Virus record (IMG/VR): IMGVR_UViG_3300044960_000172
Location: 1 to 64,000 of that record
Strand: one strand, 5' to 3'
Length of the DNA stretch: 64,000 bases
From: a virus
The notes under the pieces were generated by a model. It was not told where the DNA came from and ran no database searches. It saw nothing but the letters and a program-made list of their open reading frames with translations. The position numbers and the translations under genes are program-made. Each line of letters starts with the position of its first letter. Within the stretch, counting starts at the first letter, position 1. Of the stretch, positions 1-64,000 are shown piece after piece.

Positions 1-7
1 GTATTTT

Positions 8-90
8 CTATATCTCTATAGATATCTCTATAATTTATATTTCTATATCTCTATAGATATCTCTATAATTTATATTTCTATATCTCTATA
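8..90. repeat. 35-bp AT-rich tandem repeat
   Basis: Two full copies (8-42 and 43-77) and a partial third (78-90) of a 35-base unit lie head to tail with almost no divergence. Each unit contains a TATCTCTATAGATATCTCTATA-like palindromic core. There are no spacers, so it is not a CRISPR. It sits at the left end of the gene-free stretch. Such AT-rich iterated sequence could be a replication or protein-binding element, but nothing in the window shows this. Confidence 0.85.
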
Positions 91-146
91 TCTATTTCTC
101 TATCTTAATATATCCAGAAGTATCTTATAGATATTGGATTTTAGAT

Positions 147-236
147 AGCTGTTTACATGGTATCTCTATGTCTATTAAGTACCTTCAGGTATTTTTTTCA
201 CTTTTTCTAAAAGACCTGAAAAAATACTTAACAGCT
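147..236. other. Inverted-repeat element at left edge of the structured region
   Basis: AGCTGTT at 147-153 pairs with AACAGCT at 230-236, TTAAGTA at 175-181 with TACTTAA at 225-231, and CAGGT at 186-190 with ACCTG at 214-218. The outer two overlap by two bases, so they may be alternatives. Runs of T and A lie inside the loops. On the minus strand the T-run near 219-225 could be the end of a leftward transcript, but no clean terminator stem precedes it. Confidence 0.4.
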
Positions 237-873
237 GCGATTCTTATGCAGGTCGTCACCCTTCTGGGGTAACTTCCTGGTTTTATCGCAAGAAATGCTT
301 TTAATCTATCTTATAGGCAACCTAAGAAAGGGGTTAGGCGTTTGAGTCTACCGTCTTAGCGCATGTCTGGAATTTCCCACGGCTACATCGCCTCGTGTAC
401 ACTACCTCAAACGTTCGGTTACATGTACACGATTTCTAGGCGATTCCAGGCGAACGGTACAGAGTTTTTGATTCCGTCATGAATAACAGAGACTAGGTTG
501 ATTAATTAAAAATAACTACTAGCAGTCACTCTGGCTGCAATTCTCTGTTATCTGAGACAGCGCTATCCGAGACACTCCGCGAATGAAAACTCGGCTACAT
601 ACACCGCCAGACCGCCCGTAGACCCGTCCCCTACAATCTGAGTAGTAGGTGGCACTCGCCGCGACAGGCTGCGAACTCTCACCTCCTGATCTGCTGCGTC
701 AGGAAGCCTTTGCCAGCTCACTGTGGCCCAAAGAAGTAGAATAATTGAGGGAGAATGAGGTCTAGTAGCATTCACCAGTCGTACGACTATTCTCGCTGAA
801 TGACCTCTTTATCTCCTCATCATCTCTATATGGAATGTTACATCAGATAGAAGTAACGGTCAATAGTTACTTC
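231..873. ncRNA. Large structured noncoding RNA candidate
   Basis: About 640 bases without a credible gene, visibly richer in G+C than its surroundings and dense in perfect inverted repeats. Stems (plus coordinates): 236-241/285-290; 321-325/334-338; 349-354/454-459; 367-371/445-449; 387-401 with 424-431 and 438-444 (15 bp with a 6-base bulge); 483-492/542-551 (10 bp); 567-571/590-594; 666-670/705-709 enclosing 684-689/699-704; a three-part stem 757-761/803-807, 769-774/797-802, 777-781/784-788; and 850-857/866-873, which spans the stop codon of the TnpB-like gene. Bases 339-346 are an 8-base perfect complement of 406-413, inside the loop of the 387-444 stem, which would make a pseudoknot. 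Strand cannot be decided from pairing alone; the minus strand is favoured because the neighbouring genes read that way. Large ornate phage RNAs such as GOLLD and ROOL are an analogy; class membership is not shown. A guide-RNA role for the adjacent TnpB-like protein is the other possibility. Confidence 0.6.
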
Positions 874-1664
874 TCGAATTTACTCCTGGGATTACTATCT
901 TTCAGAGCATTAGCTGCTTTCTTAGCAATCTTTATTGCAGCATAGATATCTCTTTCATATTTAATGGGTATAGGTAACGCTTCTGGATTATTTTGCACTG
1001 CTGGAGAAGTATCTAGTAACAGAATCCTTCTCTTCAAGCAAGCACGTTTAAGACAGAGATAACTGTATTTAAGAATAAAGTTTGGTTTATTTGTAATACT
1101 TTCTGTTGCTAGAATTAAAGTAGACTTAGCCTTCTTATGTTTAGTCTTTATCTGCCTTACGGTTCTAGATATCCAATTTCTTATGCCTTCTTTTATTATC
1201 TTCTTCGTTTTGTTTATCTTATCTATTAACTTTAAATAACCCCTTGAATCCTTCTGCTTATTTCTAAGCTTTCGCTTTAATCGGCATAATCTTGCTATAT
1301 TTAGCTTTACACCAAAATCTAATTCAAATACTTCATTAGCAGATGTTACTATTGTCCTATTAACTCCTAGATCTATTCCGATTATTGTTGGATTTCGTAT
1401 CTTAGCCAGAAAATCTGGTTGATATGCGATTAGTTGAGTTATTACTCTAGAGTTAACTCTTTTTACCATCAATTTAAAGTACTTTATCTTCCTTGCAGCG
1501 CCATATAGCTTATTACTAACAAAACTACCAACTCCTCCTACATTGAATCTATCTCCTACCCTTACCACAGAGAAATAATCCATTTCTTTATCTTCTTCAC
1601 ATAGTTTAGCTTCTAATATATCTATGAATTCGGGGTCAATATCGACTCTGAAGGTGTTGAACAT
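867..1664 (-). CDS. Compact TnpB-like RuvC-domain protein
   Basis: A 265-residue protein with the three RuvC motifs of TnpB (IS605/IS607 accessory nuclease, ancestor of Cas12). GIDLG at residues 96-100 gives Asp98, the ATES segment gives Glu188, and ERDIYAAIKIA gives Asp239, equivalent to the RDxNAAxN motif of TnpB. The CxxC zinc finger that TnpB carries between motifs II and III is missing: a short DTSPAVQNN linker replaces it. Only about 95 residues precede motif I, far fewer than in ordinary TnpB of roughly 370-400 residues. The catalytic acids are kept, so it is not an obvious nuclease-dead TldR-type protein. The start overlaps the upstream GP88-like gene by 43 bases and has only a weak AAGG upstream. 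No TnpA transposase is nearby. It could be an active RNA-guided nuclease, a domesticated regulator or a decaying insertion-sequence gene. Confidence 0.75.
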   Translation of the reverse strand: MFNTFRVDIDPEFIDILEAKLCEEDKEMDYFSVVRVGDRFNVGGVGSFVSNKLYGAARKIKYFKLMVKRVNSRVITQLIAYQPDFLAKIRNPTIIGIDLGVNRTIVTSANEVFELDFGVKLNIARLCRLKRKLRNKQKDSRGYLKLIDKINKTKKIIKEGIRNWISRTVRQIKTKHKKAKSTLILATESITNKPNFILKYSYLCLKRACLKRRILLLDTSPAVQNNPEALPIPIKYERDIYAAIKIAKKAANALKDSNPRSKFEK

Positions 1665-2359
1665 AGTTTCATTTTAACCTTCTGTAAGACATCCTTGTTC
1701 CAACAGATTTTACACTTATGGCAGGTCATATTTTTATTGATTCCATTCTCTTTAGGACATACTATTGCCGAGTTTATTTTCTTAATTCTATTCTTCTTTA
1801 CTAAGAAAGCTACTGTCGCATTTACTTCACTGCAAATAAAGCTTTCTCCTAAATCGTTCAGCATTACCGCGACATTACTGAATGTAGCTGCTAAGTTGTT
1901 GTTCCATTTCTTATAGTTATCTATATCTATAGAACACCAAAGGATCATATTACTGAGGCTATTTAGTACTTTTAAATAAGATAGTAAGTACTCTTTCTCC
2001 CATACCCGTGTATAAGTGAAGAACTTGGTATTGGGACAAGCACAGATAATATCAATCCATTTCTTCACGTATTTATCGGAATAGAAATCTCCAGAGGTAT
2101 GTATTCTAAGTACTTTAGGCTTTATATTCTGAATAATTGAAATCATTTGTATAGAAAATGAATCTGATAAAGATGAAATATAATTATTTTTATGAACTTT
2201 TTGTATTACTTCTAGTTTATAGAAATGTTTCTTTGCATAACAAGCTGCACTGCAAGACTTTGTAGCAGCAATACAAATTTCAGGATTAGCTGGAATAGAC
2301 CAGTTATACAACTTACCTAATTTTGTATTGCCTTCCGTCAGTTTGGGAACGCAGGTCAT
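1622..2359 (-). CDS. GP88-family phage protein
   Basis: A 245-residue protein matching the GP88 ('gene product 88') family found in mycobacteriophages and other phages. The recognisable features are an early SIPANP...C...SCSAACYAKK stretch, then RIHTSGDFYSDKY and a following W, then a cysteine group near the C terminus (MTCHKCKICW). The conserved cysteines suggest metal or cluster binding, but the biochemical role of the family is unknown to me. The start is ATG with no clear ribosome binding site; a terminator hairpin lies upstream. Its last codons overlap the start of the TnpB-like gene, so the two may be translated together. Confidence 0.75.
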   Translation of the reverse strand: MTCVPKLTEGNTKLGKLYNWSIPANPEICIAATKSCSAACYAKKHFYKLEVIQKVHKNNYISSLSDSFSIQMISIIQNIKPKVLRIHTSGDFYSDKYVKKWIDIICACPNTKFFTYTRVWEKEYLLSYLKVLNSLSNMILWCSIDIDNYKKWNNNLAATFSNVAVMLNDLGESFICSEVNATVAFLVKKNRIKKINSAIVCPKENGINKNMTCHKCKICWNKDVLQKVKMKLCSTPSESILTPNS

Positions 2360-2403
2360 GATACAAGTGTGAAGTAATTTAAGTTAAAATATCTATATAA
2401 ATA

Positions 2404-2438
2404 GAAAGGGAGGCCTGGTAGATCCAGACCTCCCTTTC
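2404..2438 (-). terminator. Hairpin terminator after the DUF932 gene
   Basis: GAAAGGGAGG (2404-2413) pairs with CCTCCCTTTC (2429-2438), continuing inward with CTGG/CCAG (2415-2418/2424-2427). It lies just downstream of the minus-strand DUF932 gene and is followed leftward by TTTCTATTTATATAG. It is nearly symmetric and could act on both strands. Confidence 0.65.
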
Positions 2439-2465
2439 ATTTTAGTTATTAACTATGGAAAACGA

Positions 2466-3494
2466 CTACAGAACGATACTATACTCTGGTTCTGCTACAC
2501 CAGCAAAATCTAGTAGATTAGCTAGGGCGAAACGTTTGATGTCATCTCCGTTTCCCCAGAGCATATCATTAAATCTAGCAGCATTCTTCTTTGCTACAGT
2601 CTTACCTCTTCTTTCCCTGTAATCTACATACTCATTCACAGCACACAGGGCTGACCAAGCAGTGAAACCAATACCATTGATTTTCTGCTTTGGGTCCTCT
2701 GTGAACAACTTAGTCAAGGCTTGTCTCTCACTAGTAATCCTATTTATAGTTCTCTTGTGAGCTTCACCGTCTCCATAAGGAATAGGCATTAACTTATCTA
2801 GAAAATCATTCCAATCATTCATATCAAACTTAACTCTACTTAATGTCCTGGCTACAGAAGTGTAAACCCTGAAGCCGTTATTACAGACTTCAATGGCATT
2901 CCTAGTCTTATTTAACTTTTCTGTAATATTTCCTCTGTGAGAAATAATCAGCTTATGTTCTGCTCCTGATAACGCAATTCGATAAGTATTGACGCATACT
3001 ACCCTGATAGAGGTGGGGAAGATCTTAATACTGCCTCCACCGTGATTATTGCTGAATAGTAGGTATCTATTCAGATTATCTCCTTCTACAACTTCATCCT
3101 GCACTGATGGAATCTTAGCTAGTAATACTACTAGTTTACCGCCTGAGAGTGATATAGCGCTTTCGTATCTAATAGTACCTTCTTCGTTTAATGTATCTAG
3201 GAACTCGAATGCTTCTGTGTTTTGGAATTCTTTATATTTCTTAGACACGATACTGAGGGCATCCCCGGTATCTTCTCTAGTAAGGGCTAGAAAGCCTTTC
3301 ACGGGCTTATACTGCCCGTCGTCGCCTAAGGTGAAGATAGGCTTCTTCTTGACAGTCCAATCCAGCCTAGCCGCTGTAATAGCCTCTTGAGAGGTCATAT
3401 CATGGTCAAAGACAGTTCCTAGACCATGCCAAGCCGGCGTATTAGAGAAAGCAGCCTCTGCAACTCTATGCGTAATTGTAATTTCTGCAGGCAT
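2466..3494 (-). CDS. DUF932 / phage-plasmid-like protein
   Basis: 342 residues matching DUF932 (TIGR03299-type phage/plasmid-like protein). Family features seen are the N-terminal TPAWHGLGTVF segment, TAARLDWTVKKKPIF, then LSIVSKKYKEFQN and FLDTL, and a later NNHGGGSIKIFPTSIRVVC.NT block. Length is typical. The molecular function of the family is not established, although it is common in phages and plasmids beside DNA-metabolism genes. ATG start, preceded by TTGGAG at good spacing. A terminator follows at 2404-2438. Confidence 0.8.
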   Translation of the reverse strand: MPAEITITHRVAEAAFSNTPAWHGLGTVFDHDMTSQEAITAARLDWTVKKKPIFTLGDDGQYKPVKGFLALTREDTGDALSIVSKKYKEFQNTEAFEFLDTLNEEGTIRYESAISLSGGKLVVLLAKIPSVQDEVVEGDNLNRYLLFSNNHGGGSIKIFPTSIRVVCVNTYRIALSGAEHKLIISHRGNITEKLNKTRNAIEVCNNGFRVYTSVARTLSRVKFDMNDWNDFLDKLMPIPYGDGEAHKRTINRITSERQALTKLFTEDPKQKINGIGFTAWSALCAVNEYVDYRERRGKTVAKKNAARFNDMLWGNGDDIKRFALANLLDFAGVAEPEYSIVL

Positions 3495-3509
3495 TGAAAT
3501 ACTCCAAAC

Positions 3510-4202
3510 TCAGAAAGGACAAGCTACAGGCTCTAGATGGATACAGTCTTTACTATCTGCTAAGATTCTACTAACTAGATCTTTTATCACTATGTGTCTA
3601 GCATAAGATGTTCGTCCATATATCTTATGCGAATTTTCTTTATTCATATCTGCTAAATGCATTAGTCGTACAAAATCAAATAGATATTCTCTTTCACGTC
3701 CAGGACGGTAGTTTTTCTGTAAATGTTTGCAATATTTAGGTACAAATTTATTTACATCAATAAGAAATATTTTATTGTTTGTTGCAAAGGTAACATGTGA
3801 GATGTCATCAGTAGTTTTTACTATCCAACCTTCAAAAGGACGTTCTACTAGAAAATAGAATAAAGAATCTGGAAATTTCAAATGTGGTAGAACCGCAGTA
3901 AGTCTTTTAATAGGTAGATTATCTGCTCTCAACTTCCCTTTCTTCAAAAAGATATCATACGTCATTTTAGACATTGGGATGGAGCCTAGAAACCAAGTGA
4001 TATGTTGGTCACCGTCTGATATTGGGGATACAAAATGATGAACATCTTCATTTTCTGTATATGGTTTACCATTTACTATAAAGAAGCCGTTACTAGTTAT
4101 GTAGTTATTATCTAATAGATATCTCCTTACCTCAGCAGCAGCTTCATTTCTGTATAGAAGCACTCCATCCAGATAAAACGAACTAAAGCTAGTATCGTTC
4201 AT
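3510..4202 (-). CDS. Hypothetical protein
   Basis: 230 residues, not recognised. It is globular in composition, with no signal peptide or membrane helix. The C-terminal third is rich in basic and aromatic residues (KYCKHLQKNYRPGREREYLFDF). Its ATG overlaps the stop of the upstream gene in an ATGA arrangement, which indicates coupled translation with the 4199-4747 gene. It may form a small operon with that gene and the DUF932 gene. Confidence 0.7.
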   Translation of the reverse strand: MNDTSFSSFYLDGVLLYRNEAAAEVRRYLLDNNYITSNGFFIVNGKPYTENEDVHHFVSPISDGDQHITWFLGSIPMSKMTYDIFLKKGKLRADNLPIKRLTAVLPHLKFPDSLFYFLVERPFEGWIVKTTDDISHVTFATNNKIFLIDVNKFVPKYCKHLQKNYRPGREREYLFDFVRLMHLADMNKENSHKIYGRTSYARHIVIKDLVSRILADSKDCIHLEPVACPF

Positions 4203-4747
4203 CCTTGAGCAGATCCCAGGTTTTGGAGGAACATCGAATCTACCGACAGTTTTGACAATTCTTCAGAAATAAATTTGGCATAACCTTCTGGGGTTCTATT
4301 AACAAATCTGACTTTTCTATCCTCCCCAAGTACTGCTTCTAGATAGGAATCGTTAGTATGCGCCTCACAAACATGTACTTTGGCTTGAACAGCATTAGTA
4401 TCTTTCTTGCACGGTAAATACATTTCCTTAAAAGAGAATGCTGCTAACTCAGTCCCTTTTTCATTTAATGCAACGATTAATTGGGATAAGATACTTTGCA
4501 CCTTCTGAAATTCAGGTGAGGCAAATAGTGCCCGATTGAAGTCAATTCCATTGACTTTCGGTAAATCCTCGAATAGCTCGAAGTCTAAATGTGTGATGAG
4601 AATTGGCACATTGTTGTGATTACATAGTTTAACGAGAAGATCATCTCCGAGCATTCTTACCAGAACACCGTGCGTGAAGACGGGAATATTGTCCTGAATC
4701 TCAGGACCATAGGACGGTTGTTCCGAAAGGGTTATGATTTCAGTCAC
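4199..4747 (-). CDS. Hypothetical protein, GTG start
   Basis: 182 residues, not recognised. The GTG start at 4745-4747 is chosen because AAGGAAGG lies at the right distance and no in-frame ATG is close. No membrane segments. The end overlaps the next gene by four bases (ATGA). It is the first gene of its group: the preceding 150 bases hold a terminator and a possible promoter. Confidence 0.7.
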   Translation of the reverse strand: MTEIITLSEQPSYGPEIQDNIPVFTHGVLVRMLGDDLLVKLCNHNNVPILITHLDFELFEDLPKVNGIDFNRALFASPEFQKVQSILSQLIVALNEKGTELAAFSFKEMYLPCKKDTNAVQAKVHVCEAHTNDSYLEAVLGEDRKVRFVNRTPEGYAKFISEELSKLSVDSMFLQNLGSAQG

Positions 4748-4770
4748 GGTGGCATTCCTTCCTTGTGTTG

Positions 4771-4799
4771 CACAGAATCGGGTACGAGAACTATGTCAA
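4771..4799 (-). promoter_or_regulatory. Possible sigma-70-like promoter
   Basis: A perfect TTGACA -35 box on the minus strand (4799-4794) lies between the terminator at 4845-4872 and the GTG-start gene. At the usual spacing the -10 position reads TCTGTG or TTCTGT, a poor match. Position supports a promoter; the -10 does not. Confidence 0.25.
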
Positions 4800-4844
4800 T
4801 TAGATTTCTGTAAGTCACTAATTTACAGTTTTGTCTATAAATAA

Positions 4845-4872
4845 CAATAGCCACCATTTCTGGTGGCTATTG
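4845..4872 (-). terminator. Hairpin terminator
   Basis: A perfect 12-bp stem, CAATAGCCACCA (4845-4856) with TGGTGGCTATTG (4861-4872), and a 4-base loop. It lies 25 bases after the stop of the minus-strand DnaQ-like gene and is followed leftward by TTATTTATAG. Probable intrinsic terminator of that operon. Confidence 0.75.
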
Positions 4873-4896
4873 TATGAAATCAATTTTCATTTCTGA

Positions 4897-5466
4897 TTAT
4901 TTATTAACTAGTGAAAATAGTTTAAGTAAAGCATGTGCCTTACTTAAACAGTCACCAGTTTCTATTTTATATGATAGATCTTTATCCTCTAATAGTATTT
5001 CTACCTTTCTATGAAGTGGAACTTTTTGAAACGTTTGGCCATACCTTTCAACGATGGCACTGTTTACATACACGACCTCTGAAGGAATGTTGAACTGTTT
5101 GGCCTGTAAAAACTCCTTTACCCACTCATTTACTAACAGTAACGGAAAACCGAACCTACTAACTAATCCGGAGAAAATCCTATGTGCGGTTTTAATTCCG
5201 ATTCCGGTATCTATCAATTCTTCTAAGGTTAGCTTTGCTCGCTTCGCTATTTTTATTCCGCTACTTTCTAATATTGCTTCTCTATTGTTACTAGCTTCTA
5301 ATTTATCTTCTATTTCTTCTAAATCTGTAGTAGTAACATCAGGCCTTATAAATATGGATATTTGTCTGGTAATAATATTTTCAGTTTCCGCTACTAGACA
5401 CAATTGTAATAGGACGTCTTGTTCTGGATCAAGTCCAGTTGTTGATATAGCTACAGCCAGTGGCAT
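4897..5466 (-). CDS. DnaQ-like exonuclease fold, catalytic residues missing
   Basis: 189 residues. The N terminus VAISTTGLDPEQDVLLQL mirrors the ExoI motif of DEDD exonucleases (DxETTGL....d.ilqi), but the two metal-binding acids are replaced by Ala and Ser. The C terminus DCLSKAHALLKLF resembles the last exonuclease motif (H/RAxxDAxAT..lF) without the expected Asp. It therefore looks like an inactivated proofreading-type domain, perhaps a binding or clamp-like partner. The fold assignment rests on these motifs only. AAGGAAG precedes the ATG. It lies two bases after the RuvC-like gene, suggesting one operon with a recombination function. Confidence 0.5.
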   Translation of the reverse strand: MPLAVAISTTGLDPEQDVLLQLCLVAETENIITRQISIFIRPDVTTTDLEEIEDKLEASNNREAILESSGIKIAKRAKLTLEELIDTGIGIKTAHRIFSGLVSRFGFPLLLVNEWVKEFLQAKQFNIPSEVVYVNSAIVERYGQTFQKVPLHRKVEILLEDKDLSYKIETGDCLSKAHALLKLFSLVNK

Positions 5467-5468
5467 TC

Positions 5469-5945
5469 TTATCTTCCTTGTTTCTTTACTATGTTCCCGT
5501 ATAAAGCTAGCAATGCTGCCTCAGCAATATCATGGGTACCAAACGTTGTCCTAAATATAGTCTCTGCAAGAGCTTTTGACTTCTTTTTATCACTATCTAC
5601 TTCTAATGCTTTCTTCCATGTTCTAGGACTGACTTTGATTACTTCAAAGTCTAATCCTTTTAGCAGGCCTTCAATGATCCCAGCAGCTTTTAAAAAATTC
5701 CCAGTACTACTAACGCCCTGGCCGGCCATTGGGTGTACATTCTCTATTACTGCTACAGAGACATTGAAAGCTTTCTTCAATGAAGTAAATAGTTTCTGTG
5801 TGCCTTCTACGTCTTGAACCTTCTTGTACTTATTCTTCTTTACCTTCTGTGCTCTAAATGGCAGCTTACCACATTCTATAAGCTCATTATTACCGTTTAT
5901 TAAGGCGTATCCACCGTTAATACCTACATCAATTCCTAGAATCAT
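5469..5945 (-). CDS. RuvC-like Holliday junction resolvase
   Basis: 158 residues, normal RuvC length. GIDVG (Asp6), VIENVH (Glu68) and THDIAEAALLA (Asp139, Glu142) reproduce the acidic catalytic set of RuvC/RNase H-fold resolvases. SVAVIE is followed by the usual Gly/Ser-rich stretch, then KVSPRTWKKAL, the RuvC 'P..WKk' region. It should cleave recombination junctions or branched replicating DNA before packaging. It begins after an AAAGGA ribosome binding site and sits between a DnaQ-like and an unknown gene. Confidence 0.85.
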   Translation of the reverse strand: MILGIDVGINGGYALINGNNELIECGKLPFRAQKVKKNKYKKVQDVEGTQKLFTSLKKAFNVSVAVIENVHPMAGQGVSSTGNFLKAAGIIEGLLKGLDFEVIKVSPRTWKKALEVDSDKKKSKALAETIFRTTFGTHDIAEAALLALYGNIVKKQGR

Positions 5946-5946
5946 T

Positions 5947-6498
5947 TTAAGGTCCTTTGTTGAGTATCATATCTGTCAAAGAATCTAGACTTTCTCTGAC
6001 AGCATTTATTACTCTCAAACATAAATCTTTTACTTTTCTAAAAGCTCTATTAGTCTTTCTCATTATTGTTCTTGTAACTATTTGTTTATGATATTCATTT
6101 ATTTGTCTAATGAATTCTTCTACCGCTAATGGAGGCTTATCCCCTAGACAATGAACATCTTTAATAGCAATATAAGTGGAATAGATTAGAGCTTTCCCAA
6201 TATAACTAAGTACAGTATTTATTATCGCAGGATCGCAGTCCAGAAAGCCGCTCTCAAGGAGAGCTTCTTGATCTGTCTTTTCTAAGATGTTGGATACAGC
6301 TTTACCTAGCTTTTCTACAGCAGCTTCTAAATCCTCTATTGTAAAATCACTGAAAGTAAATTTACCAGCATCAATATCTTCCTCAAGGAAAGTCATAGCG
6401 GCAGTAATAATACCTACTCCACAATTAGCTAGATCTCTAGCAGGAGAGTAATATAGCCTATCAGGAACAGTTCCTTCCGTAGGTCTATACTGTAGCAT
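5947..6498 (-). CDS. Hypothetical helical protein
   Basis: 183 residues, not recognised; mostly helical in composition. The N-terminal half is acidic (FLEEDIDAG, FTIEDLEAAVEKLG) and the C-terminal half basic (IVTRTIMRKTNRAFRKVKDLCLRVIN). No membrane segment or known motif. Strong TAGGAGA before the ATG. Stop lies one base before the RuvC-like gene, so it is in the same operon. Confidence 0.65.
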   Translation of the reverse strand: MLQYRPTEGTVPDRLYYSPARDLANCGVGIITAAMTFLEEDIDAGKFTFSDFTIEDLEAAVEKLGKAVSNILEKTDQEALLESGFLDCDPAIINTVLSYIGKALIYSTYIAIKDVHCLGDKPPLAVEEFIRQINEYHKQIVTRTIMRKTNRAFRKVKDLCLRVINAVRESLDSLTDMILNKGP

Positions 6499-6510
6499 AG
6501 TTTCAGTCTC

Positions 6511-7203
6511 CTAGGTATCTCTTCTATTCAAGGATTTAATTACATTGACTTTCTCATCCAGGAACATATTTTTGACAATGCAAGTATCTCCAAGCACAGT
6601 AAATTCTCCATATCCGAATTTACCTACTAGATCATATCCTGATCTAAACACAAGTTTATTCTTTTCGTTGAATCTCATACTGAAACCTAGTCTATACGCT
6701 AGAGCTTTCAAGAATTCTACTTTATTAGCTTTCTTATATACTACAGATCCGGCATGGGAACCTGTTAGTACTTTCATAGTCAATGTCATATCTTTGATAT
6801 CAAAGCCTGTAATAACATAGAAAGCTTTCTGAGTCTGTTCACCGCCTCTTTTAGCTAATCTCGTATCTTCAGTGAGATCGAATAGATTACCAGTTATCAA
6901 ATAAGCAATTTCTGTGATGTGAGACGGTAACAACTTTTCTCCTAGATAAGGCTCTAGGATTCCTCTAAATACATCTTCATCTAGCTGCTTTACAGCACTT
7001 TTCTGTTGCCCATGAAAAATATCATCAATGCTTTTGATAGTAATATCTAGCTTACTAGCTATGCTATTAGCAAGTTCTACTGTCAACGTCCGTCTATTAC
7101 AGTCATCTAGACAAGATCTAATTAGTAATAGAATTTCTGTATATTTCTCTGCTAGATATTTCTCTCCAATGGAGGCTTTATTTTCAATAAGGATACTATT
7201 CAT
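6511..7203 (-). CDS. Hypothetical protein
   Basis: About 231 residues from ATG at 7203 (MNSILIENKAS). Longer starts at 7257 and 7299 would run through the acidic tail of the upstream gene and add only Lys/Thr-rich residues, so the internal start, overlapping the previous stop by 8 bases, is preferred. Not recognised. The C-terminal half is beta-rich (KAFYVITGFDIKDMTLTMKVL; YGEFTVLGDTCIVKNMF). The start has no strong ribosome binding site, so translation is probably coupled. Confidence 0.6.
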   Translation of the reverse strand: MNSILIENKASIGEKYLAEKYTEILLLIRSCLDDCNRRTLTVELANSIASKLDITIKSIDDIFHGQQKSAVKQLDEDVFRGILEPYLGEKLLPSHITEIAYLITGNLFDLTEDTRLAKRGGEQTQKAFYVITGFDIKDMTLTMKVLTGSHAGSVVYKKANKVEFLKALAYRLGFSMRFNEKNKLVFRSGYDLVGKFGYGEFTVLGDTCIVKNMFLDEKVNVIKSLNRRDT

Positions 7204-8053
7204 CTTGCTCGGCTTCTGTTGAGTAGTCGTCTTCTTCTTCGTAGTCTTCTTCGTCATCTCCAATGCCTCTATCTTCTGAATCATCTTCAGTCTTATCATC
7301 TTTTTGTGTTAATCTTTTCTCTATTCTTTCTCTAATTTTCTCCATTTCTACTATCATACCATAGAGTTCAGTTCTCAGGGTCTTAAGATTTTCTAATGTC
7401 TGATCTAATTTATTCAATACGGTTTCAATAACTGATTCCGTCTCATATTCTAGGACGGCTGTAACTTCTCCAAGTAAATCGAAGTCGTCCCAGGAATCCT
7501 CCTTTCTACTAAGTATATCGTTGCAAACTTTATTTATCTGATTTGTGAAATCATTAATAGAATCTACTTTCTTAACAGATTTACCAGGTTTGGTAGGTTT
7601 GTAATCAAGTTCTTTCTTGACTTCTTCTAAATCCTTTCCCTTTTGTAACTTATCAATAATTACTTTCTGTTCTGCTTCATCTCTTCTGGAAATGAATACT
7701 ACTTCTTTCCAGGTTACTTTATCTTCGTCTTGCCCTAGGGTATCAATTACATTCAATTTGAATTCTTCTTCCGTCTTCCAAGTATCTACTACTTTAATCA
7801 TTTCATACAAAGGATTCACGCTTTTGTAGCCAATAGCAATGGCTAATCTAGAAATCAGAGATTGTCCATAGAGGCTGGATTTCTCTTTGGCTCTTGTATA
7901 GATGTCATGAACATATTTGGCAATTTTATATCTACCAATCAGTTCTAATTTAGCTTCATTCAGAAGCATTTCTCTAAGATTTTCGTATATCTCTTTTTCT
8001 TCTTGATTGAATTGAGAAATGATACGTTCAGCTTCGGTGATTAAATCTACCAT
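7196..8053 (-). CDS. Hypothetical protein with coiled coil and acidic tail
   Basis: 285 residues from ATG at 8053, chosen because GGAGATATAAAG directly precedes it; the in-frame extension to 8092 overlaps the upstream gene and lacks such a site. The first 130 residues are helical (KYVHDIYTRAKEKSSLYGQ; RLAIAIGYKSVNPLYEMIK). Residues about 190-255 look like a coiled coil (LNKLDQTLENLKTLRTELYGM). The last 35 residues are almost wholly acidic, the kind of tail seen on DNA-mimic or ssDNA-binding partner proteins. Function unknown. Confidence 0.65.
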   Translation of the reverse strand: MVDLITEAERIISQFNQEEKEIYENLREMLLNEAKLELIGRYKIAKYVHDIYTRAKEKSSLYGQSLISRLAIAIGYKSVNPLYEMIKVVDTWKTEEEFKLNVIDTLGQDEDKVTWKEVVFISRRDEAEQKVIIDKLQKGKDLEEVKKELDYKPTKPGKSVKKVDSINDFTNQINKVCNDILSRKEDSWDDFDLLGEVTAVLEYETESVIETVLNKLDQTLENLKTLRTELYGMIVEMEKIRERIEKRLTQKDDKTEDDSEDRGIGDDEEDYEEEDDYSTEAEQDE

Positions 8054-8067
8054 CTTTATATCTCCTA

Positions 8068-8856
8068 TTATTGGAGTTCCACTAATACACAAGCGGCGTA
8101 AGAATCTATGTCTTCTATGACAGTCGTTGATACTAGATAAAGTATTTGCTTAACTGGAAGTCTTTTCTTAGCTATGTGTTTAACGCATTCATTGATAATC
8201 ATTAATAACATAGTAAATGTATCCATTGTTTTATCTAATTCCTCTGGAATTTTCTTCTTATCCAAAGATTCTGTTGTAGCTGACATATATACTTTTGTGT
8301 AACCATCACTTTCTACAGTGGTTTTAATATTTCCTTCTTTAACTTTTACTTGGTTCTTTTTATCGGCCTCTAGATAGAAACATTTGTATTTAGAAATATT
8401 ATTGTGAATATTGTTAGCTAGACTCTGTTCTATTCTTGTATATACGGTCACTAAATGTGGCCAGATACAAGCTATAGATTCATCTTCAAAGGCTTCGTCC
8501 CCTCCGATATACAAACCTAGATTTACAGGTTTATCGTTTTCTTTATTAATTTCGTAGAAGAGAACTATTTCTTTGGCATCCAACTTAGACTCTTTTATCG
8601 CTTTAAAGAATAAAACTATTAAATCTAAATATTTATCTTTTGAATTGATAAATAGGTGTTTCAGTACAGGTACTAAAACAGGAAATCCGGAATTCTTCAG
8701 TAATCTAATTCCAGAATCTGAATCAACATGATCTAAGACTTTATGTACCTGACAGTCATTAGAACTGATGCCTACATAATTTGTATTTTCATCGACTGTA
8801 ATAGTATTGATCATTAATGTCTTATTTCCAAAGAGTTCTAATTTAAATAATGTCAT
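8068..8856 (-). CDS. Hypothetical protein
   Basis: 262 residues, not recognised. The N-terminal part is beta-rich (LFKLELFGNKTLMINTITVDENTNYVGIS) and acidic in the middle. The C terminus has a hydrophobic stretch (MLLMIINECVKHIAKK) that is too short and charged for a membrane helix. Ribosome binding site AGGAG precedes the ATG. It is in an operon with the genes on both sides, between 12 and 15 bases apart. Confidence 0.65.
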   Translation of the reverse strand: MTLFKLELFGNKTLMINTITVDENTNYVGISSNDCQVHKVLDHVDSDSGIRLLKNSGFPVLVPVLKHLFINSKDKYLDLIVLFFKAIKESKLDAKEIVLFYEINKENDKPVNLGLYIGGDEAFEDESIACIWPHLVTVYTRIEQSLANNIHNNISKYKCFYLEADKKNQVKVKEGNIKTTVESDGYTKVYMSATTESLDKKKIPEELDKTMDTFTMLLMIINECVKHIAKKRLPVKQILYLVSTTVIEDIDSYAACVLVELQ

Positions 8857-8868
8857 TAGTAATTTCTC

Positions 8869-9300
8869 CTAAGAATAATCTGCTAGGAGATAGTTGATGA
8901 ATCTCTTTAATGTAACGATAGCTACATCTTCGTCAAATACTTTAGTTACATAGTTCTTCAATAAAATAAATGGAGGGCCCATATTATAAGCAGTTATGTA
9001 ATCCGAGATCATACAGAAATTATTTAGCCCTCTAATTCTAGTTATTACTATTGCATGCTTCTGTGTGAGTTGTGACTTAATTTTCTTATCTATTTCCTTT
9101 AATACGTTCTCCCAATATTTATTACTTCTTAGAGCTTTCAGTAAAACTAGATTGGTATCTAAAGAAAAAACATCCCTACAGGCGGCGAGCTGTAGGGATG
9201 TCTTATTAAGCTTCTTTCTAGATAACCTCCTAATGTATGCGTCTACCTCTCCATCGTAGTTTTCTCCTCCGAAAACATCCTGTAATTGGAACAGACTCAT
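8869..9300 (-). CDS. Hypothetical protein containing an intragenic terminator
   Basis: 143 residues from ATG at 9300, where AGAAGGAG precedes it at good spacing; an upstream extension would lack such a site. Not recognised. The beginning overlaps the end of the 9230-9658 gene by 71 bases in another frame. Codons about 33-43 lie on the arms of a perfect terminator hairpin whose T-run encodes the next residues (VFSL). The C-terminal part reads like a helical globular domain. Confidence 0.55.
   Translation of the reverse strand: MSLFQLQDVFGGENYDGEVDAYIRRLSRKKLNKTSLQLAACRDVFSLDTNLVLLKALRSNKYWENVLKEIDKKIKSQLTQKHAIVITRIRGLNNFCMISDYITAYNMGPPFILLKNYVTKVFDEDVAIVTLKRFINYLLADYS
9170..9201 (-). terminator. 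Intrinsic terminator inside a coding region
   Basis: CATCCCTACAG (9171-9181) pairs perfectly with CTGTAGGGATG (9190-9200), extended by A9170-T9201, with an 8-base loop. On the minus strand it is followed at once by TTTTTTCTTT. This is a classical intrinsic terminator about 100 bases into the 8869-9300 gene and 30 bases beyond the stop of the 9230-9658 gene. It could end transcripts of the upstream gene while the downstream genes depend on readthrough. Confidence 0.75.
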
Positions 9301-9658
9301 TTCTGAAACTCCTTCTCGGATCCTCCTTCTTTGGACGAGAAGACATTTCCTTACGAACACGTTTAGTACATTGTTTGTGTGTAATTGCAGGTTTAGGACT
9401 ATTCTTAAATTTAATATCGTGTACGAGCTTATTTTTACTCTGAACAGTAACTTTACTCTCAGGAGTAATCTTTACCACTTCAATTTTATTTGAAGGGATG
9501 TTTTTAGTTACTTGAATTTTATTTCCAGGAGTAATTTTTATTACATTGATTTCTTTATCTGTATTCTGTATTTGTGGATTATGTCCTTCTCGTATTATTT
9601 TTTCTGGACAGACAGGATTGCAAATATCTACTAACAATTTAACTATTTCACGAAACAT
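9230..9658 (-). CDS. Hypothetical basic protein
   Basis: 142 residues, not recognised. Residues about 39-74 contain an imperfect threefold repeat (VIKITPGNKIQV / TKNIPSNKIEV / VKITPESKVTV). The C-terminal half is strongly basic (KRVRKEMSSRPKKEDPRRSFRN; FRRRKLRWRGRR), suggesting nucleic-acid contact. GGAGATATAACC precedes the ATG. Its last 71 bases overlap the next gene; a terminator lies shortly after the stop. Confidence 0.55.
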   Translation of the reverse strand: MFREIVKLLVDICNPVCPEKIIREGHNPQIQNTDKEINVIKITPGNKIQVTKNIPSNKIEVVKITPESKVTVQSKNKLVHDIKFKNSPKPAITHKQCTKRVRKEMSSRPKKEDPRRSFRNESVPITGCFRRRKLRWRGRRIH

Positions 9659-9741
9659 GGTTATATCTCCGAGATTTTAAGTTCGTGTCGATAACTTCTC
9701 CTCCTTGGACTTGTGAAAACAGAACTAGTTTTCAATCCTTT

Positions 9742-10935
9742 TTATTCTTCATTTGCTTCATCTGCTTCTACTTTAACATCCTCCTTGCTGTTGGTCTCCT
9801 TGACAGCTACGTTTTTAGGTTCTATGAACGTAGCTTTTCTAATCATCAGCACCTTGTATAACTCCTCAAGGAGCTGCTGATTAGACTCGATCATTTTTCC
9901 CAATTCCTCCGCTGATATAGCACTTTCTCTAGATACTCCTAACTCCTTACAGAAGTATCTTATTCCCTTACTACCAGCGGATCTACTCTCTATATTTATT
10001 ACAGATCTAATTTTATTTAATAATTTATCTTTAATTCTGATATTAAACCCGGCACCTTCATGAAGCATTTTCACAGTAGCTGTATTCCATAAGAATCTAG
10101 CTACTAGAATAGTTTCATGAATGCCTGCTTGCTTTATGACAAACGGAACAATAATAGAATTCTTTTCAGGACCAAATCTGTTTTTAGTAACCGTTATTCT
10201 CAATGCAGATTCATAACTATCTGATTTAAGTTCTGGTGCCTTCTCTTTATGCATTTCTAAAATCAGTTGAGCATGATACGTCAATGCTCTACCGCCTGGG
10301 ATATATTTCTCAGGTCCACCATATGGATTTATAGATTCTTTAATATGATTTGTTGCTAGTAACGTAAAAGGATAATTTAGTAGGATAGAATTCTTGTGTT
10401 TCAGAAAACCAGATAGTAATTTAGCCTCTAGAGGATAGCTAGATAGTGTGTTTACATCTTCTTCTAATTTATTGCTAGTTTTCTTAGACTCAGAACCAAT
10501 TATAGAATCAATGATAAAACAGACAGGAGCATGTACTCCAGCATTTATTGCTTGCTTAAATTTTGGAACTACTCTTCTTATTAAAGCATCTATCCAATCT
10601 TCCATAAATTGATATTCTTTAGCAAAGATAGCTTGTCCTAGTACAGCTTGATGTAGGGTAGAAGAAGCACCTTCAGTATCGAATAATACTGCTTCTCCTC
10701 CCATTTCTAGATGCCATTTAGCAATTTCTAGACATAGTGTAGATTTATATGAAGCATGAGGTCCAGTAACTAATATGAATTTGCTTAATGGTAAACCTTC
10801 ATATTGAATTAAATATCTGAATGCTAATGATGGAACCTTAATACAAAGTGTGTTGCTACCATACTGTTCTAATACACCTTCATTACATAATTCTTCCTTA
10901 ATTTCTTCTAATGCTGACTTAAACAGACTGCTCAT
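9742..10935 (-). CDS. RecA/UvsX-like recombinase
   Basis: 397 residues. A RecA-type ATPase core: Walker A GPHASYKST at residues 58-66, then AVLFDTEGASS (the Glu-bearing segment), a Walker B-like CFIIDSI, TLLATNHIKES, and a PGGRALTYHAQLIL block typical of RecA loop 2 and its surroundings. A helical C-terminal domain and an acidic tail (VKVEADEANEE) follow. It should promote strand exchange for recombination-dependent replication and repair, with the SbcCD, UvsW-like and RuvC-like proteins encoded nearby. ATG start with AGGG upstream. The tRNA-Leu gene is just upstream on the same strand. Confidence 0.85.
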   Translation of the reverse strand: MSSLFKSALEEIKEELCNEGVLEQYGSNTLCIKVPSLAFRYLIQYEGLPLSKFILVTGPHASYKSTLCLEIAKWHLEMGGEAVLFDTEGASSTLHQAVLGQAIFAKEYQFMEDWIDALIRRVVPKFKQAINAGVHAPVCFIIDSIIGSESKKTSNKLEEDVNTLSSYPLEAKLLSGFLKHKNSILLNYPFTLLATNHIKESINPYGGPEKYIPGGRALTYHAQLILEMHKEKAPELKSDSYESALRITVTKNRFGPEKNSIIVPFVIKQAGIHETILVARFLWNTATVKMLHEGAGFNIRIKDKLLNKIRSVINIESRSAGSKGIRYFCKELGVSRESAISAEELGKMIESNQQLLEELYKVLMIRKATFIEPKNVAVKETNSKEDVKVEADEANEE

Positions 10936-10981
10936 ACGGAGACCCTAAAGTAGCACAAAGTAACGCTAAACAGACAATTAG

Positions 10982-11067
10982 TGGTCAGGACGGGACTCGA
11001 ACCCGTACGACCATTTCTGGTCATCGGATTTTAAGTCCGATGTGTCTGCCGATTCCACCACCTGACC
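10982..11067 (-). tRNA. tRNA-Leu(UAA)
   Basis: Reading the minus strand, the acceptor arm GGTCAGG pairs with CCTGACC (10983-10989 and 11061-11067) and the discriminator is A. The anticodon arm is TCGGA/TCCGA with loop CTTAAAA, giving anticodon TAA. A long variable arm (GACCAGAAATGGTC) and a T arm ACGGG-TTCGAGT-CCCGT make it a class II leucine tRNA. No 3' CCA is encoded. It lies between the recombinase and the 11106-12431 gene. UUA is a frequent codon in this AT-rich genome, a plausible reason to carry it. Confidence 0.95.
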
Positions 11068-11072
11068 AGAAT

Positions 11073-11093
11073 GCCTGCCATTTATTGGCAGGC
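11073..11093 (-). other. Hairpin between gene and tRNA
   Basis: GCCTGCCA (11073-11080) pairs with TGGCAGGC (11086-11093) around a 5-base loop, just after the stop of the 11106-12431 gene and before the tRNA. No T-run follows, so an RNA-processing or stability element is more likely than an intrinsic terminator. Confidence 0.55.
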
Positions 11094-11105
11094 GGTATTA
11101 GTTTA

Positions 11106-12431
11106 TTACTGTCCTTTATTTCTCTTGGCTCTAATAGCTTTAATTAGTGATTCAATATCTTCATCCTCTTCTTCTACTATATCTTTCTTACTGTTGATAT
11201 CCTCTGCTTCAAACGGTACTTCGTCTTCATCGTCATCTTCTAATAATTGGTTAGAAATCTTATTCAATAGAGACTTACCAGATTCTTTCTTTGGCTGTTC
11301 TTGTACTACAGCCTTTTGTGTGAAAGTAACGCTATCTAGATCATCCTTGACTTCTTGCTTTACTTGTGGCGTTCTCTGTTCCTCTACTCTAGCCACTTTT
11401 TCCGAAACAGGGATAGTAGAATCAATGGGAACAGAGGTGATACCTAGCTCCTTAGTTGCTTCTTTAATTACCCTATTGGGTAAATCGAAAGAATCAGCAA
11501 GAGCACAGTAAAGATAGATACTAGGAATATTGCACCAAAGAATAATATTGAGTTGCTCCTCAGGAGAAAGAAGGATAAATGTCTTTGACCATTTCGTAGT
11601 TTTAGACGTAATATCAAAATCTTTTGGTAGATTTGGTAAATGCTGATCGTATTTACTCAATACCCTTACTTCATACTGGGTTAGCCCAGGTTTACCGCTG
11701 GTAGGATACCAGCTTTTATCTGTACCGTGTCTTACAACACGGATAAAAGCACCTTCTTCTCCAGTTACATCTACAATATGACCTCCTGTTTCTTTAATAT
11801 TAGACTCAACTTCTTGACTAGCTGATGATGGTAATAAAACTATAGGGACGGCAGGAAGGTGTGGTTCTAGTCCACACATTGGTTCATACAATTTAGACTT
11901 ATGAACCAGGACTAATGACTGAATAGCAGTCATTTGCTTTACTTTAACAGAAGTCCTGGTATCTATTTCTAGTCTCTTATAGATCTTCGGATCAAGTAAA
12001 GCCTTCTTGTGTTCAGCTTCCTCGGTTTTACCTAGGGCATACAGCATTTTGACTTTACTATACTTACTGAAAAATGTATGCAGTGCCCAGGCTGGAGAGT
12101 CTTCTCGTACGGAGAAGTCTTCTAACCTATGCCTTACTACAAAGTTAGCAAAGCGTTCTCCTGCTACTTCTGCTACGTCAAATCCAGAACCAAACCAATT
12201 ACCAATGTCTCCGTCAAGCTCTAAGCTAGTGATCTGATCGTTTTCATCTACTATTGGAAGAGGTCTAAACACTAAAGCTGTAAAATCCCAAGTTGGTTTA
12301 AATAGATATCTTCTAGTACCATTTACTGGAGCTAGAATAAAGGATTCAAAGTTACCACCACGACCCCTCATTAGAGGGTTGTCACTAATCTTAAGCTCTC
12401 TCACAGCACACTCCTGTCTAGCAAAAGTCAC
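11106..12431 (-). CDS. Hypothetical protein, possible ssDNA-binding protein
   Basis: 441 residues. The first 330 are globular with aromatic and basic residues (GTRRYLFKPTWDFTALVF; TKWSKTFILLS). The last 110 are low-complexity and acidic (EDDDEDEVPFEAED; DIVEEEDEDIESL) ending in a short basic cap. Position between the DNA polymerase and recombinase, and the acidic tail, resemble phage ssDNA-binding proteins of the gp32 type, but I recognise no diagnostic motif, so this is inference from context. The ATG overlaps the polymerase stop by four bases, hence coupled translation. Confidence 0.6.
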   Translation of the reverse strand: MTFARQECAVRELKISDNPLMRGRGGNFESFILAPVNGTRRYLFKPTWDFTALVFRPLPIVDENDQITSLELDGDIGNWFGSGFDVAEVAGERFANFVVRHRLEDFSVREDSPAWALHTFFSKYSKVKMLYALGKTEEAEHKKALLDPKIYKRLEIDTRTSVKVKQMTAIQSLVLVHKSKLYEPMCGLEPHLPAVPIVLLPSSASQEVESNIKETGGHIVDVTGEEGAFIRVVRHGTDKSWYPTSGKPGLTQYEVRVLSKYDQHLPNLPKDFDITSKTTKWSKTFILLSPEEQLNIILWCNIPSIYLYCALADSFDLPNRVIKEATKELGITSVPIDSTIPVSEKVARVEEQRTPQVKQEVKDDLDSVTFTQKAVVQEQPKKESGKSLLNKISNQLLEDDDEDEVPFEAEDINSKKDIVEEEDEDIESLIKAIRAKRNKGQ

Positions 12432-15364
12432 TTCAGAATCTTAGACACCATGTCTAGATGATACTCTTTGTCTGACATCGCTTGCCCATAGATATTCCAT
12501 TGCTTGAAAGTTACTTTCTTAGCTATCTCTGGAATTAATTCATTAGCTACTAATTCAGCATACTCTGACTTAACTTCTATTAATAATGCATCATGTAATG
12601 GTAGCAATATTCTAAGTTGTAATTCATCCTCCTTAAATTCTTTAACTGCTATTTTCTGTAGATAAAACGTGAATAGATTTAAGCAATCTGCAACCATTGA
12701 TTGGAAGGGATAATTTAGAGATTCTCTCTGATACTTATGTAAAGTCTCCTCATCATAAGCTTTTCGGAAATGTTTAATTCTACCAAAATAATTGATTTGA
12801 TATCCAGGATGTATCGGAACATTCATTAGTACTTCTTGTAGATCAGCAATTTTTGGATAGCTTTCCATAATAATATCTTTTAATTTGATAGCATCATCTT
12901 CGTTGATTTCTATATGTTCTTCAGATTTAATTTGTTTACAAATAGTGGAAATTCCTCTCCCATAATTTATGCCGTAAATTAATGACTTTGCTATGGTTCT
13001 TAGATGAGCTTTACCTAACTTCTTTAATGCTTCTTTAGTTGGTGGACAATCCAACTTAAAAGCTTTGCAAGCTAGATTGGAATGAATATCGTAGTAATCT
13101 GGATGATTGTCTGGAAGAGCAGATCTTCTACAATGTTCTATTAGAAGGTCTTCCCCAGACATTACTCCTAGTACAAAAAGCTCTGCAGATGCAAAGTCGC
13201 ATTCTACTAGGGAATACCCTTCCGCTGGAATAATGATTGATCTAAGGGTGGTGTCTATTTTACATAGATTCTTAAACTCTTCGTCTCTTCTTTTACTAAA
13301 ATTTTGCATGTTAGGTCTGGAACTCCTACATCTACCAGTCTTTAATGTAGGAGAAACGAAAGACCTAACCCTACCGTCATCTTGAATAAAGCGTTCCCAT
13401 TTTTCAGATAATGTATTTTTTATGGCATGATCTACTATTTTGATATTACTTATATCTTTAGCTAACTGACTACTGGCAGATAAAATTCCACAAGTCTCTT
13501 TATCTACACTTACTCCTACTAGTTTCTTAGTCTTTTCGTCTAGCGTATCCCAGCCTTTAAATCTTTTATTTAACGTTTTATCTGTTAGCTTGATTGGTTT
13601 TAGATTTTCTACTTGGGCTTCTGGAGGAAGAATACCTTCTACATCAAATTCTCTTCCATATAGAACTATTCTTAGGTGATCCATTTTTCGTGGATCGAAG
13701 GATGGCCATTTTATCTTCTCTCTAACTTCATCTACTAATCTGTTATAAGCTTTCTTAAAGTTAAGACGTAATTCATTCCATAAGTCTAAGCTGATGCGTA
13801 CGCCATAGTACATCATATCTAGTATGGCGCAACACATCCTGCTAGTGCTAATGAAGGCACCCCAAGAATTAAGTTCCTTTTTATCTTTGTATAATAAATC
13901 TTTTAGAACATGATAGCTCTTTAACGTGTAGTAAACGTCTAAACCACCATATCTAACTAACATTTCTGTAGGTGCATTACCATAGCTTAAACCGTCTTGC
14001 TCCTTCTTATGCTGTTTTACCCAATCTACTATATCTTTATCCCAGCGCTCTGCTCCTACAGTTCTTTTTGCTATCTCGCATAGATCTAGACTCAATTCTT
14101 CATCCAGAGCAAGAGAAGCCATAGCAATGTCAAATACACCTACTTTTATATCTTTTAGTTTTACAACATCACTATATATAAATTCCTTTGGTAACTTAGA
14201 GAATTTTGGATATAGATCTATTCCAAATTTCCTTAACCAAACAGCGTCAGTATAGAAGAATGAGCCTGCCAGGGTAATACTTGGACATAGAAATATATCT
14301 TTCAATAGAGATCTTATTTCTTCTATCTCTATGTCTGTAAATAAAGGCTGTCCAGTTTCATCTGTTAAGAGTAGTACATAAGTACCATCATCAGTAGCTA
14401 TTTGAATACTTCTTAAGAAAGCACCAGAACGTTCTATTTCTCCATTCCACTCGCAGTCTACAGCTATCGTCGTGTCTTTTCCTACTAATTCATTTCTAAG
14501 CTGTCTAAGTTTATCTATTGTAAGTAGTTCTATAGGAATTTCGTTATTTTCGTTGCTATTAGTGCTTACTTTAGTTTTCTCAATTTCTTCTAGAAATAAA
14601 TCTAATTGAGCAATCTTAGAGAAAGTAGTAGTTAAGATATTACCTTCGCATATTTCACCGTCTGGTGTCTCGAATTTATAAGTAGAAATAGTACCTACTT
14701 TGAGATCGGTGTTCAGTAGTTTCTTAAGTAATAAAGTACAAGGGTTAGCATGAAAGTAGATAATCAATTTTGGTTTTAAGATATATATTTCATTAGCTAC
14801 TAGCGGATAGCAGTCTTTAGTAAACTGTTTAATAGCTTTATCTGAATTAATTAGCAGCTTCCACCTAATGAAGTTCGCTAGGTAAATAGCGTGGTCTTTG
14901 TATTTCGTACTATTATTCTTCCAGTTAACTATCTTTTGCAGAGTATTGTAACCAACAGTCCCACAGAAGTTTATTTTGTATCTGTAATCTTCTTCACCTA
15001 TATGCTTTCCTAATATCATTATCGTATTATCTGGATTCATTATGGGACCATATTGGTCAAAATCCTTAGGTTCTACAAATATCTTTTTATTGTAAAAATC
15101 AATATAATTATAGAGTTTTGGAGAATAGAAATGTCCAGGAACAATATATACATTGTCTTGAATATCTTGTTCGTAATAGTTTATTTGTAAATGTTTTACT
15201 GAATATAATGCTTTCTTGTAAAACTTATTTATTACAAGTAATAATTCTTCATCTGTAATATCTGGAATTATCTTTTTGAAATAATCAATTACAGATGTTC
15301 CTAAATAGTCTTTAAAGTAATCAATCCCATAATATTTGGACCTAGATTTAGTATAAGTCTTCAT
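12428..15364 (-). CDS. Family A DNA polymerase with UDG-like N-terminal domain
   Basis: 978 residues, longer than a plain family A phage polymerase. Residues about 110-262 resemble the family 4 uracil-DNA glycosylase fold (GKHIGEEDYRYKINFCGTVG, then YLANFI, then EIYILKPKLIIYFHAN), though the iron-sulphur cysteines and the C-terminal HPS motif are not seen. Residues about 298-470 are a 3'-5' exonuclease (AVDCEWN: Asp303, Glu305; FFYTDAVWL; YGGLDVYYT). The polymerase domain has motif A VECDFASAEL (about 723), motif B RTIAKSLIYGINYG (about 791) and motif C LPLHDALLIEV (about 925), where HDA replaces the usual HDE. This is the replicative polymerase, encoded beside its primase and helicase with four-base overlaps on both sides. 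Similar glycosylase-like fusions are, as I recall, known in SPO1-type phages. Confidence 0.9.
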   Translation of the reverse strand: MKTYTKSRSKYYGIDYFKDYLGTSVIDYFKKIIPDITDEELLLVINKFYKKALYSVKHLQINYYEQDIQDNVYIVPGHFYSPKLYNYIDFYNKKIFVEPKDFDQYGPIMNPDNTIMILGKHIGEEDYRYKINFCGTVGYNTLQKIVNWKNNSTKYKDHAIYLANFIRWKLLINSDKAIKQFTKDCYPLVANEIYILKPKLIIYFHANPCTLLLKKLLNTDLKVGTISTYKFETPDGEICEGNILTTTFSKIAQLDLFLEEIEKTKVSTNSNENNEIPIELLTIDKLRQLRNELVGKDTTIAVDCEWNGEIERSGAFLRSIQIATDDGTYVLLLTDETGQPLFTDIEIEEIRSLLKDIFLCPSITLAGSFFYTDAVWLRKFGIDLYPKFSKLPKEFIYSDVVKLKDIKVGVFDIAMASLALDEELSLDLCEIAKRTVGAERWDKDIVDWVKQHKKEQDGLSYGNAPTEMLVRYGGLDVYYTLKSYHVLKDLLYKDKKELNSWGAFISTSRMCCAILDMMYYGVRISLDLWNELRLNFKKAYNRLVDEVREKIKWPSFDPRKMDHLRIVLYGREFDVEGILPPEAQVENLKPIKLTDKTLNKRFKGWDTLDEKTKKLVGVSVDKETCGILSASSQLAKDISNIKIVDHAIKNTLSEKWERFIQDDGRVRSFVSPTLKTGRCRSSRPNMQNFSKRRDEEFKNLCKIDTTLRSIIIPAEGYSLVECDFASAELFVLGVMSGEDLLIEHCRRSALPDNHPDYYDIHSNLACKAFKLDCPPTKEALKKLGKAHLRTIAKSLIYGINYGRGISTICKQIKSEEHIEINEDDAIKLKDIIMESYPKIADLQEVLMNVPIHPGYQINYFGRIKHFRKAYDEETLHKYQRESLNYPFQSMVADCLNLFTFYLQKIAVKEFKEDELQLRILLPLHDALLIEVKSEYAELVANELIPEIAKKVTFKQWNIYGQAMSDKEYHLDMVSKILK

Positions 15365-16326
15365 TGGTCGTGGAAGAAGGAATCAGGATCATCAGTTATT
15401 TCAGAGCTAAGGACAACGGCGTTAGTTAATCTCGATGCTAATTCTTTGGCTTCTGCCTCTGCATCTTTATCTAGTAATACAACCTTACGCTTCCAATTCT
15501 TTTCCAGTAGATCTATCTGTGTGCTAGAAGCGGTCTTTCCAAATAAACACACAGTATTTTCTTTACCAAGAGTTTCCGTCATTCGGAATACGTCAAACAC
15601 TCCTTCGACTATGATCACAGAGGATCTATATTTTACAGCATTATCAAAGTTAAATAGAATTGTTTTTGTTTTCATTCCAGGCATATGAATATATTTAGGA
15701 GAGCTGTCATTTATAGTTCTAGCAGTCCAGCCTACCAGTTTCTCCTTAAAGTACACTGGAATAATAATCCTATTATTCAGGAAACCGTTTCTAGCATCTA
15801 TATTTACATATAGATTATATTTTTGAGCTAAAGATTTAGGATCAAATCCTCGTTCTCTTATGTAGTTGTAAGCTAGCTCATATATTGTATTTACCAAAGA
15901 GATAGAGCCTTTGGGGATAAAGGCTTCCTTTAGTTCACTAATCTCTTCTGTATCTTGACACTTTATTATCTGTGTATTAGCTACTACGCAGGTAGTATTA
16001 AATGCAATTGCTTTGATTAACTTAAATCTTTTAGCTTTACTATTTATACAATTAGAGTTGTAACAAACAGCAGGGTATACTTTATATTTACCTACCTGCA
16101 TTCCCCAGATATGGCTGATCCACAACCTGGATCTTTTATCCCCGCAGAAGGGGCAGTCTACAGAATAACACTCGCCCCAATCTATGATATCTATTTTGTT
16201 ACTGATAGTTCTGTAGACAGCTTTGTCACCTTGCCTATGGATTTTGATATTATGGAATAAATTTGACAATTTATTGTATAACTGGGCATTCAGTACTTTA
16301 GAAGTATTTCTTTCTGATATCGTCAT
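15361..16326 (-). CDS. DnaG-type DNA primase
   Basis: 321 residues. An N-terminal zinc-binding domain has CPFC at 58-61 and a second pair Cys88/Cys93 (CYNSNC). A catalytic core segment (GFLNNRIIIPVYFKEKLVGWTAR) is followed by a Toprim domain: IIVEGVFDVFRM with Glu241 and LLDKD with Asp286/Asp288. It should make RNA primers for the lagging strand. Shorter than bacterial DnaG, with no C-terminal helicase-binding domain evident. It overlaps the polymerase start by four bases and the helicase end by 29, so the three are one translational unit. Confidence 0.9.
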   Translation of the reverse strand: MTISERNTSKVLNAQLYNKLSNLFHNIKIHRQGDKAVYRTISNKIDIIDWGECYSVDCPFCGDKRSRLWISHIWGMQVGKYKVYPAVCYNSNCINSKAKRFKLIKAIAFNTTCVVANTQIIKCQDTEEISELKEAFIPKGSISLVNTIYELAYNYIRERGFDPKSLAQKYNLYVNIDARNGFLNNRIIIPVYFKEKLVGWTARTINDSSPKYIHMPGMKTKTILFNFDNAVKYRSSVIIVEGVFDVFRMTETLGKENTVCLFGKTASSTQIDLLEKNWKRKVVLLDKDAEAEAKELASRLTNAVVLSSEITDDPDSFFHDQ

Positions 16327-17797
16327 ATTTGTCTCTAGCCTCTTCTTCTCTTTCTGCTAAGAAATCTTCTCTGCTGACAAAGTAACCAGTAGCAGAATCA
16401 ATAATAACATCATTAGACAGGTCGATAAACTCATTGAAGTTGCCGTTGAGTTGAAGGACAGAGCCATCTGGTTTCTTATTTCTACGAGTTTTAGTAATAT
16501 CCATTCTACATCTAGAATCTTTATCTAGAGTACCTAAAGTAATACAGTGCATAGCAGATACAGCAATGCTCTTACAACCTTCTGCGTCGCTGTGATGCAC
16601 TTGTTTGTTAGGTGATAGTTTGTTTACAGCACCAGCCAATTGATGTACTAATATTACTGGAGCATCAAAGTTCTTACATAGTTTCCTATAAGCAGTATCT
16701 GGAGCATCTTTAAGAATACGGATATACTCGTCTTTAGAATTTCTAACATTAGTAGAATAAAGATATCTATTAGCCATTACCCCTAACCAATCTATCAAGA
16801 TAAGACGAATCTTGTCTTGCTTCATTGTCTTTAATACGGCCAAGATTTCATCGAAGCCGCCGCAACCTAGAGAAGGTTGCCCTGATCTACCAGAGAAATC
16901 TAAGACTGTCAGATATTTATCTATCCATTTAATAGAGTGATATCTTTCATACTCTGGTGCATAATCTCTATTTATCAGATGCTCGTAACCTGGCGCTGGA
17001 TTAACTCTATCTAGCTGCTCTTCAGGATTTGTAATCTTAAGTAATCTAGATCTAGGAATTCTTGCTAGATTTGCAATGACTCTTTCTGCAATCTTAGATT
17101 TGTCATCTTCGTACGTTACATAAACAACTTTGCCTTCTAGATTATTTGCATATGCGTATTTAGCACAGCTACAAGCTATTTGTACGGAGAGAGTAGTTTT
17201 ACCTACGCCAGAAGGACCTAATAACAGCGTTACCTCATTAGGTAATAGACCCCCATTGAATTTGTCATCTAGGAACGGAATTCCTAGAGTAACTATATTC
17301 TCTATAGACTCATGTCTCTCTTCATAAGACTTGAATATAGATTCAGTAGAATCTTCTACGAATCTGAGACTATTTATTTCTTCAAGAGCTTTATCTAAAG
17401 CTGGAACTACTTTATTTACATCTTCACTTAGTTTCTGTGGTAGTGGTTCTACAACTTTTCTATGCACTAGCCACTCTAAAGCTAGTTCTCTGGCAAATTT
17501 CTCAGAAACTTCATCATTCTCAAAATATTCTAGAAATTCTTTCAGATTATTCTCATCATAGTTTATTTCATCTTTGAGCAGTAATCTAATAGTATTAGTC
17601 TTCAGAGTAAGAGCATCCGGCAGTGAGTCTGTAGTTTCATAGTAATCTACTAATGCTTTCCAGATGTATTCTTCAAGTATTTCGGCAATAGTGAAGCATT
17701 TGTCATTTATCCTAGACTTTAATTCCAGGAGTAACTTTTCGTTCTTGGCCGCAGCAATGATAACATACTGAATTATCTCCCTACTTATCCTTACCAC
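16298..17797 (-). CDS. DnaB-like replicative helicase
   Basis: About 500 residues. The RecA-like core has Walker A GPSGVGKTT near residue 200, VVYVTYEDDKSK, RLILIDWLGVMANRY as Walker B, and PVILVHQLAGAVN as the H3/H4 region. An N-terminal helical domain of about 150 residues is in the place of the DnaB N-domain. A GTG start at 17797 is preferred: AAAGGA lies eight bases before it, whereas the TTG four bases earlier would be too close. It should unwind the fork with the adjacent primase. A small 26-codon frame overlaps its start. Confidence 0.88.
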   Translation of the reverse strand: MVRISREIIQYVIIAAAKNEKLLLELKSRINDKCFTIAEILEEYIWKALVDYYETTDSLPDALTLKTNTIRLLLKDEINYDENNLKEFLEYFENDEVSEKFARELALEWLVHRKVVEPLPQKLSEDVNKVVPALDKALEEINSLRFVEDSTESIFKSYEERHESIENIVTLGIPFLDDKFNGGLLPNEVTLLLGPSGVGKTTLSVQIACSCAKYAYANNLEGKVVYVTYEDDKSKIAERVIANLARIPRSRLLKITNPEEQLDRVNPAPGYEHLINRDYAPEYERYHSIKWIDKYLTVLDFSGRSGQPSLGCGGFDEILAVLKTMKQDKIRLILIDWLGVMANRYLYSTNVRNSKDEYIRILKDAPDTAYRKLCKNFDAPVILVHQLAGAVNKLSPNKQVHHSDAEGCKSIAVSAMHCITLGTLDKDSRCRMDITKTRRNKKPDGSVLQLNGNFNEFIDLSNDVIIDSATGYFVSREDFLAEREEEARDKYDDIRKKYF

Positions 17798-17861
17798 GGA
17801 CAAAATCCTTTCTTTTCGTTGTCTTTTCTTTAATATCTTTGCTTAGGATAATATCCGTCAT
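17781..17861 (-). CDS. Possible small basic peptide upstream of the helicase
   Basis: A 26-codon frame (begins MTDIILSKDIKE, ends RKDFVRGKDK) with AAAGGC ahead of its ATG. It starts in the gap between the 17875-18549 gene and the helicase and overlaps the helicase start by 17 bases. Rich in Lys and Asp. It could be a leader peptide coupling helicase translation, or chance. Confidence 0.3.
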   Translation of the reverse strand: MTDIILSKDIKEKTTKRKDFVRGKDK

Positions 17862-17874
17862 ATCTATTTTGCCT

Positions 17875-18549
17875 TTATTTTTCTTGACACAGAAATTTAT
17901 TATCATCTTTTTCCATTGCTGAATCATATAAACCTCCATTATCGTCTTTAATATTAAGAATGTGATCTATCTTATTCAGAATTATTTTACCTATTTCTGT
18001 CTTGTGATAAGCAAGAGGCCACAACTTGTATTGTAACATAGACTGCCTTATTAAGGATTTAGGAAGTGCTTTATTCGTGTAAGTGAATAACAGGTAAAGT
18101 CTTACGATAGGATTCTCCACTTGTTTAGCTGCTAAGACGAATCTGACCTCCTCGTTTTGTAACAAGGATATAGGAGGGGTCGTACAATCTACACTGAATT
18201 TGTGGAGGCAGGAAATAATATTATTGGAAAATTGGTTAAGCCTTGTAGCTAAACGACTTACGTAATCTTTTAGAACCTTATCACTTAATAGCATATTCAA
18301 ATAAGGTTGTCTGAATACAACAAATCCTGCTCTTACATAACCTTCATAATCAGAAATATCATTTTCTTCTAACTTCTTTACTATTTTCAGTGCAGTATTA
18401 TGACTTCTGGTATCAACAGCTTTTATAGTCCTTTGATATTGATAGACATTAGCTGCATTTCCTTTGCTTAGAGCTGTGTAAAGATAGAAGGATTCTTTAA
18501 GTCTGAAAGCTTTGTAATCGGATGCAGTAATGCATCGCATTGTATCCAT
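17875..18549 (-). CDS. Hypothetical protein
   Basis: 224 residues, not recognised; helical and basic, rich in Leu, Lys and Tyr, no membrane helix. Its start lies 82 bases inside the end of the upstream UvsW-like gene; no later in-frame ATG is available near the N terminus, so this long overlap seems real. It lies between two helicase genes, so a replication or recombination accessory role is likely by context only. Confidence 0.6.
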   Translation of the reverse strand: MDTMRCITASDYKAFRLKESFYLYTALSKGNAANVYQYQRTIKAVDTRSHNTALKIVKKLEENDISDYEGYVRAGFVVFRQPYLNMLLSDKVLKDYVSRLATRLNQFSNNIISCLHKFSVDCTTPPISLLQNEEVRFVLAAKQVENPIVRLYLLFTYTNKALPKSLIRQSMLQYKLWPLAYHKTEIGKIILNKIDHILNIKDDNGGLYDSAMEKDDNKFLCQEK

Positions 18550-19958
18550 CCCAATTGTTTGTAAATTCTAAATCTACTAAGTGACCTATTATATAACTTA
18601 GTGTCAAAGATATCAGCAAAATCTACTACTATTCCTACTTCCTTATCTGTCAATTTAGGGATACGAGAAACTCTTCCTGGTACCTGAGTACTTATAGTAC
18701 CGCTAGCTCTAGCATCTGCTCTAACTAGTACATCTAAATCATCAAAGCTTACACCTGTTGACCACACGTCTGTGGCTATTACACCCATCAACTTCCTAGA
18801 TTTAAAGTCATCGTATAATTCGCTCCTCCCTGCTACATTTAAGCTATCTACTGGCAATCCTTGAGCTTTGAATCTCTTTATCTTGGTAGCAGATACAGCC
18901 CCTGTGCAGAGAGTAAATCTAGGCAGTAACGCTTTAAGTCTGAGAGCGTGTTCTACTGTTTCAGTAATTATGAGTACTTGCTTACCCTGGTTCAAATACT
19001 CATCCGCTACTTGAGCTATCTTACGATTCCTGTTTATGTTATTCCAAATGAATATTTTCTTATAGATAGCTTCATGTTTTATGTTACTATACTTCTGATG
19101 ATAACTTACAGGAATCCACCTTATGACTATAGGAACTACGCTTTTAACTGATACATTATCGTTATAAGTGGATTCATAGATAACTTTTCCGAATACTCCC
19201 TCTAGAACGAATCCTTCGTTATCAAATCGAGTGAAAGGAGTGGCAGAGAATCCGAAGATATTGGCTTTCTTATATCTTAGAAGATAAGAAAGATATCTAT
19301 CAGTAGCCAGCTCATGGCATTCATCTACTAAGACAAGATTTGCGTCATAGTCAGAATGACCAAGGCTGCCAGCGGTATAGATAGTAACCCTTTGTTTATG
19401 CTTTTTACCAGAAGTTACTAATCCTACAGGAATGCAGAAGTTCTTGCAATCCTTATAAATAGCCTGGGCAATGTCCTTCCTCTTGACTACTATGTCAATT
19501 TTAGCAGAGCTAGCCAATCTGGCAAGGACTGGAAACAAGAAAGATTTGCCGAAGCCTACAGGCGCTTTAATTATTCCTCGTCGATTTGTTAATATCTGTT
19601 TAAGACACTGAATTTGCTTTCCTCTGAGAGTGATATTCCCTAACAGGGATTCATCTGTATATTCTGCAACGCAGTCATGGAAATCTCCTTGTTTTTGATA
19701 TTCATATTTAATGTTATTTCTTTCAAATAATGCCTTAATTCTATCTAGGAAACCACTTGGAGTTACTATTATCTTTTCATTTTTAACATCTATTTCTTCA
19801 TAGCACGTTTTCCTTAACATAACCATATGTGCATAATTCACATCGTATTGCTTATGCACATATGAAAGCTCTTTGTAAATTAGGGAATCGTACTGTTTAT
19901 GGTCTTTAATGAAAAGATAGTTTCCTCTGTCTACTAAGAGCACTTTTGTTTCGACCAT
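18468..19958 (-). CDS. UvsW-like SF2 DNA helicase
   Basis: 496 residues with superfamily 2 motifs in order: motif I APVGFGKSF near residue 132, motif II LVDECHEL near 212, motif III FGFSATPFTR near 238, and the C-terminal motifs VLIITETVEHAL, GVIATDVWSTGVSFD and QVPGRVSRI near 432. The order and the short N-terminal domain fit T4 UvsW, which remodels recombination intermediates and stalled forks. Strong AAGGAG before the ATG. It belongs with the recombinase, SbcCD and RuvC-like genes. Confidence 0.85.
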   Translation of the reverse strand: MVETKVLLVDRGNYLFIKDHKQYDSLIYKELSYVHKQYDVNYAHMVMLRKTCYEEIDVKNEKIIVTPSGFLDRIKALFERNNIKYEYQKQGDFHDCVAEYTDESLLGNITLRGKQIQCLKQILTNRRGIIKAPVGFGKSFLFPVLARLASSAKIDIVVKRKDIAQAIYKDCKNFCIPVGLVTSGKKHKQRVTIYTAGSLGHSDYDANLVLVDECHELATDRYLSYLLRYKKANIFGFSATPFTRFDNEGFVLEGVFGKVIYESTYNDNVSVKSVVPIVIRWIPVSYHQKYSNIKHEAIYKKIFIWNNINRNRKIAQVADEYLNQGKQVLIITETVEHALRLKALLPRFTLCTGAVSATKIKRFKAQGLPVDSLNVAGRSELYDDFKSRKLMGVIATDVWSTGVSFDDLDVLVRADARASGTISTQVPGRVSRIPKLTDKEVGIVVDFADIFDTKLYNRSLSRFRIYKQLGWIQCDALLHPITKLSDLKNPSIFTQL

Positions 19959-20821
19959 AAGATGTACTCCTTAGCAGCCGCGTCGTCTAAAATTCTAGTA
20001 GGTTCGAATAGCCTATCATAACAGTGGGCGTAGACAGAATCTATCCATAGGTATGCTAGAATAGATAAGAATTTCTTTGAAGTTTTAAAGTCGGCGCTAG
20101 CTTCACTATGCGTCTTTGTAAGACAAGAATACCAATATCTCCAGAGAAATAGCTTTGGATCTGAAATATCTATATCTTTTTCACATGCTTTTATACTTTC
20201 TGCTATGTTTAGTTCTTTCCAGGTACTTCTAAGCGTGTCTATTCTATCATAAAGTTTATCATTATAGTCATCTTTCTTAACTCCGTAACCAAAATATCGT
20301 TCTAGCTTACTTATTTTATGCTCCGGATAAAAGAACCAGCGTACGTCGAGAATTAGGCTATAAAGTTTGTATAAATGGGGGAGGCTGAGGAATGGAAAGA
20401 ATTGCAATTTCTGAGTAAGTTCCCAATTGAATAAGGTATTAGTAATTACGAGGGGATATTCTAGATTAGAGATAGAACCATTCTCTAGCTGATATCTCAA
20501 ACGATAAATAGAAGAATCTACATCAGTCACTTGCCTAAATCCTCCACGGGAGGTAGGTATGACTTTACTCAGATTTCTTACCCTATTAAATAGTTTGAGA
20601 AGGGTATTACCTTGCCATAACGTCGGTGCAGATACTTTAACGGTTATCTTTCTATCAAATTCACTAATAATAGAAAATGCTTGGTAGATTCCATTAGTAT
20701 AGATAAACTCTGGCTTTGCAGCATAAATATCTGCAAATGTTATAGGCTTACCTGGATAGCCATAAATGTTTTTCCCAGTGTTGAACACAAAGAACTTCTT
20801 GGATGTGCTGTGCATACTCAC
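19934..20821 (-). CDS. Hypothetical protein
   Basis: 295 residues, not recognised. Rich in aromatic residues and Arg/Lys (FFYPEHKISKLERYFGYGVKK), with no membrane segments. The GTG start overlaps the SbcC stop as GTGA, so translation is coupled; the end overlaps the UvsW-like start by 25 bases. Context suggests a recombination or repair accessory. Confidence 0.65.
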   Translation of the reverse strand: MSMHSTSKKFFVFNTGKNIYGYPGKPITFADIYAAKPEFIYTNGIYQAFSIISEFDRKITVKVSAPTLWQGNTLLKLFNRVRNLSKVIPTSRGGFRQVTDVDSSIYRLRYQLENGSISNLEYPLVITNTLFNWELTQKLQFFPFLSLPHLYKLYSLILDVRWFFYPEHKISKLERYFGYGVKKDDYNDKLYDRIDTLRSTWKELNIAESIKACEKDIDISDPKLFLWRYWYSCLTKTHSEASADFKTSKKFLSILAYLWIDSVYAHCYDRLFEPTRILDDAAAKEYILWSKQKCS

Positions 20822-22731
20822 GCCTGCAGACTTAGGACATCAATTACGGAATCTGCTCCGGAGACCAGCCTTTCTTCATGAGAGGTACAGATGAACTGAT
20901 ATTCATCAGACATCACCTTCGCTACTTCGCGAAAGAATTCTGGTAACAGAGACACGCGATATTCATCTAGTCCAAGAGTAGGTTCGTCTAAGAGAATGAA
21001 GCCAGAATTAGTATCTGCTAATATAGAGAAGTTGAAGCTGAGGCAAAGCATCAACTGCTCACCAAAAGATAATGATTTTTCTGTTAGTATTTTACCATCG
21101 TGGAATTTAGTTAGGACTTCCATAAGAGGAGAGAATTCTATTCTATAGTTAGCTTGTAAGACAGATAAATATCTATTTATCCTTGATTCTAACTTCTTGG
21201 TAAAAGAGGTAGTTGCGTTTGCTATAAACTGTTCGGAAGAGAATATCCTTCTGACCTCTTTGATAATTTCCAGCTTTTTCTCTTTATCCTTAAATTCCTT
21301 TAATTTATCCCTTTCCTTTATCTTGCTATTTAATAACTCTGTAACAGATTTCCTTTCAAATAGAATTTCTCTTTCCTGCTCTAGTAATTTTAATTTCTCT
21401 TCCTCTTTTTCCCTACGAATATATTTCTTTCCTTTAGTTTTATCTGTTATATCAGTTATACTTGCAGAGATATGATCTAATTCATTTTCTAGTTTCTTGA
21501 TTTCATCTATTATCTTAGACTGCTGATTTACTATTTCTTCTGAGACGTCTTTCAGTAATAAAGATTTATTCTTATTTATTTCTTCTCTTATAAATTTGAT
21601 TTTTGATTTGACTTCTTCTCTGAGAATTCCAGTATCTTTTGTGGCTGCTAGAATCTCCTTCTTTATCTTAATAATCAATTCATTATTTTCAGCTATCTCT
21701 TGCTCTACAGATTCTACAGTAGCTTTTGTTAAGTCAGTTTCATGGGTAGGAGTTTCGCATATTGGGCAAGCAGATAAATTATTGAGGATAGTTTGTAATT
21801 TTACCCTCAGAAATAAGTTCTTGTTCTCTAGCTCTTTAATAGAAATCTGTTCTGTCTTTTTAAGAATCTTCTGTCTTCTTCTGAATACAGAAAGAGCGTC
21901 TTGTCTTAATTTCTTGATGGTAGCTGTTGCTTGTAAATGATTAGAAATCTGTTCTTCTGTTAGAATCAATTTCTTTTTAAAATCCTCCTTTTTATTTATT
22001 ACTTCTCCCTCTTTATCAGTTAGTTCTTGCAGCATGCTCAATAACTGTTCTATCACCTTAGCTTCAGATATTTTATTGATTACCTCTTGTATCTCTTTTG
22101 TTATTTGTTCTGCAGTTTTATCTATACTAGGTATAGAATTCAATTTATTTGTTAATTCTTCTATCTCTTTTTCAATAGAATCTAAGTTTACTTCAGAGAT
22201 AACCTTCTTCCAGGTATTTATAAATACACCTAGATTTTCACATAGAGATTTTATTTTTGATAAACCTAGAATGTTGAGTAGCCACTGTTTTCTTTCTCTA
22301 GGAGGACTATCAATAATAAATCGCAGCTTATCCTGAGTTACATATACATTAGATATATCTATTTTGTTATCAGAGCCTAAAAGTTCTAGAATAGCTGAAT
22401 TAACCTTTTCCGCTCCTATAGCAATCAGGGATTTACCTTTTATTATGCTAGTTTTACCTGGTGTATCTAAAAATCTAGTTATTTTATATCTATCTCTATT
22501 TGAGACTAAAGTTAATTCAACTAAAGCGTCTTTAGCAGAGGACCCAATTCTATAGCATTTCTCTTTAACTGTTGGTAGGTTACCAGATAGAGCATAGAAG
22601 ATACAATTTATAATATTTGTTTTACCAGATCCGTTTGGTCCAGTAATCAAATTAATCCCTGGAGTAAAATGTACTTCTGCATCTTCATATTGAAATAGAT
22701 TAACAATTCTGAGACTTTCTAATGTCAGCAT
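20818..22731 (-). CDS. SbcC/Rad50-like ATPase (gp46 type)
   Basis: About 637 residues from ATG at 22731, preceded by GAGGAG; an earlier in-frame start at 22767 lacks this site. The N-terminal lobe has ITGPNGSGKTN near residue 30. Long coiled coils flank a zinc hook, NLSACPICETPT (CxxC), near residue 325. The C-terminal lobe has the ABC signature LSFGEQLMLCLSFN and Walker B FILLDEPTLGLDE. With the SbcD-like partner just upstream it should form the nuclease complex that processes ends and primes recombination-dependent replication. It overlaps the SbcD-like gene by 32 bases. Confidence 0.9.
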   Translation of the reverse strand: MLTLESLRIVNLFQYEDAEVHFTPGINLITGPNGSGKTNIINCIFYALSGNLPTVKEKCYRIGSSAKDALVELTLVSNRDRYKITRFLDTPGKTSIIKGKSLIAIGAEKVNSAILELLGSDNKIDISNVYVTQDKLRFIIDSPPRERKQWLLNILGLSKIKSLCENLGVFINTWKKVISEVNLDSIEKEIEELTNKLNSIPSIDKTAEQITKEIQEVINKISEAKVIEQLLSMLQELTDKEGEVINKKEDFKKKLILTEEQISNHLQATATIKKLRQDALSVFRRRQKILKKTEQISIKELENKNLFLRVKLQTILNNLSACPICETPTHETDLTKATVESVEQEIAENNELIIKIKKEILAATKDTGILREEVKSKIKFIREEINKNKSLLLKDVSEEIVNQQSKIIDEIKKLENELDHISASITDITDKTKGKKYIRREKEEEKLKLLEQEREILFERKSVTELLNSKIKERDKLKEFKDKEKKLEIIKEVRRIFSSEQFIANATTSFTKKLESRINRYLSVLQANYRIEFSPLMEVLTKFHDGKILTEKSLSFGEQLMLCLSFNFSILADTNSGFILLDEPTLGLDEYRVSLLPEFFREVAKVMSDEYQFICTSHEERLVSGADSVIDVLSLQA

Positions 22732-23743
22732 TAAAATACTCCTCGATAGCAGGCATTCCTCTGTCAATACAATTCAGACACAGATTTATTACTTCTTCAT
22801 TGTCTGTACATTTCCTAATATTCTCTTCCAAAGAAAGAATGGATTTATCTTTGTTATTAACTTCTTCTTTGACAGTTTCTTCCTGAACGAAAGCTTGAGA
22901 AAAAAGAACCTGATCTGACAATTCTTTAATTAAAAATTGTAATTCTTTTGGATATTCAGATTTATCCATTCCAGTAAATCTAAGTTCAATTATGGGAACT
23001 TTTATTTCAGCAGGTAAATCTTTACAATTGTTAATGATTTCTTCTATCTGCTTCTGCAAGTTAAATGTGTCTGTTGCTTTATTTATCTCAAATCTAAATA
23101 GTTTTCTAGAAGGAATGCCTATTCTAGTTAATTCTTTACCATCAAAGAATAAGACAGATTTGTCTTCTACTTCTGAAATACTTTGTGGATACAATGTACC
23201 AGTAAAATGTAAGTTCTTAATAGATATAGGTTTATGATAATCTCCTGAGATAACTTCTTTAGCATCTATTAGACTAAGATTCAAAGTAGGCAAGAATGGT
23301 AATATCTCTTGCCATACTTGATGTGTTACTAAAAAATCTGCATTAGTAACTATCTTTTCCGTCGGTAGAGTATCTAGAATAGATAGTCCATATATTTTGA
23401 AACTATTAAATTCAATTAATATCTTATCCAGTAACTTTACATAGGGATCTATAGCAGATAATATAGGAACCTCGTTTTTGTCGTGTTGCCCTTCTACAAA
23501 GAATAACTTTATTTTAAGTGTTTTACACAACTCAATTACATTGGTTAACAACTGGATAGCGTGACCGCTAACTCTGTTAGTATCAAATATATCGCCAAGC
23601 AGAAAAACTGAATCTGGTTTAAGTTCTTTTAGTTTACGCGAGAATAAATTTATGGCTATTACTTGATCATTCTCTATAATCTTTCTAGCAATTACATTCT
23701 TAGGTTTATTTCGGATGTGCCAGTCTGCAGTGAATAAAAACAT
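22700..23743 (-). CDS. SbcD/Mre11-like nuclease (gp47 type)
   Basis: 347 residues. Calcineurin-like phosphoesterase motifs in order: FTADWHIRN, FLLGDIFDTNRV, VEGQHDKNE, and SGDYHKP with FTGTLYPQS. The C-terminal part is helical and probably binds the SbcC-like coiled coil. It should give the Mn-dependent nuclease activity of the complex. The ATG has no evident ribosome binding site, although it is the first gene after a terminator, which is unusual here. Confidence 0.9.
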   Translation of the reverse strand: MFLFTADWHIRNKPKNVIARKIIENDQVIAINLFSRKLKELKPDSVFLLGDIFDTNRVSGHAIQLLTNVIELCKTLKIKLFFVEGQHDKNEVPILSAIDPYVKLLDKILIEFNSFKIYGLSILDTLPTEKIVTNADFLVTHQVWQEILPFLPTLNLSLIDAKEVISGDYHKPISIKNLHFTGTLYPQSISEVEDKSVLFFDGKELTRIGIPSRKLFRFEINKATDTFNLQKQIEEIINNCKDLPAEIKVPIIELRFTGMDKSEYPKELQFLIKELSDQVLFSQAFVQEETVKEEVNNKDKSILSLEENIRKCTDNEEVINLCLNCIDRGMPAIEEYFNADIRKSQNC

Positions 23744-23775
23744 GGGAATGGTTTTTTAGCTAAAAGGGAGAAAAA

Positions 23776-23798
23776 GCCGCTGAACTTACTTCAGCGGC
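23776..23798 (-). terminator. Intrinsic terminator
   Basis: GCCGCTGAA (23776-23784) pairs with TTCAGCGGC (23790-23798) around a 5-base loop; on the minus strand TTTTTCTCCCTTTT follows at once. It lies after the 23827-24189 gene and before the SbcD-like gene. One of the clearest terminators in the window. Confidence 0.9.
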
Positions 23799-23826
23799 GT
23801 GTTCTGGCAGGCTGAATTTGTATTAA

Positions 23827-24189
23827 TTAGCGCCTGCAAATATTTAGCTTCACGTACTGAATCTTATGACTAACTCTTATCTTTACGGTTTTACCGTTAC
23901 ATCTAACTTCTACTATTTTTCCATCATGTTCGCCTGGAACATAATAATTACCTTGTATAGTTACTTCCTGTAAAGAAGTAACACCTCTTACTACCATTGG
24001 TATTAGGGTAGTAAGAAATTGAGCTATTGAGCAAACTGCGAAAAGAGAAGCGCCTATCAATCCTAACTTATTATTATCTAACGCTTTACACTCTACGTGA
24101 TATTCATTAGAATATTGTCTAGCTTTTGTATTATTAGAGATAATCCCTGATGTGATTTTATAAGTAGTTTTATCCACAATGAAACCCAC
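23827..24189 (-). CDS. Small predicted membrane protein
   Basis: Up to 120 residues; no ATG is available, so GTG at 24189 (or GTG at 24177) must start it. One hydrophobic helix (GLIGASLFAVCSIAQFLTTL) lies about residues 42-65, followed by a beta-rich C-terminal half (YYVPGEHDGKIVEVRC; KTVKIRVSHKIQYVKL). Its start overlaps the divergently read terminase start by 11 bases. No known family. Confidence 0.5.
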   Translation of the reverse strand: MGFIVDKTTYKITSGIISNNTKARQYSNEYHVECKALDNNKLGLIGASLFAVCSIAQFLTTLIPMVVRGVTSLQEVTIQGNYYVPGEHDGKIVEVRCNGKTVKIRVSHKIQYVKLNICRR

Positions 24190-25954
24190 AAGTAAAAATG
24201 ATGATCTTGTACTAAAGGATTTCTTTAAGAAGCTAGAAGAACTTACTAGTAACCAGGCTAATTGTTCTTTAGAGCCGTTATTACCTATCTTCTTAAGGTT
24301 AAATGGACAACCATTTACATTAATTGATTATTTTCCATTATCTCCATTATTTAATAAGCACCTACAAAGAAAGATAGTAGTCAAAGCTGGTCGTCAGCTT
24401 GGTAAGTCTACATCTTTCTCTGCACTATCAGTACTTAGAGCTATGTCGATTCCTGGTCACAAAATAATGATTATCACTCCATTGAAGAGCCAGGCATCTA
24501 ACCTAAGCAACAGCTACGTAAAACCTTTCATAAGAACTTCTCCTCTCTATCACAAATTGGTAGATTCTTCATGCGCTCAAGGTACTTTATTCAAGGATTT
24601 TACTAATCAATCTAGAATTGCTTTTAACTATTCTCATGACGACCCGTCTCGTATCCGTTCTTACACGAACGATGTGCTAATCATCGACGAAACGCAAGAC
24701 TTTGATATAGATAATATTCCGGTTATCCTAGAGACCTTGAACGCTTCTCCTTGGCGTATTCAACTCTATACAGGCACTCCTTTGTCCTTTGATGGAACTC
24801 TAGAGAGCCTCTGGCAAGAGAGTTCTAAATGCGAATTCGTTATTAAATGCGAGCATTGTGGTTTCTGGAATATTCCAAACCTAGCTCATCACATAGAGAA
24901 GATGATAGGTCCATTAAATATTCACATTTCAGAAGAGTATCCTGCAGTTGTATGTGCTAAATGCCGGAAAAACATTAGTCCTAGAAGGACTGGAGAGTGG
25001 GTTGCAGAGAAGCCAGATCTAGTTACTAAATCTTTTGGTATTCATGTACCTCAGATAATAATGCCCATGCACTATGCAGACTATGATCGTTGGTCGGCTT
25101 TATTAGATAAGCAAAAAGGATTAGGTCCTACACCTAGATATCGTTTTGTTAACGAAGTACTAGGTGAGAGTTATGATGTTGCTGAAGCACTCATTGCAGA
25201 ACATGAACTTAGAAATGCTTCAGTATTAGAGAAAGTCCGACCAGAAGACTTCTTAAACGTAAGGCATATGTATGATTATGTAGCTATGAGTGTAGACTGG
25301 GGTGGTGGTGGATTAAGTGGAGATAGCTTAACGGCTGTATCTATTTTAGGGCTTACTTCTGACGGTAAAATTCACGTCAGATATGGACTTAAATACAAGG
25401 ATCAGACTCCAGAAACAGAATCTAGATTATTATTACATATGTACCAATTAATTATGCCATCTTTTTTATGCCATGATTACACAGGATCTGCAGGACACTT
25501 ACGAGAAATTCTTTTGAGACAGTGGGGTATCGCTTCTTCTCAATTAGTACCAATATACCTTGTCGGATATTCTCCTAATTATTTGATAGTTCCTACTGTT
25601 TCTAGTCCCAGAAATAGAACTTATTATAAAGTAGATAAAACTAAATTGTTGCAAATAGTTTGTGCTTGCATACGAAGCAAAGATATTCTGTTCCATAAAC
25701 CTGATGGAGAAGAAATAGACAGACCTCTAGTATATGACTTTCTGGATCTGGTAGAAGAAAGAACTCTAGGTAGAGGAGGTAAAGAAATCTATAAGATTAC
25801 TAGAAGGAAAGGCGGTAAGGATGACTTTGCTCTTGCAACTGCTATAGGCGCAGTAAGCCTATGGCACATTTCTAAGACTTGGCCTTCATACGCCTTCTCT
25901 AACTTTGAGGATATAGAAGGTTCAGATCCAGAGGAAACAGAGGAAATCAATTAA
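24179..25954 (+). CDS. Terminase large subunit
   Basis: 591 residues. ATPase domain: Walker A AGRQLGKS at residues 70-77 and Walker B VLIIDETQ (Asp170, Glu171), then LYTGTP as the coupling motif. A zinc-ribbon-like insert follows (Cys224/Cys227, Cys259/Cys262), recalling GpA-type terminases. The RNase H-like nuclease has MSVDWGGGG (Asp373), LCHDYTGS and GKDDFALA as acidic sites. It packages DNA into proheads and cuts it. It is one of two plus-strand genes; there is no obvious ribosome binding site, and both ends overlap minus-strand genes, by 11 and 4 bases. No small subunit is seen next to it. Confidence 0.9.
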   Translation: MKPTSKNDDLVLKDFFKKLEELTSNQANCSLEPLLPIFLRLNGQPFTLIDYFPLSPLFNKHLQRKIVVKAGRQLGKSTSFSALSVLRAMSIPGHKIMIITPLKSQASNLSNSYVKPFIRTSPLYHKLVDSSCAQGTLFKDFTNQSRIAFNYSHDDPSRIRSYTNDVLIIDETQDFDIDNIPVILETLNASPWRIQLYTGTPLSFDGTLESLWQESSKCEFVIKCEHCGFWNIPNLAHHIEKMIGPLNIHISEEYPAVVCAKCRKNISPRRTGEWVAEKPDLVTKSFGIHVPQIIMPMHYADYDRWSALLDKQKGLGPTPRYRFVNEVLGESYDVAEALIAEHELRNASVLEKVRPEDFLNVRHMYDYVAMSVDWGGGGLSGDSLTAVSILGLTSDGKIHVRYGLKYKDQTPETESRLLLHMYQLIMPSFLCHDYTGSAGHLREILLRQWGIASSQLVPIYLVGYSPNYLIVPTVSSPRNRTYYKVDKTKLLQIVCACIRSKDILFHKPDGEEIDRPLVYDFLDLVEERTLGRGGKEIYKITRRKGGKDDFALATAIGAVSLWHISKTWPSYAFSNFEDIEGSDPEETEEIN

Positions 25955-27015
25955 ACTGGAATCTCGTAATTTTTCTCTTTCTTGAGAATAGGCTTTATCC
26001 TCTTTTCACGTAATAATTCTTCCACTATCAAAGCCTGTTTCTCTGGTAGATTGGCTAACTTAGTCTTAAGCTTATGTCGAGATACAAAAGTATCATCTAC
26101 TATGACATCTTCTAAGAATTCCATTCCATCTTTAATATCGTCTACTGTAATGTCAATGTCATTAAAGTTGTAGCAAGAACCGCTCTTCAGTAGCACATAA
26201 TTATTAAGCGATTTATCTAATTCAGTTTCACTTACAATTACATCAAATTCTATGGGTTCAGTTATTCCATTATAGTTTATGGAAATATCAGATGCAATCT
26301 TGGTAAGCTCCCACAGCTTATCCTTGTCTGTAATCGGAGTAGCTTCTGCTAGAGCAGCTAAATTGATTAGATATGCAGCAGGATTAGCTCCATTACCATA
26401 TGTGCCTCTTTTTCCATAATGTGTAACAAAATAGTTAGCAATTTTCTTTAATTGATCTTTATCAATGAGGCCATTGCCAGATAGTTTTTCCAGCTTAATT
26501 TTGTATTCACCTAAAGCATAGTTATTATCAGCAGCTTCTTTAAGGATATTATTAGCAATGGTCTCTCTGTGATCTGCAGGAATATCTCTCCAATGTTCTA
26601 GTAAGTAAGAAGCGGCTTTCTTAGTTTCTGTTTCATTTCTGATTGGAAATAAACGTCTTCTATTACCTTCAAGATCTACTATGTCTAAAGCATACTTCTC
26701 TTTTCTAGCAGGCTTGGTAGTCAGAATCTTAGTAATATCTTCTGCAATTTTAAGTTGCTGTGCATGAGATAGCAGATTTTTCAATATGTATTTTCTTCTC
26801 TCTTCACTAAGTGTATCAAAGTCTTCTACAAACTGGGCAGCAGAAATGGCAGTAGCTGCCTTAGTATGACATGGATATTTCTTGAATTTATCATCTGCAT
26901 ATAGATGGTCAGGAATACCTTCCTCTGGTATACTTACGTCATCAGCCGTTGCATTTTTAACGAATTCGGGAAATTCAAATTCATTCATTAGTCTATACAG
27001 ATAGGCCGTTGTCAT
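25951..27015 (-). CDS. Hypothetical structural-type protein
   Basis: 354 residues, not recognised. Charged and helical, with segments such as FDTLSEERRKYILKNLLSHAQQL and a Lys/Glu-rich C terminus. AAGGAGACGG lies before the ATG. Its start overlaps the start of the plus-strand 27014-28186 gene and its end overlaps the terminase end, so it lies tail-to-tail with one and head-to-head with the other. A virion or head-assembly role is only a guess. Confidence 0.65.
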   Translation of the reverse strand: MTTAYLYRLMNEFEFPEFVKNATADDVSIPEEGIPDHLYADDKFKKYPCHTKAATAISAAQFVEDFDTLSEERRKYILKNLLSHAQQLKIAEDITKILTTKPARKEKYALDIVDLEGNRRRLFPIRNETETKKAASYLLEHWRDIPADHRETIANNILKEAADNNYALGEYKIKLEKLSGNGLIDKDQLKKIANYFVTHYGKRGTYGNGANPAAYLINLAALAEATPITDKDKLWELTKIASDISINYNGITEPIEFDVIVSETELDKSLNNYVLLKSGSCYNFNDIDITVDDIKDGMEFLEDVIVDDTFVSRHKLKTKLANLPEKQALIVEELLREKRIKPILKKEKNYEIPV

Positions 27016-28186
27016 GTGGTTACCGTCTCCTTGTAATTATTTCTTAAGTATCAAGAAACTTGTCCAAAAAATGGTACCGGACAATTATTGTGCTGATTAT
27101 TATCAATGTCAATATTGTAACAAAAAGCTAAAAGCAGAGGAAGAACCATATTTAGATTTTACTTATGCTTTCTGTCCAGACTGTAATGTTTGTATCTCTC
27201 CAATAATAGCCGCTATCCGACGGTTAATTAAGCTAGATCCCTATGGTATTCCTGACCTATCTATATACGAAAGGTTCGTACTTAAGACTGTTAAAAGTAG
27301 TAAGTTGACGGCTTCAGCTTCCGTAAGAAATGTTCTAAGGTTAGGATCTAACTTAATTCAATGGAAAATTAATAAACAATATACTCTTAATAATAAGTCT
27401 AGGTTTCTTAATTCATTAGGTATAACTCATAATATAAGTGATTTAACATTAACTAAATTATTGAATATATTAACTCTTGGAGATCCAGAGTATACTGCAG
27501 TATCCGCTGTTAGAGCTGTCTTTAACACAACTAAAAATACAGAAACATTAATATTACCTTTAGACTTGATACCAGGGGTTCCTGTAGGATTTGCTATATC
27601 TGCTAATTGTGGTGCTGTTATCTCTTTACCTTCTACATTATTCTATAAGAATATGTTTTGTGGTTTAAGCGCTATCTACAATGATTTTAGTGGTAATGAT
27701 ACCATAAACGACTACATTTTTATTGTAGATAATTTAGAACTTTATTTAGATATTATCCGTAAAAGTATAAATCAATATAACTGTATTCCTAAAATTCTAT
27801 TAAATAGAAATTTAGATCATCCAACTACAGATAGAAGTGGAGTTTACAATAGGAATATAAAAGGACTTTATAGAATATATACGTGTGTTCTCAGAAGATT
27901 ACCAAAGGTAATTTGGATATCTCAGTCTACAAAAGTTCAATGGAACATTAGCAAAAGTTCACTATATTTTGATTTAAATGATTACAAAGATACTGTTAAT
28001 GTATTTCTGTATGGTAAAGATTATGTGAATTCTAAATTAGTAGAATTCTTGCTTACTGCTATAGATAAAGCAATGCCTGTATCTGACATTGAGAAAAGCA
28101 AAGATATGGCATCGTATTCAGACTGTATATCCTTGATCAATAAATCAAGACAAGGAGACCTTGAAGATTTTCAGTTTAGACTCTAA
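27014..28186 (+). CDS. Zinc-ribbon protein of unknown function
   Basis: Up to 390 residues; a second ATG at 27071 (MVPDNYCADYY) just ahead of the zinc ribbon is the likelier start, because the first 19 residues cover the divergent gene's leader. A four-cysteine ribbon (CQYC ... CPDC) occupies roughly residues 32-59. A later segment (DYIFIVDNLELYLDII) faintly resembles the start of a Toprim domain, but the acidic motifs are not convincing. No clear ribosome binding site. The final 42 bases overlap the minus-strand gene. Nucleic-acid binding is likely from the ribbon; the rest is unknown. Confidence 0.6.
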   Translation: MWLPSPCNYFLSIKKLVQKMVPDNYCADYYQCQYCNKKLKAEEEPYLDFTYAFCPDCNVCISPIIAAIRRLIKLDPYGIPDLSIYERFVLKTVKSSKLTASASVRNVLRLGSNLIQWKINKQYTLNNKSRFLNSLGITHNISDLTLTKLLNILTLGDPEYTAVSAVRAVFNTTKNTETLILPLDLIPGVPVGFAISANCGAVISLPSTLFYKNMFCGLSAIYNDFSGNDTINDYIFIVDNLELYLDIIRKSINQYNCIPKILLNRNLDHPTTDRSGVYNRNIKGLYRIYTCVLRRLPKVIWISQSTKVQWNISKSSLYFDLNDYKDTVNVFLYGKDYVNSKLVEFLLTAIDKAMPVSDIEKSKDMASYSDCISLINKSRQGDLEDFQFRL

Positions 28187-28741
28187 ATCATCTAAAGAAG
28201 CTGCTGTAAGCTTCTCTTTCCTCTTCTCAAATTCGTTTCTGATAGCATGAACCATGTTCTTCATTCCTACGACTATCCAATTATTTATTTCTGAAGAATC
28301 ATAATTCTTAGGAGATAGGGTTGTAATAAACGGATATAGAGTAAATGGAAATTCCTGTTCATATTTAATACGTTCTTCTATATAAGCCAGAATATTATCC
28401 TCTAAAACGGCTTCCTTCAGGTCTTGAGTTAATAAAGTAGTTTCTACAATAGACCATCCAATAGCCTCTATAGAAGCCATTGGGGTTATTTCTGGAAAGA
28501 CATAACCATAGGTTATAGAATTACATAAGTGTAGGAAATGTTGTAAACGAGACCAGTAATAATTGGTTTCTATGAGACATTTAGCAGCCATGAATTTGTT
28601 ATAAGCTGTTTTAGATTCCCTTCTTGCTTCAAATTCATCTTCTATTACAGTAGGGTCTTCAAATAGTAAATCGTTGTGTCTAATAGCTAATTGGATAGCA
28701 AATTCTCTGTCTATTATTTTTGGCTCTTTTGATTCTGTCAT
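28145..28741 (-). CDS. Hypothetical protein
   Basis: 198 residues, not recognised. Acidic N-terminal half (LLFEDPTVIEDEFEARRES) and a helical C terminus (AIRNEFEKRKEKLTAASLDDLESKL). No membrane segment. It leads the minus-strand group downstream of the baseplate genes and overlaps the tail of the zinc-ribbon gene. Confidence 0.6.
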   Translation of the reverse strand: MTESKEPKIIDREFAIQLAIRHNDLLFEDPTVIEDEFEARRESKTAYNKFMAAKCLIETNYYWSRLQHFLHLCNSITYGYVFPEITPMASIEAIGWSIVETTLLTQDLKEAVLEDNILAYIEERIKYEQEFPFTLYPFITTLSPKNYDSSEINNWIVVGMKNMVHAIRNEFEKRKEKLTAASLDDLESKLKIFKVSLS

Positions 28742-28742
28742 A

Positions 28743-28964
28743 TTATGGTAGCGTAGAATAATCTCTGGCTATATCTTCTTGAACATTATCTGGAAAACTA
28801 TTGATTCTTTTCAGTAAAGCATCATAGTCTACTCTAGTTTCCGATCTACAGCATGTTTTGACTGTAATAGTTGGAAGATTATTAAACACATCTGGATATT
28901 TATCTTTCATGAACTGAGAGCTGGCCATCTTTTTCAGTGCATCATGACTAAAGAAAACGGACAT
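28743..28964 (-). CDS. Small hypothetical protein
   Basis: 73 residues, not recognised. Contains KTCCRSETRVDYDALLKRINSFP; two adjacent cysteines are notable but no full metal site is visible. It is separated by a few bases from its neighbours in a co-directional cluster, which is the main support. Confidence 0.5.
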   Translation of the reverse strand: MSVFFSHDALKKMASSQFMKDKYPDVFNNLPTITVKTCCRSETRVDYDALLKRINSFPDNVQEDIARDYSTLP

Positions 28965-28972
28965 ACCGTTAT

Positions 28973-29419
28973 CTACTCTTCTCCTGTTTCTTTAAGGTTT
29001 ACCACTAATGAAGCTCCAACTTGGATTTTACCAAAGCGGAGTTCTTTAAGCGATATATATTCTAATGTTTTAACATCTATTGCTGTGGAATACTTGTCTT
29101 TGAAGAGTAAATAAATATATCTATTGTCAGCTATTACTAGCTGTAATAAATGTCGTCCTTCTACTATATACTTTAAATCTATCTCAGTGATTTCAAAGTC
29201 TTTGATTATTAATATCAGTGCTGCTAAGACATTTAACTTGTCTGCATTTATTATCTTATCTAAAAGTAGTTTCTCTGTTACTACTATTTTGTAAAATATG
29301 ATTTTTAGTAATTCTTTTCTTGTTAGGTTTAGTTCTATTAGTTTATCTACTATAGCATCTGCAGACTTTATAGTAATAGTATCGTTATCTATTCCATCAG
29401 ATAATAAGGTGAAAGACAT
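28973..29419 (-). CDS. Hypothetical protein
   Basis: 148 residues, not recognised; Ile/Leu/Lys-rich and helical (IVDKLIELNLTRKELLKIIFYKIVV), with a beta-rich end. GAAAGGC precedes the ATG. Part of the tail-block operon. Confidence 0.6.
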   Translation of the reverse strand: MSFTLLSDGIDNDTITIKSADAIVDKLIELNLTRKELLKIIFYKIVVTEKLLLDKIINADKLNVLAALILIIKDFEITEIDLKYIVEGRHLLQLVIADNRYIYLLFKDKYSTAIDVKTLEYISLKELRFGKIQVGASLVVNLKETGEE

Positions 29420-29422
29420 ATT

Positions 29423-29755
29423 TCAGCCTTTCTCTGGACACTTGAATACAAAACGGAAATGATCGACGTGCTTAGTCTGATTAGTTGAAGGAATTACAAG
29501 ATTACCCTCTTCATCTTCGGGTAGTACTTGCGGGTTAGCATCTACTGTAGCCCTGATTCCTCTTCTTTTCAAGTATTGATCTACGAACTCAAAGATATCA
29601 GGTTTGAACAGCTCTGCATTCTCTTTTGTGAGTACGGATAAGATATAATAGGTTCGACCTATCTCTTTCACTACTTCAGGCTCTTCTTCTTTAACCTGAA
29701 ACTTATCTTTATTAAGTACTAGACTCTTATAGCTTCTTTTAGTCAACTCTTTCAT
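29423..29755 (-). CDS. Hypothetical protein
   Basis: 110 residues from ATG at 29755, where CGGAGGG gives a good ribosome binding site; the 18 codons upstream (Cys/Arg-rich) are probably not translated. The sequence (RTYYILSVLTKENAELF; VDHFRFVFKCPEKG) looks like a small mixed alpha/beta domain. Not recognised. Confidence 0.6.
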   Translation of the reverse strand: MKELTKRSYKSLVLNKDKFQVKEEEPEVVKEIGRTYYILSVLTKENAELFKPDIFEFVDQYLKRRGIRATVDANPQVLPEDEEGNLVIPSTNQTKHVDHFRFVFKCPEKG

Positions 29756-29847
29756 AATACCCTCCGGTCGTCGTCGAAGAAACGAAGCCTCTTCGCAGGC
29801 ATTGCACAACTATCAGCCCTGGTCGGAGAAACGTCTAAGAAACGAAA

Positions 29848-30060
29848 TTAGTTATATCTCCAACTATTTAACTGAATAATAAAATCGTTATTAGCTACAT
29901 CTGCTATTTCTATTTTATCTAGAAGCATACTGTAAAATTCTTCTAACTTATCTACTAATGAATTAGTAATTACTTTATGTAACTCTACTAATTCTGGATT
30001 TTCTGCTGCTTCTTTAGGTAGTATAAAGATAAACAGTTTCCCATCAGTCTGTTTGTCCAC
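29848..30060 (-). CDS. Small hypothetical protein, GTG start
   Basis: 70 residues, helical, acidic in the middle. GTG at 30060 preceded by AAAGGA; its first 17 bases overlap the end of the baseplate-like gene. The 92-base gap beyond it (29756-29847) holds two AGAAACGAA repeats and a short CGAAG/CTTCG hairpin. Confidence 0.5.
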   Translation of the reverse strand: MDKQTDGKLFIFILPKEAAENPELVELHKVITNSLVDKLEEFYSMLLDKIEIADVANNDFIIQLNSWRYN

Positions 30061-31486
30061 TTTCTTGTCCTTTATTCTCGATTTTTATAAGAGCAGGTAA
30101 AATAAATGCTGCTTCATACTTCTGAAGCTTCACTTCATTATCTACTTGTTCCTCTTCAAAATCTATAGTTATTCTATCTCCTGTCTTATTTTTAACCTGT
30201 CTGTAGATTTTACTGATAGTTACCTTTGCTTGTATGTTTCTTCTCAATAAATATGCTTCTATATCAGTACTACGGAAACCCATGTCATTGTGTCTGTCTA
30301 AAATAATATCTTCTAAAATATTTAGGATCTCAAATAAATTAGGAAATGTGTTTCCCCCAACGACCATCAATTCAATACTTATCTCAGGGAGTACTATGTT
30401 AGCTAGATATGGCCTAAAAGTATTCATTTTCATATCATTTAATACTTCACAAGATTCCTTTAATATTCCAAGTCCTTGAATTCCATATGTAATTATTCCT
30501 ATAACGTCTTTTGCTTCTATAGCAGATAATCCTGTCTCTATTTCTACTGTAGACATTAAGTCATTTATCAAATAGCTTTCATTTTTAGTAAAGATTTCAT
30601 AGTCCGTTTTTACTGCAGATCCATCTTTCTTTTCAAAGGCATTTATAGCAAATAATGGTTGCTCTGTTGTAAAAACAATCTTTTCTTCTCTTACTAATTG
30701 TTCTATTGGAATAAATATCTCTGTATTTAATACTCGATTTAAGGGTTTGAAAATAACATTAATGCAATCTTTGTCTAAAAGATAAGTAATATTTCTTCGA
30801 GAAAAACTAAAAGAAGAGACTCCATTTAGTAAGCTATATAATTTGGCATCAAATTCTCCTAATTGGAAAGATTCTAAGATTAATTGAATTTTTCTTCCCT
30901 TACTTTGAATTTTTGAAAGTAATCTTTCATTGCAAGAAAGTATAGATAGAACTCCATCTATTGGATACTTCAACTCAAAGGAATCAAATAAAAGGATATT
31001 ATCCTTCTGTTGTGTTATTACACAAGTACCCATAGCTTTAGATACAGAAGAAGAAATTGGTTTGCACTTTTCTGGTGTTATAGATTCAAGAAGCAGCAAT
31101 TCACATTTGTCATTAAATAAAGTTGAATTGTCTGGAATTAGAATATATGGAGATACTTTATTATCAATTAGGAAACACACCGTTATCTTCTTATCACTAC
31201 TTCTTTCTTTAGAATCTACTTTTGCTATCAGATAGTTCAGTATAATTTTATCAATAGGATTATCTAAAGAAATAGATTTCAGATTTAAAATTCTATCCAT
31301 CAGTAGGTCTATAGTACCTATTACAATAGCTTGAGGCGTTAATATGTAACGATCAAAGGCGGGACCTTCTGGCTGTATTTTTATTCCTGCTTCTTCAAAC
31401 AGCTTTCGTAGATTTTGTTTAATGGTTTCTAGATAGTCTTCTCTGAGTTCAGACTTTACAGCAGATAACAATTCTTGGATAAACAT
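30044..31486 (-). CDS. Probable baseplate protein (J/gp6-like)
   Basis: 480 residues. The order of a helical start, then KITVCFLIDNKVSPYILIPDNSTLFND, a VTVxF...ipdGTxF-like pattern, is reminiscent of baseplate wedge proteins of the J/gp6 family. The C-terminal third contains GFRSTDIEAYLLRRNIQAKVTIS and repeated hydrophobic beta segments. It lies in a block of tail genes beside a possible gp25-like small protein, as in contractile phages. No motif is decisive. AAGG before the ATG. Confidence 0.45.
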   Translation of the reverse strand: MFIQELLSAVKSELREDYLETIKQNLRKLFEEAGIKIQPEGPAFDRYILTPQAIVIGTIDLLMDRILNLKSISLDNPIDKIILNYLIAKVDSKERSSDKKITVCFLIDNKVSPYILIPDNSTLFNDKCELLLLESITPEKCKPISSSVSKAMGTCVITQQKDNILLFDSFELKYPIDGVLSILSCNERLLSKIQSKGRKIQLILESFQLGEFDAKLYSLLNGVSSFSFSRRNITYLLDKDCINVIFKPLNRVLNTEIFIPIEQLVREEKIVFTTEQPLFAINAFEKKDGSAVKTDYEIFTKNESYLINDLMSTVEIETGLSAIEAKDVIGIITYGIQGLGILKESCEVLNDMKMNTFRPYLANIVLPEISIELMVVGGNTFPNLFEILNILEDIILDRHNDMGFRSTDIEAYLLRRNIQAKVTISKIYRQVKNKTGDRITIDFEEEQVDNEVKLQKYEAAFILPALIKIENKGQESGQTD

Positions 31487-31504
31487 ACGTGATACCTTAT
31501 TTTA

Positions 31505-31858
31505 TCAGTTAAAAAGTTGTGTTCTGTAAGTAATGTATAAATATTCACCATCAGACATAACAAGCTCAGCTTTTACAAGTAATAGATTATTGTTGATTGT
31601 AAATCCTCGAATTATACTGCCTTGTATTTGCAATCTTTTTAATGATTTATTCCACTTAGTTGTAGCGTAGATGTGTGCATTATATATTATCTTACGTTTC
31701 TTCTCATCATCTCCAAATCTTAGATCTTTGAATAGTACTCTCTTAGTTAAAATTCGATGTAAATATAGATCGAAAAAGATGTTTAGATATTTTTCAATTT
31801 CAACTTTACTATCTATAAGAGAAATACTATTGTTTTTAACTTGAATATCAAACGGCAT
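31505..31858 (-). CDS. Hypothetical small tail protein, possibly gp25-like
   Basis: 117 residues. RVLFKDLRFGDD, followed by a helical segment (NAHIYATTKWNKSLKRLQIQG) and a beta-rich end (LLLVKAELVMSDGEYLYITYRT), vaguely follows the GPW/gp25 layout, a baseplate wedge component. Similarity is weak. Position next to a J/gp6-like gene supports it. Confidence 0.4.
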   Translation of the reverse strand: MPFDIQVKNNSISLIDSKVEIEKYLNIFFDLYLHRILTKRVLFKDLRFGDDEKKRKIIYNAHIYATTKWNKSLKRLQIQGSIIRGFTINNNLLLVKAELVMSDGEYLYITYRTQLFN

Positions 31859-31862
31859 GGTA

Positions 31863-32291
31863 TCATTCGTTATTTGTATTATTACTATTAGTAATTACTA
31901 CCGGATCTCTAGCAGTTGGGTTTATGTTTTCATATGCATAAAAGTAGGTGAAAACCTTATCCCATATTCCATTACCATAAGTGAAATGATAAAACCTCCT
32001 TACTTGATAACTCATCATGATTGGAGGTGTACAATATCGTAAATACAATGCTCTATTAATAGCATTAAAGTAATTGAGCTGCATTAATGCAGACATAGCA
32101 GTACCCGCAGGTACTTGCCTAGAAAGCATTGCCTGAAGATAAATAGACTCAGATTGACTGAAGGCATTATTTAGTCTATTTTTAACCCGACTTTTGTCGT
32201 GCCAATTTACTTTGTTATTAAGATCTGCTATATACCATTCTCCAGGAGCACCTCTTTTTAGGCTTTGTAACATTGGTCGTAGAAATAACAT
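31863..32291 (-). CDS. Hypothetical tail-block protein
   Basis: 142 residues, aromatic-rich (QVRRFYHFTYGNGIWDKVFTYFYAY), with no membrane helix. Strong CTAGGAG before the ATG. It lies between the sigma factor and the possible gp25-like protein. Not recognised. Confidence 0.55.
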   Translation of the reverse strand: MLFLRPMLQSLKRGAPGEWYIADLNNKVNWHDKSRVKNRLNNAFSQSESIYLQAMLSRQVPAGTAMSALMQLNYFNAINRALYLRYCTPPIMMSYQVRRFYHFTYGNGIWDKVFTYFYAYENINPTARDPVVITNSNNTNNE

Positions 32292-32317
32292 TGTTTTTAC
32301 TCCTAGGAGGAAATTGA

Positions 32318-33088
32318 TTATTCTAGTTCTAAATCTATACTAGAACCTGAAGTGGCAGTCTGTGTTAATACTTTAAAATCTTCTCTTATTTTGTTTAATC
32401 TTTGATTCACATTGTTTCTAGATATATTTAAATCCTTAGCAATTTCTGATATAGTCTTTTTAGGTTTTCCGTGCAAACCAAACGTCGATTCTAGTATATA
32501 TTTATCTTTATTATCTTCCAAGGCATCATAATACACATTATAGAGATACTGTAAATCTTTAGCTTTCTTAGCTGCGGGTAAAGAGGCTGAATCTTCTCCA
32601 GTAGCTTCTTCAAAAGAACCCTCATATCCAACTTGCTGCCTTTTACGAATTGTTTCTATTCTTTTAATAGATATTCCTAGATTATCAGCTAATTCTTGAT
32701 CAGATGGTTCTCTCCCAAGACTTTCTCTAAGTCTTTCTGTAGCTTCATTTAAGGCCTTAGATAACATAATAGATTGCTCAGACATATGCAAGACATTCTG
32801 ATGTTTTGACATATATCTCTGCAATCTTTGAAGATTAGTCCATGCAAAGGTAGTAAGACTACCCTTGGTTGGATCATACTTACCTAGAGACTCAAAAAGG
32901 ACTGTTTTAGCCCGTCCCTGAATAAGAGGGTCATTTACATAACTAGCACCTAGATAAGTAGTAATGAATGAATTAATAATAGGTGTAAATTCATTCATTA
33001 ATTTAGTTGATAGCTGCTTGTTTTCTGGGTTTTCATACCACTGTTTCCAAGCTAATTTCAATCTGTCTTCTGTTTTTAACTCAGCCAT
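32318..33088 (-). CDS. Sigma-70 family RNA polymerase sigma factor
   Basis: 256 residues. Region 2: KYDPTKGSLTTFAWTNLQRLQRYMSKHQN, near residues 70-100. Region 3: RLRESLGREPSDQELADNLGISIKRIETIRKRQ. Region 4 helix-turn-helix: TISEIAKDLNISRNNVNQRLNKIR. It lacks the N-terminal region 1.1, as do sporulation-type and phage sigma factors. It presumably directs the phage-encoded (56.6-63.5 kb) or the host RNA polymerase to late promoters. Its start overlaps the hub-like gene by 8 bases, so it is made with tail proteins. Confidence 0.85.
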   Translation of the reverse strand: MAELKTEDRLKLAWKQWYENPENKQLSTKLMNEFTPIINSFITTYLGASYVNDPLIQGRAKTVLFESLGKYDPTKGSLTTFAWTNLQRLQRYMSKHQNVLHMSEQSIMLSKALNEATERLRESLGREPSDQELADNLGISIKRIETIRKRQQVGYEGSFEEATGEDSASLPAAKKAKDLQYLYNVYYDALEDNKDKYILESTFGLHGKPKKTISEIAKDLNISRNNVNQRLNKIREDFKVLTQTATSGSSIDLELE

Positions 33089-34826
33089 AATACAATTGAT
33101 TTGCCATTGTACCGCCTATAAATGAATATTTATACAGAGGATGGCGTCTAACTGTAAAACTAAAGGTGTAACAATTTTCAAATATATTCCTCAAATTCGT
33201 TAGTCTAAAAATAGTTCTAGCCGGTGTATTCTGTCTATTTAAATCTATATCATATCCTACACTATATACATATCCTATAACAGCTGTATCTGTTGCAAAA
33301 GAACCAGGCAAATAATTTGAACCTACTGCTTCTACAGCAATTGTACTACCAGGACAAATATCAAAACGTAATGGTCCCGCTATTTCTAGCTGCCTATGTT
33401 CTGTCAATTTCTTAGCATACAAAAATTTAGCCATTCTATCTAATATTGTCTGCTCTGCTAGTCCCGCTAAAGCTATTTCCCTATTAGTCTGTATCGCAGC
33501 AGGTAAGTTTCTCATAGTAGCTCTATTGAATGATATCATTTGACCTAGATATACAGATGGTACAGAAGACATAGATAAGAAAAATGGAGCTTTCTCTAAA
33601 ACTATTTGTCCTGCTGTTATCTCTGGGGCAGCATAATAGCCACCAATAAATGATTGTAAAGAATTACCTACTTCTAAATTACTTCCAGCTAATGGAGCAT
33701 AATTACCATATAAACCAAATACTTTAACAGGAATCTGTGCTGCACTTGTTTCTACAGTAGAGAAAATTTGGTCTGTTCTTATTGTAAAAGAGACAACCTT
33801 TGAGTATTTAAAAGGTACATACCAGTTACTATCAAACGAGAAACTATCTATAGGAAATTTAACTGGAGCATATACAGGATTATATGGTATAACCCGAGCA
33901 TACCCAGGCAATGGACATATTACGAATTGTAATTCAGGAGATAATTCGTTAACCAATTTAGACCAGATTGTATTTTGTGCTAAAGACGTGATATTCAACA
34001 AATCATTCTTTGTATGGTTCGTAGTCCTACCAGCTAAAGAGTCTGCAATATTAGCAAGTATCCTTTCTGCATCAGGATAATCGGTTCTTGGTCTTAGAGC
34101 AGGGCGTAATTCTGGTCTAGTATATGGAGGTTCTATTACATAAAACTTGTAGATAATTGAATTTAAAGCATTTAAAACATATGGTTGAGCGAAATATGCC
34201 GCGTCTGTCTTTGCTAAAAAAGCCAGCCATCTATAGATTCCATATTCCCACGGATCATCTTTTAGTTCCTTAACTGTTAATAATCCTTGTACTACTTCTA
34301 AAGGAGAAAATCCTCTGGCTCCTCCACCAAGAAAACCCCCAGCTCCTGTTTTGTAGAAAGCTGGAAATGTCAAATGGGCTGGATTATTTGGATGTATAAC
34401 TGAAGAGATGCCAGAAGAGAAGTCCAACTGAGACAACCAATGTACACAAGAGAGACTGGCAAAAACACCCTTCTCTCTTCTTATTACTGTTACTTTAGTT
34501 ACATAACCAGAAAATAGTAAAAAGACTTTAGGATAAGCTAAAGGACTATCTAGTAATAGACCTAAGGTACCCTGAGAACCAAAACCGTAATCTACAGAGG
34601 CTATTACTACTATTGGAATTCTAAATAAATTACCATTAAGTACATGAGCTGTACTAATAAGATAATCGCGCGTTACTCCTAGAGGAGCTTCAATTGTAGC
34701 CTGAGGAATCTGATTTATAGTATAATCACATTGGAAAGATGTTACAGAGAGAGGAGCCCATCCATAATCAGGATGCTGGACAAAAGCAAATAGTCTAACG
34801 CCTAATGCAACATAAGGTACAGGCAT
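33081..34826 (-). CDS. Probable baseplate hub protein
   Basis: 581 residues. Beta-rich throughout with repeated aromatic residues; the N terminus (TSFQCDYTINQIPQATIEAPLG) and the middle (VFLLFSGYVTKVTVIRREKGVFASLSC) follow the layout of gp27/GPD-type baseplate hub proteins. The C-terminal part (CPGSTIAVEAVGSNYLPGS...AVIGYVYSVGYDIDL) looks like the second hub beta domain. Close to the spike and J-like genes. Moderately sure. Confidence 0.5.
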   Translation of the reverse strand: MPVPYVALGVRLFAFVQHPDYGWAPLSVTSFQCDYTINQIPQATIEAPLGVTRDYLISTAHVLNGNLFRIPIVVIASVDYGFGSQGTLGLLLDSPLAYPKVFLLFSGYVTKVTVIRREKGVFASLSCVHWLSQLDFSSGISSVIHPNNPAHLTFPAFYKTGAGGFLGGGARGFSPLEVVQGLLTVKELKDDPWEYGIYRWLAFLAKTDAAYFAQPYVLNALNSIIYKFYVIEPPYTRPELRPALRPRTDYPDAERILANIADSLAGRTTNHTKNDLLNITSLAQNTIWSKLVNELSPELQFVICPLPGYARVIPYNPVYAPVKFPIDSFSFDSNWYVPFKYSKVVSFTIRTDQIFSTVETSAAQIPVKVFGLYGNYAPLAGSNLEVGNSLQSFIGGYYAAPEITAGQIVLEKAPFFLSMSSVPSVYLGQMISFNRATMRNLPAAIQTNREIALAGLAEQTILDRMAKFLYAKKLTEHRQLEIAGPLRFDICPGSTIAVEAVGSNYLPGSFATDTAVIGYVYSVGYDIDLNRQNTPARTIFRLTNLRNIFENCYTFSFTVRRHPLYKYSFIGGTMANQLYYG

Positions 34827-34832
34827 AGTTCT

Positions 34833-35552
34833 TTATGGATAACAATGAAAATGTAATTCAAACTTACCTATTTTATTTTCTGTATCACTGAACTCGAATC
34901 CTACATTTTCTAAAAAACCGATGAGGTACATACTGTCTGTTGCGATGTCCTTTTCTACCATTTGCCCATAAGACTTAGATCTTGGATCATTGTCTTGCTC
35001 TACAGTCACGGTTACATTGCTAATGTCTATTCGACATAAGGCTCCATAATAACTTGCTGCTACTAATGTAGCCAAATTAGATAGCATAGAAAACGGAGTG
35101 GCTTGAATATTTTTAGCCTGTTTTGTAGTTACAAGTTGATTATTTATCCTTCTTGTCGTTTCTTCTTGGATAACTTCGTTTCTCAGAATATATCCAGCAA
35201 TAATACATTTAAATGCAGAAGGTGGGAAGATATAAGTATACATTACTCCGCTTAAAGTAGGACTCGTTTGAATATTATTTACTGTAAGTGCTTTTATAAA
35301 TGAAGGAATAAGACCCGCTTTCTCTAATTGCAGGACAGTAAAAGCACTTTGATCATCAGGAGGGTCTGGATTAACTATACTTAATGTTACTCCTAAATTA
35401 GAAATATTAGGAGTAGAATGGGTCATTGATGTTGGATATTTAGCTGAGGCAAAACCTCCTTCAAATAATGAAGTAAAAGGGTCTTTAGATTTTTTTTCTT
35501 CAGGCGTAGGTTTAATAATCCAACTCTTAGGAGGAACAAAGTTATCTGCCAT
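34833..35552 (-). CDS. Hypothetical tail protein
   Basis: 239 residues, beta-rich (CRIDISNVTVTVEQDNDPRS; MYLIGFLENVGFEF), with a low-complexity N terminus (KSWIIKPTPEEKKSKDPF). No family recognised. It lies seven bases after the hub-like gene in the same operon. Confidence 0.6.
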   Translation of the reverse strand: MADNFVPPKSWIIKPTPEEKKSKDPFTSLFEGGFASAKYPTSMTHSTPNISNLGVTLSIVNPDPPDDQSAFTVLQLEKAGLIPSFIKALTVNNIQTSPTLSGVMYTYIFPPSAFKCIIAGYILRNEVIQEETTRRINNQLVTTKQAKNIQATPFSMLSNLATLVAASYYGALCRIDISNVTVTVEQDNDPRSKSYGQMVEKDIATDSMYLIGFLENVGFEFSDTENKIGKFELHFHCYP

Positions 35553-35556
35553 ACTA

Positions 35557-36135
35557 TTAGTAATGTGTTACTTGTGTATTTAATGGACTAAAGTCTATAT
35601 CACCGACATTTGGAATCTGTGGTCCGCTGTCTCTTATTCCTAAATTTTGTAAATCCATCATATTAAAATTGGAATAAGATTCAGTATCCAGGGAAGGAAT
35701 ATTTGACTCTACAAGAGTTTGAGGAATTTCTATGTCCTCTGTATTTGATAAATTAGGTATATACACGTTTTGAGAATCTAGATTAATATTTGAAATGTCC
35801 ATCTGTATATTCTGCTGTTGAATTTCTCCTAGATCAATATTTATTTCATCTCTATCTTCTGGAATATTAAGTTCATTCTGTTCTATTTTCTGAGTAGTAT
35901 CAATGTCTTCTATTTCCACGTTTGCATCTGCATAAGATTGTTGATTCTCTGATTCTATTTCTATTCTTCTTACATCGTTTTTATTAATCAAAACCTCGTC
36001 GTCCACCTTTGGAGTAAAAGTATTGATTGCTGTCTTTTCTTCTCTACTAGACATAATAGCAGATAAATTGTCATATCTTTTATCCTTTTTAAGATATTGT
36101 CTAGGTTTTCTTAACCTTCTGAATTTTCTAGGCAT
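35557..36135 (-). CDS. Hypothetical disordered protein
   Basis: 192 residues. A basic N terminus (PRKFRRLRKPRQYLKKDKR) is followed by a long acidic, Asn/Asp/Gln/Ile-rich stretch with no predicted fold. Such composition suits an adaptor or tail-assembly partner. Its start overlaps the end of the frameshift product by 8 bases. Confidence 0.6.
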   Translation of the reverse strand: MPRKFRRLRKPRQYLKKDKRYDNLSAIMSSREEKTAINTFTPKVDDEVLINKNDVRRIEIESENQQSYADANVEIEDIDTTQKIEQNELNIPEDRDEINIDLGEIQQQNIQMDISNINLDSQNVYIPNLSNTEDIEIPQTLVESNIPSLDTESYSNFNMMDLQNLGIRDSGPQIPNVGDIDFSPLNTQVTHY

Positions 36136-36897
36136 TTAGGTTCCTGCTAGCTTTCAATCTCTCTAGCCTTTCAATCAAATCTGCGTATTTATCCTTTATA
36201 TTTAAAGCTTGGGTGCTTTGTGTTAATGCAAAATTTGCATAGCTATTATAAGATTGAATAACAATTTCCTTATCTATTTTACTAATTTTAGCTAGAGAAG
36301 ATAGAACTGTATTTCTAGTTTTGAGAATATCTATCTTCCTATTTACATAGGAATATCTAGTTTTAAGACAAAGAACAAGCTTTCCTGGGAGATATTTTAA
36401 TGTTAAAGATTTGTTATCTATAATATCTAAAAGGGAATCTATTAAGAAGTAGATTCCCTTGTACCTTGAAAAAAATCCGGGGCAGTCGCCTCCTTTACTA
36501 TAGCTTTGATATAATTATTGAATTCTTTCCACCTTGCAATAAACAGAGAATAAAGTACTTGACTTTTCAGATTATTACATATACTGGAAAAATCTATATT
36601 CAAATTATTTGTTTTCTTATAGAAAATCTTATGTTTAGTAGAAGATAAAGAATATACGGATAATAACATTTGTAATTTCTTCTTTTCCTTAATAGCTTGG
36701 ACATTATTAGTTATTTTGGAATTAGAAATTAATTCATCTATGTAATTCTCTATTAACAAATGTTCATTACTAGATAACAAACAGAAAGATACTTTAAGAT
36801 CATCTATTAAAGAATATTCCTTCTGGAAAGAAGAAGGATCAGTAAATATTGCGATCAGGAAATTTTCTATTTCTTTTTGAGTGAAGATAGTTGACAT
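36128..36897 (-). CDS. -1 frameshift fusion, tail-assembly-chaperone-like
   Basis: A 0-frame protein of 151 residues (36442-36897) can be extended by a -1 shift at GA[T TTT TTT] (36475-36469) into an uninterrupted 113-codon frame ending at TAG 36128-36130. The fusion would be 256 residues (143 + 113). I checked the frame codon by codon; it has no stop and no good ATG of its own. The short form ends in GTRESTS; the extension begins SRYKGIYFLIDSLL and ends ERLKASRNLNA, mostly helical and Lys-rich. The layout (short form plus -1 extended form, in a tail operon) matches lambda G/GT-type tail assembly chaperones. No tape-measure gene lies next to it, so that role is inference. Confidence 0.7.
36431..36475 (-). 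promoter_or_regulatory. -1 programmed ribosomal frameshift signal
   Basis: Heptamer TTTTTTT (36475-36469) reads T TTT TTT in the 0 frame, a perfect X XXY YYZ site. Eight bases downstream an 11-bp perfect stem (AAGGGAATCTA with TAGATTCCCTT; 36460-36450 with 36441-36431) closes an 8-base loop. Slippery site, spacer length and stem-loop are all as expected of an efficient -1 signal. Confidence 0.8.
36442..36897 (-). CDS. Short (0-frame) form of the frameshifting pair
   Basis: 151 residues, helical, with AGTAGGATA before the ATG. It ends at TAA 36442-36444, inside the loop-side base of the stimulatory hairpin. It would be the main product, with a minority of ribosomes shifting into the -1 frame before the stop. 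Confidence 0.75.
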   Translation of the reverse strand: MSTIFTQKEIENFLIAIFTDPSSFQKEYSLIDDLKVSFCLLSSNEHLLIENYIDELISNSKITNNVQAIKEKKKLQMLLSVYSLSSTKHKIFYKKTNNLNIDFSSICNNLKSQVLYSLFIARWKEFNNYIKAIVKEATAPDFFQGTRESTS

Positions 36898-36900
36898 AAT

Positions 36901-39468
36901 TTATCCTACTATTTTGAATTTATGCATATTACTTCGTTGAATCTGCACTGAATAATTAGTATTGCCGATATTATTTATAGTTGTTGTTACATTTCCATAC
37001 TTATCAGAAAACTTCGGATTAACCCAAATGATAGGTTGTACATTCCCATCAAAAGCTGCTTCCCCTGGGAATGGATAGGTAATAGACGCTGTACTATCAG
37101 TCGTTGACCAAAGACCGTCTTCTTTCCATTCACTAGTTCCCCAGTCCTTCCATCTAGGAGCTATTATCGTGTATCCAGAACTCTTATACTGCTCGGAATT
37201 TCTAAAAGTGATAGACATATCTTCTAGTAAAGTCTGATTATTTTCTAAAAGATCTTCAGCAGCGTTTTTAGCCGTCCTTGCATTTATTTCTAGATTTGAT
37301 TTTTCACTATTAGCATTATTGGCTGTACTGGCATCATCACATTTTACTTTGCATTTAAAGTGACCAGAAGATCCTCCTATAATCCTACCTCTAACAAAAA
37401 GATCATGTCCTAAATAATTGCCAGAGGCAGAAAAGGTATTACATTGGATGTCGGATGTACTAGATACTGGATTACATTCTTCAGACCCGCTACCTGATCC
37501 GCTACCTGATCTACTACCCGATCCGCTGCCTGATCCACTACCAGATCCACTGTTAGAGCTATCACCAGACCCGGACAGATCGCCAAAAATCTGGTGAACA
37601 TATTCTTTTGATACATCTATTAAATTGTTACCTGCCCTAACGATATTACCAGAGTCGGCGTATTCCAATATTCCTCTAGTTCCATTTAAAAAGACAGATT
37701 TAGATTGAATAGCAATACAAGCGTTACTTGATTTCAAATTTATACCTGGATAAAAAGCATCATCCCCTATTCCTGGTGTAGAATCTCCTGGGTCCGCTTC
37801 ACTGTCTGCCTCTAATACTATTCCACTATTATTTTTCTTGTGTGCTGCTCTAACATAGAAGTTGGCACCAGAAATATTACGTATGGAACCCTCAGTAGTA
37901 GATACGTCTACACAATTCTTAGCTCTAAGAATTACGTCTCTGCCGGCATGGACAATGAAGTTTCTACCGCTTATGAATTCAATTCCTAAAGGTGCATCTA
38001 TTTGAATTTTTCCTCTTGTCATAGTTATAGTAGCGCCATACCCGTCTCCTAATATTATAGAACCGTCTGCAGTCATGCTAATGTATGAATTATTTTTATA
38101 GACTCTTATTTTTTCATCACTACCTACCGTGACCTCTTCAGAAGAAGGTTCTTGTAAAAGCTCATAATTCTGACTAAAACCAGAAAGAGAGGGTCCTGAT
38201 GTATTTTGGCTCCGGTTATTATCGTTTACATAAAATCTTTTATTGTTACTGCTAGGATAGTTATTAGGTAAATAATCAAATAGAAAAGCATGTATATCAT
38301 GAATTACAAATGGCTTAGGTACCGCAGTTTCTGCTTGAAGAATTTCATATCTAAAGCTGTTAGGATTGTAATTCTCTACACTTTCATCAAAACCTCCAAC
38401 TGCTTTTTCTTCAACAAAACGAATATGTGGAGATTTTACGAGATGAATTCCTGTAGCAGATTTAATTCCTATTTGACCAAATTTACATCTATAAAAATCT
38501 GATAATCCTTTGACGTTCTTAGTATCACCATATTTCCATTCCTGATCTCCAACAGCAATCATTAAACGTCTGTCGCCATTGAATAGAGAACCACTGAATC
38601 TTTTATCATAATGAAGAGGCTTCCTTTTTCTAGCGCTGTCTATTTTCAGAACTTCCTGGAGTCTAGCCCGAGTATCCATTTTAGTTGGAAGCCCAGCTTG
38701 TTCAGCTACATTTCGGGCTACCCCTTCATAGATAAAGCTATAGTGAAAGTCAGAATGTGCTCTGAATTCAGAAACACCAGACCATAACTCTAGATGTTGA
38801 CCAGATACTCTAGTTAAAGAGTCAATATAGAAGCACCAGACACCGCTAATGTCTGATGCTCTAATCATTGCCATGAAAGGATCTAGATGAATAGCAGAAC
38901 CAGATTCGGAAATTAGTGTATGTTCACCTACTTCAGTACTATCTTCTGGAGTCCTACCTGAATAGTCGGCTAGCGCTGTCCTTCTATTATTATTGAATTG
39001 TGGGGTTAATAGTTTATATGCATTTTGATGCAAAGGTCCTATTTCAGATTCTTGACCTATTATTTCATTGATTGCCGTAGTGGGATTTATATTATACTTA
39101 GGCTCAGCGCCTATGATTATTCCATATCTACTAGAGGGATCGTCTATATACCAGACTTTTGTATTTACAGAAATAGTACTGGCGTCATATACACCCAAAA
39201 TATTTCCAGAACCTCTCATTAAGTAGAGACATTCTTTTACAGGCCCTCCGTTTTCAGTTGCTACATAGTAGACACGTAGCATTGGATTAGAGAAGATTAC
39301 TAATCCTTTTCTTAATGTCGGAGGTTCGTATATTCTGTTAGCTTTAAGATGAGAGTCAAACGCTTTTGTATATTTATTATGTACTTCTTGCTTAAGAGAA
39401 GCATTTAGATAAGAAGTTGGAAGGGCATTAGCCTGCCCTTGTTTTTCTTCGTGAAAAGCTCTTTTCAT
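36901..39468 (-). CDS. Baseplate spike / puncturing-type protein
   Basis: 855 residues. An OB-fold-like N-terminal part (SVNTKVWYIDDPSSRYGIIIGAEP) is followed by a long central domain. Then come beta-helix-like short repeats (ISMTADGSIILGDGYGATITM; IQIDAPLGIEFISGRNFIVHAGRD), as in gp5/Vgr-type spikes. Residues about 640-665 form a Gly-Ser repeat linker (37484-37560). A C-terminal beta domain follows. It should form the trimeric tip that pierces the host envelope. ATGTAGGACAAAAATG gives the ribosome binding site. No lysozyme motif was noticed. Confidence 0.65.
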   Translation of the reverse strand: MKRAFHEEKQGQANALPTSYLNASLKQEVHNKYTKAFDSHLKANRIYEPPTLRKGLVIFSNPMLRVYYVATENGGPVKECLYLMRGSGNILGVYDASTISVNTKVWYIDDPSSRYGIIIGAEPKYNINPTTAINEIIGQESEIGPLHQNAYKLLTPQFNNNRRTALADYSGRTPEDSTEVGEHTLISESGSAIHLDPFMAMIRASDISGVWCFYIDSLTRVSGQHLELWSGVSEFRAHSDFHYSFIYEGVARNVAEQAGLPTKMDTRARLQEVLKIDSARKRKPLHYDKRFSGSLFNGDRRLMIAVGDQEWKYGDTKNVKGLSDFYRCKFGQIGIKSATGIHLVKSPHIRFVEEKAVGGFDESVENYNPNSFRYEILQAETAVPKPFVIHDIHAFLFDYLPNNYPSSNNKRFYVNDNNRSQNTSGPSLSGFSQNYELLQEPSSEEVTVGSDEKIRVYKNNSYISMTADGSIILGDGYGATITMTRGKIQIDAPLGIEFISGRNFIVHAGRDVILRAKNCVDVSTTEGSIRNISGANFYVRAAHKKNNSGIVLEADSEADPGDSTPGIGDDAFYPGINLKSSNACIAIQSKSVFLNGTRGILEYADSGNIVRAGNNLIDVSKEYVHQIFGDLSGSGDSSNSGSGSGSGSGSGSRSGSGSGSGSEECNPVSSTSDIQCNTFSASGNYLGHDLFVRGRIIGGSSGHFKCKVKCDDASTANNANSEKSNLEINARTAKNAAEDLLENNQTLLEDMSITFRNSEQYKSSGYTIIAPRWKDWGTSEWKEDGLWSTTDSTASITYPFPGEAAFDGNVQPIIWVNPKFSDKYGNVTTTINNIGNTNYSVQIQRSNMHKFKIVG
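37484..37560 (-). repeat. Gly-Ser coding minirepeat
   Basis: Imperfect copies of a 12-base unit around GATCCGCTACCT encode alternating Gly-Ser in the spike protein. The reverse-frame reading (VDQVADQVA-like) is a by-product of the repeat, not a gene. Confidence 0.8.
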
Positions 39469-39881
39469 TTTTGTCCTACATCATAATCAAAAAAGTAAAA
39501 TCTCAAAGACTCTATAAATAAATATTGTTCTACTGTTATTCTTCCTTCTACTCCGACCAAGTATGCTTTACCTGCTCTAAACGCCAGTGCGCTTGAACTT
39601 CCATCTCTTCGAACTTCTACAGAGCCTTCCCTACAAGGATCTAATTTTGTAAAGCTATTTCCGCCTCCAGTAGGACTACCTTCCAAAAACAATACATGTA
39701 CTACTTCTCCAATACCAATAGGCCTAGCATATACTAGGAAACTATTTTTGAGATTTAATCCCGTAACTATAGCTGGTTTAAATTCATATTTAAATACAAA
39801 AGCTCTAGCAACACCTAAATTCCCAAATGCAGTTATCGTGATATCATTTACTGTAGTACATGAGCTTGAATACGTAGACAT
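39465..39881 (-). CDS. Hypothetical small tail protein
   Basis: 138 residues, beta-rich (ARAFVFKYEFKPAIVTGL; VEVRRDGSSSALAFRAGKAYLVGVEG), with no membrane segment. Overlaps the spike start by four bases (ATGA). AGAGGATAATT precedes the ATG. A spike-associated or adaptor role is likely by position only. Confidence 0.6.
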   Translation of the reverse strand: MSTYSSSCTTVNDITITAFGNLGVARAFVFKYEFKPAIVTGLNLKNSFLVYARPIGIGEVVHVLFLEGSPTGGGNSFTKLDPCREGSVEVRRDGSSSALAFRAGKAYLVGVEGRITVEQYLFIESLRFYFFDYDVGQK

Positions 39882-39892
39882 GTAATTATCCT

Positions 39893-40555
39893 CTATTTAT
39901 CTATAACTGGCGGAGGCCAACCTATCTCCATTAATGTTCTGTCTATTACCCCAACTATGTCATCAATAGATTTATCGTAAGACCAGCTTTCTACCCATGT
40001 ATATTTAACTGTGACAGGGCAGGTATAATATTCTTTATGGTAAACAGACATTGATACTTTTTCTACAAGAGAAACATTGAATTGAGCTAAATTGAGTAGT
40101 CTTCTGATCACAGTCTGATATCTTATTAGTAAATTCATTACTTCTTCAACTAAATATTCTACTTCTCCCATTTCTGTTGATCTACAGAAAAATGCATGTC
40201 CGCCTTGGAAAGAAGTAGTAAAGGTGTTTTTTGTACTAGAATTAATTATTCCATCACCTAGTCCTAGTTGAACTGGAACCCATTCCAGTCTTCGTAGAGC
40301 GATTAAAGGGATTTTATCTGTAGTTACTTTCTCTCTAGCTGCAACAGATACAATTTTTACGCTATCTTGCTCTGATGGAGTTATTCCTCTATTTGGCTTT
40401 CCTTTAAATCTAGGAGTGACCAAATATTCTGGTTTGGTAAAATAATGACGTGTTAAATTGAGAAGTGTAGCATTCATGAGATTAGGTCTAATGGGGTATC
40501 TATATAGATACTTAATATCTAGTAGATCAATCGGATTTGCAGAAATGTCACCCAT
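39893..40555 (-). CDS. Hypothetical tail protein
   Basis: 220 residues, not recognised. N-terminal basic/aromatic segments (IKYLYRYPIRPNLM; FKGKPNRGITPSEQ) and a beta-rich middle. It overlaps the preceding start by one base. Part of the tail operon. Confidence 0.6.
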   Translation of the reverse strand: MGDISANPIDLLDIKYLYRYPIRPNLMNATLLNLTRHYFTKPEYLVTPRFKGKPNRGITPSEQDSVKIVSVAAREKVTTDKIPLIALRRLEWVPVQLGLGDGIINSSTKNTFTTSFQGGHAFFCRSTEMGEVEYLVEEVMNLLIRYQTVIRRLLNLAQFNVSLVEKVSMSVYHKEYYTCPVTVKYTWVESWSYDKSIDDIVGVIDRTLMEIGWPPPVIDK

Positions 40556-41364
40556 TATTCTACTGGAAAACTATAAATTATGTCATCAAAATCAGCTACG
40601 CCCATGTCCAGATCTGTAATGACAGGAATTCCAGCCATCTCGGCTCTAGTAGATGTCTGTCTGACATAATATCTTCTATCTACATCTTCCCGCACGATAA
40701 CATCGTATGCTTCAGCAAATGGAATACCTACCGTAGCGGCTTTCACTATTTGATGACCAGTTTGTCCTGCTACTAAACTTGGATCTAATCTATCAGTATA
40801 AGAAGCGGTTGAAATATCTAGTAGTCTAATATCTGCTGCTTTCCAATATCCTCCTACATAACCAGTTCCATAGCATGTTGTACAATGTGAATCAGTAACT
40901 TCTCCAGTTTCAGAGTTGATACATTTACCACATCTTGGACCAAACCATTTTCTTTTCAACAGTTTAGCTTTTATTGGTATTAAAACCATACTGACTCTTC
41001 TTGTGATAGTTTTATATTGTACTTGTTGTTTATATGTTAATAATCCTTGATTACTGTAAATTTCTGATTCATAAGAATTAGCTGGAGTTTCTAATCTTAT
41101 TTTAAATCCAAAGGTTCTTATTCTTCCAGGAGTTCTGATATTACTGAATGAATAAGACGTTGCATTAACTAATGGACCAGCAATAGTTATCCATTCGTCT
41201 GGATTATTGAATTCTGGATTGAAATCTATGTAATATTGATAAGGTAAAACATCTTTGAATGATGGCTTTAATTCCCAATAGATAGTAGAGAGCCCTTCTA
41301 TATTGAAATCTATTACTACTCTTTTAAATACAGGACTTGAGTCTATTTTATAGAAATTAAACAT
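40555..41364 (-). CDS. Structural-type protein with a CxxC/CxxCxGxG zinc motif
   Basis: 269 residues. A cysteine pair CGKC is followed 15 residues later by CTTCYGTG, matching the CxxCxGxG element of DnaJ-type zinc fingers; with the first pair it could bind one zinc. The N-terminal half is beta-rich and aromatic, like tail or neck proteins. The zinc motif is unusual in a virion component. Function unknown. Confidence 0.6.
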   Translation of the reverse strand: MFNFYKIDSSPVFKRVVIDFNIEGLSTIYWELKPSFKDVLPYQYYIDFNPEFNNPDEWITIAGPLVNATSYSFSNIRTPGRIRTFGFKIRLETPANSYESEIYSNQGLLTYKQQVQYKTITRRVSMVLIPIKAKLLKRKWFGPRCGKCINSETGEVTDSHCTTCYGTGYVGGYWKAADIRLLDISTASYTDRLDPSLVAGQTGHQIVKAATVGIPFAEAYDVIVREDVDRRYYVRQTSTRAEMAGIPVITDLDMGVADFDDIIYSFPVE

Positions 41365-41366
41365 CT

Positions 41367-42224
41367 CTATAACAAGCCTGTAGAAAAAGGTCCTGTAATT
41401 GTAGTAGATACATTTACGTTCATTACGTACTTCTGATGTTTAATTTCAGCCAAGAATAGTTGTAATTTATCCTGGAATGCTGCTCTATAAAGATTCATTT
41501 TATTCTTATCGTCTATAGATAGACCACCAGCAGAGTATGCTAATTGATTTCTTCTGTAATGCTCTTGAGCAATTTCAAATAAGAACAACTGTGTTCCATT
41601 AATCCATAAATTTCTAAATGGGAAATTTCTAGTAGTAAATACGCTGATATGCGGAGGAATGGTATTCCAATACTGGATAACTCTAGCCATAGCAAAACAG
41701 ATTTCAGCAATATCAAAGTCTACATTTCCTAATAGTTCATTCTCAATAGGAGATGAATCTCTGACAGATAGCCTTATATCACCTAAACTAGGTAATGTAT
41801 AATTTACTTCTGTCCAATTGCTAGGCTCGTTATATAAATATAAAACATTAGAGAAATATATATCGTCGAGTTTATTCGAGCTACCATCAAAAAGAGCTAT
41901 CTCTACAGTATATATTCCTGGTACTTTTCTTATTTCATCTGGTAATTTGAAGGCAATTTCGCCAGATGGTTTGTCTGTAATAGAGCAATTATCTTGATCT
42001 ATGATTACCGTCGGATCGGCAAAAGAAGCTTCTCTATATGCAATTTTAGGAATGAATGTTTTCCCATGTTCTGATTGTAAATCATTGATATTTACAAGTT
42101 CTCCATTGAAGCCTTTTAGATTGTGAACGAAAGAAGTTATTAAATTCTGTCTAGAATGAAAGCCATGTGTTTTAGTTAATACTTCTTCGTTGTAGTAGGT
42201 ATGCGGTTTAATTACATTAGGCAT
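41367..42224 (-). CDS. Hypothetical structural protein
   Basis: 285 residues. Mixed beta and helical (IPGIYTVEIALFDGSSNKLDDIYFSNVLYLYNEPS-like beta segments, then LYRAAFQDKLQLFLAEIKHQ). The C-terminal end is beta-rich. Two bases from its neighbours. Not recognised. Confidence 0.6.
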   Translation of the reverse strand: MPNVIKPHTYYNEEVLTKTHGFHSRQNLITSFVHNLKGFNGELVNINDLQSEHGKTFIPKIAYREASFADPTVIIDQDNCSITDKPSGEIAFKLPDEIRKVPGIYTVEIALFDGSSNKLDDIYFSNVLYLYNEPSNWTEVNYTLPSLGDIRLSVRDSSPIENELLGNVDFDIAEICFAMARVIQYWNTIPPHISVFTTRNFPFRNLWINGTQLFLFEIAQEHYRRNQLAYSAGGLSIDDKNKMNLYRAAFQDKLQLFLAEIKHQKYVMNVNVSTTITGPFSTGLL

Positions 42225-42225
42225 G

Positions 42226-42549
42226 CTATTCTAAATCGCTTACTATGGCTTCTATTTTACTTTCTGCATAACTTCTACCTAATGGAGATATTATATCAAA
42301 TACGAGTATATACCTATCTCCTTTAGTAAGAGATCCAGTAACAGTTTCTGAAAATATTCCCCTCCACGTACCTGGCTGATCATTTATATGCGTTAATTCT
42401 ACTAAACTACCATCAATCAAATTTCTATTTTTGTCTAATAATTTACACGTGACCATTCCATTTGTAATTGGTAGTCCAGATATTTTATCGAAGATATCTA
42501 CTTGAATAATTTCAGTACAATTAATTCTGATAACAGATGGTCTTGGCAT
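42226..42549 (-). CDS. Small Ig-like/adaptor-type protein
   Basis: 107 residues of alternating beta strands (IIQVDIFDKISGLPITNGMV; KGDRYILVFDIISPLGRSYA), the look of an Ig-like or tail-completion domain. No family is firmly recognised. Confidence 0.5.
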   Translation of the reverse strand: MPRPSVIRINCTEIIQVDIFDKISGLPITNGMVTCKLLDKNRNLIDGSLVELTHINDQPGTWRGIFSETVTGSLTKGDRYILVFDIISPLGRSYAESKIEAIVSDLE

Positions 42550-42559
42550 AGTGACATTC

Positions 42560-43144
42560 TCAATGTATCAAGTTGAATAAACCAACTATGCTGGTGACAA
42601 GGATCACTAAAAGTATTATAAACATCAAAGTTACTTCTAATGCAAAAGAGTCTATAAAGTTTAATGTTTTATCTCTAAGCCATTCTGTTACTGGCTCTTT
42701 CTTGTCTTTGATAGTATTTATGAATGCATTGACAGCTTCTTTATATTCTTCATTCTCTTTTACAGTATCTTTAACTTCTACAAAATCTATTTTTTCTTCT
42801 GGCTTGACTTCTTCTTTTGTTTTATTGTCTTCCTCTAACAGAGCATGTATCTCTTCATAAATAGAATCAAGGATAGCAGCTTCCTCTGAAGTTACCTTTT
42901 CTACATTATCTTTAGCCTCTTCTGTAATAGATTCTGGAGTTACATTTTCTACACTAGGTTGAGCTTCTTCTATTTTGACAGTAGGCTGTTCCTGAGTAAG
43001 TTCAATTTTAATCTCAGGAGTAATTTCAGATAATTGTTCTTTATTTAAATCTACTTGCGTTAATTGTTCTTTTATCTCTTCTTTAGCTACTGTTTTCTTA
43101 GATCTATTAGAAACATTTTTCTTTCTTTGTCTCTTTCCAACCAT
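42560..43144 (-). CDS. Single-pass membrane protein with acidic coil
   Basis: 194 residues. A Lys/Arg N terminus (GKRQRKKNVSNRSKK), a long Glu/Lys/Val acidic region likely coiled or disordered, and one transmembrane helix near residues 168-192 (LMFIILLVILVTSIVGLF). No holin partner pattern is evident. It could anchor a complex to the membrane. TTTAGGG before the ATG; a terminator lies just upstream. Confidence 0.6.
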   Translation of the reverse strand: MVGKRQRKKNVSNRSKKTVAKEEIKEQLTQVDLNKEQLSEITPEIKIELTQEQPTVKIEEAQPSVENVTPESITEEAKDNVEKVTSEEAAILDSIYEEIHALLEEDNKTKEEVKPEEKIDFVEVKDTVKENEEYKEAVNAFINTIKDKKEPVTEWLRDKTLNFIDSFALEVTLMFIILLVILVTSIVGLFNLIH

Positions 43145-43166
43145 AACGAATCCCTAAATAAAAAGA

Positions 43167-43192
43167 GGGGAGTGATCCTTAAATCACTCCCC
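43167..43192 (-). terminator. Intrinsic terminator after the head operon
   Basis: GGGGAGTGAT (43167-43176) pairs with ATCACTCCCC (43183-43192); on the minus strand CTCTTTTTATTT follows. It separates the capsid-side genes from the tail block. Confidence 0.9.
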
Positions 43193-43248
43193 AAAGTATA
43201 CAATAAAAATATGAGTCTACAAAGATTAAATAAAGTAAAGTATTAAAA

Positions 43249-43629
43249 CTAAGCCCAGCAAGGGTTAGCTATACCGAAAGTATCGGTACCACCAGATATA
43301 GCAATAATCTTAGTATTACCAGTACCCCCAGAGTTGAACAAGTGTGGAACAGGAGTCTGTTGGATAACACATTTATTAAAGTTTTCATTACCGGTAGATG
43401 CATCAAATAGTCTCAATACAGAGTTTCTAGTTCTGTACCTTTTAGACTGAAGCCAGTCGGCAATACTACCAACAAATACAACTTGCTCATTAGGAGCTAC
43501 AGTTTTACCATGCCGTGGTACCAGAACAAAAACACTGCTAGACGAAGTATTCTTTATGATAGTGCATAAACAGACCATTTTAGAGCTAGTAGATATTTGA
43601 AAAATGGAACTATTATATGTATATTGCAT
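43249..43629 (-). CDS. Hypothetical virion-type protein
   Basis: 126 residues, beta-rich (MVCLCTIIKNTSSSSVFVLVPRHG; IAISGGTDTFGIANPCWA) with four scattered cysteines. Last gene before the terminator. GTAGGAGAC precedes the ATG. It could be a head-decoration or neck protein. Confidence 0.55.
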   Translation of the reverse strand: MQYTYNSSIFQISTSSKMVCLCTIIKNTSSSSVFVLVPRHGKTVAPNEQVVFVGSIADWLQSKRYRTRNSVLRLFDASTGNENFNKCVIQQTPVPHLFNSGGTGNTKIIAISGGTDTFGIANPCWA

Positions 43630-43633
43630 TTAT

Positions 43634-44029
43634 CTAGTCTCCTACTTTACCACCAGAGGTTAGATAGCCATAAATCAAAGCGGCTTTTCTAAGCTCTGGA
43701 TCATCCACGACCGCATTGCGGCAAACAGCAGCATCTACTAACTCTTTATTCTGCTTCTGAACAGTCTTACCACTGACAAGAGCAGCAAGATCATCAGCAG
43801 CAGTCTTTACGGCAGCTTTCAGAGCATTAGCCTCAGCATTCTCTTTCTGAATTCTGCCATATTCATTCAGAGTAGCTAAAGTTGCCGCCATACTAAACAG
43901 CTTCTGTACAGTCTCAGGATCATCAGTCTTGATTCCATACTCCGCCAATTTAGTCATAAAGGCAGGCACATACCAATCTTTGATAAGCTTCTGAACGGCA
44001 TCAGAAGCCATCTTAGTATTAAGTTCCAT
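43634..44029 (-). CDS. Hypothetical head-block protein
   Basis: 131 residues, helical, Ala-rich (KLFSMAATLATLNEYGRI; ALKAAVKTAADDLAALVSG). GGAGGATAATT precedes the ATG. Immediately downstream of the major capsid gene. Perhaps a capsid-associated helix protein. Confidence 0.6.
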   Translation of the reverse strand: MELNTKMASDAVQKLIKDWYVPAFMTKLAEYGIKTDDPETVQKLFSMAATLATLNEYGRIQKENAEANALKAAVKTAADDLAALVSGKTVQKQNKELVDAAVCRNAVVDDPELRKAALIYGYLTSGGKVGD

Positions 44030-44047
44030 ATAATTATCCTCCTGCCA

Positions 44048-44974
44048 TTACGCGAAGCGTACTTTGGCTAAACCGGCAACGTTCACAACAACTTGCGAGT
44101 AAGTCTGAGACGAATAGAATCTCAGGTCATGACCGTCAACGGTCAGATGGGTAGTGGTATCATTCAGAATGTAGAACTTACCTACCGCACGCGGGTCGGC
44201 AAAGAAATACATTTCATCGTCAGCCACGATATGACGCTTGCTAGTGACTACCCAGTTGAGGTTATCGAACTTCCACTGCGAGAACCCTTCACGGAAGATT
44301 CTACCAGCAGAATCGTCACCCAACTCTTCACGACCAAGTGACATCAATCTTCTAGCAGTAACTGTATTAATTACTACAGTTACAGGCTGCAGACGATATG
44401 CCGATTTCAACATAACGGCAGCCGCTTCCTGAAGAGTTTCTCTAGTATAACCACCATAAATAGTGGCATAAGTAACGGACTGGGTTACGCTATTAACAGC
44501 GTCAGCAGCACCAACGAAGTCATTTACAGCATTAAAGAAGCCACCGTCTTCTCTAGCCAAGATATCGCGAATCATGTTATTAGCGATGACTTCCTGGATA
44601 TCCATCTCCCAGGTACCAAGAAGTTCAATATCATACAGAGCTTCATTAGTCTTGATGCGGTTAAACGTAGCACGAACACGTCTAGCCGCGATCCAGAACA
44701 TCGGAGAAGCAGAACCAAAGCCTACGCTGAAAGCAGCAGGGCTATTCGGTTCCACATCCACGATCTTGACCATAACATCAGTATCAACCTGACGATCAAG
44801 ATCGCTATACGTGATGTACTCTGGAACGAGTACCTGTCTATCTACAGCACCTTCACGCACCATTAAGCGGACCATAGAGGTCATTCTCTCCTGGGCCTGC
44901 TTAACTAGCTGAGGCGAACCAGATTGCACTTCATTAAGAAATGCTTCATTACGTAACGTAGTCTTTATGGCCAT
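44048..44974 (-). CDS. Major capsid protein, HK97-like
   Basis: 308 residues. Layout of a compact HK97-fold capsid protein: helical N terminus, E-loop-like beta region (VLVPEYITYSDLDRQVDTDV), spine helix region (LLGTWEMDIQEVIANNMIRD), a P-domain (YGGYTRETLQEAAAVMLKSAYRLQPVTVVINTVTARRLM) and a beta-sheet end (DHL...VVNVAGLAKVRFA-type). Its codons are visibly more GC-rich at third positions than the neighbours, as expected of the most abundant protein. GATAGGAGC precedes the ATG. A putative scaffold and protease gene lie just upstream in the operon. Confidence 0.75.
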   Translation of the reverse strand: MAIKTTLRNEAFLNEVQSGSPQLVKQAQERMTSMVRLMVREGAVDRQVLVPEYITYSDLDRQVDTDVMVKIVDVEPNSPAAFSVGFGSASPMFWIAARRVRATFNRIKTNEALYDIELLGTWEMDIQEVIANNMIRDILAREDGGFFNAVNDFVGAADAVNSVTQSVTYATIYGGYTRETLQEAAAVMLKSAYRLQPVTVVINTVTARRLMSLGREELGDDSAGRIFREGFSQWKFDNLNWVVTSKRHIVADDEMYFFADPRAVGKFYILNDTTTHLTVDGHDLRFYSSQTYSQVVVNVAGLAKVRFA

Positions 44975-45009
44975 TTTCTATAGCTCCTATCTATTTTAAA
45001 TGTTAATTA

Positions 45010-45618
45010 TTAAGCCGATCTCGGAATAAACCAGGTATGGAAGTTTAACACAGACTTACCATGTGCATTAGTCCCAATAGGAACAGCATTAGCTTGATTG
45101 GCAACGCTGCTAGTCAAGAAGTTTTCAGGAGTCTGGTGGAACGGGCTAGCAAAACCCACTACAGCAGGCGTGTTAGCAGCATATAAAGTTCCAGATAAGG
45201 CTTTTAACTTACCCTCTTCCCCAGAAGCAGTACCTACAGTCAGGGCATCACCATTGTTATAGGTGCCAGATACGAATTCGGTGGTTTGGAATTCATACCC
45301 TCCAGTACCAGCAAAGCAAGTGATGAAGCCTCTAGCGTTGCTAGAAATCCAGTGTCTCAGAGAAGAGTCACCAGAATCAGTACCGTCATTAGTAGTGTCA
45401 AAGTTATTAACACCGCGCCATACAAAGAACGGAACGCCTTTACCAATCGGACAAGGACCGTGAACCCATTTGCCGTTGTTATCTAAATAACCGCAGCGAC
45501 CTGCAACGGCAAAGGCTTTGCTAGTATCAGCAGGTAATACAACCTTCTGTAACATCCCGCGACCGAAATAACCGGCCACGAAATTAAGTTGATTAGTGAA
45601 TACTTGAGTTACCGGCAT
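45010..45618 (-). CDS. Probable capsid decoration / virion protein
   Basis: 202 residues. Beta-rich with many Gly/Asn and conserved-looking motifs (GRGMLQKVVLPADTSKAFAV; FITCFAGTGGYEFQ). Very strong AGTAGGAGATAAAAA ribosome binding site, second only to the capsid gene, which suggests high expression. It lies directly upstream of the capsid gene. Not recognised as a family. Confidence 0.6.
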   Translation of the reverse strand: MPVTQVFTNQLNFVAGYFGRGMLQKVVLPADTSKAFAVAGRCGYLDNNGKWVHGPCPIGKGVPFFVWRGVNNFDTTNDGTDSGDSSLRHWISSNARGFITCFAGTGGYEFQTTEFVSGTYNNGDALTVGTASGEEGKLKALSGTLYAANTPAVVGFASPFHQTPENFLTSSVANQANAVPIGTNAHGKSVLNFHTWFIPRSA

Positions 45619-45638
45619 TTTTTATCTCCTACTATTTA

Positions 45639-46022
45639 TTACAAGTATCTAGTCTTGTCTAAAGTCAAACCATCAAACTCCACATATCTGCTAGAGAATA
45701 CATTCTTACCAGAGAATCTATCACCAGCAACGGAATATGGAGTTCCAAGAGAATTAATATTAGAGTTGGCTACATTCTTTGCTACTTCACTTAAAGTAGT
45801 CAAAGCAGCAGTAGCACTTTTCAATAAATTCTCTTTCAATTTATTAGATTGATCTTCATTAATCAAGTTCGCTTCTCGCAAATCATTAATAATTTGATCT
45901 GCTAAAGACGAAGCATGCTCTTTATATTGAGCTTCCTTCGTATAATAATCACCTACTCTTTTAGTAAGCTCATTGTAGATATTCATCAAAGCAATGAGCT
46001 TCTCATTATCTAACTGTTTCAT
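45639..46022 (-). CDS. Hypothetical helical protein
   Basis: 127 residues, helical coil in the first two-thirds (LMNIYNELTKRVGDYYTKEAQ). Located between the decoration-like and scaffold-like genes. TTGGAGATCC precedes the ATG. It could be a small scaffold component. Confidence 0.6.
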   Translation of the reverse strand: MKQLDNEKLIALMNIYNELTKRVGDYYTKEAQYKEHASSLADQIINDLREANLINEDQSNKLKENLLKSATAALTTLSEVAKNVANSNINSLGTPYSVAGDRFSGKNVFSSRYVEFDGLTLDKTRYL

Positions 46023-46039
46023 GGTTTAGGATCTCCAAG

Positions 46040-47263
46040 TTATACCTTTACTCTCTTTCTAGTACTTCTAGTCAGTAATTCGGATACATAAGATTTCATG
46101 TAATCTAATGCTAATTTCTTAGCTAATGTATTGGGCTTAAATGGCTTAAGTTTACCTTCAGCAGAAGCTTTCTTAATTGCCGAAGCTAACTTAGCACCTC
46201 CTTCTCCCAATCCTTCTAACTGAGGAAGTCCTTGCTCGCCAGCAATCTGACTCAAAGCTGTTGCTAGCATTTCAAGGATTTCTTTCTCATTACTTCCTTC
46301 CGCAGAATTCATTTCATTAAGCGCACCAAGAGCTTCTTCAAGATCTAAAGAATCAGTATCAGGAGCAGACCCTTCTTCAACTGTCTTTTCAGCAGCTTCT
46401 TGGGCAGCATTTTCCGCTGCAGCAGCAGCTATCTCCTCCTTCAATCTTTTTTCGGTTTCCTCCTCAGACCCCTCAGAATCTCCAGTGGAGTTGCTATTTT
46501 TTTTTTCCTCTGCTTCAACTAAAGCATCTACAGGTTCTTTATCTTCTTGAAGGTTCGGAGCTGGGTTATCTGTATCATCGGCTGGCTCTGAATCCTCTTC
46601 TTTTTCTGTCTCTTCGTCAACTTTCTCCTCTTCAGCAGCCTTTACAATGCTTTTAGATAGCAAGTTTCCGTATAAATATTCACCTACTAACTGAGCGTGA
46701 AATTCAGCTTGCTTCTTAACAGCATCAAGCACGCCCGAAGACAATTGAACTACGTCTTCAGCAGTCTTTACATGCTCAAACTTAGAGGTATCTACTACAG
46801 CTTCTTTCTTTTCATTAGTATTTTGAGCTTGTGCAGGAACATGAGCTTGTTTTACAGGCTGTTCCTCTTCTTGTATAATGTCAAAAAGAATAGAGTTGCC
46901 AAGGCTGACAGCATCTCTCAATAACTCTTCTGTTGAAACTGCAGAAGCATGTTTCTTATACTTTTCCAAAGGAAAGTCTAGTCTGCCTACAGTTTTAGAA
47001 GGCTTCTCGTTCTTAGGATCTTCTCCTACAAAGGTAGCATCAGGATTTGGAGAAGCACCAGCTTGCCCGACAGAAGCATAAGAAATAGCGTCGTCCGGAT
47101 CCGGCAGGTCTAAAGAACCAACGCTAGCAAGCGGATCAGCCGTAGGCTTAGTTTTGCTGACAGAACTCTTGTCAGCCATATTAGTATCCGAGGCCTCTTT
47201 TACGGATGCGATATCATCCAGTAATTTAATGATTCTGTTAAAAACATGATCGTTGTTCATCAT
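46040..47263 (-). CDS. Acidic scaffold-like protein
   Basis: 407 residues. Long Glu/Ala/Asp-rich, low-complexity region (EEEKVDEETEKEEDSEPADD), typical of head scaffolding proteins, with a more ordered basic C terminus (KLASAIKKASAEGKLKPFKPNTLAKK). Segments such as PVKQAHVP and HVKTAED occur repeatedly. It lies between the protease-like gene and the capsid gene, the usual place for a scaffold. It contains an A10 tract within AAA AAA codons (minus strand, 46497-46506). CGGAGATAA precedes the ATG. Confidence 0.55.
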   Translation of the reverse strand: MMNNDHVFNRIIKLLDDIASVKEASDTNMADKSSVSKTKPTADPLASVGSLDLPDPDDAISYASVGQAGASPNPDATFVGEDPKNEKPSKTVGRLDFPLEKYKKHASAVSTEELLRDAVSLGNSILFDIIQEEEQPVKQAHVPAQAQNTNEKKEAVVDTSKFEHVKTAEDVVQLSSGVLDAVKKQAEFHAQLVGEYLYGNLLSKSIVKAAEEEKVDEETEKEEDSEPADDTDNPAPNLQEDKEPVDALVEAEEKKNSNSTGDSEGSEEETEKRLKEEIAAAAAENAAQEAAEKTVEEGSAPDTDSLDLEEALGALNEMNSAEGSNEKEILEMLATALSQIAGEQGLPQLEGLGEGGAKLASAIKKASAEGKLKPFKPNTLAKKLALDYMKSYVSELLTRSTRKRVKV

Positions 47264-48660
47264 TTATCTCCGATTTGATTAGCAAGAACAAGTACTTGTT
47301 TTAAATCGTCTCTTGTATTTTCCAGTAAGAAACCTAATTGATAAAGAGCATATTCTTTTGCCAATTCTGGATTTCTTACTTCCTGTATTCTTCTAAAGTT
47401 AGCCTGTTTTTTCAAAAAAGCAATATCTTTATTCAACTTTTCTAAATTCAGTGACCAATTTTCCTTTAACCAGTTTACTTTAATCCTATTAAGTTCACCT
47501 GAAGTATAATGTAGATATGGATTAGTTTCTAAATCAATATCTCTACTTGCAGATTTTAACAAATCTCTGAAACAAGTAGATACATCAATATGAGCATTTA
47601 CTGGATTTTTCTTTCTAATAACTGGATATATCTCACGGAAGAATACTAATGGAGGAGCCACACAAGCATATTTATTAAGTGTAGATATTACTGTAGGTAC
47701 ATGTTCATTGAGTTGAACTATAGGTCTGGAAGCGAGGGCGCTAGTATATTTATTGTACTCTGGAAGAATTCCATGTCTTTCCAGAGCTGCCATTTTAGCA
47801 ACAATAGTTAGAGTTATAGAATTAGGTTCTACTTTCTTTGATACTAACTCATATCTATGCTTAGGCTTATCAATAGTTTTATACAGAATATTTCTAAGAC
47901 CTACATCTGCTAATTTCTTGATAGAAACATTAGGATCTTTAACTAATCCAATACTAAATGCAATTCTATCGGCAGGTATAGTTACATAACTGATATCAAA
48001 GAAGACAGGATCGGGGTTCTTCACATGAAGAGTATGACCATCATCAAATGTCTTCCCTAGATTGTCTTTACAACCTCCATATTTTACACAAATATTAGGA
48101 GTACATCTTTCATATACGTTCTTAGCTTTATGACCACAGCCAGAGCAAATGTCATAGCTTACATAGCAAGCCATGCTTACTGGAATAGTCTCTCCAGAAT
48201 ATAGCTTTTCTAGCTCCTTGTCTGCTATTAGACCACCGTTTCTATCTGCAGCGGTTTTAGTTGCATTTAAAGCAGCAATAAGATCTATTCTATTTAATTT
48301 AGGATCAAAATGAGATAACTTAACAACCCCATAAGAACGGCTAGGATCGTGATGAATATGGTTTCTATACCACTTGGCTTTCTTAGTAAAAGTAGGATGA
48401 TATTTCTTGCAAACTTCTACTTCAAAAGCATCACCTACACGGTTGCAACCGTAATATTCTAAAGAACCAAGTGCTATTACATGAACATATTCTTCACCAG
48501 AAGCAGGTTTAATAAGATTCTTTACATCATGAGCAAATTCTTCGCTAGTTTCTTTGGCAAGATTCTTATAGTCAATTCCTTTAATTCCAGTACTAGCTAT
48601 CTTTACGTGGGAAACTACTTGAGATCCAAAATTCCAGGATGGTTCTACTAACTTTAGCAT
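47260..48660 (-). CDS. Probable prohead protease
   Basis: 466 residues, long for a phage prohead protease. NHIHHDPSRSYGVV (His101, 103, 104) followed by RIDLIAALNAT and then IPVSMAC (Ser162) mirror the His...Ser order of the U35/U9-type prohead proteases. A Cys-rich segment (C172, C175, C186, C191, C197) follows and may bind zinc. It precedes the scaffold-like and capsid genes in the operon, as expected. Catalytic residues are inferred, not shown. Confidence 0.5.
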   Translation of the reverse strand: MLKLVEPSWNFGSQVVSHVKIASTGIKGIDYKNLAKETSEEFAHDVKNLIKPASGEEYVHVIALGSLEYYGCNRVGDAFEVEVCKKYHPTFTKKAKWYRNHIHHDPSRSYGVVKLSHFDPKLNRIDLIAALNATKTAADRNGGLIADKELEKLYSGETIPVSMACYVSYDICSGCGHKAKNVYERCTPNICVKYGGCKDNLGKTFDDGHTLHVKNPDPVFFDISYVTIPADRIAFSIGLVKDPNVSIKKLADVGLRNILYKTIDKPKHRYELVSKKVEPNSITLTIVAKMAALERHGILPEYNKYTSALASRPIVQLNEHVPTVISTLNKYACVAPPLVFFREIYPVIRKKNPVNAHIDVSTCFRDLLKSASRDIDLETNPYLHYTSGELNRIKVNWLKENWSLNLEKLNKDIAFLKKQANFRRIQEVRNPELAKEYALYQLGFLLENTRDDLKQVLVLANQIGDK

Positions 48661-48676
48661 GTTAAATTAAAATTTA

Positions 48677-49771
48677 TTAAACATACCTATTAATCGCTTC
48701 AGCACCACCATATCCTACTAAGCCACCTGCTAGCATTGGCAATAATGAATCTCCTAATGAATCGTATCGGCCTTCCTCGTTACCATATCTACGTTGTGCT
48801 AAACCACCAATTAGTAAAGCACCTAAGCCTGCAGCTAGTAATGGAGGTATTTGTTGTTTCGGTGGACCATCTCCTTGATCTGATTCCGTTCTTTGATCTG
48901 TAGGGGCCGTTAAACTAGCGCTTGGTCCTCTAGCGTTTTGTTCTAAGCCTCTTAAAATCTGTCTATTAGTATTTTCACCCTTTGTCAGAGATTGTGATAT
49001 TTGGTGTCCTGAGCCTAGTACAGAACCACCTATAATTAAACTATTTATCAAATCGCTTATCCAGGTTGACTCTTTATTACTATTTTGAGTCGTATCAAGT
49101 GGTTGATCGGTTTTTGTTGCTTGAGCAGCATTTGCTAGTTGAGCAGTATCTGCTGGTTGATTAGTTTTTGCTGCTTGATCAGTTTTTGCTTCTTGTATTC
49201 CCTTTGCTACAACTTGTTTTAACTCATCCGGATCGAGGCTCTTAATCTTTTTTAAATTATCAGAAGTAAATCCTATATCTTGCAGTTTACTACTAAGTTC
49301 AGACTGTCTCTTGAGGAGTTCAACTAACTGCTTTTTATATTGTGGAGACCTAGGTAGTTTAACGATATTTTTTTCGTTTTCCACAAACTCTGATACTAGT
49401 GGTAGTGCCTTTTCCACTTCTCCTATATCAAGCTTATTAGTTTGTATAATTTCTTTAAGTACATTTAAGCCTCTCTCAGCAGATTGCTCGACTTTAGCTG
49501 CACCAGGCACATCTGTGGGTTTAATATCAGGTAGATTTTTTTGTGCTGCTGTTGGAGCTGCTTTTGGAGCTGCTTTTGGAGCTGCTGTTGATCTTGCGCT
49601 TGGAGGCATTACTGATGTTCCTCTTCGAAATCTTAACCATTTAAGAACATTTCTTAAAAAATCACCCGGGCCAGCTATTTTTATCATAGAATCATTATTT
49701 AATAATTCTCTAGCTATCTTATCTTCAGAATAAGACGCAAGAACTACTGGAAATACTAATTCTGGTTTCAT
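48677..49771 (-). CDS. Head-block protein with low-complexity middle
   Basis: 364 residues from ATG at 49771; a TTG nine codons earlier is less likely. It starts like a virion protein (MIKIAGPGDFLRNVLKWLRF). The middle is Ala/Pro- and Gln/Thr/Asp-rich with repeats (PKAAPKAAPTAAQ; KTDQAAKTNQPADTAQ). Two Gly-rich hydrophobic stretches (LLAAGLGALLIGGLAQ; LLPMLAGGLVGYGGAEA) near the C terminus could cross a membrane. A role in the virion or in DNA injection is possible. Confidence 0.5.
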   Translation of the reverse strand: MKPELVFPVVLASYSEDKIARELLNNDSMIKIAGPGDFLRNVLKWLRFRRGTSVMPPSARSTAAPKAAPKAAPTAAQKNLPDIKPTDVPGAAKVEQSAERGLNVLKEIIQTNKLDIGEVEKALPLVSEFVENEKNIVKLPRSPQYKKQLVELLKRQSELSSKLQDIGFTSDNLKKIKSLDPDELKQVVAKGIQEAKTDQAAKTNQPADTAQLANAAQATKTDQPLDTTQNSNKESTWISDLINSLIIGGSVLGSGHQISQSLTKGENTNRQILRGLEQNARGPSASLTAPTDQRTESDQGDGPPKQQIPPLLAAGLGALLIGGLAQRRYGNEEGRYDSLGDSLLPMLAGGLVGYGGAEAINRYV

Positions 49772-49787
49772 GTCGTAGTTACCAGTT

Positions 49788-50261
49788 CTATTTACCAATT
49801 ATTTTATCTGCTAAAAAGTTTAATAGAACTGGGATTGAGAGAGCAGCAGTAGCACCTGCAGCTGGTCCAATAAATTTGCCTGAACTAGCAGCCATATTCT
49901 TTAAAGCTGTGCCAGGGCCTTGAGTAGCAATAGCATTTGCAACTCTTGAGCCTGCGTACGTGCCGGCGGCTGTTGCGCCTGCTACGGATAAAGGATGCCA
50001 TATAGCCTTACTAACTTCTTCTTTGATTTTTGCTTTAGCGTAACTTTCTGGGTTAATAGCATTTAGTATCTTTGGATCTTGATATTCTGCAGCGGCTAGA
50101 CCTATAAGAGCGGGGATCAAAGGATTAGTGTTAGTAGCTAGAGAGATAGCTATGCCGATAGAAGGATATAAAACATGAGGATCCGATAATAACTTTCCTA
50201 CATCTAATTCAGCTTGCTTGAGAAATTCTTCTGTGTATGGGTTAACATCGTTAATGTTCAT
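49788..50261 (-). CDS. Small hydrophobic head-block protein
   Basis: 157 residues. Gly/Ala-rich hydrophobic segments (YPSIGIAISLATNTNPLIPALIGLAA; LSVAGATAAGTYAG; IGPAAGATAALSIPVLLNFLAD) suggest membrane insertion. FLKQAELDVG lies at residues 14-23. No family recognised. It could be an injected protein. The start has no strong ribosome binding site. Confidence 0.5.
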   Translation of the reverse strand: MNINDVNPYTEEFLKQAELDVGKLLSDPHVLYPSIGIAISLATNTNPLIPALIGLAAAEYQDPKILNAINPESYAKAKIKEEVSKAIWHPLSVAGATAAGTYAGSRVANAIATQGPGTALKNMAASSGKFIGPAAGATAALSIPVLLNFLADKIIGK

Positions 50262-50384
50262 GTTTAAAGTTCATTTTTAAAACAATGCTGTTATCCTTAT
50301 ATTCTAATAAATAAGATATTAAGCAATGCTTTTTGCTTTTATTAGCAACGGCATCAATGGTTATTTAATGACAATGGTAGGTGC

Positions 50385-50951
50385 TCAAGCCCTACCGCCG
50401 CCTGATCCACTGCCTTGCGTATTAGTACCTAAGGCTTTAGCTAACGCATCAATTACAGCTAGACCACCACCAGTAACTAAACCAGTACCGCCTGCGCTTA
50501 ACAGACTGATACCATCACCTTTAAGGATCTGACCCAAAATAGAAGCAAGAGCACCTACCCCAGCAGCAGGTCCATAATCAGATAAGGCGGAAGCAAGTAC
50601 ATTCTTGAGACTCTTTGCTGTAGCCCCTGGATTACTAAAAGCACCCGTGGCAGCCTCTGTCACAGGATTAATTTTCTCTCTTACAGTATCTAATCCAGGA
50701 ATCAGACCGTGCTTACCGGCACCATAAAGTGCAGCTATAAGACCACCTAAAACTAGGGGATTTAATAGCAAATCACCTAGACCACCAGGACTTACGCCTT
50801 CTAATTCATTAATACTAAATCTGCTACCAGCTGTCTTAATATTATTCTTTTTTGCAGAAGCTAATTTCTTAACCTTCTTTTGAGCAGATTCAAGTTCTTT
50901 AGAATACGATTGTAATACAAAAGCTAAACCTTCATTAGTTAGCTGAGTCAT
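50385..50951 (-). CDS. Small Gly/Ala-rich head-block protein
   Basis: 188 residues. A helical N terminus ends in NIKTAGSRF; the rest is Gly/Ala/Leu-rich with hydrophobic segments (LVLGGLIAALYGAG; LLSAGGTGLVTGGGLAVIDAL). Strong AAGGAG before the ATG. Composition resembles proteins that enter or cross membranes. Downstream, 50262-50384 is a gap of about 120 bases with short hairpins only. Confidence 0.5.
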   Translation of the reverse strand: MTQLTNEGLAFVLQSYSKELESAQKKVKKLASAKKNNIKTAGSRFSINELEGVSPGGLGDLLLNPLVLGGLIAALYGAGKHGLIPGLDTVREKINPVTEAATGAFSNPGATAKSLKNVLASALSDYGPAAGVGALASILGQILKGDGISLLSAGGTGLVTGGGLAVIDALAKALGTNTQGSGSGGGRA

Positions 50952-50977
50952 CTTTTACTCCTTAAGTAACTATTAAA

Positions 50978-51577
50978 TCATTCCTGTTGTTGTTTAAAAC
51001 TAAGGCCTAAGTCTCTTAAGAATGCAATAGCTAGTCCAACACTGGCTCCAAAGACTAGCATCAACTCTATAATTGCATCCTTATTATCTGCTTTGTCCAG
51101 GATTGTACTTGTCAATAATAAATTAATTAAACAAGACAACCCAATCAATATTTCATATTTATTATATTGAGTCAATATTGATTTTGCTTTGCTTAACATC
51201 ACCTTAGATGTTACAGAGCAAAGTTCTAGTAATGTAGTCCATTCCGGGTGAATACTAGAACATACATAAGTAATTCTTTCTGCTAAATCTTTGTAGGGGC
51301 TACCTCCATGAGTTTCTTTATTTTCATTATTAATAGTAGTAGTAACTCCGGCTAACCCTGCATAAATAAGTAGATTCAGTAATTCCATATATTTGTTTTC
51401 TTCTGGTACATTCTTCAGAGTCTCTCCTGAAATAATGTATCCAATAAAAATACCACTTAATATTCGTTGAAATAAATCTTCTGGGAGATTGGCATTCTGA
51501 TAATTGTTAATTATTTCATCAAAATTAGAGAGGATATATTCGAGTTCTTGGTTATCTGGTTGTGCTGTTATCGGCAT
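50978..51577 (-). CDS. Multi-pass membrane protein
   Basis: 199 residues from ATG at 51577; a TTG ten codons earlier overlaps the upstream stop. Hydrophobic helices: residues about 36-51 (ILSGIFIGYIISG), 62-80 (LLIYAGLAGVTT), 141-158 (ILIGLSCLINLLLTS) and 167-190 (ELMLVFGASVGLAIAFL). A membrane or injection component is possible; no holin signature. Confidence 0.5.
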   Translation of the reverse strand: MPITAQPDNQELEYILSNFDEIINNYQNANLPEDLFQRILSGIFIGYIISGETLKNVPEENKYMELLNLLIYAGLAGVTTTINNENKETHGGSPYKDLAERITYVCSSIHPEWTTLLELCSVTSKVMLSKAKSILTQYNKYEILIGLSCLINLLLTSTILDKADNKDAIIELMLVFGASVGLAIAFLRDLGLSFKQQQE

Positions 51578-51578
51578 A

Positions 51579-52877
51579 TCAAGATACGTTCTCAATGTGC
51601 TTTGCAATCTGGAGGTTAAACTTAATAAGATTAGCTACATCTAGCGGATCTAATGTACCAGTTTCTAATATCTTCTGTAGTAAAGGAACCATGATAACTT
51701 CGCGAGTCATGGCGGCTGGGGCTAGAGCAGCTAATTTTGAATAAGCATCTAGTACTTTTTCTGGTTCATATTTTGAGATTATAGGATCGTTTAACATTAA
51801 ATTAGTTAAAATAACTTTAACTACATTTGCATTGGCTTTTAATATATCTTTACTATGCTCTGGTTGAGCTTTATCTACTGGAGTAAAACTACCAGGATAG
51901 GATATAGATTCTTGATCGAAAGTTGAAGCCGCGAAATCAAATATTTTTTTACGAGATTCTTCAAATTTAGAATATGTTTCTTCTAATGAAGGAGGTTTTA
52001 TTTGTGATGAAGGGGGTGTTGCTTGTGCCGTTTTTGTTTGTTTATCTGAATTTAATTCGTTTTCTGACTGGTTAGGTAGTTTTTTTTTAAATCCTTCTAA
52101 TTTCTTGTCAATAATAGCTAATTCATTATCTAATACTTGGATTTTATCTCTAATTATATTAGCTTTCTTAGTGAACTCATTTATTCTTATAATATATCTA
52201 TAAGGTTCCAATTTATTAGAGAAGGTAGTATTCTTAGAATAATACTGTTTATTATCAGGAACTTCTGCTGCCTTTAATATTGGTCCTGACACTATATTCA
52301 AAGTCTTGCAAGTTTCATTTACTATATGAGGATCAATAGCACCATCACGTTCGTAGTAGCTTGCTATCTTTCTCAGATCAGCATCTACTAATTCATATAT
52401 CATTTTAAGTTCAGATTCTAAAATCTCTTTTTCTTTACGTTTGTATTGAATAAGCGTATTTATCTCTTTAGAGATAGATTCTACAGATCTGAACTCAGCA
52501 GCTTTAACTACTGGCTCGGGCGGACGATATCTACCGATGTCATGAAAGGCAGGAGAATATAGATAGAAAGGATCTACGTCTTCTGCCTTCTTACTTCTAG
52601 GAGTAAAAAGCTCTTTTATAACTTTCTCAGGCTCACAAAGTTCTGTGTCATATAATGCAGTAGCTCTCTTCTCATGATGAATATAATAGTTCGTAAGTCC
52701 ACTATTGTAAGCAATTCCAACTGAACGAATGTATTCTGGGGATAGATTATTCTCCTCGGCTACCTTCTTCAAAGCCTCAGTTGGAGAATGACCTTGATCT
52801 ACTAGATTATTGACACTATCAAGATATTTACTAAGTTTCTCTACTGTTCTCTCGGTTATTATCGGCACCTGTGCCAT
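51579..52877 (-). CDS. Hypothetical virion-block protein
   Basis: 432 residues, not recognised. Helical and Lys/Glu-rich, with coiled coil in the middle (KRKEKEILESELKMIYELVDADLRK). FKKKL is encoded by an A9 tract. It overlaps the upstream gene by 47 bases. Portal or neck role cannot be supported from motifs. Confidence 0.6.
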   Translation of the reverse strand: MAQVPIITERTVEKLSKYLDSVNNLVDQGHSPTEALKKVAEENNLSPEYIRSVGIAYNSGLTNYYIHHEKRATALYDTELCEPEKVIKELFTPRSKKAEDVDPFYLYSPAFHDIGRYRPPEPVVKAAEFRSVESISKEINTLIQYKRKEKEILESELKMIYELVDADLRKIASYYERDGAIDPHIVNETCKTLNIVSGPILKAAEVPDNKQYYSKNTTFSNKLEPYRYIIRINEFTKKANIIRDKIQVLDNELAIIDKKLEGFKKKLPNQSENELNSDKQTKTAQATPPSSQIKPPSLEETYSKFEESRKKIFDFAASTFDQESISYPGSFTPVDKAQPEHSKDILKANANVVKVILTNLMLNDPIISKYEPEKVLDAYSKLAALAPAAMTREVIMVPLLQKILETGTLDPLDVANLIKFNLQIAKHIENVS

Positions 52878-53757
52878 AAATCGAACTCTCTTTATTATTA
52901 GTATCGCAATCTAATATACTTAAACCAGAAACGTTTGGCAATTCTTCTAATTTAACAAAACGACTACCTACAGTCCAATTGATCTTCTTAATAACATCAT
53001 GAATTCTTTCTGTAATATCTTTATTAACGTCCCCGACATCCAAATCTTTAGAAAGCTTAGCAATCTCTACAAACTGACCAAGAATATTAGAAAAAGTATC
53101 CATATCACTAGTTTTGTTCTTTAATAATTCGACAGTTAATAACTGCTTAGCATAGGAAATACCGTCTATATTAGATAGTGAATCCGCTGAATTTAAAAGA
53201 TCTTCTGACGGACTTTTATTAATAATGAATTCCAAAGCTTCTGGAGATCCAAAGTAAGCTACGTGTTTCCACAATTTATAAGTATCAAAAGCGTCGTCAA
53301 GATAAGTATTATATATTATAGAGGAGATATAAGATTTATTCTCTATTCTATCTAAAACATTAAAAAATAAAGCTTCATATGTTTTTACTACTTGTGGTTC
53401 CAGATTAAATCTGCTAGCAATAGTGAGTATCTGTTCTCTTGCTAATATTCTTGCCTCTATTTCTTTAGAAAAAGCATTAGAATCTTCTTCATAGAGTTCC
53501 CATGCTCTGAAAGCATGGGGTAGATCTCTTTTTATAGCTAAATATTCTTGCAATGAATTAGCTTGCTTTATTCTAGAAGCTAGTTCTATGGCAATGGATA
53601 AATATTTATCTTCTTTGTCAACTAGTATTTCTAAAGAGTTATTGTCTACTACCCTGAGCGCTAATAGCCATCTCCAGTTTACAGGACGAGATGGATGATC
53701 CTTGGATAACTTTAATAGTGTTTTGTCTATATTTAGATTCAATTTATCCTGAATCAT
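52831..53757 (-). CDS. Hypothetical virion-block protein
   Basis: 308 residues from ATG at 53757, where it forms an ATGA overlap with the preceding stop. All-helical composition, no known motif. A perfect 8-bp hairpin lies at 53499-53519. It is in the head/neck operon. Confidence 0.6.
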   Translation of the reverse strand: MIQDKLNLNIDKTLLKLSKDHPSRPVNWRWLLALRVVDNNSLEILVDKEDKYLSIAIELASRIKQANSLQEYLAIKRDLPHAFRAWELYEEDSNAFSKEIEARILAREQILTIASRFNLEPQVVKTYEALFFNVLDRIENKSYISSIIYNTYLDDAFDTYKLWKHVAYFGSPEALEFIINKSPSEDLLNSADSLSNIDGISYAKQLLTVELLKNKTSDMDTFSNILGQFVEIAKLSKDLDVGDVNKDITERIHDVIKKINWTVGSRFVKLEELPNVSGLSILDCDTNNKESSIYGTGADNNRENSRET

Positions 53758-54212
53758 CAATTACCTTCAGTGCAAAGAGCAATACCAACAGACCACGTTG
53801 TTACATTTGGCGCAGCGGATCCAAGAGTAATAGCTACATAAATATTGCGTGTTGGATTTGCCATAGACGGTGCTGAAGTAATAGGAGAAACATCAATATT
53901 CATATAAGCATAACCATCATTGTCAGTTATTAGAGTATAGGTTCCACCAGCAGATACCTGCGCTTGAGTCGGAATTATTTTGTATAATTCTTTTGGTGTA
54001 ACACTGAGGTTAATAGCTGGAGTTGGATTGTTAGCCGTTTTTACTACTCTAGCGCTATAGAGATTAACTGTAAATGGTACCGAAGTACCACCCGTTTGTT
54101 TTACTACTAATTTCTTAACTTTTCCGTAGAACGGCACGGAAATAGCAAAACCATATTCCGTTTCATTATCAGGTATCTGTAAATCGCCTATTGTACGTTC
54201 ATATGTAAACAT
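53757..54212 (-). CDS. Hypothetical beta-rich virion protein
   Basis: 151 residues, beta-rich with Thr/Val/Asn (LVVKQTGGTSVPFTVNLYSA; NIYVAITLGSAAPNVTTW), resembling small virion surface or adaptor domains. Start preceded by GAGGTG. Not recognised. Confidence 0.55.
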   Translation of the reverse strand: MFTYERTIGDLQIPDNETEYGFAISVPFYGKVKKLVVKQTGGTSVPFTVNLYSARVVKTANNPTPAINLSVTPKELYKIIPTQAQVSAGGTYTLITDNDGYAYMNIDVSPITSAPSMANPTRNIYVAITLGSAAPNVTTWSVGIALCTEGN

Positions 54213-54215
54213 TTA

Positions 54216-56552
54216 TTACACCTCTAAAGAAGTTAATGGTTTGAAGTTAGAAGTATTAGGTCTATTGAATAACCTTACTACCATCTTTCCTAAATTTCTG
54301 AAATTATTTCTAACTAGATTTTCTATCTCTTTATAAGATTCTTTACCATATACTTCTTCAATTTTGTCTTTATGCATGTAAATATTAAATAATAGTTGTC
54401 CAATAGCATTTAGACCATCTACTATGTCATCAAAATATTTATCTATTAATTCTCTCTCATCAGTAGCATGGATCAAACCAGTAAATACGCTAGTGTCCAG
54501 AATTTCTTTTTCCCCGGATTGAATCGCTTGATTGACAATCTTATCAAAATCAATAGTACCTTTGAGATCAGAATAAGGATTATCAGGCAATGGGAGGCCT
54601 GGAATTTGATTTACTAGAATAGAGTAAAGAGGACTAGTTGCAGGAGCTTGTCCAAACGAACCTAGATAAGGCTGCATCTTTTCCAATGCAGGTCCTCCTG
54701 GAGGCGGAGGAGCATTTGGAAAATTCATATCATCTGCTTTTTTATAGACGTATCTAGCTTCCTTCTTATATGCAACTTTCTTCAATACTTCTTTAGCGTC
54801 AGCTTCACTCAAGCCATAGTCTAGAATTAGATGTTGAAAGGCAGCTTTCTTATTCAAGGGTTTGTTATTAATGATTACCTCATCGTTAGATATTTCAAAT
54901 GCCTTTAATTCACCATCTGCACTCTTAAGAAGAGTACGTAAAATGTCATTAGAACTAACAAGACCATGCCTAATACTATTTATTTCTGCCTCTTCAGAAT
55001 CAGAGTCTACATAATCGTTTATTAGTTTCACATATTTAGCATTGACAGGAACATGTAATCTTATAGACTTTTCATTCCATTTAGCATTATTATCAAATCT
55101 CTTATGGAACTTAATTTCATTAGTTAGAACAGGATCTAATACAAGATGGGTAGGATATGGCTCGATTGGTCCCTCAGATACACAACCACAGTCTAAGTCT
55201 ACAGAGAATAGTGTCCTACCTCTATGTTGTTTATCTAATTTCTTTAACTGCCTAATAGGAGGAGTAGCATTATTTGCTGTAAATACTATATATCTGCTGT
55301 AATAATCTTTATTACCTTCGATATTTCTTAATGACTTAAAGTCATTAATAGAATGTTTATCATAGTCTTTTGGAGTATTAATAGCCACTAAGCTATCAGA
55401 ATAAGCGACAAAGCCAAGGTCACCAGAATAAGTCTTTAAGATTTCACCATCTTCTGCCATTCTATAAATAGGAACTACTAAATAAGAATGCTTAATATGC
55501 TTATCACGACGCTTTCTTTCGTTCTCATTAGAAGACGAATAAACATCTTCATCAAATTCAGCTACGATAGGTACTACAAAAGCACACACTCTAGATAGAT
55601 CGGCAAGTAATAGATGATAAAAACCTGCTTTATCTACCGTCTGTGCTTTCTTATTGTTAAATTCATACGGTTTTATAATAGTAGTTTTATTTCTCTTATC
55701 CTTTACATAATATCCTTGTCTTCTAAGGGTGGCCAATTCTGTCTCAGTAAGTTTATGAATAGCGTCTGAATGGATATTAGTATAAATCTCTACATCAGCA
55801 GGTTTACCAGATTCCTCCAATGAAGGAATTACTGGTTTTTTGTCAGTATCAGCCGCTGTTTTAATAGCTTCTTTAATACGATTCAAACCATAGGCTTTGT
55901 CAAAAGATTTAATGTAAATAGGATGCTCAAGTAAAAATTCACTAAATTTCCTTGCGGCAGAAGCGGATTTAGAAAGTAAATCTAATAATCTCTCTTTTCT
56001 CTCTACTTTAGGTGCTCTTTTGTTATTTACTAGTTCTACAGAGAAAGGTCTTAGCCATTCAGGTAGGTCCATAGCCCACTTGAGCGTATAAGGCTTAAAT
56101 TGCATTAAATTAGGTAATTCAGATAATAACGATTTAGATAGAGCATCTACTGGACTACCTACAGCTGCTTTAGAAGAATTAATTAATTTCTTTACAAATT
56201 CTCTCTCAAGAGGAATCCAGCGCTTAAAATTATGAACAAAGAGAAGATCTAGGCCAAAAATGTCTCCATCAATAAAGAAAATAGGAATATAACAAACTAA
56301 GTTGTTTATCTTAAAACCAAATACACCAAGGGCTCTATTAGCGTCTCTGTTCTTTTCAACTAACTGAAATCCCAATTCATAAGGAAGTAGATCTGGGGCT
56401 ACGTCTTGTATATAAGCATGAGCAATGTTGCTCAAAGCAGCTTCATAATTACCTTCATCCCCCTCTGCGGCTGCAAATTTATAATTACCCAGAAACCTCT
56501 TTTCAGGTAATTTTCTTAAGACAGAAAAACTAGTACTTAAGCTAGAAGTCAT
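54216..56552 (-). CDS. Large virion-associated protein
   Basis: 778 residues, not recognised. Globular, with repeated KTAA/KKAA motifs, a Pro/Gly segment (APPPPGGPAL) near residue 610, and a C-terminal helical domain. It looks strongly conserved in composition and lies between the head block and the RNA polymerase genes. It could be a packaging-related, portal or injected virion protein, but motifs of none are visible. Confidence 0.6.
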   Translation of the reverse strand: MTSSLSTSFSVLRKLPEKRFLGNYKFAAAEGDEGNYEAALSNIAHAYIQDVAPDLLPYELGFQLVEKNRDANRALGVFGFKINNLVCYIPIFFIDGDIFGLDLLFVHNFKRWIPLEREFVKKLINSSKAAVGSPVDALSKSLLSELPNLMQFKPYTLKWAMDLPEWLRPFSVELVNNKRAPKVERKERLLDLLSKSASAARKFSEFLLEHPIYIKSFDKAYGLNRIKEAIKTAADTDKKPVIPSLEESGKPADVEIYTNIHSDAIHKLTETELATLRRQGYYVKDKRNKTTIIKPYEFNNKKAQTVDKAGFYHLLLADLSRVCAFVVPIVAEFDEDVYSSSNENERKRRDKHIKHSYLVVPIYRMAEDGEILKTYSGDLGFVAYSDSLVAINTPKDYDKHSINDFKSLRNIEGNKDYYSRYIVFTANNATPPIRQLKKLDKQHRGRTLFSVDLDCGCVSEGPIEPYPTHLVLDPVLTNEIKFHKRFDNNAKWNEKSIRLHVPVNAKYVKLINDYVDSDSEEAEINSIRHGLVSSNDILRTLLKSADGELKAFEISNDEVIINNKPLNKKAAFQHLILDYGLSEADAKEVLKKVAYKKEARYVYKKADDMNFPNAPPPPGGPALEKMQPYLGSFGQAPATSPLYSILVNQIPGLPLPDNPYSDLKGTIDFDKIVNQAIQSGEKEILDTSVFTGLIHATDERELIDKYFDDIVDGLNAIGQLLFNIYMHKDKIEEVYGKESYKEIENLVRNNFRNLGKMVVRLFNRPNTSNFKPLTSLEV

Positions 56553-56572
56553 AATTCAAAAACTCATTTGCA

Positions 56573-58423
56573 TCAACTTTGCAGAATCTTTTTAGGCCAC
56601 TCCGTGGCAAATGCTTTCCCGGTAACGAAAGGAGGTACATAAGAAGTAGAGAAAATCTCACTCTTATGTCCCTCACTAACAGCTTTTATTAAGCTTCTCT
56701 TCTGTCCAAAGGTACCACCTAAAAATCGTACTAACCAATCTGGATCATAATCAATAACTTTAGCAGCCGGAACCATGTAAGGTTCAAATGGCGGAGGATC
56801 GTCATGTACTAAAACATTGTCAATATTAAATTGTTTTAATATTTTCACCATAGATGGTGCAATAGCTGTTCCGATAGTATAATGTAAAACTGGCAATTCT
56901 AGATATTTTCCTGCAGCTTTATCTACTGATATCCATTTACTACCTTCCCGTGGTGTCCACTTAGATTCTAACCACGTGTAAGATACCACATCTCCAGGAA
57001 TGTAATTCCCTATGGGTTGAGTTAATTTTACATGATCTATTAATCCAGAAACTAATATTTCAAAGTTTCTTCTTATTATATTAAAACCTGTTTGCTTATA
57101 AATATCTCTTAATAATTCTACATATTTCCTTCTACCTTCTCCAATGCCTTTATGCTGTACTAACTTAGAAATATTTGGAATTCCAGAACTAATAGGATCA
57201 CCAGCTTCTACAAAGTCACCAATTTTTACATTTACTTCTTCTTGCGGAGGTACGTAATACTGTTCATTATCAATGGTAACAATCTTACCACCAGCAGAAG
57301 CATCCGTAATGTTTTTAACAGTACCTGCATTGTCGGTATGTACAGCTCCCCTATATTGTTTGGGTACTTGCAAAGCTAGAATCAAAGAACCAATGTCTAT
57401 CTTAGTCTTAGAAGTACCACCAGAATGTTTAGCCCCAATAACCATTTGTGTTACAGGTTCACCTAGAGATTGAGAAGCAATTATTCCAATCATATCCCCT
57501 GGGCTTAACATTCTACCGTTTTCCATTAATCCAACATCTTTAGCAGTTACTCCACCACCTGGTAGTCTTTTGGTTAAAACGCTTCTGACAAGAATCTGGT
57601 TAAAACCTTTATTTTTCAAATCAGCTAATATCTCTGGAGTTAATAAAGTATTTCGTTTATAGCCGCCTACATCTGCGGCAAGAAAGCTACCAGCATTATC
57701 AGGATCTGAAGTATCTACTGGTAATCCAATAGGTAGTGGATCCTTACCTTTATAATCAACAGCAGTGACTATAAGTCTATGAGCAGCATTAGTTAATTGT
57801 TTGCTTAGGTACCCAGCATCTGCTGTTCCAAGATTCGTAGTCACGAATCCTTTTCTGGCGCCGAAAGTTGCTAGCCAGTATTCGCTTGGTCTTAGACCCA
57901 TTGAATAACCGCGTAATACTGGAACAGGAATAGGTCGATTCTTATGATCTACGTAGAGAATATCACCCGTTAGAAGTCTTCTAATATCTACAGGTTTACC
58001 TCTAGTACCAGAAGAAGACTGACCGTAAAGAGCCCCACCTCTCTGTTTCAATATCTCTTTGGTTTTTTCCAAGAAGAGATCATCATATTTAGATACTATA
58101 TCTATTATTTTACTAGACTTTTTATCCCAGTCTGTAGTGGAATCGGAAATTATTTCTCTAACTTTAGAATATAAATCTTTTCTTAGATTATCTAATTCGT
58201 ATGTAGGAGCTAATTCCTCCCAAGAAAAAGAAGACTTTGGGTGCCGATATGCAAAATCGGCACCCAAGTTCCCTAACTTCAAAGAAATCTCTGGAAATTT
58301 ATCTGGATACTTCTGAGCTACTTTAGACAAAAGAGCCCTTATCTCTTTTACGTCTAAAGTACCAGATACTTTTATATCCTCTGGTAATATTGCATTTATT
58401 AAAACAGCACCTGCTGTAGTCAT
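56573..58423 (-). CDS. RNA polymerase beta' subunit, C-terminal fragment
   Basis: 616 residues. It begins where bacterial beta' has TTxGRxLlxxiLPe (here TTAGAVLINAILPE). It then has the bridge-helix block YWLATFGARKGFVTTNLGTADAGYLSKQL (near 189) and the trigger-loop block GDMIGIIASQSLGEPVTQMVIGAKHSGGT (near 328), followed by the C-terminal part. The zinc-binding cysteines of bacterial beta' are not seen. It supplies bridge helix and trigger loop to the polymerase whose beta and NADFDGD parts are encoded by 59048-63451. A perfect 12-bp palindrome lies in its early codons. Confidence 0.9.
   Translation of the reverse strand: MTTAGAVLINAILPEDIKVSGTLDVKEIRALLSKVAQKYPDKFPEISLKLGNLGADFAYRHPKSSFSWEELAPTYELDNLRKDLYSKVREIISDSTTDWDKKSSKIIDIVSKYDDLFLEKTKEILKQRGGALYGQSSSGTRGKPVDIRRLLTGDILYVDHKNRPIPVPVLRGYSMGLRPSEYWLATFGARKGFVTTNLGTADAGYLSKQLTNAAHRLIVTAVDYKGKDPLPIGLPVDTSDPDNAGSFLAADVGGYKRNTLLTPEILADLKNKGFNQILVRSVLTKRLPGGGVTAKDVGLMENGRMLSPGDMIGIIASQSLGEPVTQMVIGAKHSGGTSKTKIDIGSLILALQVPKQYRGAVHTDNAGTVKNITDASAGGKIVTIDNEQYYVPPQEEVNVKIGDFVEAGDPISSGIPNISKLVQHKGIGEGRRKYVELLRDIYKQTGFNIIRRNFEILVSGLIDHVKLTQPIGNYIPGDVVSYTWLESKWTPREGSKWISVDKAAGKYLELPVLHYTIGTAIAPSMVKILKQFNIDNVLVHDDPPPFEPYMVPAAKVIDYDPDWLVRFLGGTFGQKRSLIKAVSEGHKSEIFSTSYVPPFVTGKAFATEWPKKILQS
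58237..58267 (-). other. In-frame palindrome in RNA polymerase gene
   Basis: TTGGGTGCCGAT (58237-58248) pairs perfectly with ATCGGCACCCAA (58256-58267) around a 7-base loop, inside codons 52-63 of the beta' fragment. On the minus strand the loosely T-rich AGTCTTCTTTTTCTT follows, so it is a possible weak terminator or RNA-stability element. Confidence 0.7.
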
Positions 58424-58430
58424 TAATTAA

Positions 58431-59024
58431 TTAGAGGTTCTCGTTCTCGCCTCTAGAAGTACCAGCCTTATTAGTTAAAGCATCTCTAATATCTTCTAGT
58501 ACCCTTAACATTGAATCTGCAGAATTAGCGAAACCTTTTTCTACAGCATCAATCACTAAGGTTTTGAACTCTTCGGGTTTCATTTCCATTAGAGTACTGG
58601 TAGAAGTACCGGTACCTTGCTCCTCACCGACTTCAGAGCCAGGAGCGCCAGAATTATCAGTGGACTCAGGAGCACCGCCGGGCGGAGAAGCTAATAACTG
58701 CATCAATTCCGGAGGAAGCCCACCGCCCATCGGAGGAGGAGCGCCTCCACCAGGAGGAGCCCCGCCACCCATCATTGATGGATCCATAGGCATACCTCCA
58801 GGCGGAGGAGCCATACCCATCATGGCAGGATCCATTGGAGTAGCACCACCACCGGGAGGAGCTGCCATACCCATCATGGCAGGATCCATAGGCATACCTC
58901 CAGGAGGAGCACCAGGAGGAGCACCGCCACCAGGAGGAACAAAGGCGTTCTTTTCGGAAGCTAATTTAGCTAAAGCCTTCATGAAAGCATTAGGATCTAA
59001 TTGAAATAAATGAGAACCTTTCAT
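58431..59024 (-). CDS. Pro/Gly/Met-repeat protein
   Basis: 197 residues. Residues 33-105 are built from tandem 17-18-residue units with PPGG and MDPAMMGMA cores; three near-identical DNA copies lie at about 58765-58905. The rest is a short helical C-terminal domain (EFKTLVIDAVEKGFAN), with an acidic linker (SEVGEEQGTGTSTS). Located between the two RNA polymerase genes. Low-complexity domain of unknown role. TAGGAGAG precedes the ATG. Confidence 0.7.
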   Translation of the reverse strand: MKGSHLFQLDPNAFMKALAKLASEKNAFVPPGGGAPPGAPPGGMPMDPAMMGMAAPPGGGATPMDPAMMGMAPPPGGMPMDPSMMGGGAPPGGGAPPPMGGGLPPELMQLLASPPGGAPESTDNSGAPGSEVGEEQGTGTSTSTLMEMKPEEFKTLVIDAVEKGFANSADSMLRVLEDIRDALTNKAGTSRGENENL

Positions 59025-59047
59025 TCAAACTCTCCTAATAAAAAAGA

Positions 59048-62000
59048 CTAACCAATTTCTACTGGCGTATTTATTGTAATTTCACCTCTATTATATGCTT
59101 TAAGTAGGTCGCCAATAGATTTAAACCTTACAGGTTTTTTAGTTTTATCTTCGTAAGCTGTTGCCAGCCATAAACCTAAAGCATACTCTCTAATCGGAGG
59201 ATATAACAGTCCAAAATTAGCAGAAGAGAATAAATTCTTTGATGGTAGCATTTTCATCTTAGCTTCTTTTTGAGCTTCATCAAGTATGGGAAGATGTACT
59301 TGAACAGCATCACCATCAAAGTCTGCTCCAAAAGCTGACGTTATTTGAGGATTGAATTCTACTACTTTATTCTTTGTAAGAACTGGCTTAAATGCCATTA
59401 CACCATATCTATGCAGTACTGGCGCTCTATTTACTATAACTACCCTGTTATTTATCTCTTCTAGTAACGCATCTACTGCATATTTAGATTTATCATTATA
59501 TGCTTTTATTGCATCTACTAGAGAAAGTCCGCGTTTAGTCAGATTTCTTATTATTACTGGCCTGAATAAAGTCCAGGCCATTTCTATGGGAATACCTACA
59601 TGATCTATATCCAAGGCAGGATTTGGAATGATTACAGCTCTACCTACCAAGTCAGTAGTTATACCAATAAGCTTACGCATTACATAGCTTGTTTTAGACC
59701 TGGTACCTACTATCTGCTGTAATAAACCCCTTAACCCCTGCTGCTTATGTTTAACTTGAATAGGATCACCTATTCCTGCTACAGCCTTCATGCCGTTGTA
59801 GACAGCAAGTCTAGCTTCTGATGGATTTTCCATGAATTTCTTCTGAGAATTTAATATTTCATTAGCTTCATACAAATCTTGATACAAAGCATTAACATCA
59901 GCTACCGTTATTACTTTATTAGTTAAGGAGACTGGACGAAAGATTGGTGGAATAATAGGCATTCTCGTCCAGAACCATTCTTCTGGCTTTTGATTAGTTT
60001 GCTTTATAGCCCGTAGATATCTAATCTTCTTTATCAAAGCACTTTTTTTGCTAGCAGGAGCTACTTTGTAATTGCGAATAGCTGTATCTAGTTCTTTATC
60101 AACATTAAATTCTGATAAGACTTCCTTAAGGGCTTCTGGCCCTAATTTATTTGAACCTTCAAGAGTTTTCTTTCCTATTAGAATGTCAATGTAATCTTTC
60201 TCTGTTAAATCCAATAATGTACGAATTACATCTTCCATTACTGGATTTGGAAATGGTTCAGATAATTCAAAATAGCTCCAATGCCTACCATCTAGACCTC
60301 CAGTAATAGTCGGATCAAATAAACCGCCTGTTATTGGCTTAACATCATCACGTAATACTTTAACAGTATTTGGATTTCTAATTACCCTATCTGCAGTCAG
60401 GTTAGCGATATCAGAGTTTGTAAGGGCGAAAAGATTCAAAGTGTCGTTGTTACTTTCTATATTTATACCTGCAGCTTTTAATAGGTTTACAAATTTATCA
60501 TAAACCAATGTTGATGTATTGACTGTGGGAGTAGCACCACGCATGAAATCTAGCCAAAATCTGTCATTTCTTTGTCCTCTAACAAACTTGGCATCTCTAA
60601 TAACATTGAAAGCATTGTGACCTAAGATACCCATCAATTCCAAGAAACCTATATATTTTGCCCCTGTCTTACCTCCTCTAGCAGGCATGTCTTCTGCTGT
60701 ATATTCAGCAGTCTCTCTTTCTTGCAACTTAGATTCTGCCATGTGATGCAATTTCATCACATATTTATATCCAGTTAAAACATTAGGAATATATGTGCCA
60801 AATTTTGGGTCATAAACAGTATCTGTGGGGGAAACCCTATTGGCCTTCAACATATTATCAGCAAAAACGTAATAGTCGCTCATGAAGGCTGGAACAAATA
60901 CAGGTTTCTTATTTTTAGCGGCAATTTTACCTAGAACAGCCTCATAGATTTGCCCCATATTACCTCTAGTAGCTAGTCCTAGAGGATTAACTAGTAAATC
61001 AAAGGGTCTGCCTAGACTATCTCTAGGCATTTCACTATCAGGAATGATCCTAGCGATTACACCCTTGTCACCAAATCTACCGGTTAACTTGTCTCCTTCA
61101 ATTGCTAAAGAATTAGACTTAATGTTGATATAAAGATTGTCTCTTCCTTTATGAGTATCTATTACTACACCAGGATTTTCATGATCCCAAATAATAGATG
61201 CATCAGAAAGTATCTTCTTTTTTGCTCCTATTCTACCCGGATCTGCAGATTTTACAGCTAAAATTAATGGTTGTCCTTTAATAGCTTTTCTACCTGGTTT
61301 TAAGAATCCATTTTCATCATAGTTATTGTAAAATTCCTCTGAATACTTACCTGGAAACGCCGCTTTATAAGCATCTTTTCCAGTGATTATGTTTGGAGCT
61401 ATATCCAGAGTTTCTTGATACATATGTTCAGAGTTTAATCTTTTAGCAAAAGATTCAGATACCACGTAAGCATCTTCATAGTTGTAACCACGATAAGGTA
61501 AAAATGCTATGTAAGCATTTAATCCGAAAGCGGGATTGCCATTCTTATCGGAGAAATTAGAAGTCGCTAATAATTGGTTCTTGTATACTTCATCCCCTGT
61601 TTTAACTACTGGGGTGTTATGAATGAACGTCTTTCTATTGAAAGGGAAATTATTGTATAATTCGTATACAGTTTTCTTATTAGATCTTTTGTCTCTGACA
61701 ACTATTCTATTAGGACTTACAGATTCTACTATTCCATCTACATCACTTTTAACTACACCGTAATATTTATATGCAGCTCTTTGGAAAGAGTTATCTTGAT
61801 TAGGTAGCTTCCCCTGAACTAGAGGTTCTTCAGCATTAATTAATGGAAGGGCCTGCAAATGCATTTGCTGACCCATCATGATACGTTGGGGGAAGGTTGT
61901 TCCTTGTGCAGGTAGAAAATTAGTAATTGTATTGAAATATTGTTCCCCATAAGGTAGTTCGTAATCTACTTCTTCTCTGTTGAAATATCTAATTCTGCCG

Positions 62001-63451
62001 TTCTTAGATCCCAATACATAATTATCTTTATTATCCATTTCACCAGGATAAACTACTACGGCATTAATGAGATCTTCTGGAGAACGCCATACGAATTTAC
62101 CGGACTTTACATCTTTAAATACTGTATAAAGTTTACCGTTCTCATCTCTCCTAGTAAGATATGCAAGTCTTAAATCTACGCCTACTCGCTTTAACTTACC
62201 TGTTACTGCTGGATCTATAAAACCCATGTGGGTCTGATGTACAGATCTAGCTTCCTCTGGTACGGCTTCTACTTGTTCAATACCACCGGCGCCTAACTTA
62301 GTAACTCTGTATAGTCTATCGAGGGTCTCAGTGGGATTAATTTCTTCCAAAATCTCGGCTAAGCCACTACCGAGAAGTAAATCTGAGATGCCTGTCCAAT
62401 AATAATTACTAGGGATAACGCTTAAATCGAAATTCTTTCTTACAGCTCTAGGAATGAACTTACGTAATCCTTGATGTGCTCTGAATACATATTCTGGAAT
62501 TAAATGTTCTACTCCTGCTATTTTCTGGAAGTGTAAAGCATCACGCTCATCAGCTTCTGCTTCTCCCTTCCATACTTTTAGCATTTTCTTAGTAGCTTCA
62601 AGCATTACGTCTGGAGTGACATGGGTAGCAGGAATACCAATAGTTAGCTGGGTAGCTGTTGGATCTAACTTCATGCTCTCTAATAGTTTAGGAAGAGCTT
62701 GATTTATCTGTTCTGGAGATAATCTGTTCTTAAATAATTTAGCAATGTTAGCTTTAGCTCCGGCAGCGGCGTTAGAAGCATATAGTTTCTGACCCCAAGC
62801 ACTTAGAATCTTTTCATCAGGGACGTTGAGTGCTTTTAGAACGGTAAATAGTGGAATATTTACATTACCAAAGGACATGTAGAATATACCCTTTTCAGGG
62901 TCAAGGGTATAATGATGAGTCAATCCTTTGACAGTATTTACGAAAGTATCTGCATTACCATCACCACGGAGACGTATGAAGACGCCAGGCTTTAAACGTA
63001 GTTGATTGGCAATACTGTAAGCATTTCCATTGAAAATGAAGGATCCATGACTAGTAAGATAAGGTACTCTAGCTACTAACTGCTTTCTTCTAGCTATCTC
63101 TTTCCCAGTCTTGGCATCAATAAGAACATAATCGCCTACTAGTCTTCTAGTAAGAGAATTACCTTTAATAATTGCATCTCTTTCGTCTTGAATAGAAAAC
63201 TTATCAGGGTCAGCATATTTAAGATTCTCTAATTTAAGAACATAATTACCATAAGCGTGTGCTGGAGCAGAAGATAATGTTTTAAGTACATTATCAAAGA
63301 TTTTATGTCTGATTGCTTGAATGTCATCTACTGCTATAGAATTCTTGGGAATGTCAGTAATAGTAGGTAACGTTGGAGATGTATCTACAGACTTAAAGGT
63401 ATCAGGATTCAATTCTTCAAGTTCTTGAACAGGCCTAGCTAATGTCTGCAT
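59048..63451 (-). CDS. RNA polymerase beta subunit fused to beta' N-terminal part
   Basis: 1467 residues. Beta motifs: LTGRFGDKGVIARIIPDSEMP...LVNPLGLATRGNMGQ (near 794-830) and GYKYVMKLHHMAESK (near 897). From about residue 1150 it becomes beta': WFWTRMPIIPPIFRPV (near 1165), DVNALYQDL, and AFGADFDGDAVQVHLP, the catalytic DFDGD near 1375-1379. It ends MLPSKNLFSSANFGLLYPP...EI. The rest of beta' is a separate gene. Bacterial beta alone is about 1200-1350 residues, so both parts are trimmed; the N-terminal beta' zinc domain is absent. A natural rpoB-rpoC fusion with the split at an unusual place. Confidence 0.9.
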   Translation of the reverse strand: MQTLARPVQELEELNPDTFKSVDTSPTLPTITDIPKNSIAVDDIQAIRHKIFDNVLKTLSSAPAHAYGNYVLKLENLKYADPDKFSIQDERDAIIKGNSLTRRLVGDYVLIDAKTGKEIARRKQLVARVPYLTSHGSFIFNGNAYSIANQLRLKPGVFIRLRGDGNADTFVNTVKGLTHHYTLDPEKGIFYMSFGNVNIPLFTVLKALNVPDEKILSAWGQKLYASNAAAGAKANIAKLFKNRLSPEQINQALPKLLESMKLDPTATQLTIGIPATHVTPDVMLEATKKMLKVWKGEAEADERDALHFQKIAGVEHLIPEYVFRAHQGLRKFIPRAVRKNFDLSVIPSNYYWTGISDLLLGSGLAEILEEINPTETLDRLYRVTKLGAGGIEQVEAVPEEARSVHQTHMGFIDPAVTGKLKRVGVDLRLAYLTRRDENGKLYTVFKDVKSGKFVWRSPEDLINAVVVYPGEMDNKDNYVLGSKNGRIRYFNREEVDYELPYGEQYFNTITNFLPAQGTTFPQRIMMGQQMHLQALPLINAEEPLVQGKLPNQDNSFQRAAYKYYGVVKSDVDGIVESVSPNRIVVRDKRSNKKTVYELYNNFPFNRKTFIHNTPVVKTGDEVYKNQLLATSNFSDKNGNPAFGLNAYIAFLPYRGYNYEDAYVVSESFAKRLNSEHMYQETLDIAPNIITGKDAYKAAFPGKYSEEFYNNYDENGFLKPGRKAIKGQPLILAVKSADPGRIGAKKKILSDASIIWDHENPGVVIDTHKGRDNLYINIKSNSLAIEGDKLTGRFGDKGVIARIIPDSEMPRDSLGRPFDLLVNPLGLATRGNMGQIYEAVLGKIAAKNKKPVFVPAFMSDYYVFADNMLKANRVSPTDTVYDPKFGTYIPNVLTGYKYVMKLHHMAESKLQERETAEYTAEDMPARGGKTGAKYIGFLELMGILGHNAFNVIRDAKFVRGQRNDRFWLDFMRGATPTVNTSTLVYDKFVNLLKAAGINIESNNDTLNLFALTNSDIANLTADRVIRNPNTVKVLRDDVKPITGGLFDPTITGGLDGRHWSYFELSEPFPNPVMEDVIRTLLDLTEKDYIDILIGKKTLEGSNKLGPEALKEVLSEFNVDKELDTAIRNYKVAPASKKSALIKKIRYLRAIKQTNQKPEEWFWTRMPIIPPIFRPVSLTNKVITVADVNALYQDLYEANEILNSQKKFMENPSEARLAVYNGMKAVAGIGDPIQVKHKQQGLRGLLQQIVGTRSKTSYVMRKLIGITTDLVGRAVIIPNPALDIDHVGIPIEMAWTLFRPVIIRNLTKRGLSLVDAIKAYNDKSKYAVDALLEEINNRVVIVNRAPVLHRYGVMAFKPVLTKNKVVEFNPQITSAFGADFDGDAVQVHLPILDEAQKEAKMKMLPSKNLFSSANFGLLYPPIREYALGLWLATAYEDKTKKPVRFKSIGDLLKAYNRGEITINTPVEIG

Positions 63452-63453
63452 AA

Positions 63454-64000
63454 TTAAATTTTCTGTTCATTAAATAATTCTTCAAGGCTGACAGAAGATT
63501 TATGTTCTTTAGTAGCAGTTTCTTCTAGCTTATGCTCAGATTCGAGTTTATTCTCGGGAGTAAAATTCTTGACTATAGGAGTTCTTCTGGTATTTTTCTG
63601 TGGAGAAGATTCCATTGCTGCTAATCTATTCAATTTCTTCATCAAGCTAATAGAGAATTTGTTTAGAGCTTGCACATCACTTAGTCTAGTACCAGCAATC
63701 TGAGCATAGCTTTCAATCATATCTTCATCAGATTCCACTTCTTTAGTCTTAGCAGCATAAGTTTCTTGCGCTTTGCCTATAGTATTACCTAAGAGATACA
63801 TTCTTAATAAAGCACCGTATCCTCCAGTCCAATCCATAATCTTAGAAGTTATAAAAGGAGATGCGATAACACTTGCTATAGTAGCTAGCGGAAGTAATGC
63901 TGCTTGCCAAGTAGCTTTCTTAGATAACTTTTGACGTTCTTTAGCTAGAAGCCAAGTATTAGTTAATACTTCATCTAATTCTTTTTCTACTTCCTTAGAT
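63454..64000 (-). CDS. Hypothetical protein, cut by the window edge
   Basis: The reading frame that ends at 63454 has no stop up to base 64000, so the gene is longer than the 127 residues from ATG 63835-63837. The upstream part reads ...EKELDEVLTNTWLLAKERQKLSKKATWQAALLPLATIASVIASPFITSKI, with a hydrophobic segment (ALLPLATIASVIASPFI). The C-terminal part has LSDVQALNKFSISLMKKLNRL and a charged tail. Unknown; the start lies outside the window. Confidence 0.6.
   Translation of the reverse strand, partial: SKEVEKELDEVLTNTWLLAKERQKLSKKATWQAALLPLATIASVIASPFITSKIMDWTGGYGALLRMYLLGNTIGKAQETYAAKTKEVESDEDMIESYAQIAGTRLSDVQALNKFSISLMKKLNRLAAMESSPQKNTRRTPIVKNFTPENKLESEHKLEETATKEHKSSVSLEELFNEQKI

Follow-up and report, generated by a model that had tools for sequence, protein, structure and literature searches.

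A candidate large structured RNA beside a miniature TnpB-like gene at the end of a tailed-phage contig

The gene-free left end of the phage contig analyzed here probably encodes a large structured RNA that matches no Rfam family, on the minus strand and running roughly from position 873 down to 172. The case for a structured RNA comes from folding statistics. The RNA adjoins a co-directional TnpB-like gene and begins at its stop codon, and the first hairpin (850–873) includes that stop. The reading we favor, at a probability of about 0.4, is that the RNA acts as an enlarged omega-RNA-like guide scaffold of this stripped-down TnpB; it is drawn from the anatomy of the locus.

The window, the whole 64,000-nt stretch of DNA under analysis, is the left end of a linear record of 86,868 bases, and its base 1 is the contig end. 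The phage is of the tailed type and carries genes for a family-A DNA polymerase, a RecA-like protein, an SMC/RecN-type ATPase, a terminase and a multi-subunit-type RNA polymerase. Its nearest relatives are the sister contig G049 (96% identical) and the 229-kb phage G038 (RNA polymerase ~41% and terminase ~40% identical). The sister contig reaches only as far as window position 3500 and misses the tnpB-like gene by 1.8 kb. Its locus L106 (G049:18000-37713) is 96.3% identical to window positions 3500–22957 and has ~250 additional bases at L106:18161-18413. At the contig end, AT-rich tandem repeats occupy 1–115 with a 35-bp unit, TTTCTATATCTCTATAGATATCTCTATAATTTATA, and a tandem-repeat scan places the copies at 5–90; the contig terminus falls within these repeats.

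Folding of the gene-free stretch

A sequence-only reading of this DNA had proposed a ~640-base structured RNA at 231–873, in a stretch that is free of genes, GC-rich and unusually dense in inverted repeats. All three features hold. Positions 1–866 contain no ORF of at least 90 aa, the sole such gap longer than 306 nt in the 86.9-kb record. A 70-aa ORF at 563–775 was considered and rejected as coding, as its codon score falls below those of all 53 reference genes and it has no Pfam match. The GC content is 43–55% over most of 201–800 compared with 35% genome-wide, and four perfect inverted repeats of at least 8 bp are present where 0.78 are expected, a number reached by only 2 of 200 shuffles. 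The segment 231–873 also folds better than its shuffles (z −3.5 for the minus strand and −3.1 for the plus strand), none of 60 being as stable, while 21 control segments of the minus strand, each 640 nt long and taken from along the record, range from z +0.84 to −3.23. The strand preference from folding is weak.

The structure is uneven, and in this the proposed RNA stands only in part. The best-folding segment is 172–480 on the minus strand (z −4.95 versus shuffles), which starts outside 231–873; the domain thus appears to reach beyond the earlier left edge to a hairpin at 236–290 and a near-palindrome at 172–234. The signal is weaker in 701–873, and 481–700 behaves like its shuffles, with no excess stability on either strand (z −0.36 plus, +0.24 minus).

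The predicted elements, all on the minus strand, are described from the 5' edge. An 8-bp hairpin with the tnpB-like stop codon (850–873) is formed by the perfect repeat 850–857/866–873 with a mean pair probability of 0.97. The previously proposed three-part hairpin at 757–807 is recovered, with stems 802–807/757–762, 794–797/767–770 and 785–789/776–780 and mean probabilities of 0.92–1.00. The 10-bp stem 483–492/542–551 is likewise present, within an 11-bp stem (482–552, mean pair probability 0.88) that closes an internal hairpin. A long interrupted hairpin follows at 367–449, pairing 443–449/367–373, 437–440/376–379 and 423–432/393–402 with mean probabilities of 0.83–0.98; what had been described as a 15-bp stem is found here as 393–401/424–432 (9 bp) stacked on 387–393/438–444 (7 bp). 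Bases 406–413 in the loop of this hairpin are perfectly complementary over 8 bp to 339–346, giving a candidate pseudoknot (339–413). The complement claimed earlier therefore exists, but the match alone is not significant in shuffles: 6 bp are unpaired in the minimum-energy fold, and loop-to-outside matches at least that long occur in 12 of 150 shuffles. Toward the 3' end lies a further three-part hairpin (236–290) with stems 285–290/236–241, 276–279/249–252 and 267–273/255–261 and mean probabilities of 0.95–1.00. The 63-nt near-palindrome (172–234) marks the 3' edge with 11 bp, 8 bp and 4 bp at mean probabilities of 0.98, 0.88 and 0.56, and is possibly a transcript end or an element end.

Membership in the GOLLD or ROOL families, suggested earlier, is not borne out. 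Covariance models of all 4227 Rfam families, applied to 1–1000 on both strands at gathering thresholds and at E ≤ 10 with permissive filters, give no match, leaving GOLLD, ROOL and RAGATH-18 alike unsupported. Searches by blastn against phages and plasmids return no homologue of the RNA, only 32–34-nt matches in RNA polymerase genes. Phage relatives found through DUF932, RNA polymerase, terminase and GP88 carry neither the miniature TnpB nor the RNA in the records searched; the contig scans rely on short peptide or DNA patterns, which distant relatives may escape.

The miniature TnpB-like protein and its probable transcription unit

The tnpB-like gene (867–1664, minus strand) is absent from the sequence-only reading. 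Because it ends exactly at the RNA start, it indicates the minus strand and alters the likeliest interpretation of the RNA. Its product is a 265-aa miniature TnpB-like RuvC protein, recognized from profile matches, alignments, residue positions and codon usage. TnpB is an RNA-guided nuclease ancestral to Cas12, and the ISDra2 enzyme has a total length of 408 aa, against 265 aa here. The protein matches the PHROG transposase phrog_506 (7e-10) and, with 33 bits, NCBIfam guided_TnpB (NF040570; 3.8e-8), which is below the curated cut-off of 100. Profile comparison by hhalign gives 94.8% probability to a TnpB profile over RuvC-I and the next helices. A weak match to a Cas12f profile (8e-6) lies in the RuvC-I region; this is a likeness to the Cas12f/Cas12u proteins of types V-F and V-U, from which the protein differs in missing REC and the zinc finger. 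Profile matches span only about residues 60–193, and on them the protein is assigned a TnpB-family RuvC domain.

The RuvC triad would consist of D98 (GIDLG), E188 (LATES) and D239 (ERDIYAA). D98 and D239 align with those of all compared TnpBs. E188 was placed by eye from spacing and local pattern, and MAFFT places it and the C-terminal part inconsistently. With this assignment the catalytic D-E-D triad appears intact. The ISDra2 TnpB domains are WED (1–12 and 117–176), REC (13–116), RuvC (185–326 and 360–375) and TNB (327–359), with catalytic residues D191, E278 and D361 (PMC10097598). The D-to-E spacing is 90 residues in the miniature protein (D98–E188) and 87 in ISDra2 TnpB. The E-to-D spacing is 51 (E188–D239) versus 83, so that 32 residues are missing compared with a TNB length of 33. 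Before the first Asp the protein is 93 aa shorter than ISDra2 TnpB, and the REC length is 104. REC between WED strands 1 and 2 is absent by length (~92 residues before RuvC versus 184 in ISDra2), with a corresponding alignment gap. No TNB zinc ribbon of the form CxxC...CxxC is present; the protein has only four cysteines (22, 127, 204 and 209) and no CxxC. The simplest reading of these lengths and residues is a TnpB without REC and TNB, with no recognizable REC- or TNB-sized segment. AlphaFold prediction on the single sequence, run with no alignment, gives a pLDDT of 43, too poor for a fold search.

Upstream, a GP88-family gene (1622–2359, minus strand; Pfam PF17338, 2.3e-28) overlaps the tnpB-like gene by 43 bases, and the two are probably on one transcript. 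The G038 copy of the GP88-family gene is 33–34% identical and lies at another genome position. A 15-bp terminator-like hairpin (2404–2438, minus strand) separates the unit from the upstream DUF932 gene. The unit of GP88-family gene, miniature TnpB and RNA is thus framed by this hairpin and the palindrome at 172–234. No TnpA is recognized among the ORFs near the tnpB-like gene, and the tandem-repeat scan of the record shows no CRISPR array near it. Homologues of the protein were found in none of the viral contigs, genome contigs, or phage and plasmid collections; the viral-contig matches are only ordinary TnpBs with zinc ribbons, and the genome-contig matches are unrelated proteins.

A possible guide scaffold and the competing readings

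As a guide scaffold, the RNA would be made by the phage as a large minus-strand transcript from ~873 to 172, in one unit with the GP88-family gene and the miniature TnpB. It would bind the miniature TnpB and take over the tasks usual for the absent REC and zinc-ribbon domains. Its 3' end may present a guide, with which the protein would cut a target DNA. In known systems the omega-RNA gene overlaps the tnpB 3' end on the same strand (PMC10097598). Here too a structured RNA lies at the tnpB 3' end on the same strand, its strongest structure displaced 390–700 nt past the stop. The locus is like TnpB with its omega RNA or reRNA (IS200/IS605, IS607, ISDra2) in the RuvC family of the protein, in the protein-then-RNA order on one strand, and in a structured RNA with a possible pseudoknot. 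It differs from them in the gene-free RNA of ~640–700 nt with that distant structure, in the protein length (265 versus 408 aa), in the missing REC- and TNB-sized segments, and in that neither TnpA nor element ends were found here. Against the guide scaffold, the next ORF of at least 60 aa starts no more than 222 nt past the stop at ordinary TnpB loci (n=10), whereas the strongest fold here is at 390–700 nt. It is also disfavored by the failure to identify a guide, TAM, target, TnpA or element ends at the locus, and by the single sequence, with no homologue of RNA or protein in the collections searched. The weak strand preference, the limited span of the profile matches, the inconsistent alignment of E188 and the C-terminal part, and the low pLDDT count against it as well.

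IscB and IsrB provide a precedent. They lack REC, and a bulky omega RNA serves an analogous role (PMC10097598), which makes a REC-less TnpB beside an unusually large RNA coherent. The likeness is a REC-less nuclease beside a large RNA able to replace REC; the difference is that IscB and IsrB belong to the Cas9 lineage, whereas the protein here matches TnpB and Cas12 profiles. A bolder form of the proposal is a phage RNA-guided nuclease in which both REC and the zinc ribbon are replaced by the ~640–700-nt RNA, as an independent TnpB-lineage counterpart of the IscB/IsrB strategy; we regard this as unlikely. If the RNA and the protein do cooperate, the pair would rank with the smallest RNA-guided RuvC systems and would show that the Cas12 lineage, as is known for IscB, has exchanged protein domains for RNA. 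TldRs, the phage-encoded nuclease-dead TnpB repressors, are similar in combining a TnpB-derived phage gene with an RNA adjacent downstream. However, their RuvC domains are inactivated (PMC13418256), while the miniature protein has D98, D239 and apparently E188 (placed by spacing); the presence of the two aspartates argues against TldR identity, although E188 is uncertain.

The scaffold has to be weighed against a free-standing large phage RNA of a new class, with a GOLLD- or ROOL-like, self-assembling function that needs no protein partner, next to a TnpB-like gene by chance. We consider this possible, if somewhat improbable. The ~700-nt size, phage origin, raised GC and multi-domain fold with a possible pseudoknot all suit it, as does the distance of the strongest structure from the TnpB stop, and ROOL and GOLLD are themselves large, structured RNAs encoded by phages, with no protein partner known for either (PMC12286853). 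However, positions 1–1000 match no Rfam covariance model at E ≤ 10, and tRNA islands are frequent neighbors of ROOL and GOLLD (PMC12286853), whereas the window's only tRNA is 10 kb off and the close neighbor is TnpB-like. The exact abutment on this co-directional gene would also have to be a coincidence. If the RNA and the protein are unconnected, the RNA would still be a candidate new large structured phage RNA.

In a decaying mobile element, the TnpB would be degenerate and the flanking DNA now functionless, as the absence of whole domains, the lack of a recognized TnpA nearby and the singleton status of the protein in every search would suggest. The open frame and apparently kept triad speak against decay, the lost lengths match whole domains, and the structure exceeds shuffles. 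Codon usage is phage-like, so the gene is no obvious pseudogene, and we find decay decidedly unlikely. A role of the stretch as DNA, as a replication origin or packaging region with AT-rich repeats (1–115) beside palindromes, seems to us quite improbable. It draws on the gene-free stretch, on the adjoining of the 35-bp repeats at 5–90 to the near-palindrome at 172–234, and on the contig end within repeats, but neither the GC-rich 500–800 region nor the long-range hairpins of several parts resemble simple iteron arrays. The similar plus- and minus-strand folding scores do not discriminate this role from an RNA.

Observations in related phages

A weak TnpB-profile match in the relative G051 was examined as a relative of the miniature TnpB and set aside, being a Cas12f/u3-like protein of a different kind. 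This 431-aa protein, encoded at G051:212463-213758 (L102:1459-2754, minus strand), resembles Cas12f and Cas12u3 (2.7e-7 and 1e-6). No CRISPR-like repeat array lies near its gene, and the expected catalytic-Glu segment may be altered (IKYDDS).

A structured element of 147 nt occurs five times in phage G038, at L072:144-290, 475-622, 4380-4524 and 4903-5049 (plus strand) and L062:11837-11983 (plus strand). A covariance-model test of its homology to the window RNA led to rejection, the best score being 6.3 bits (E 0.06, plus strand). Over L072 no Rfam family matches at E ≤ 1, and the element is absent from 61 other records searched. RNAalifold predicts 46 pairs, 19 of them with changes on both sides that preserve pairing, and the element is a candidate new repeated phage RNA.
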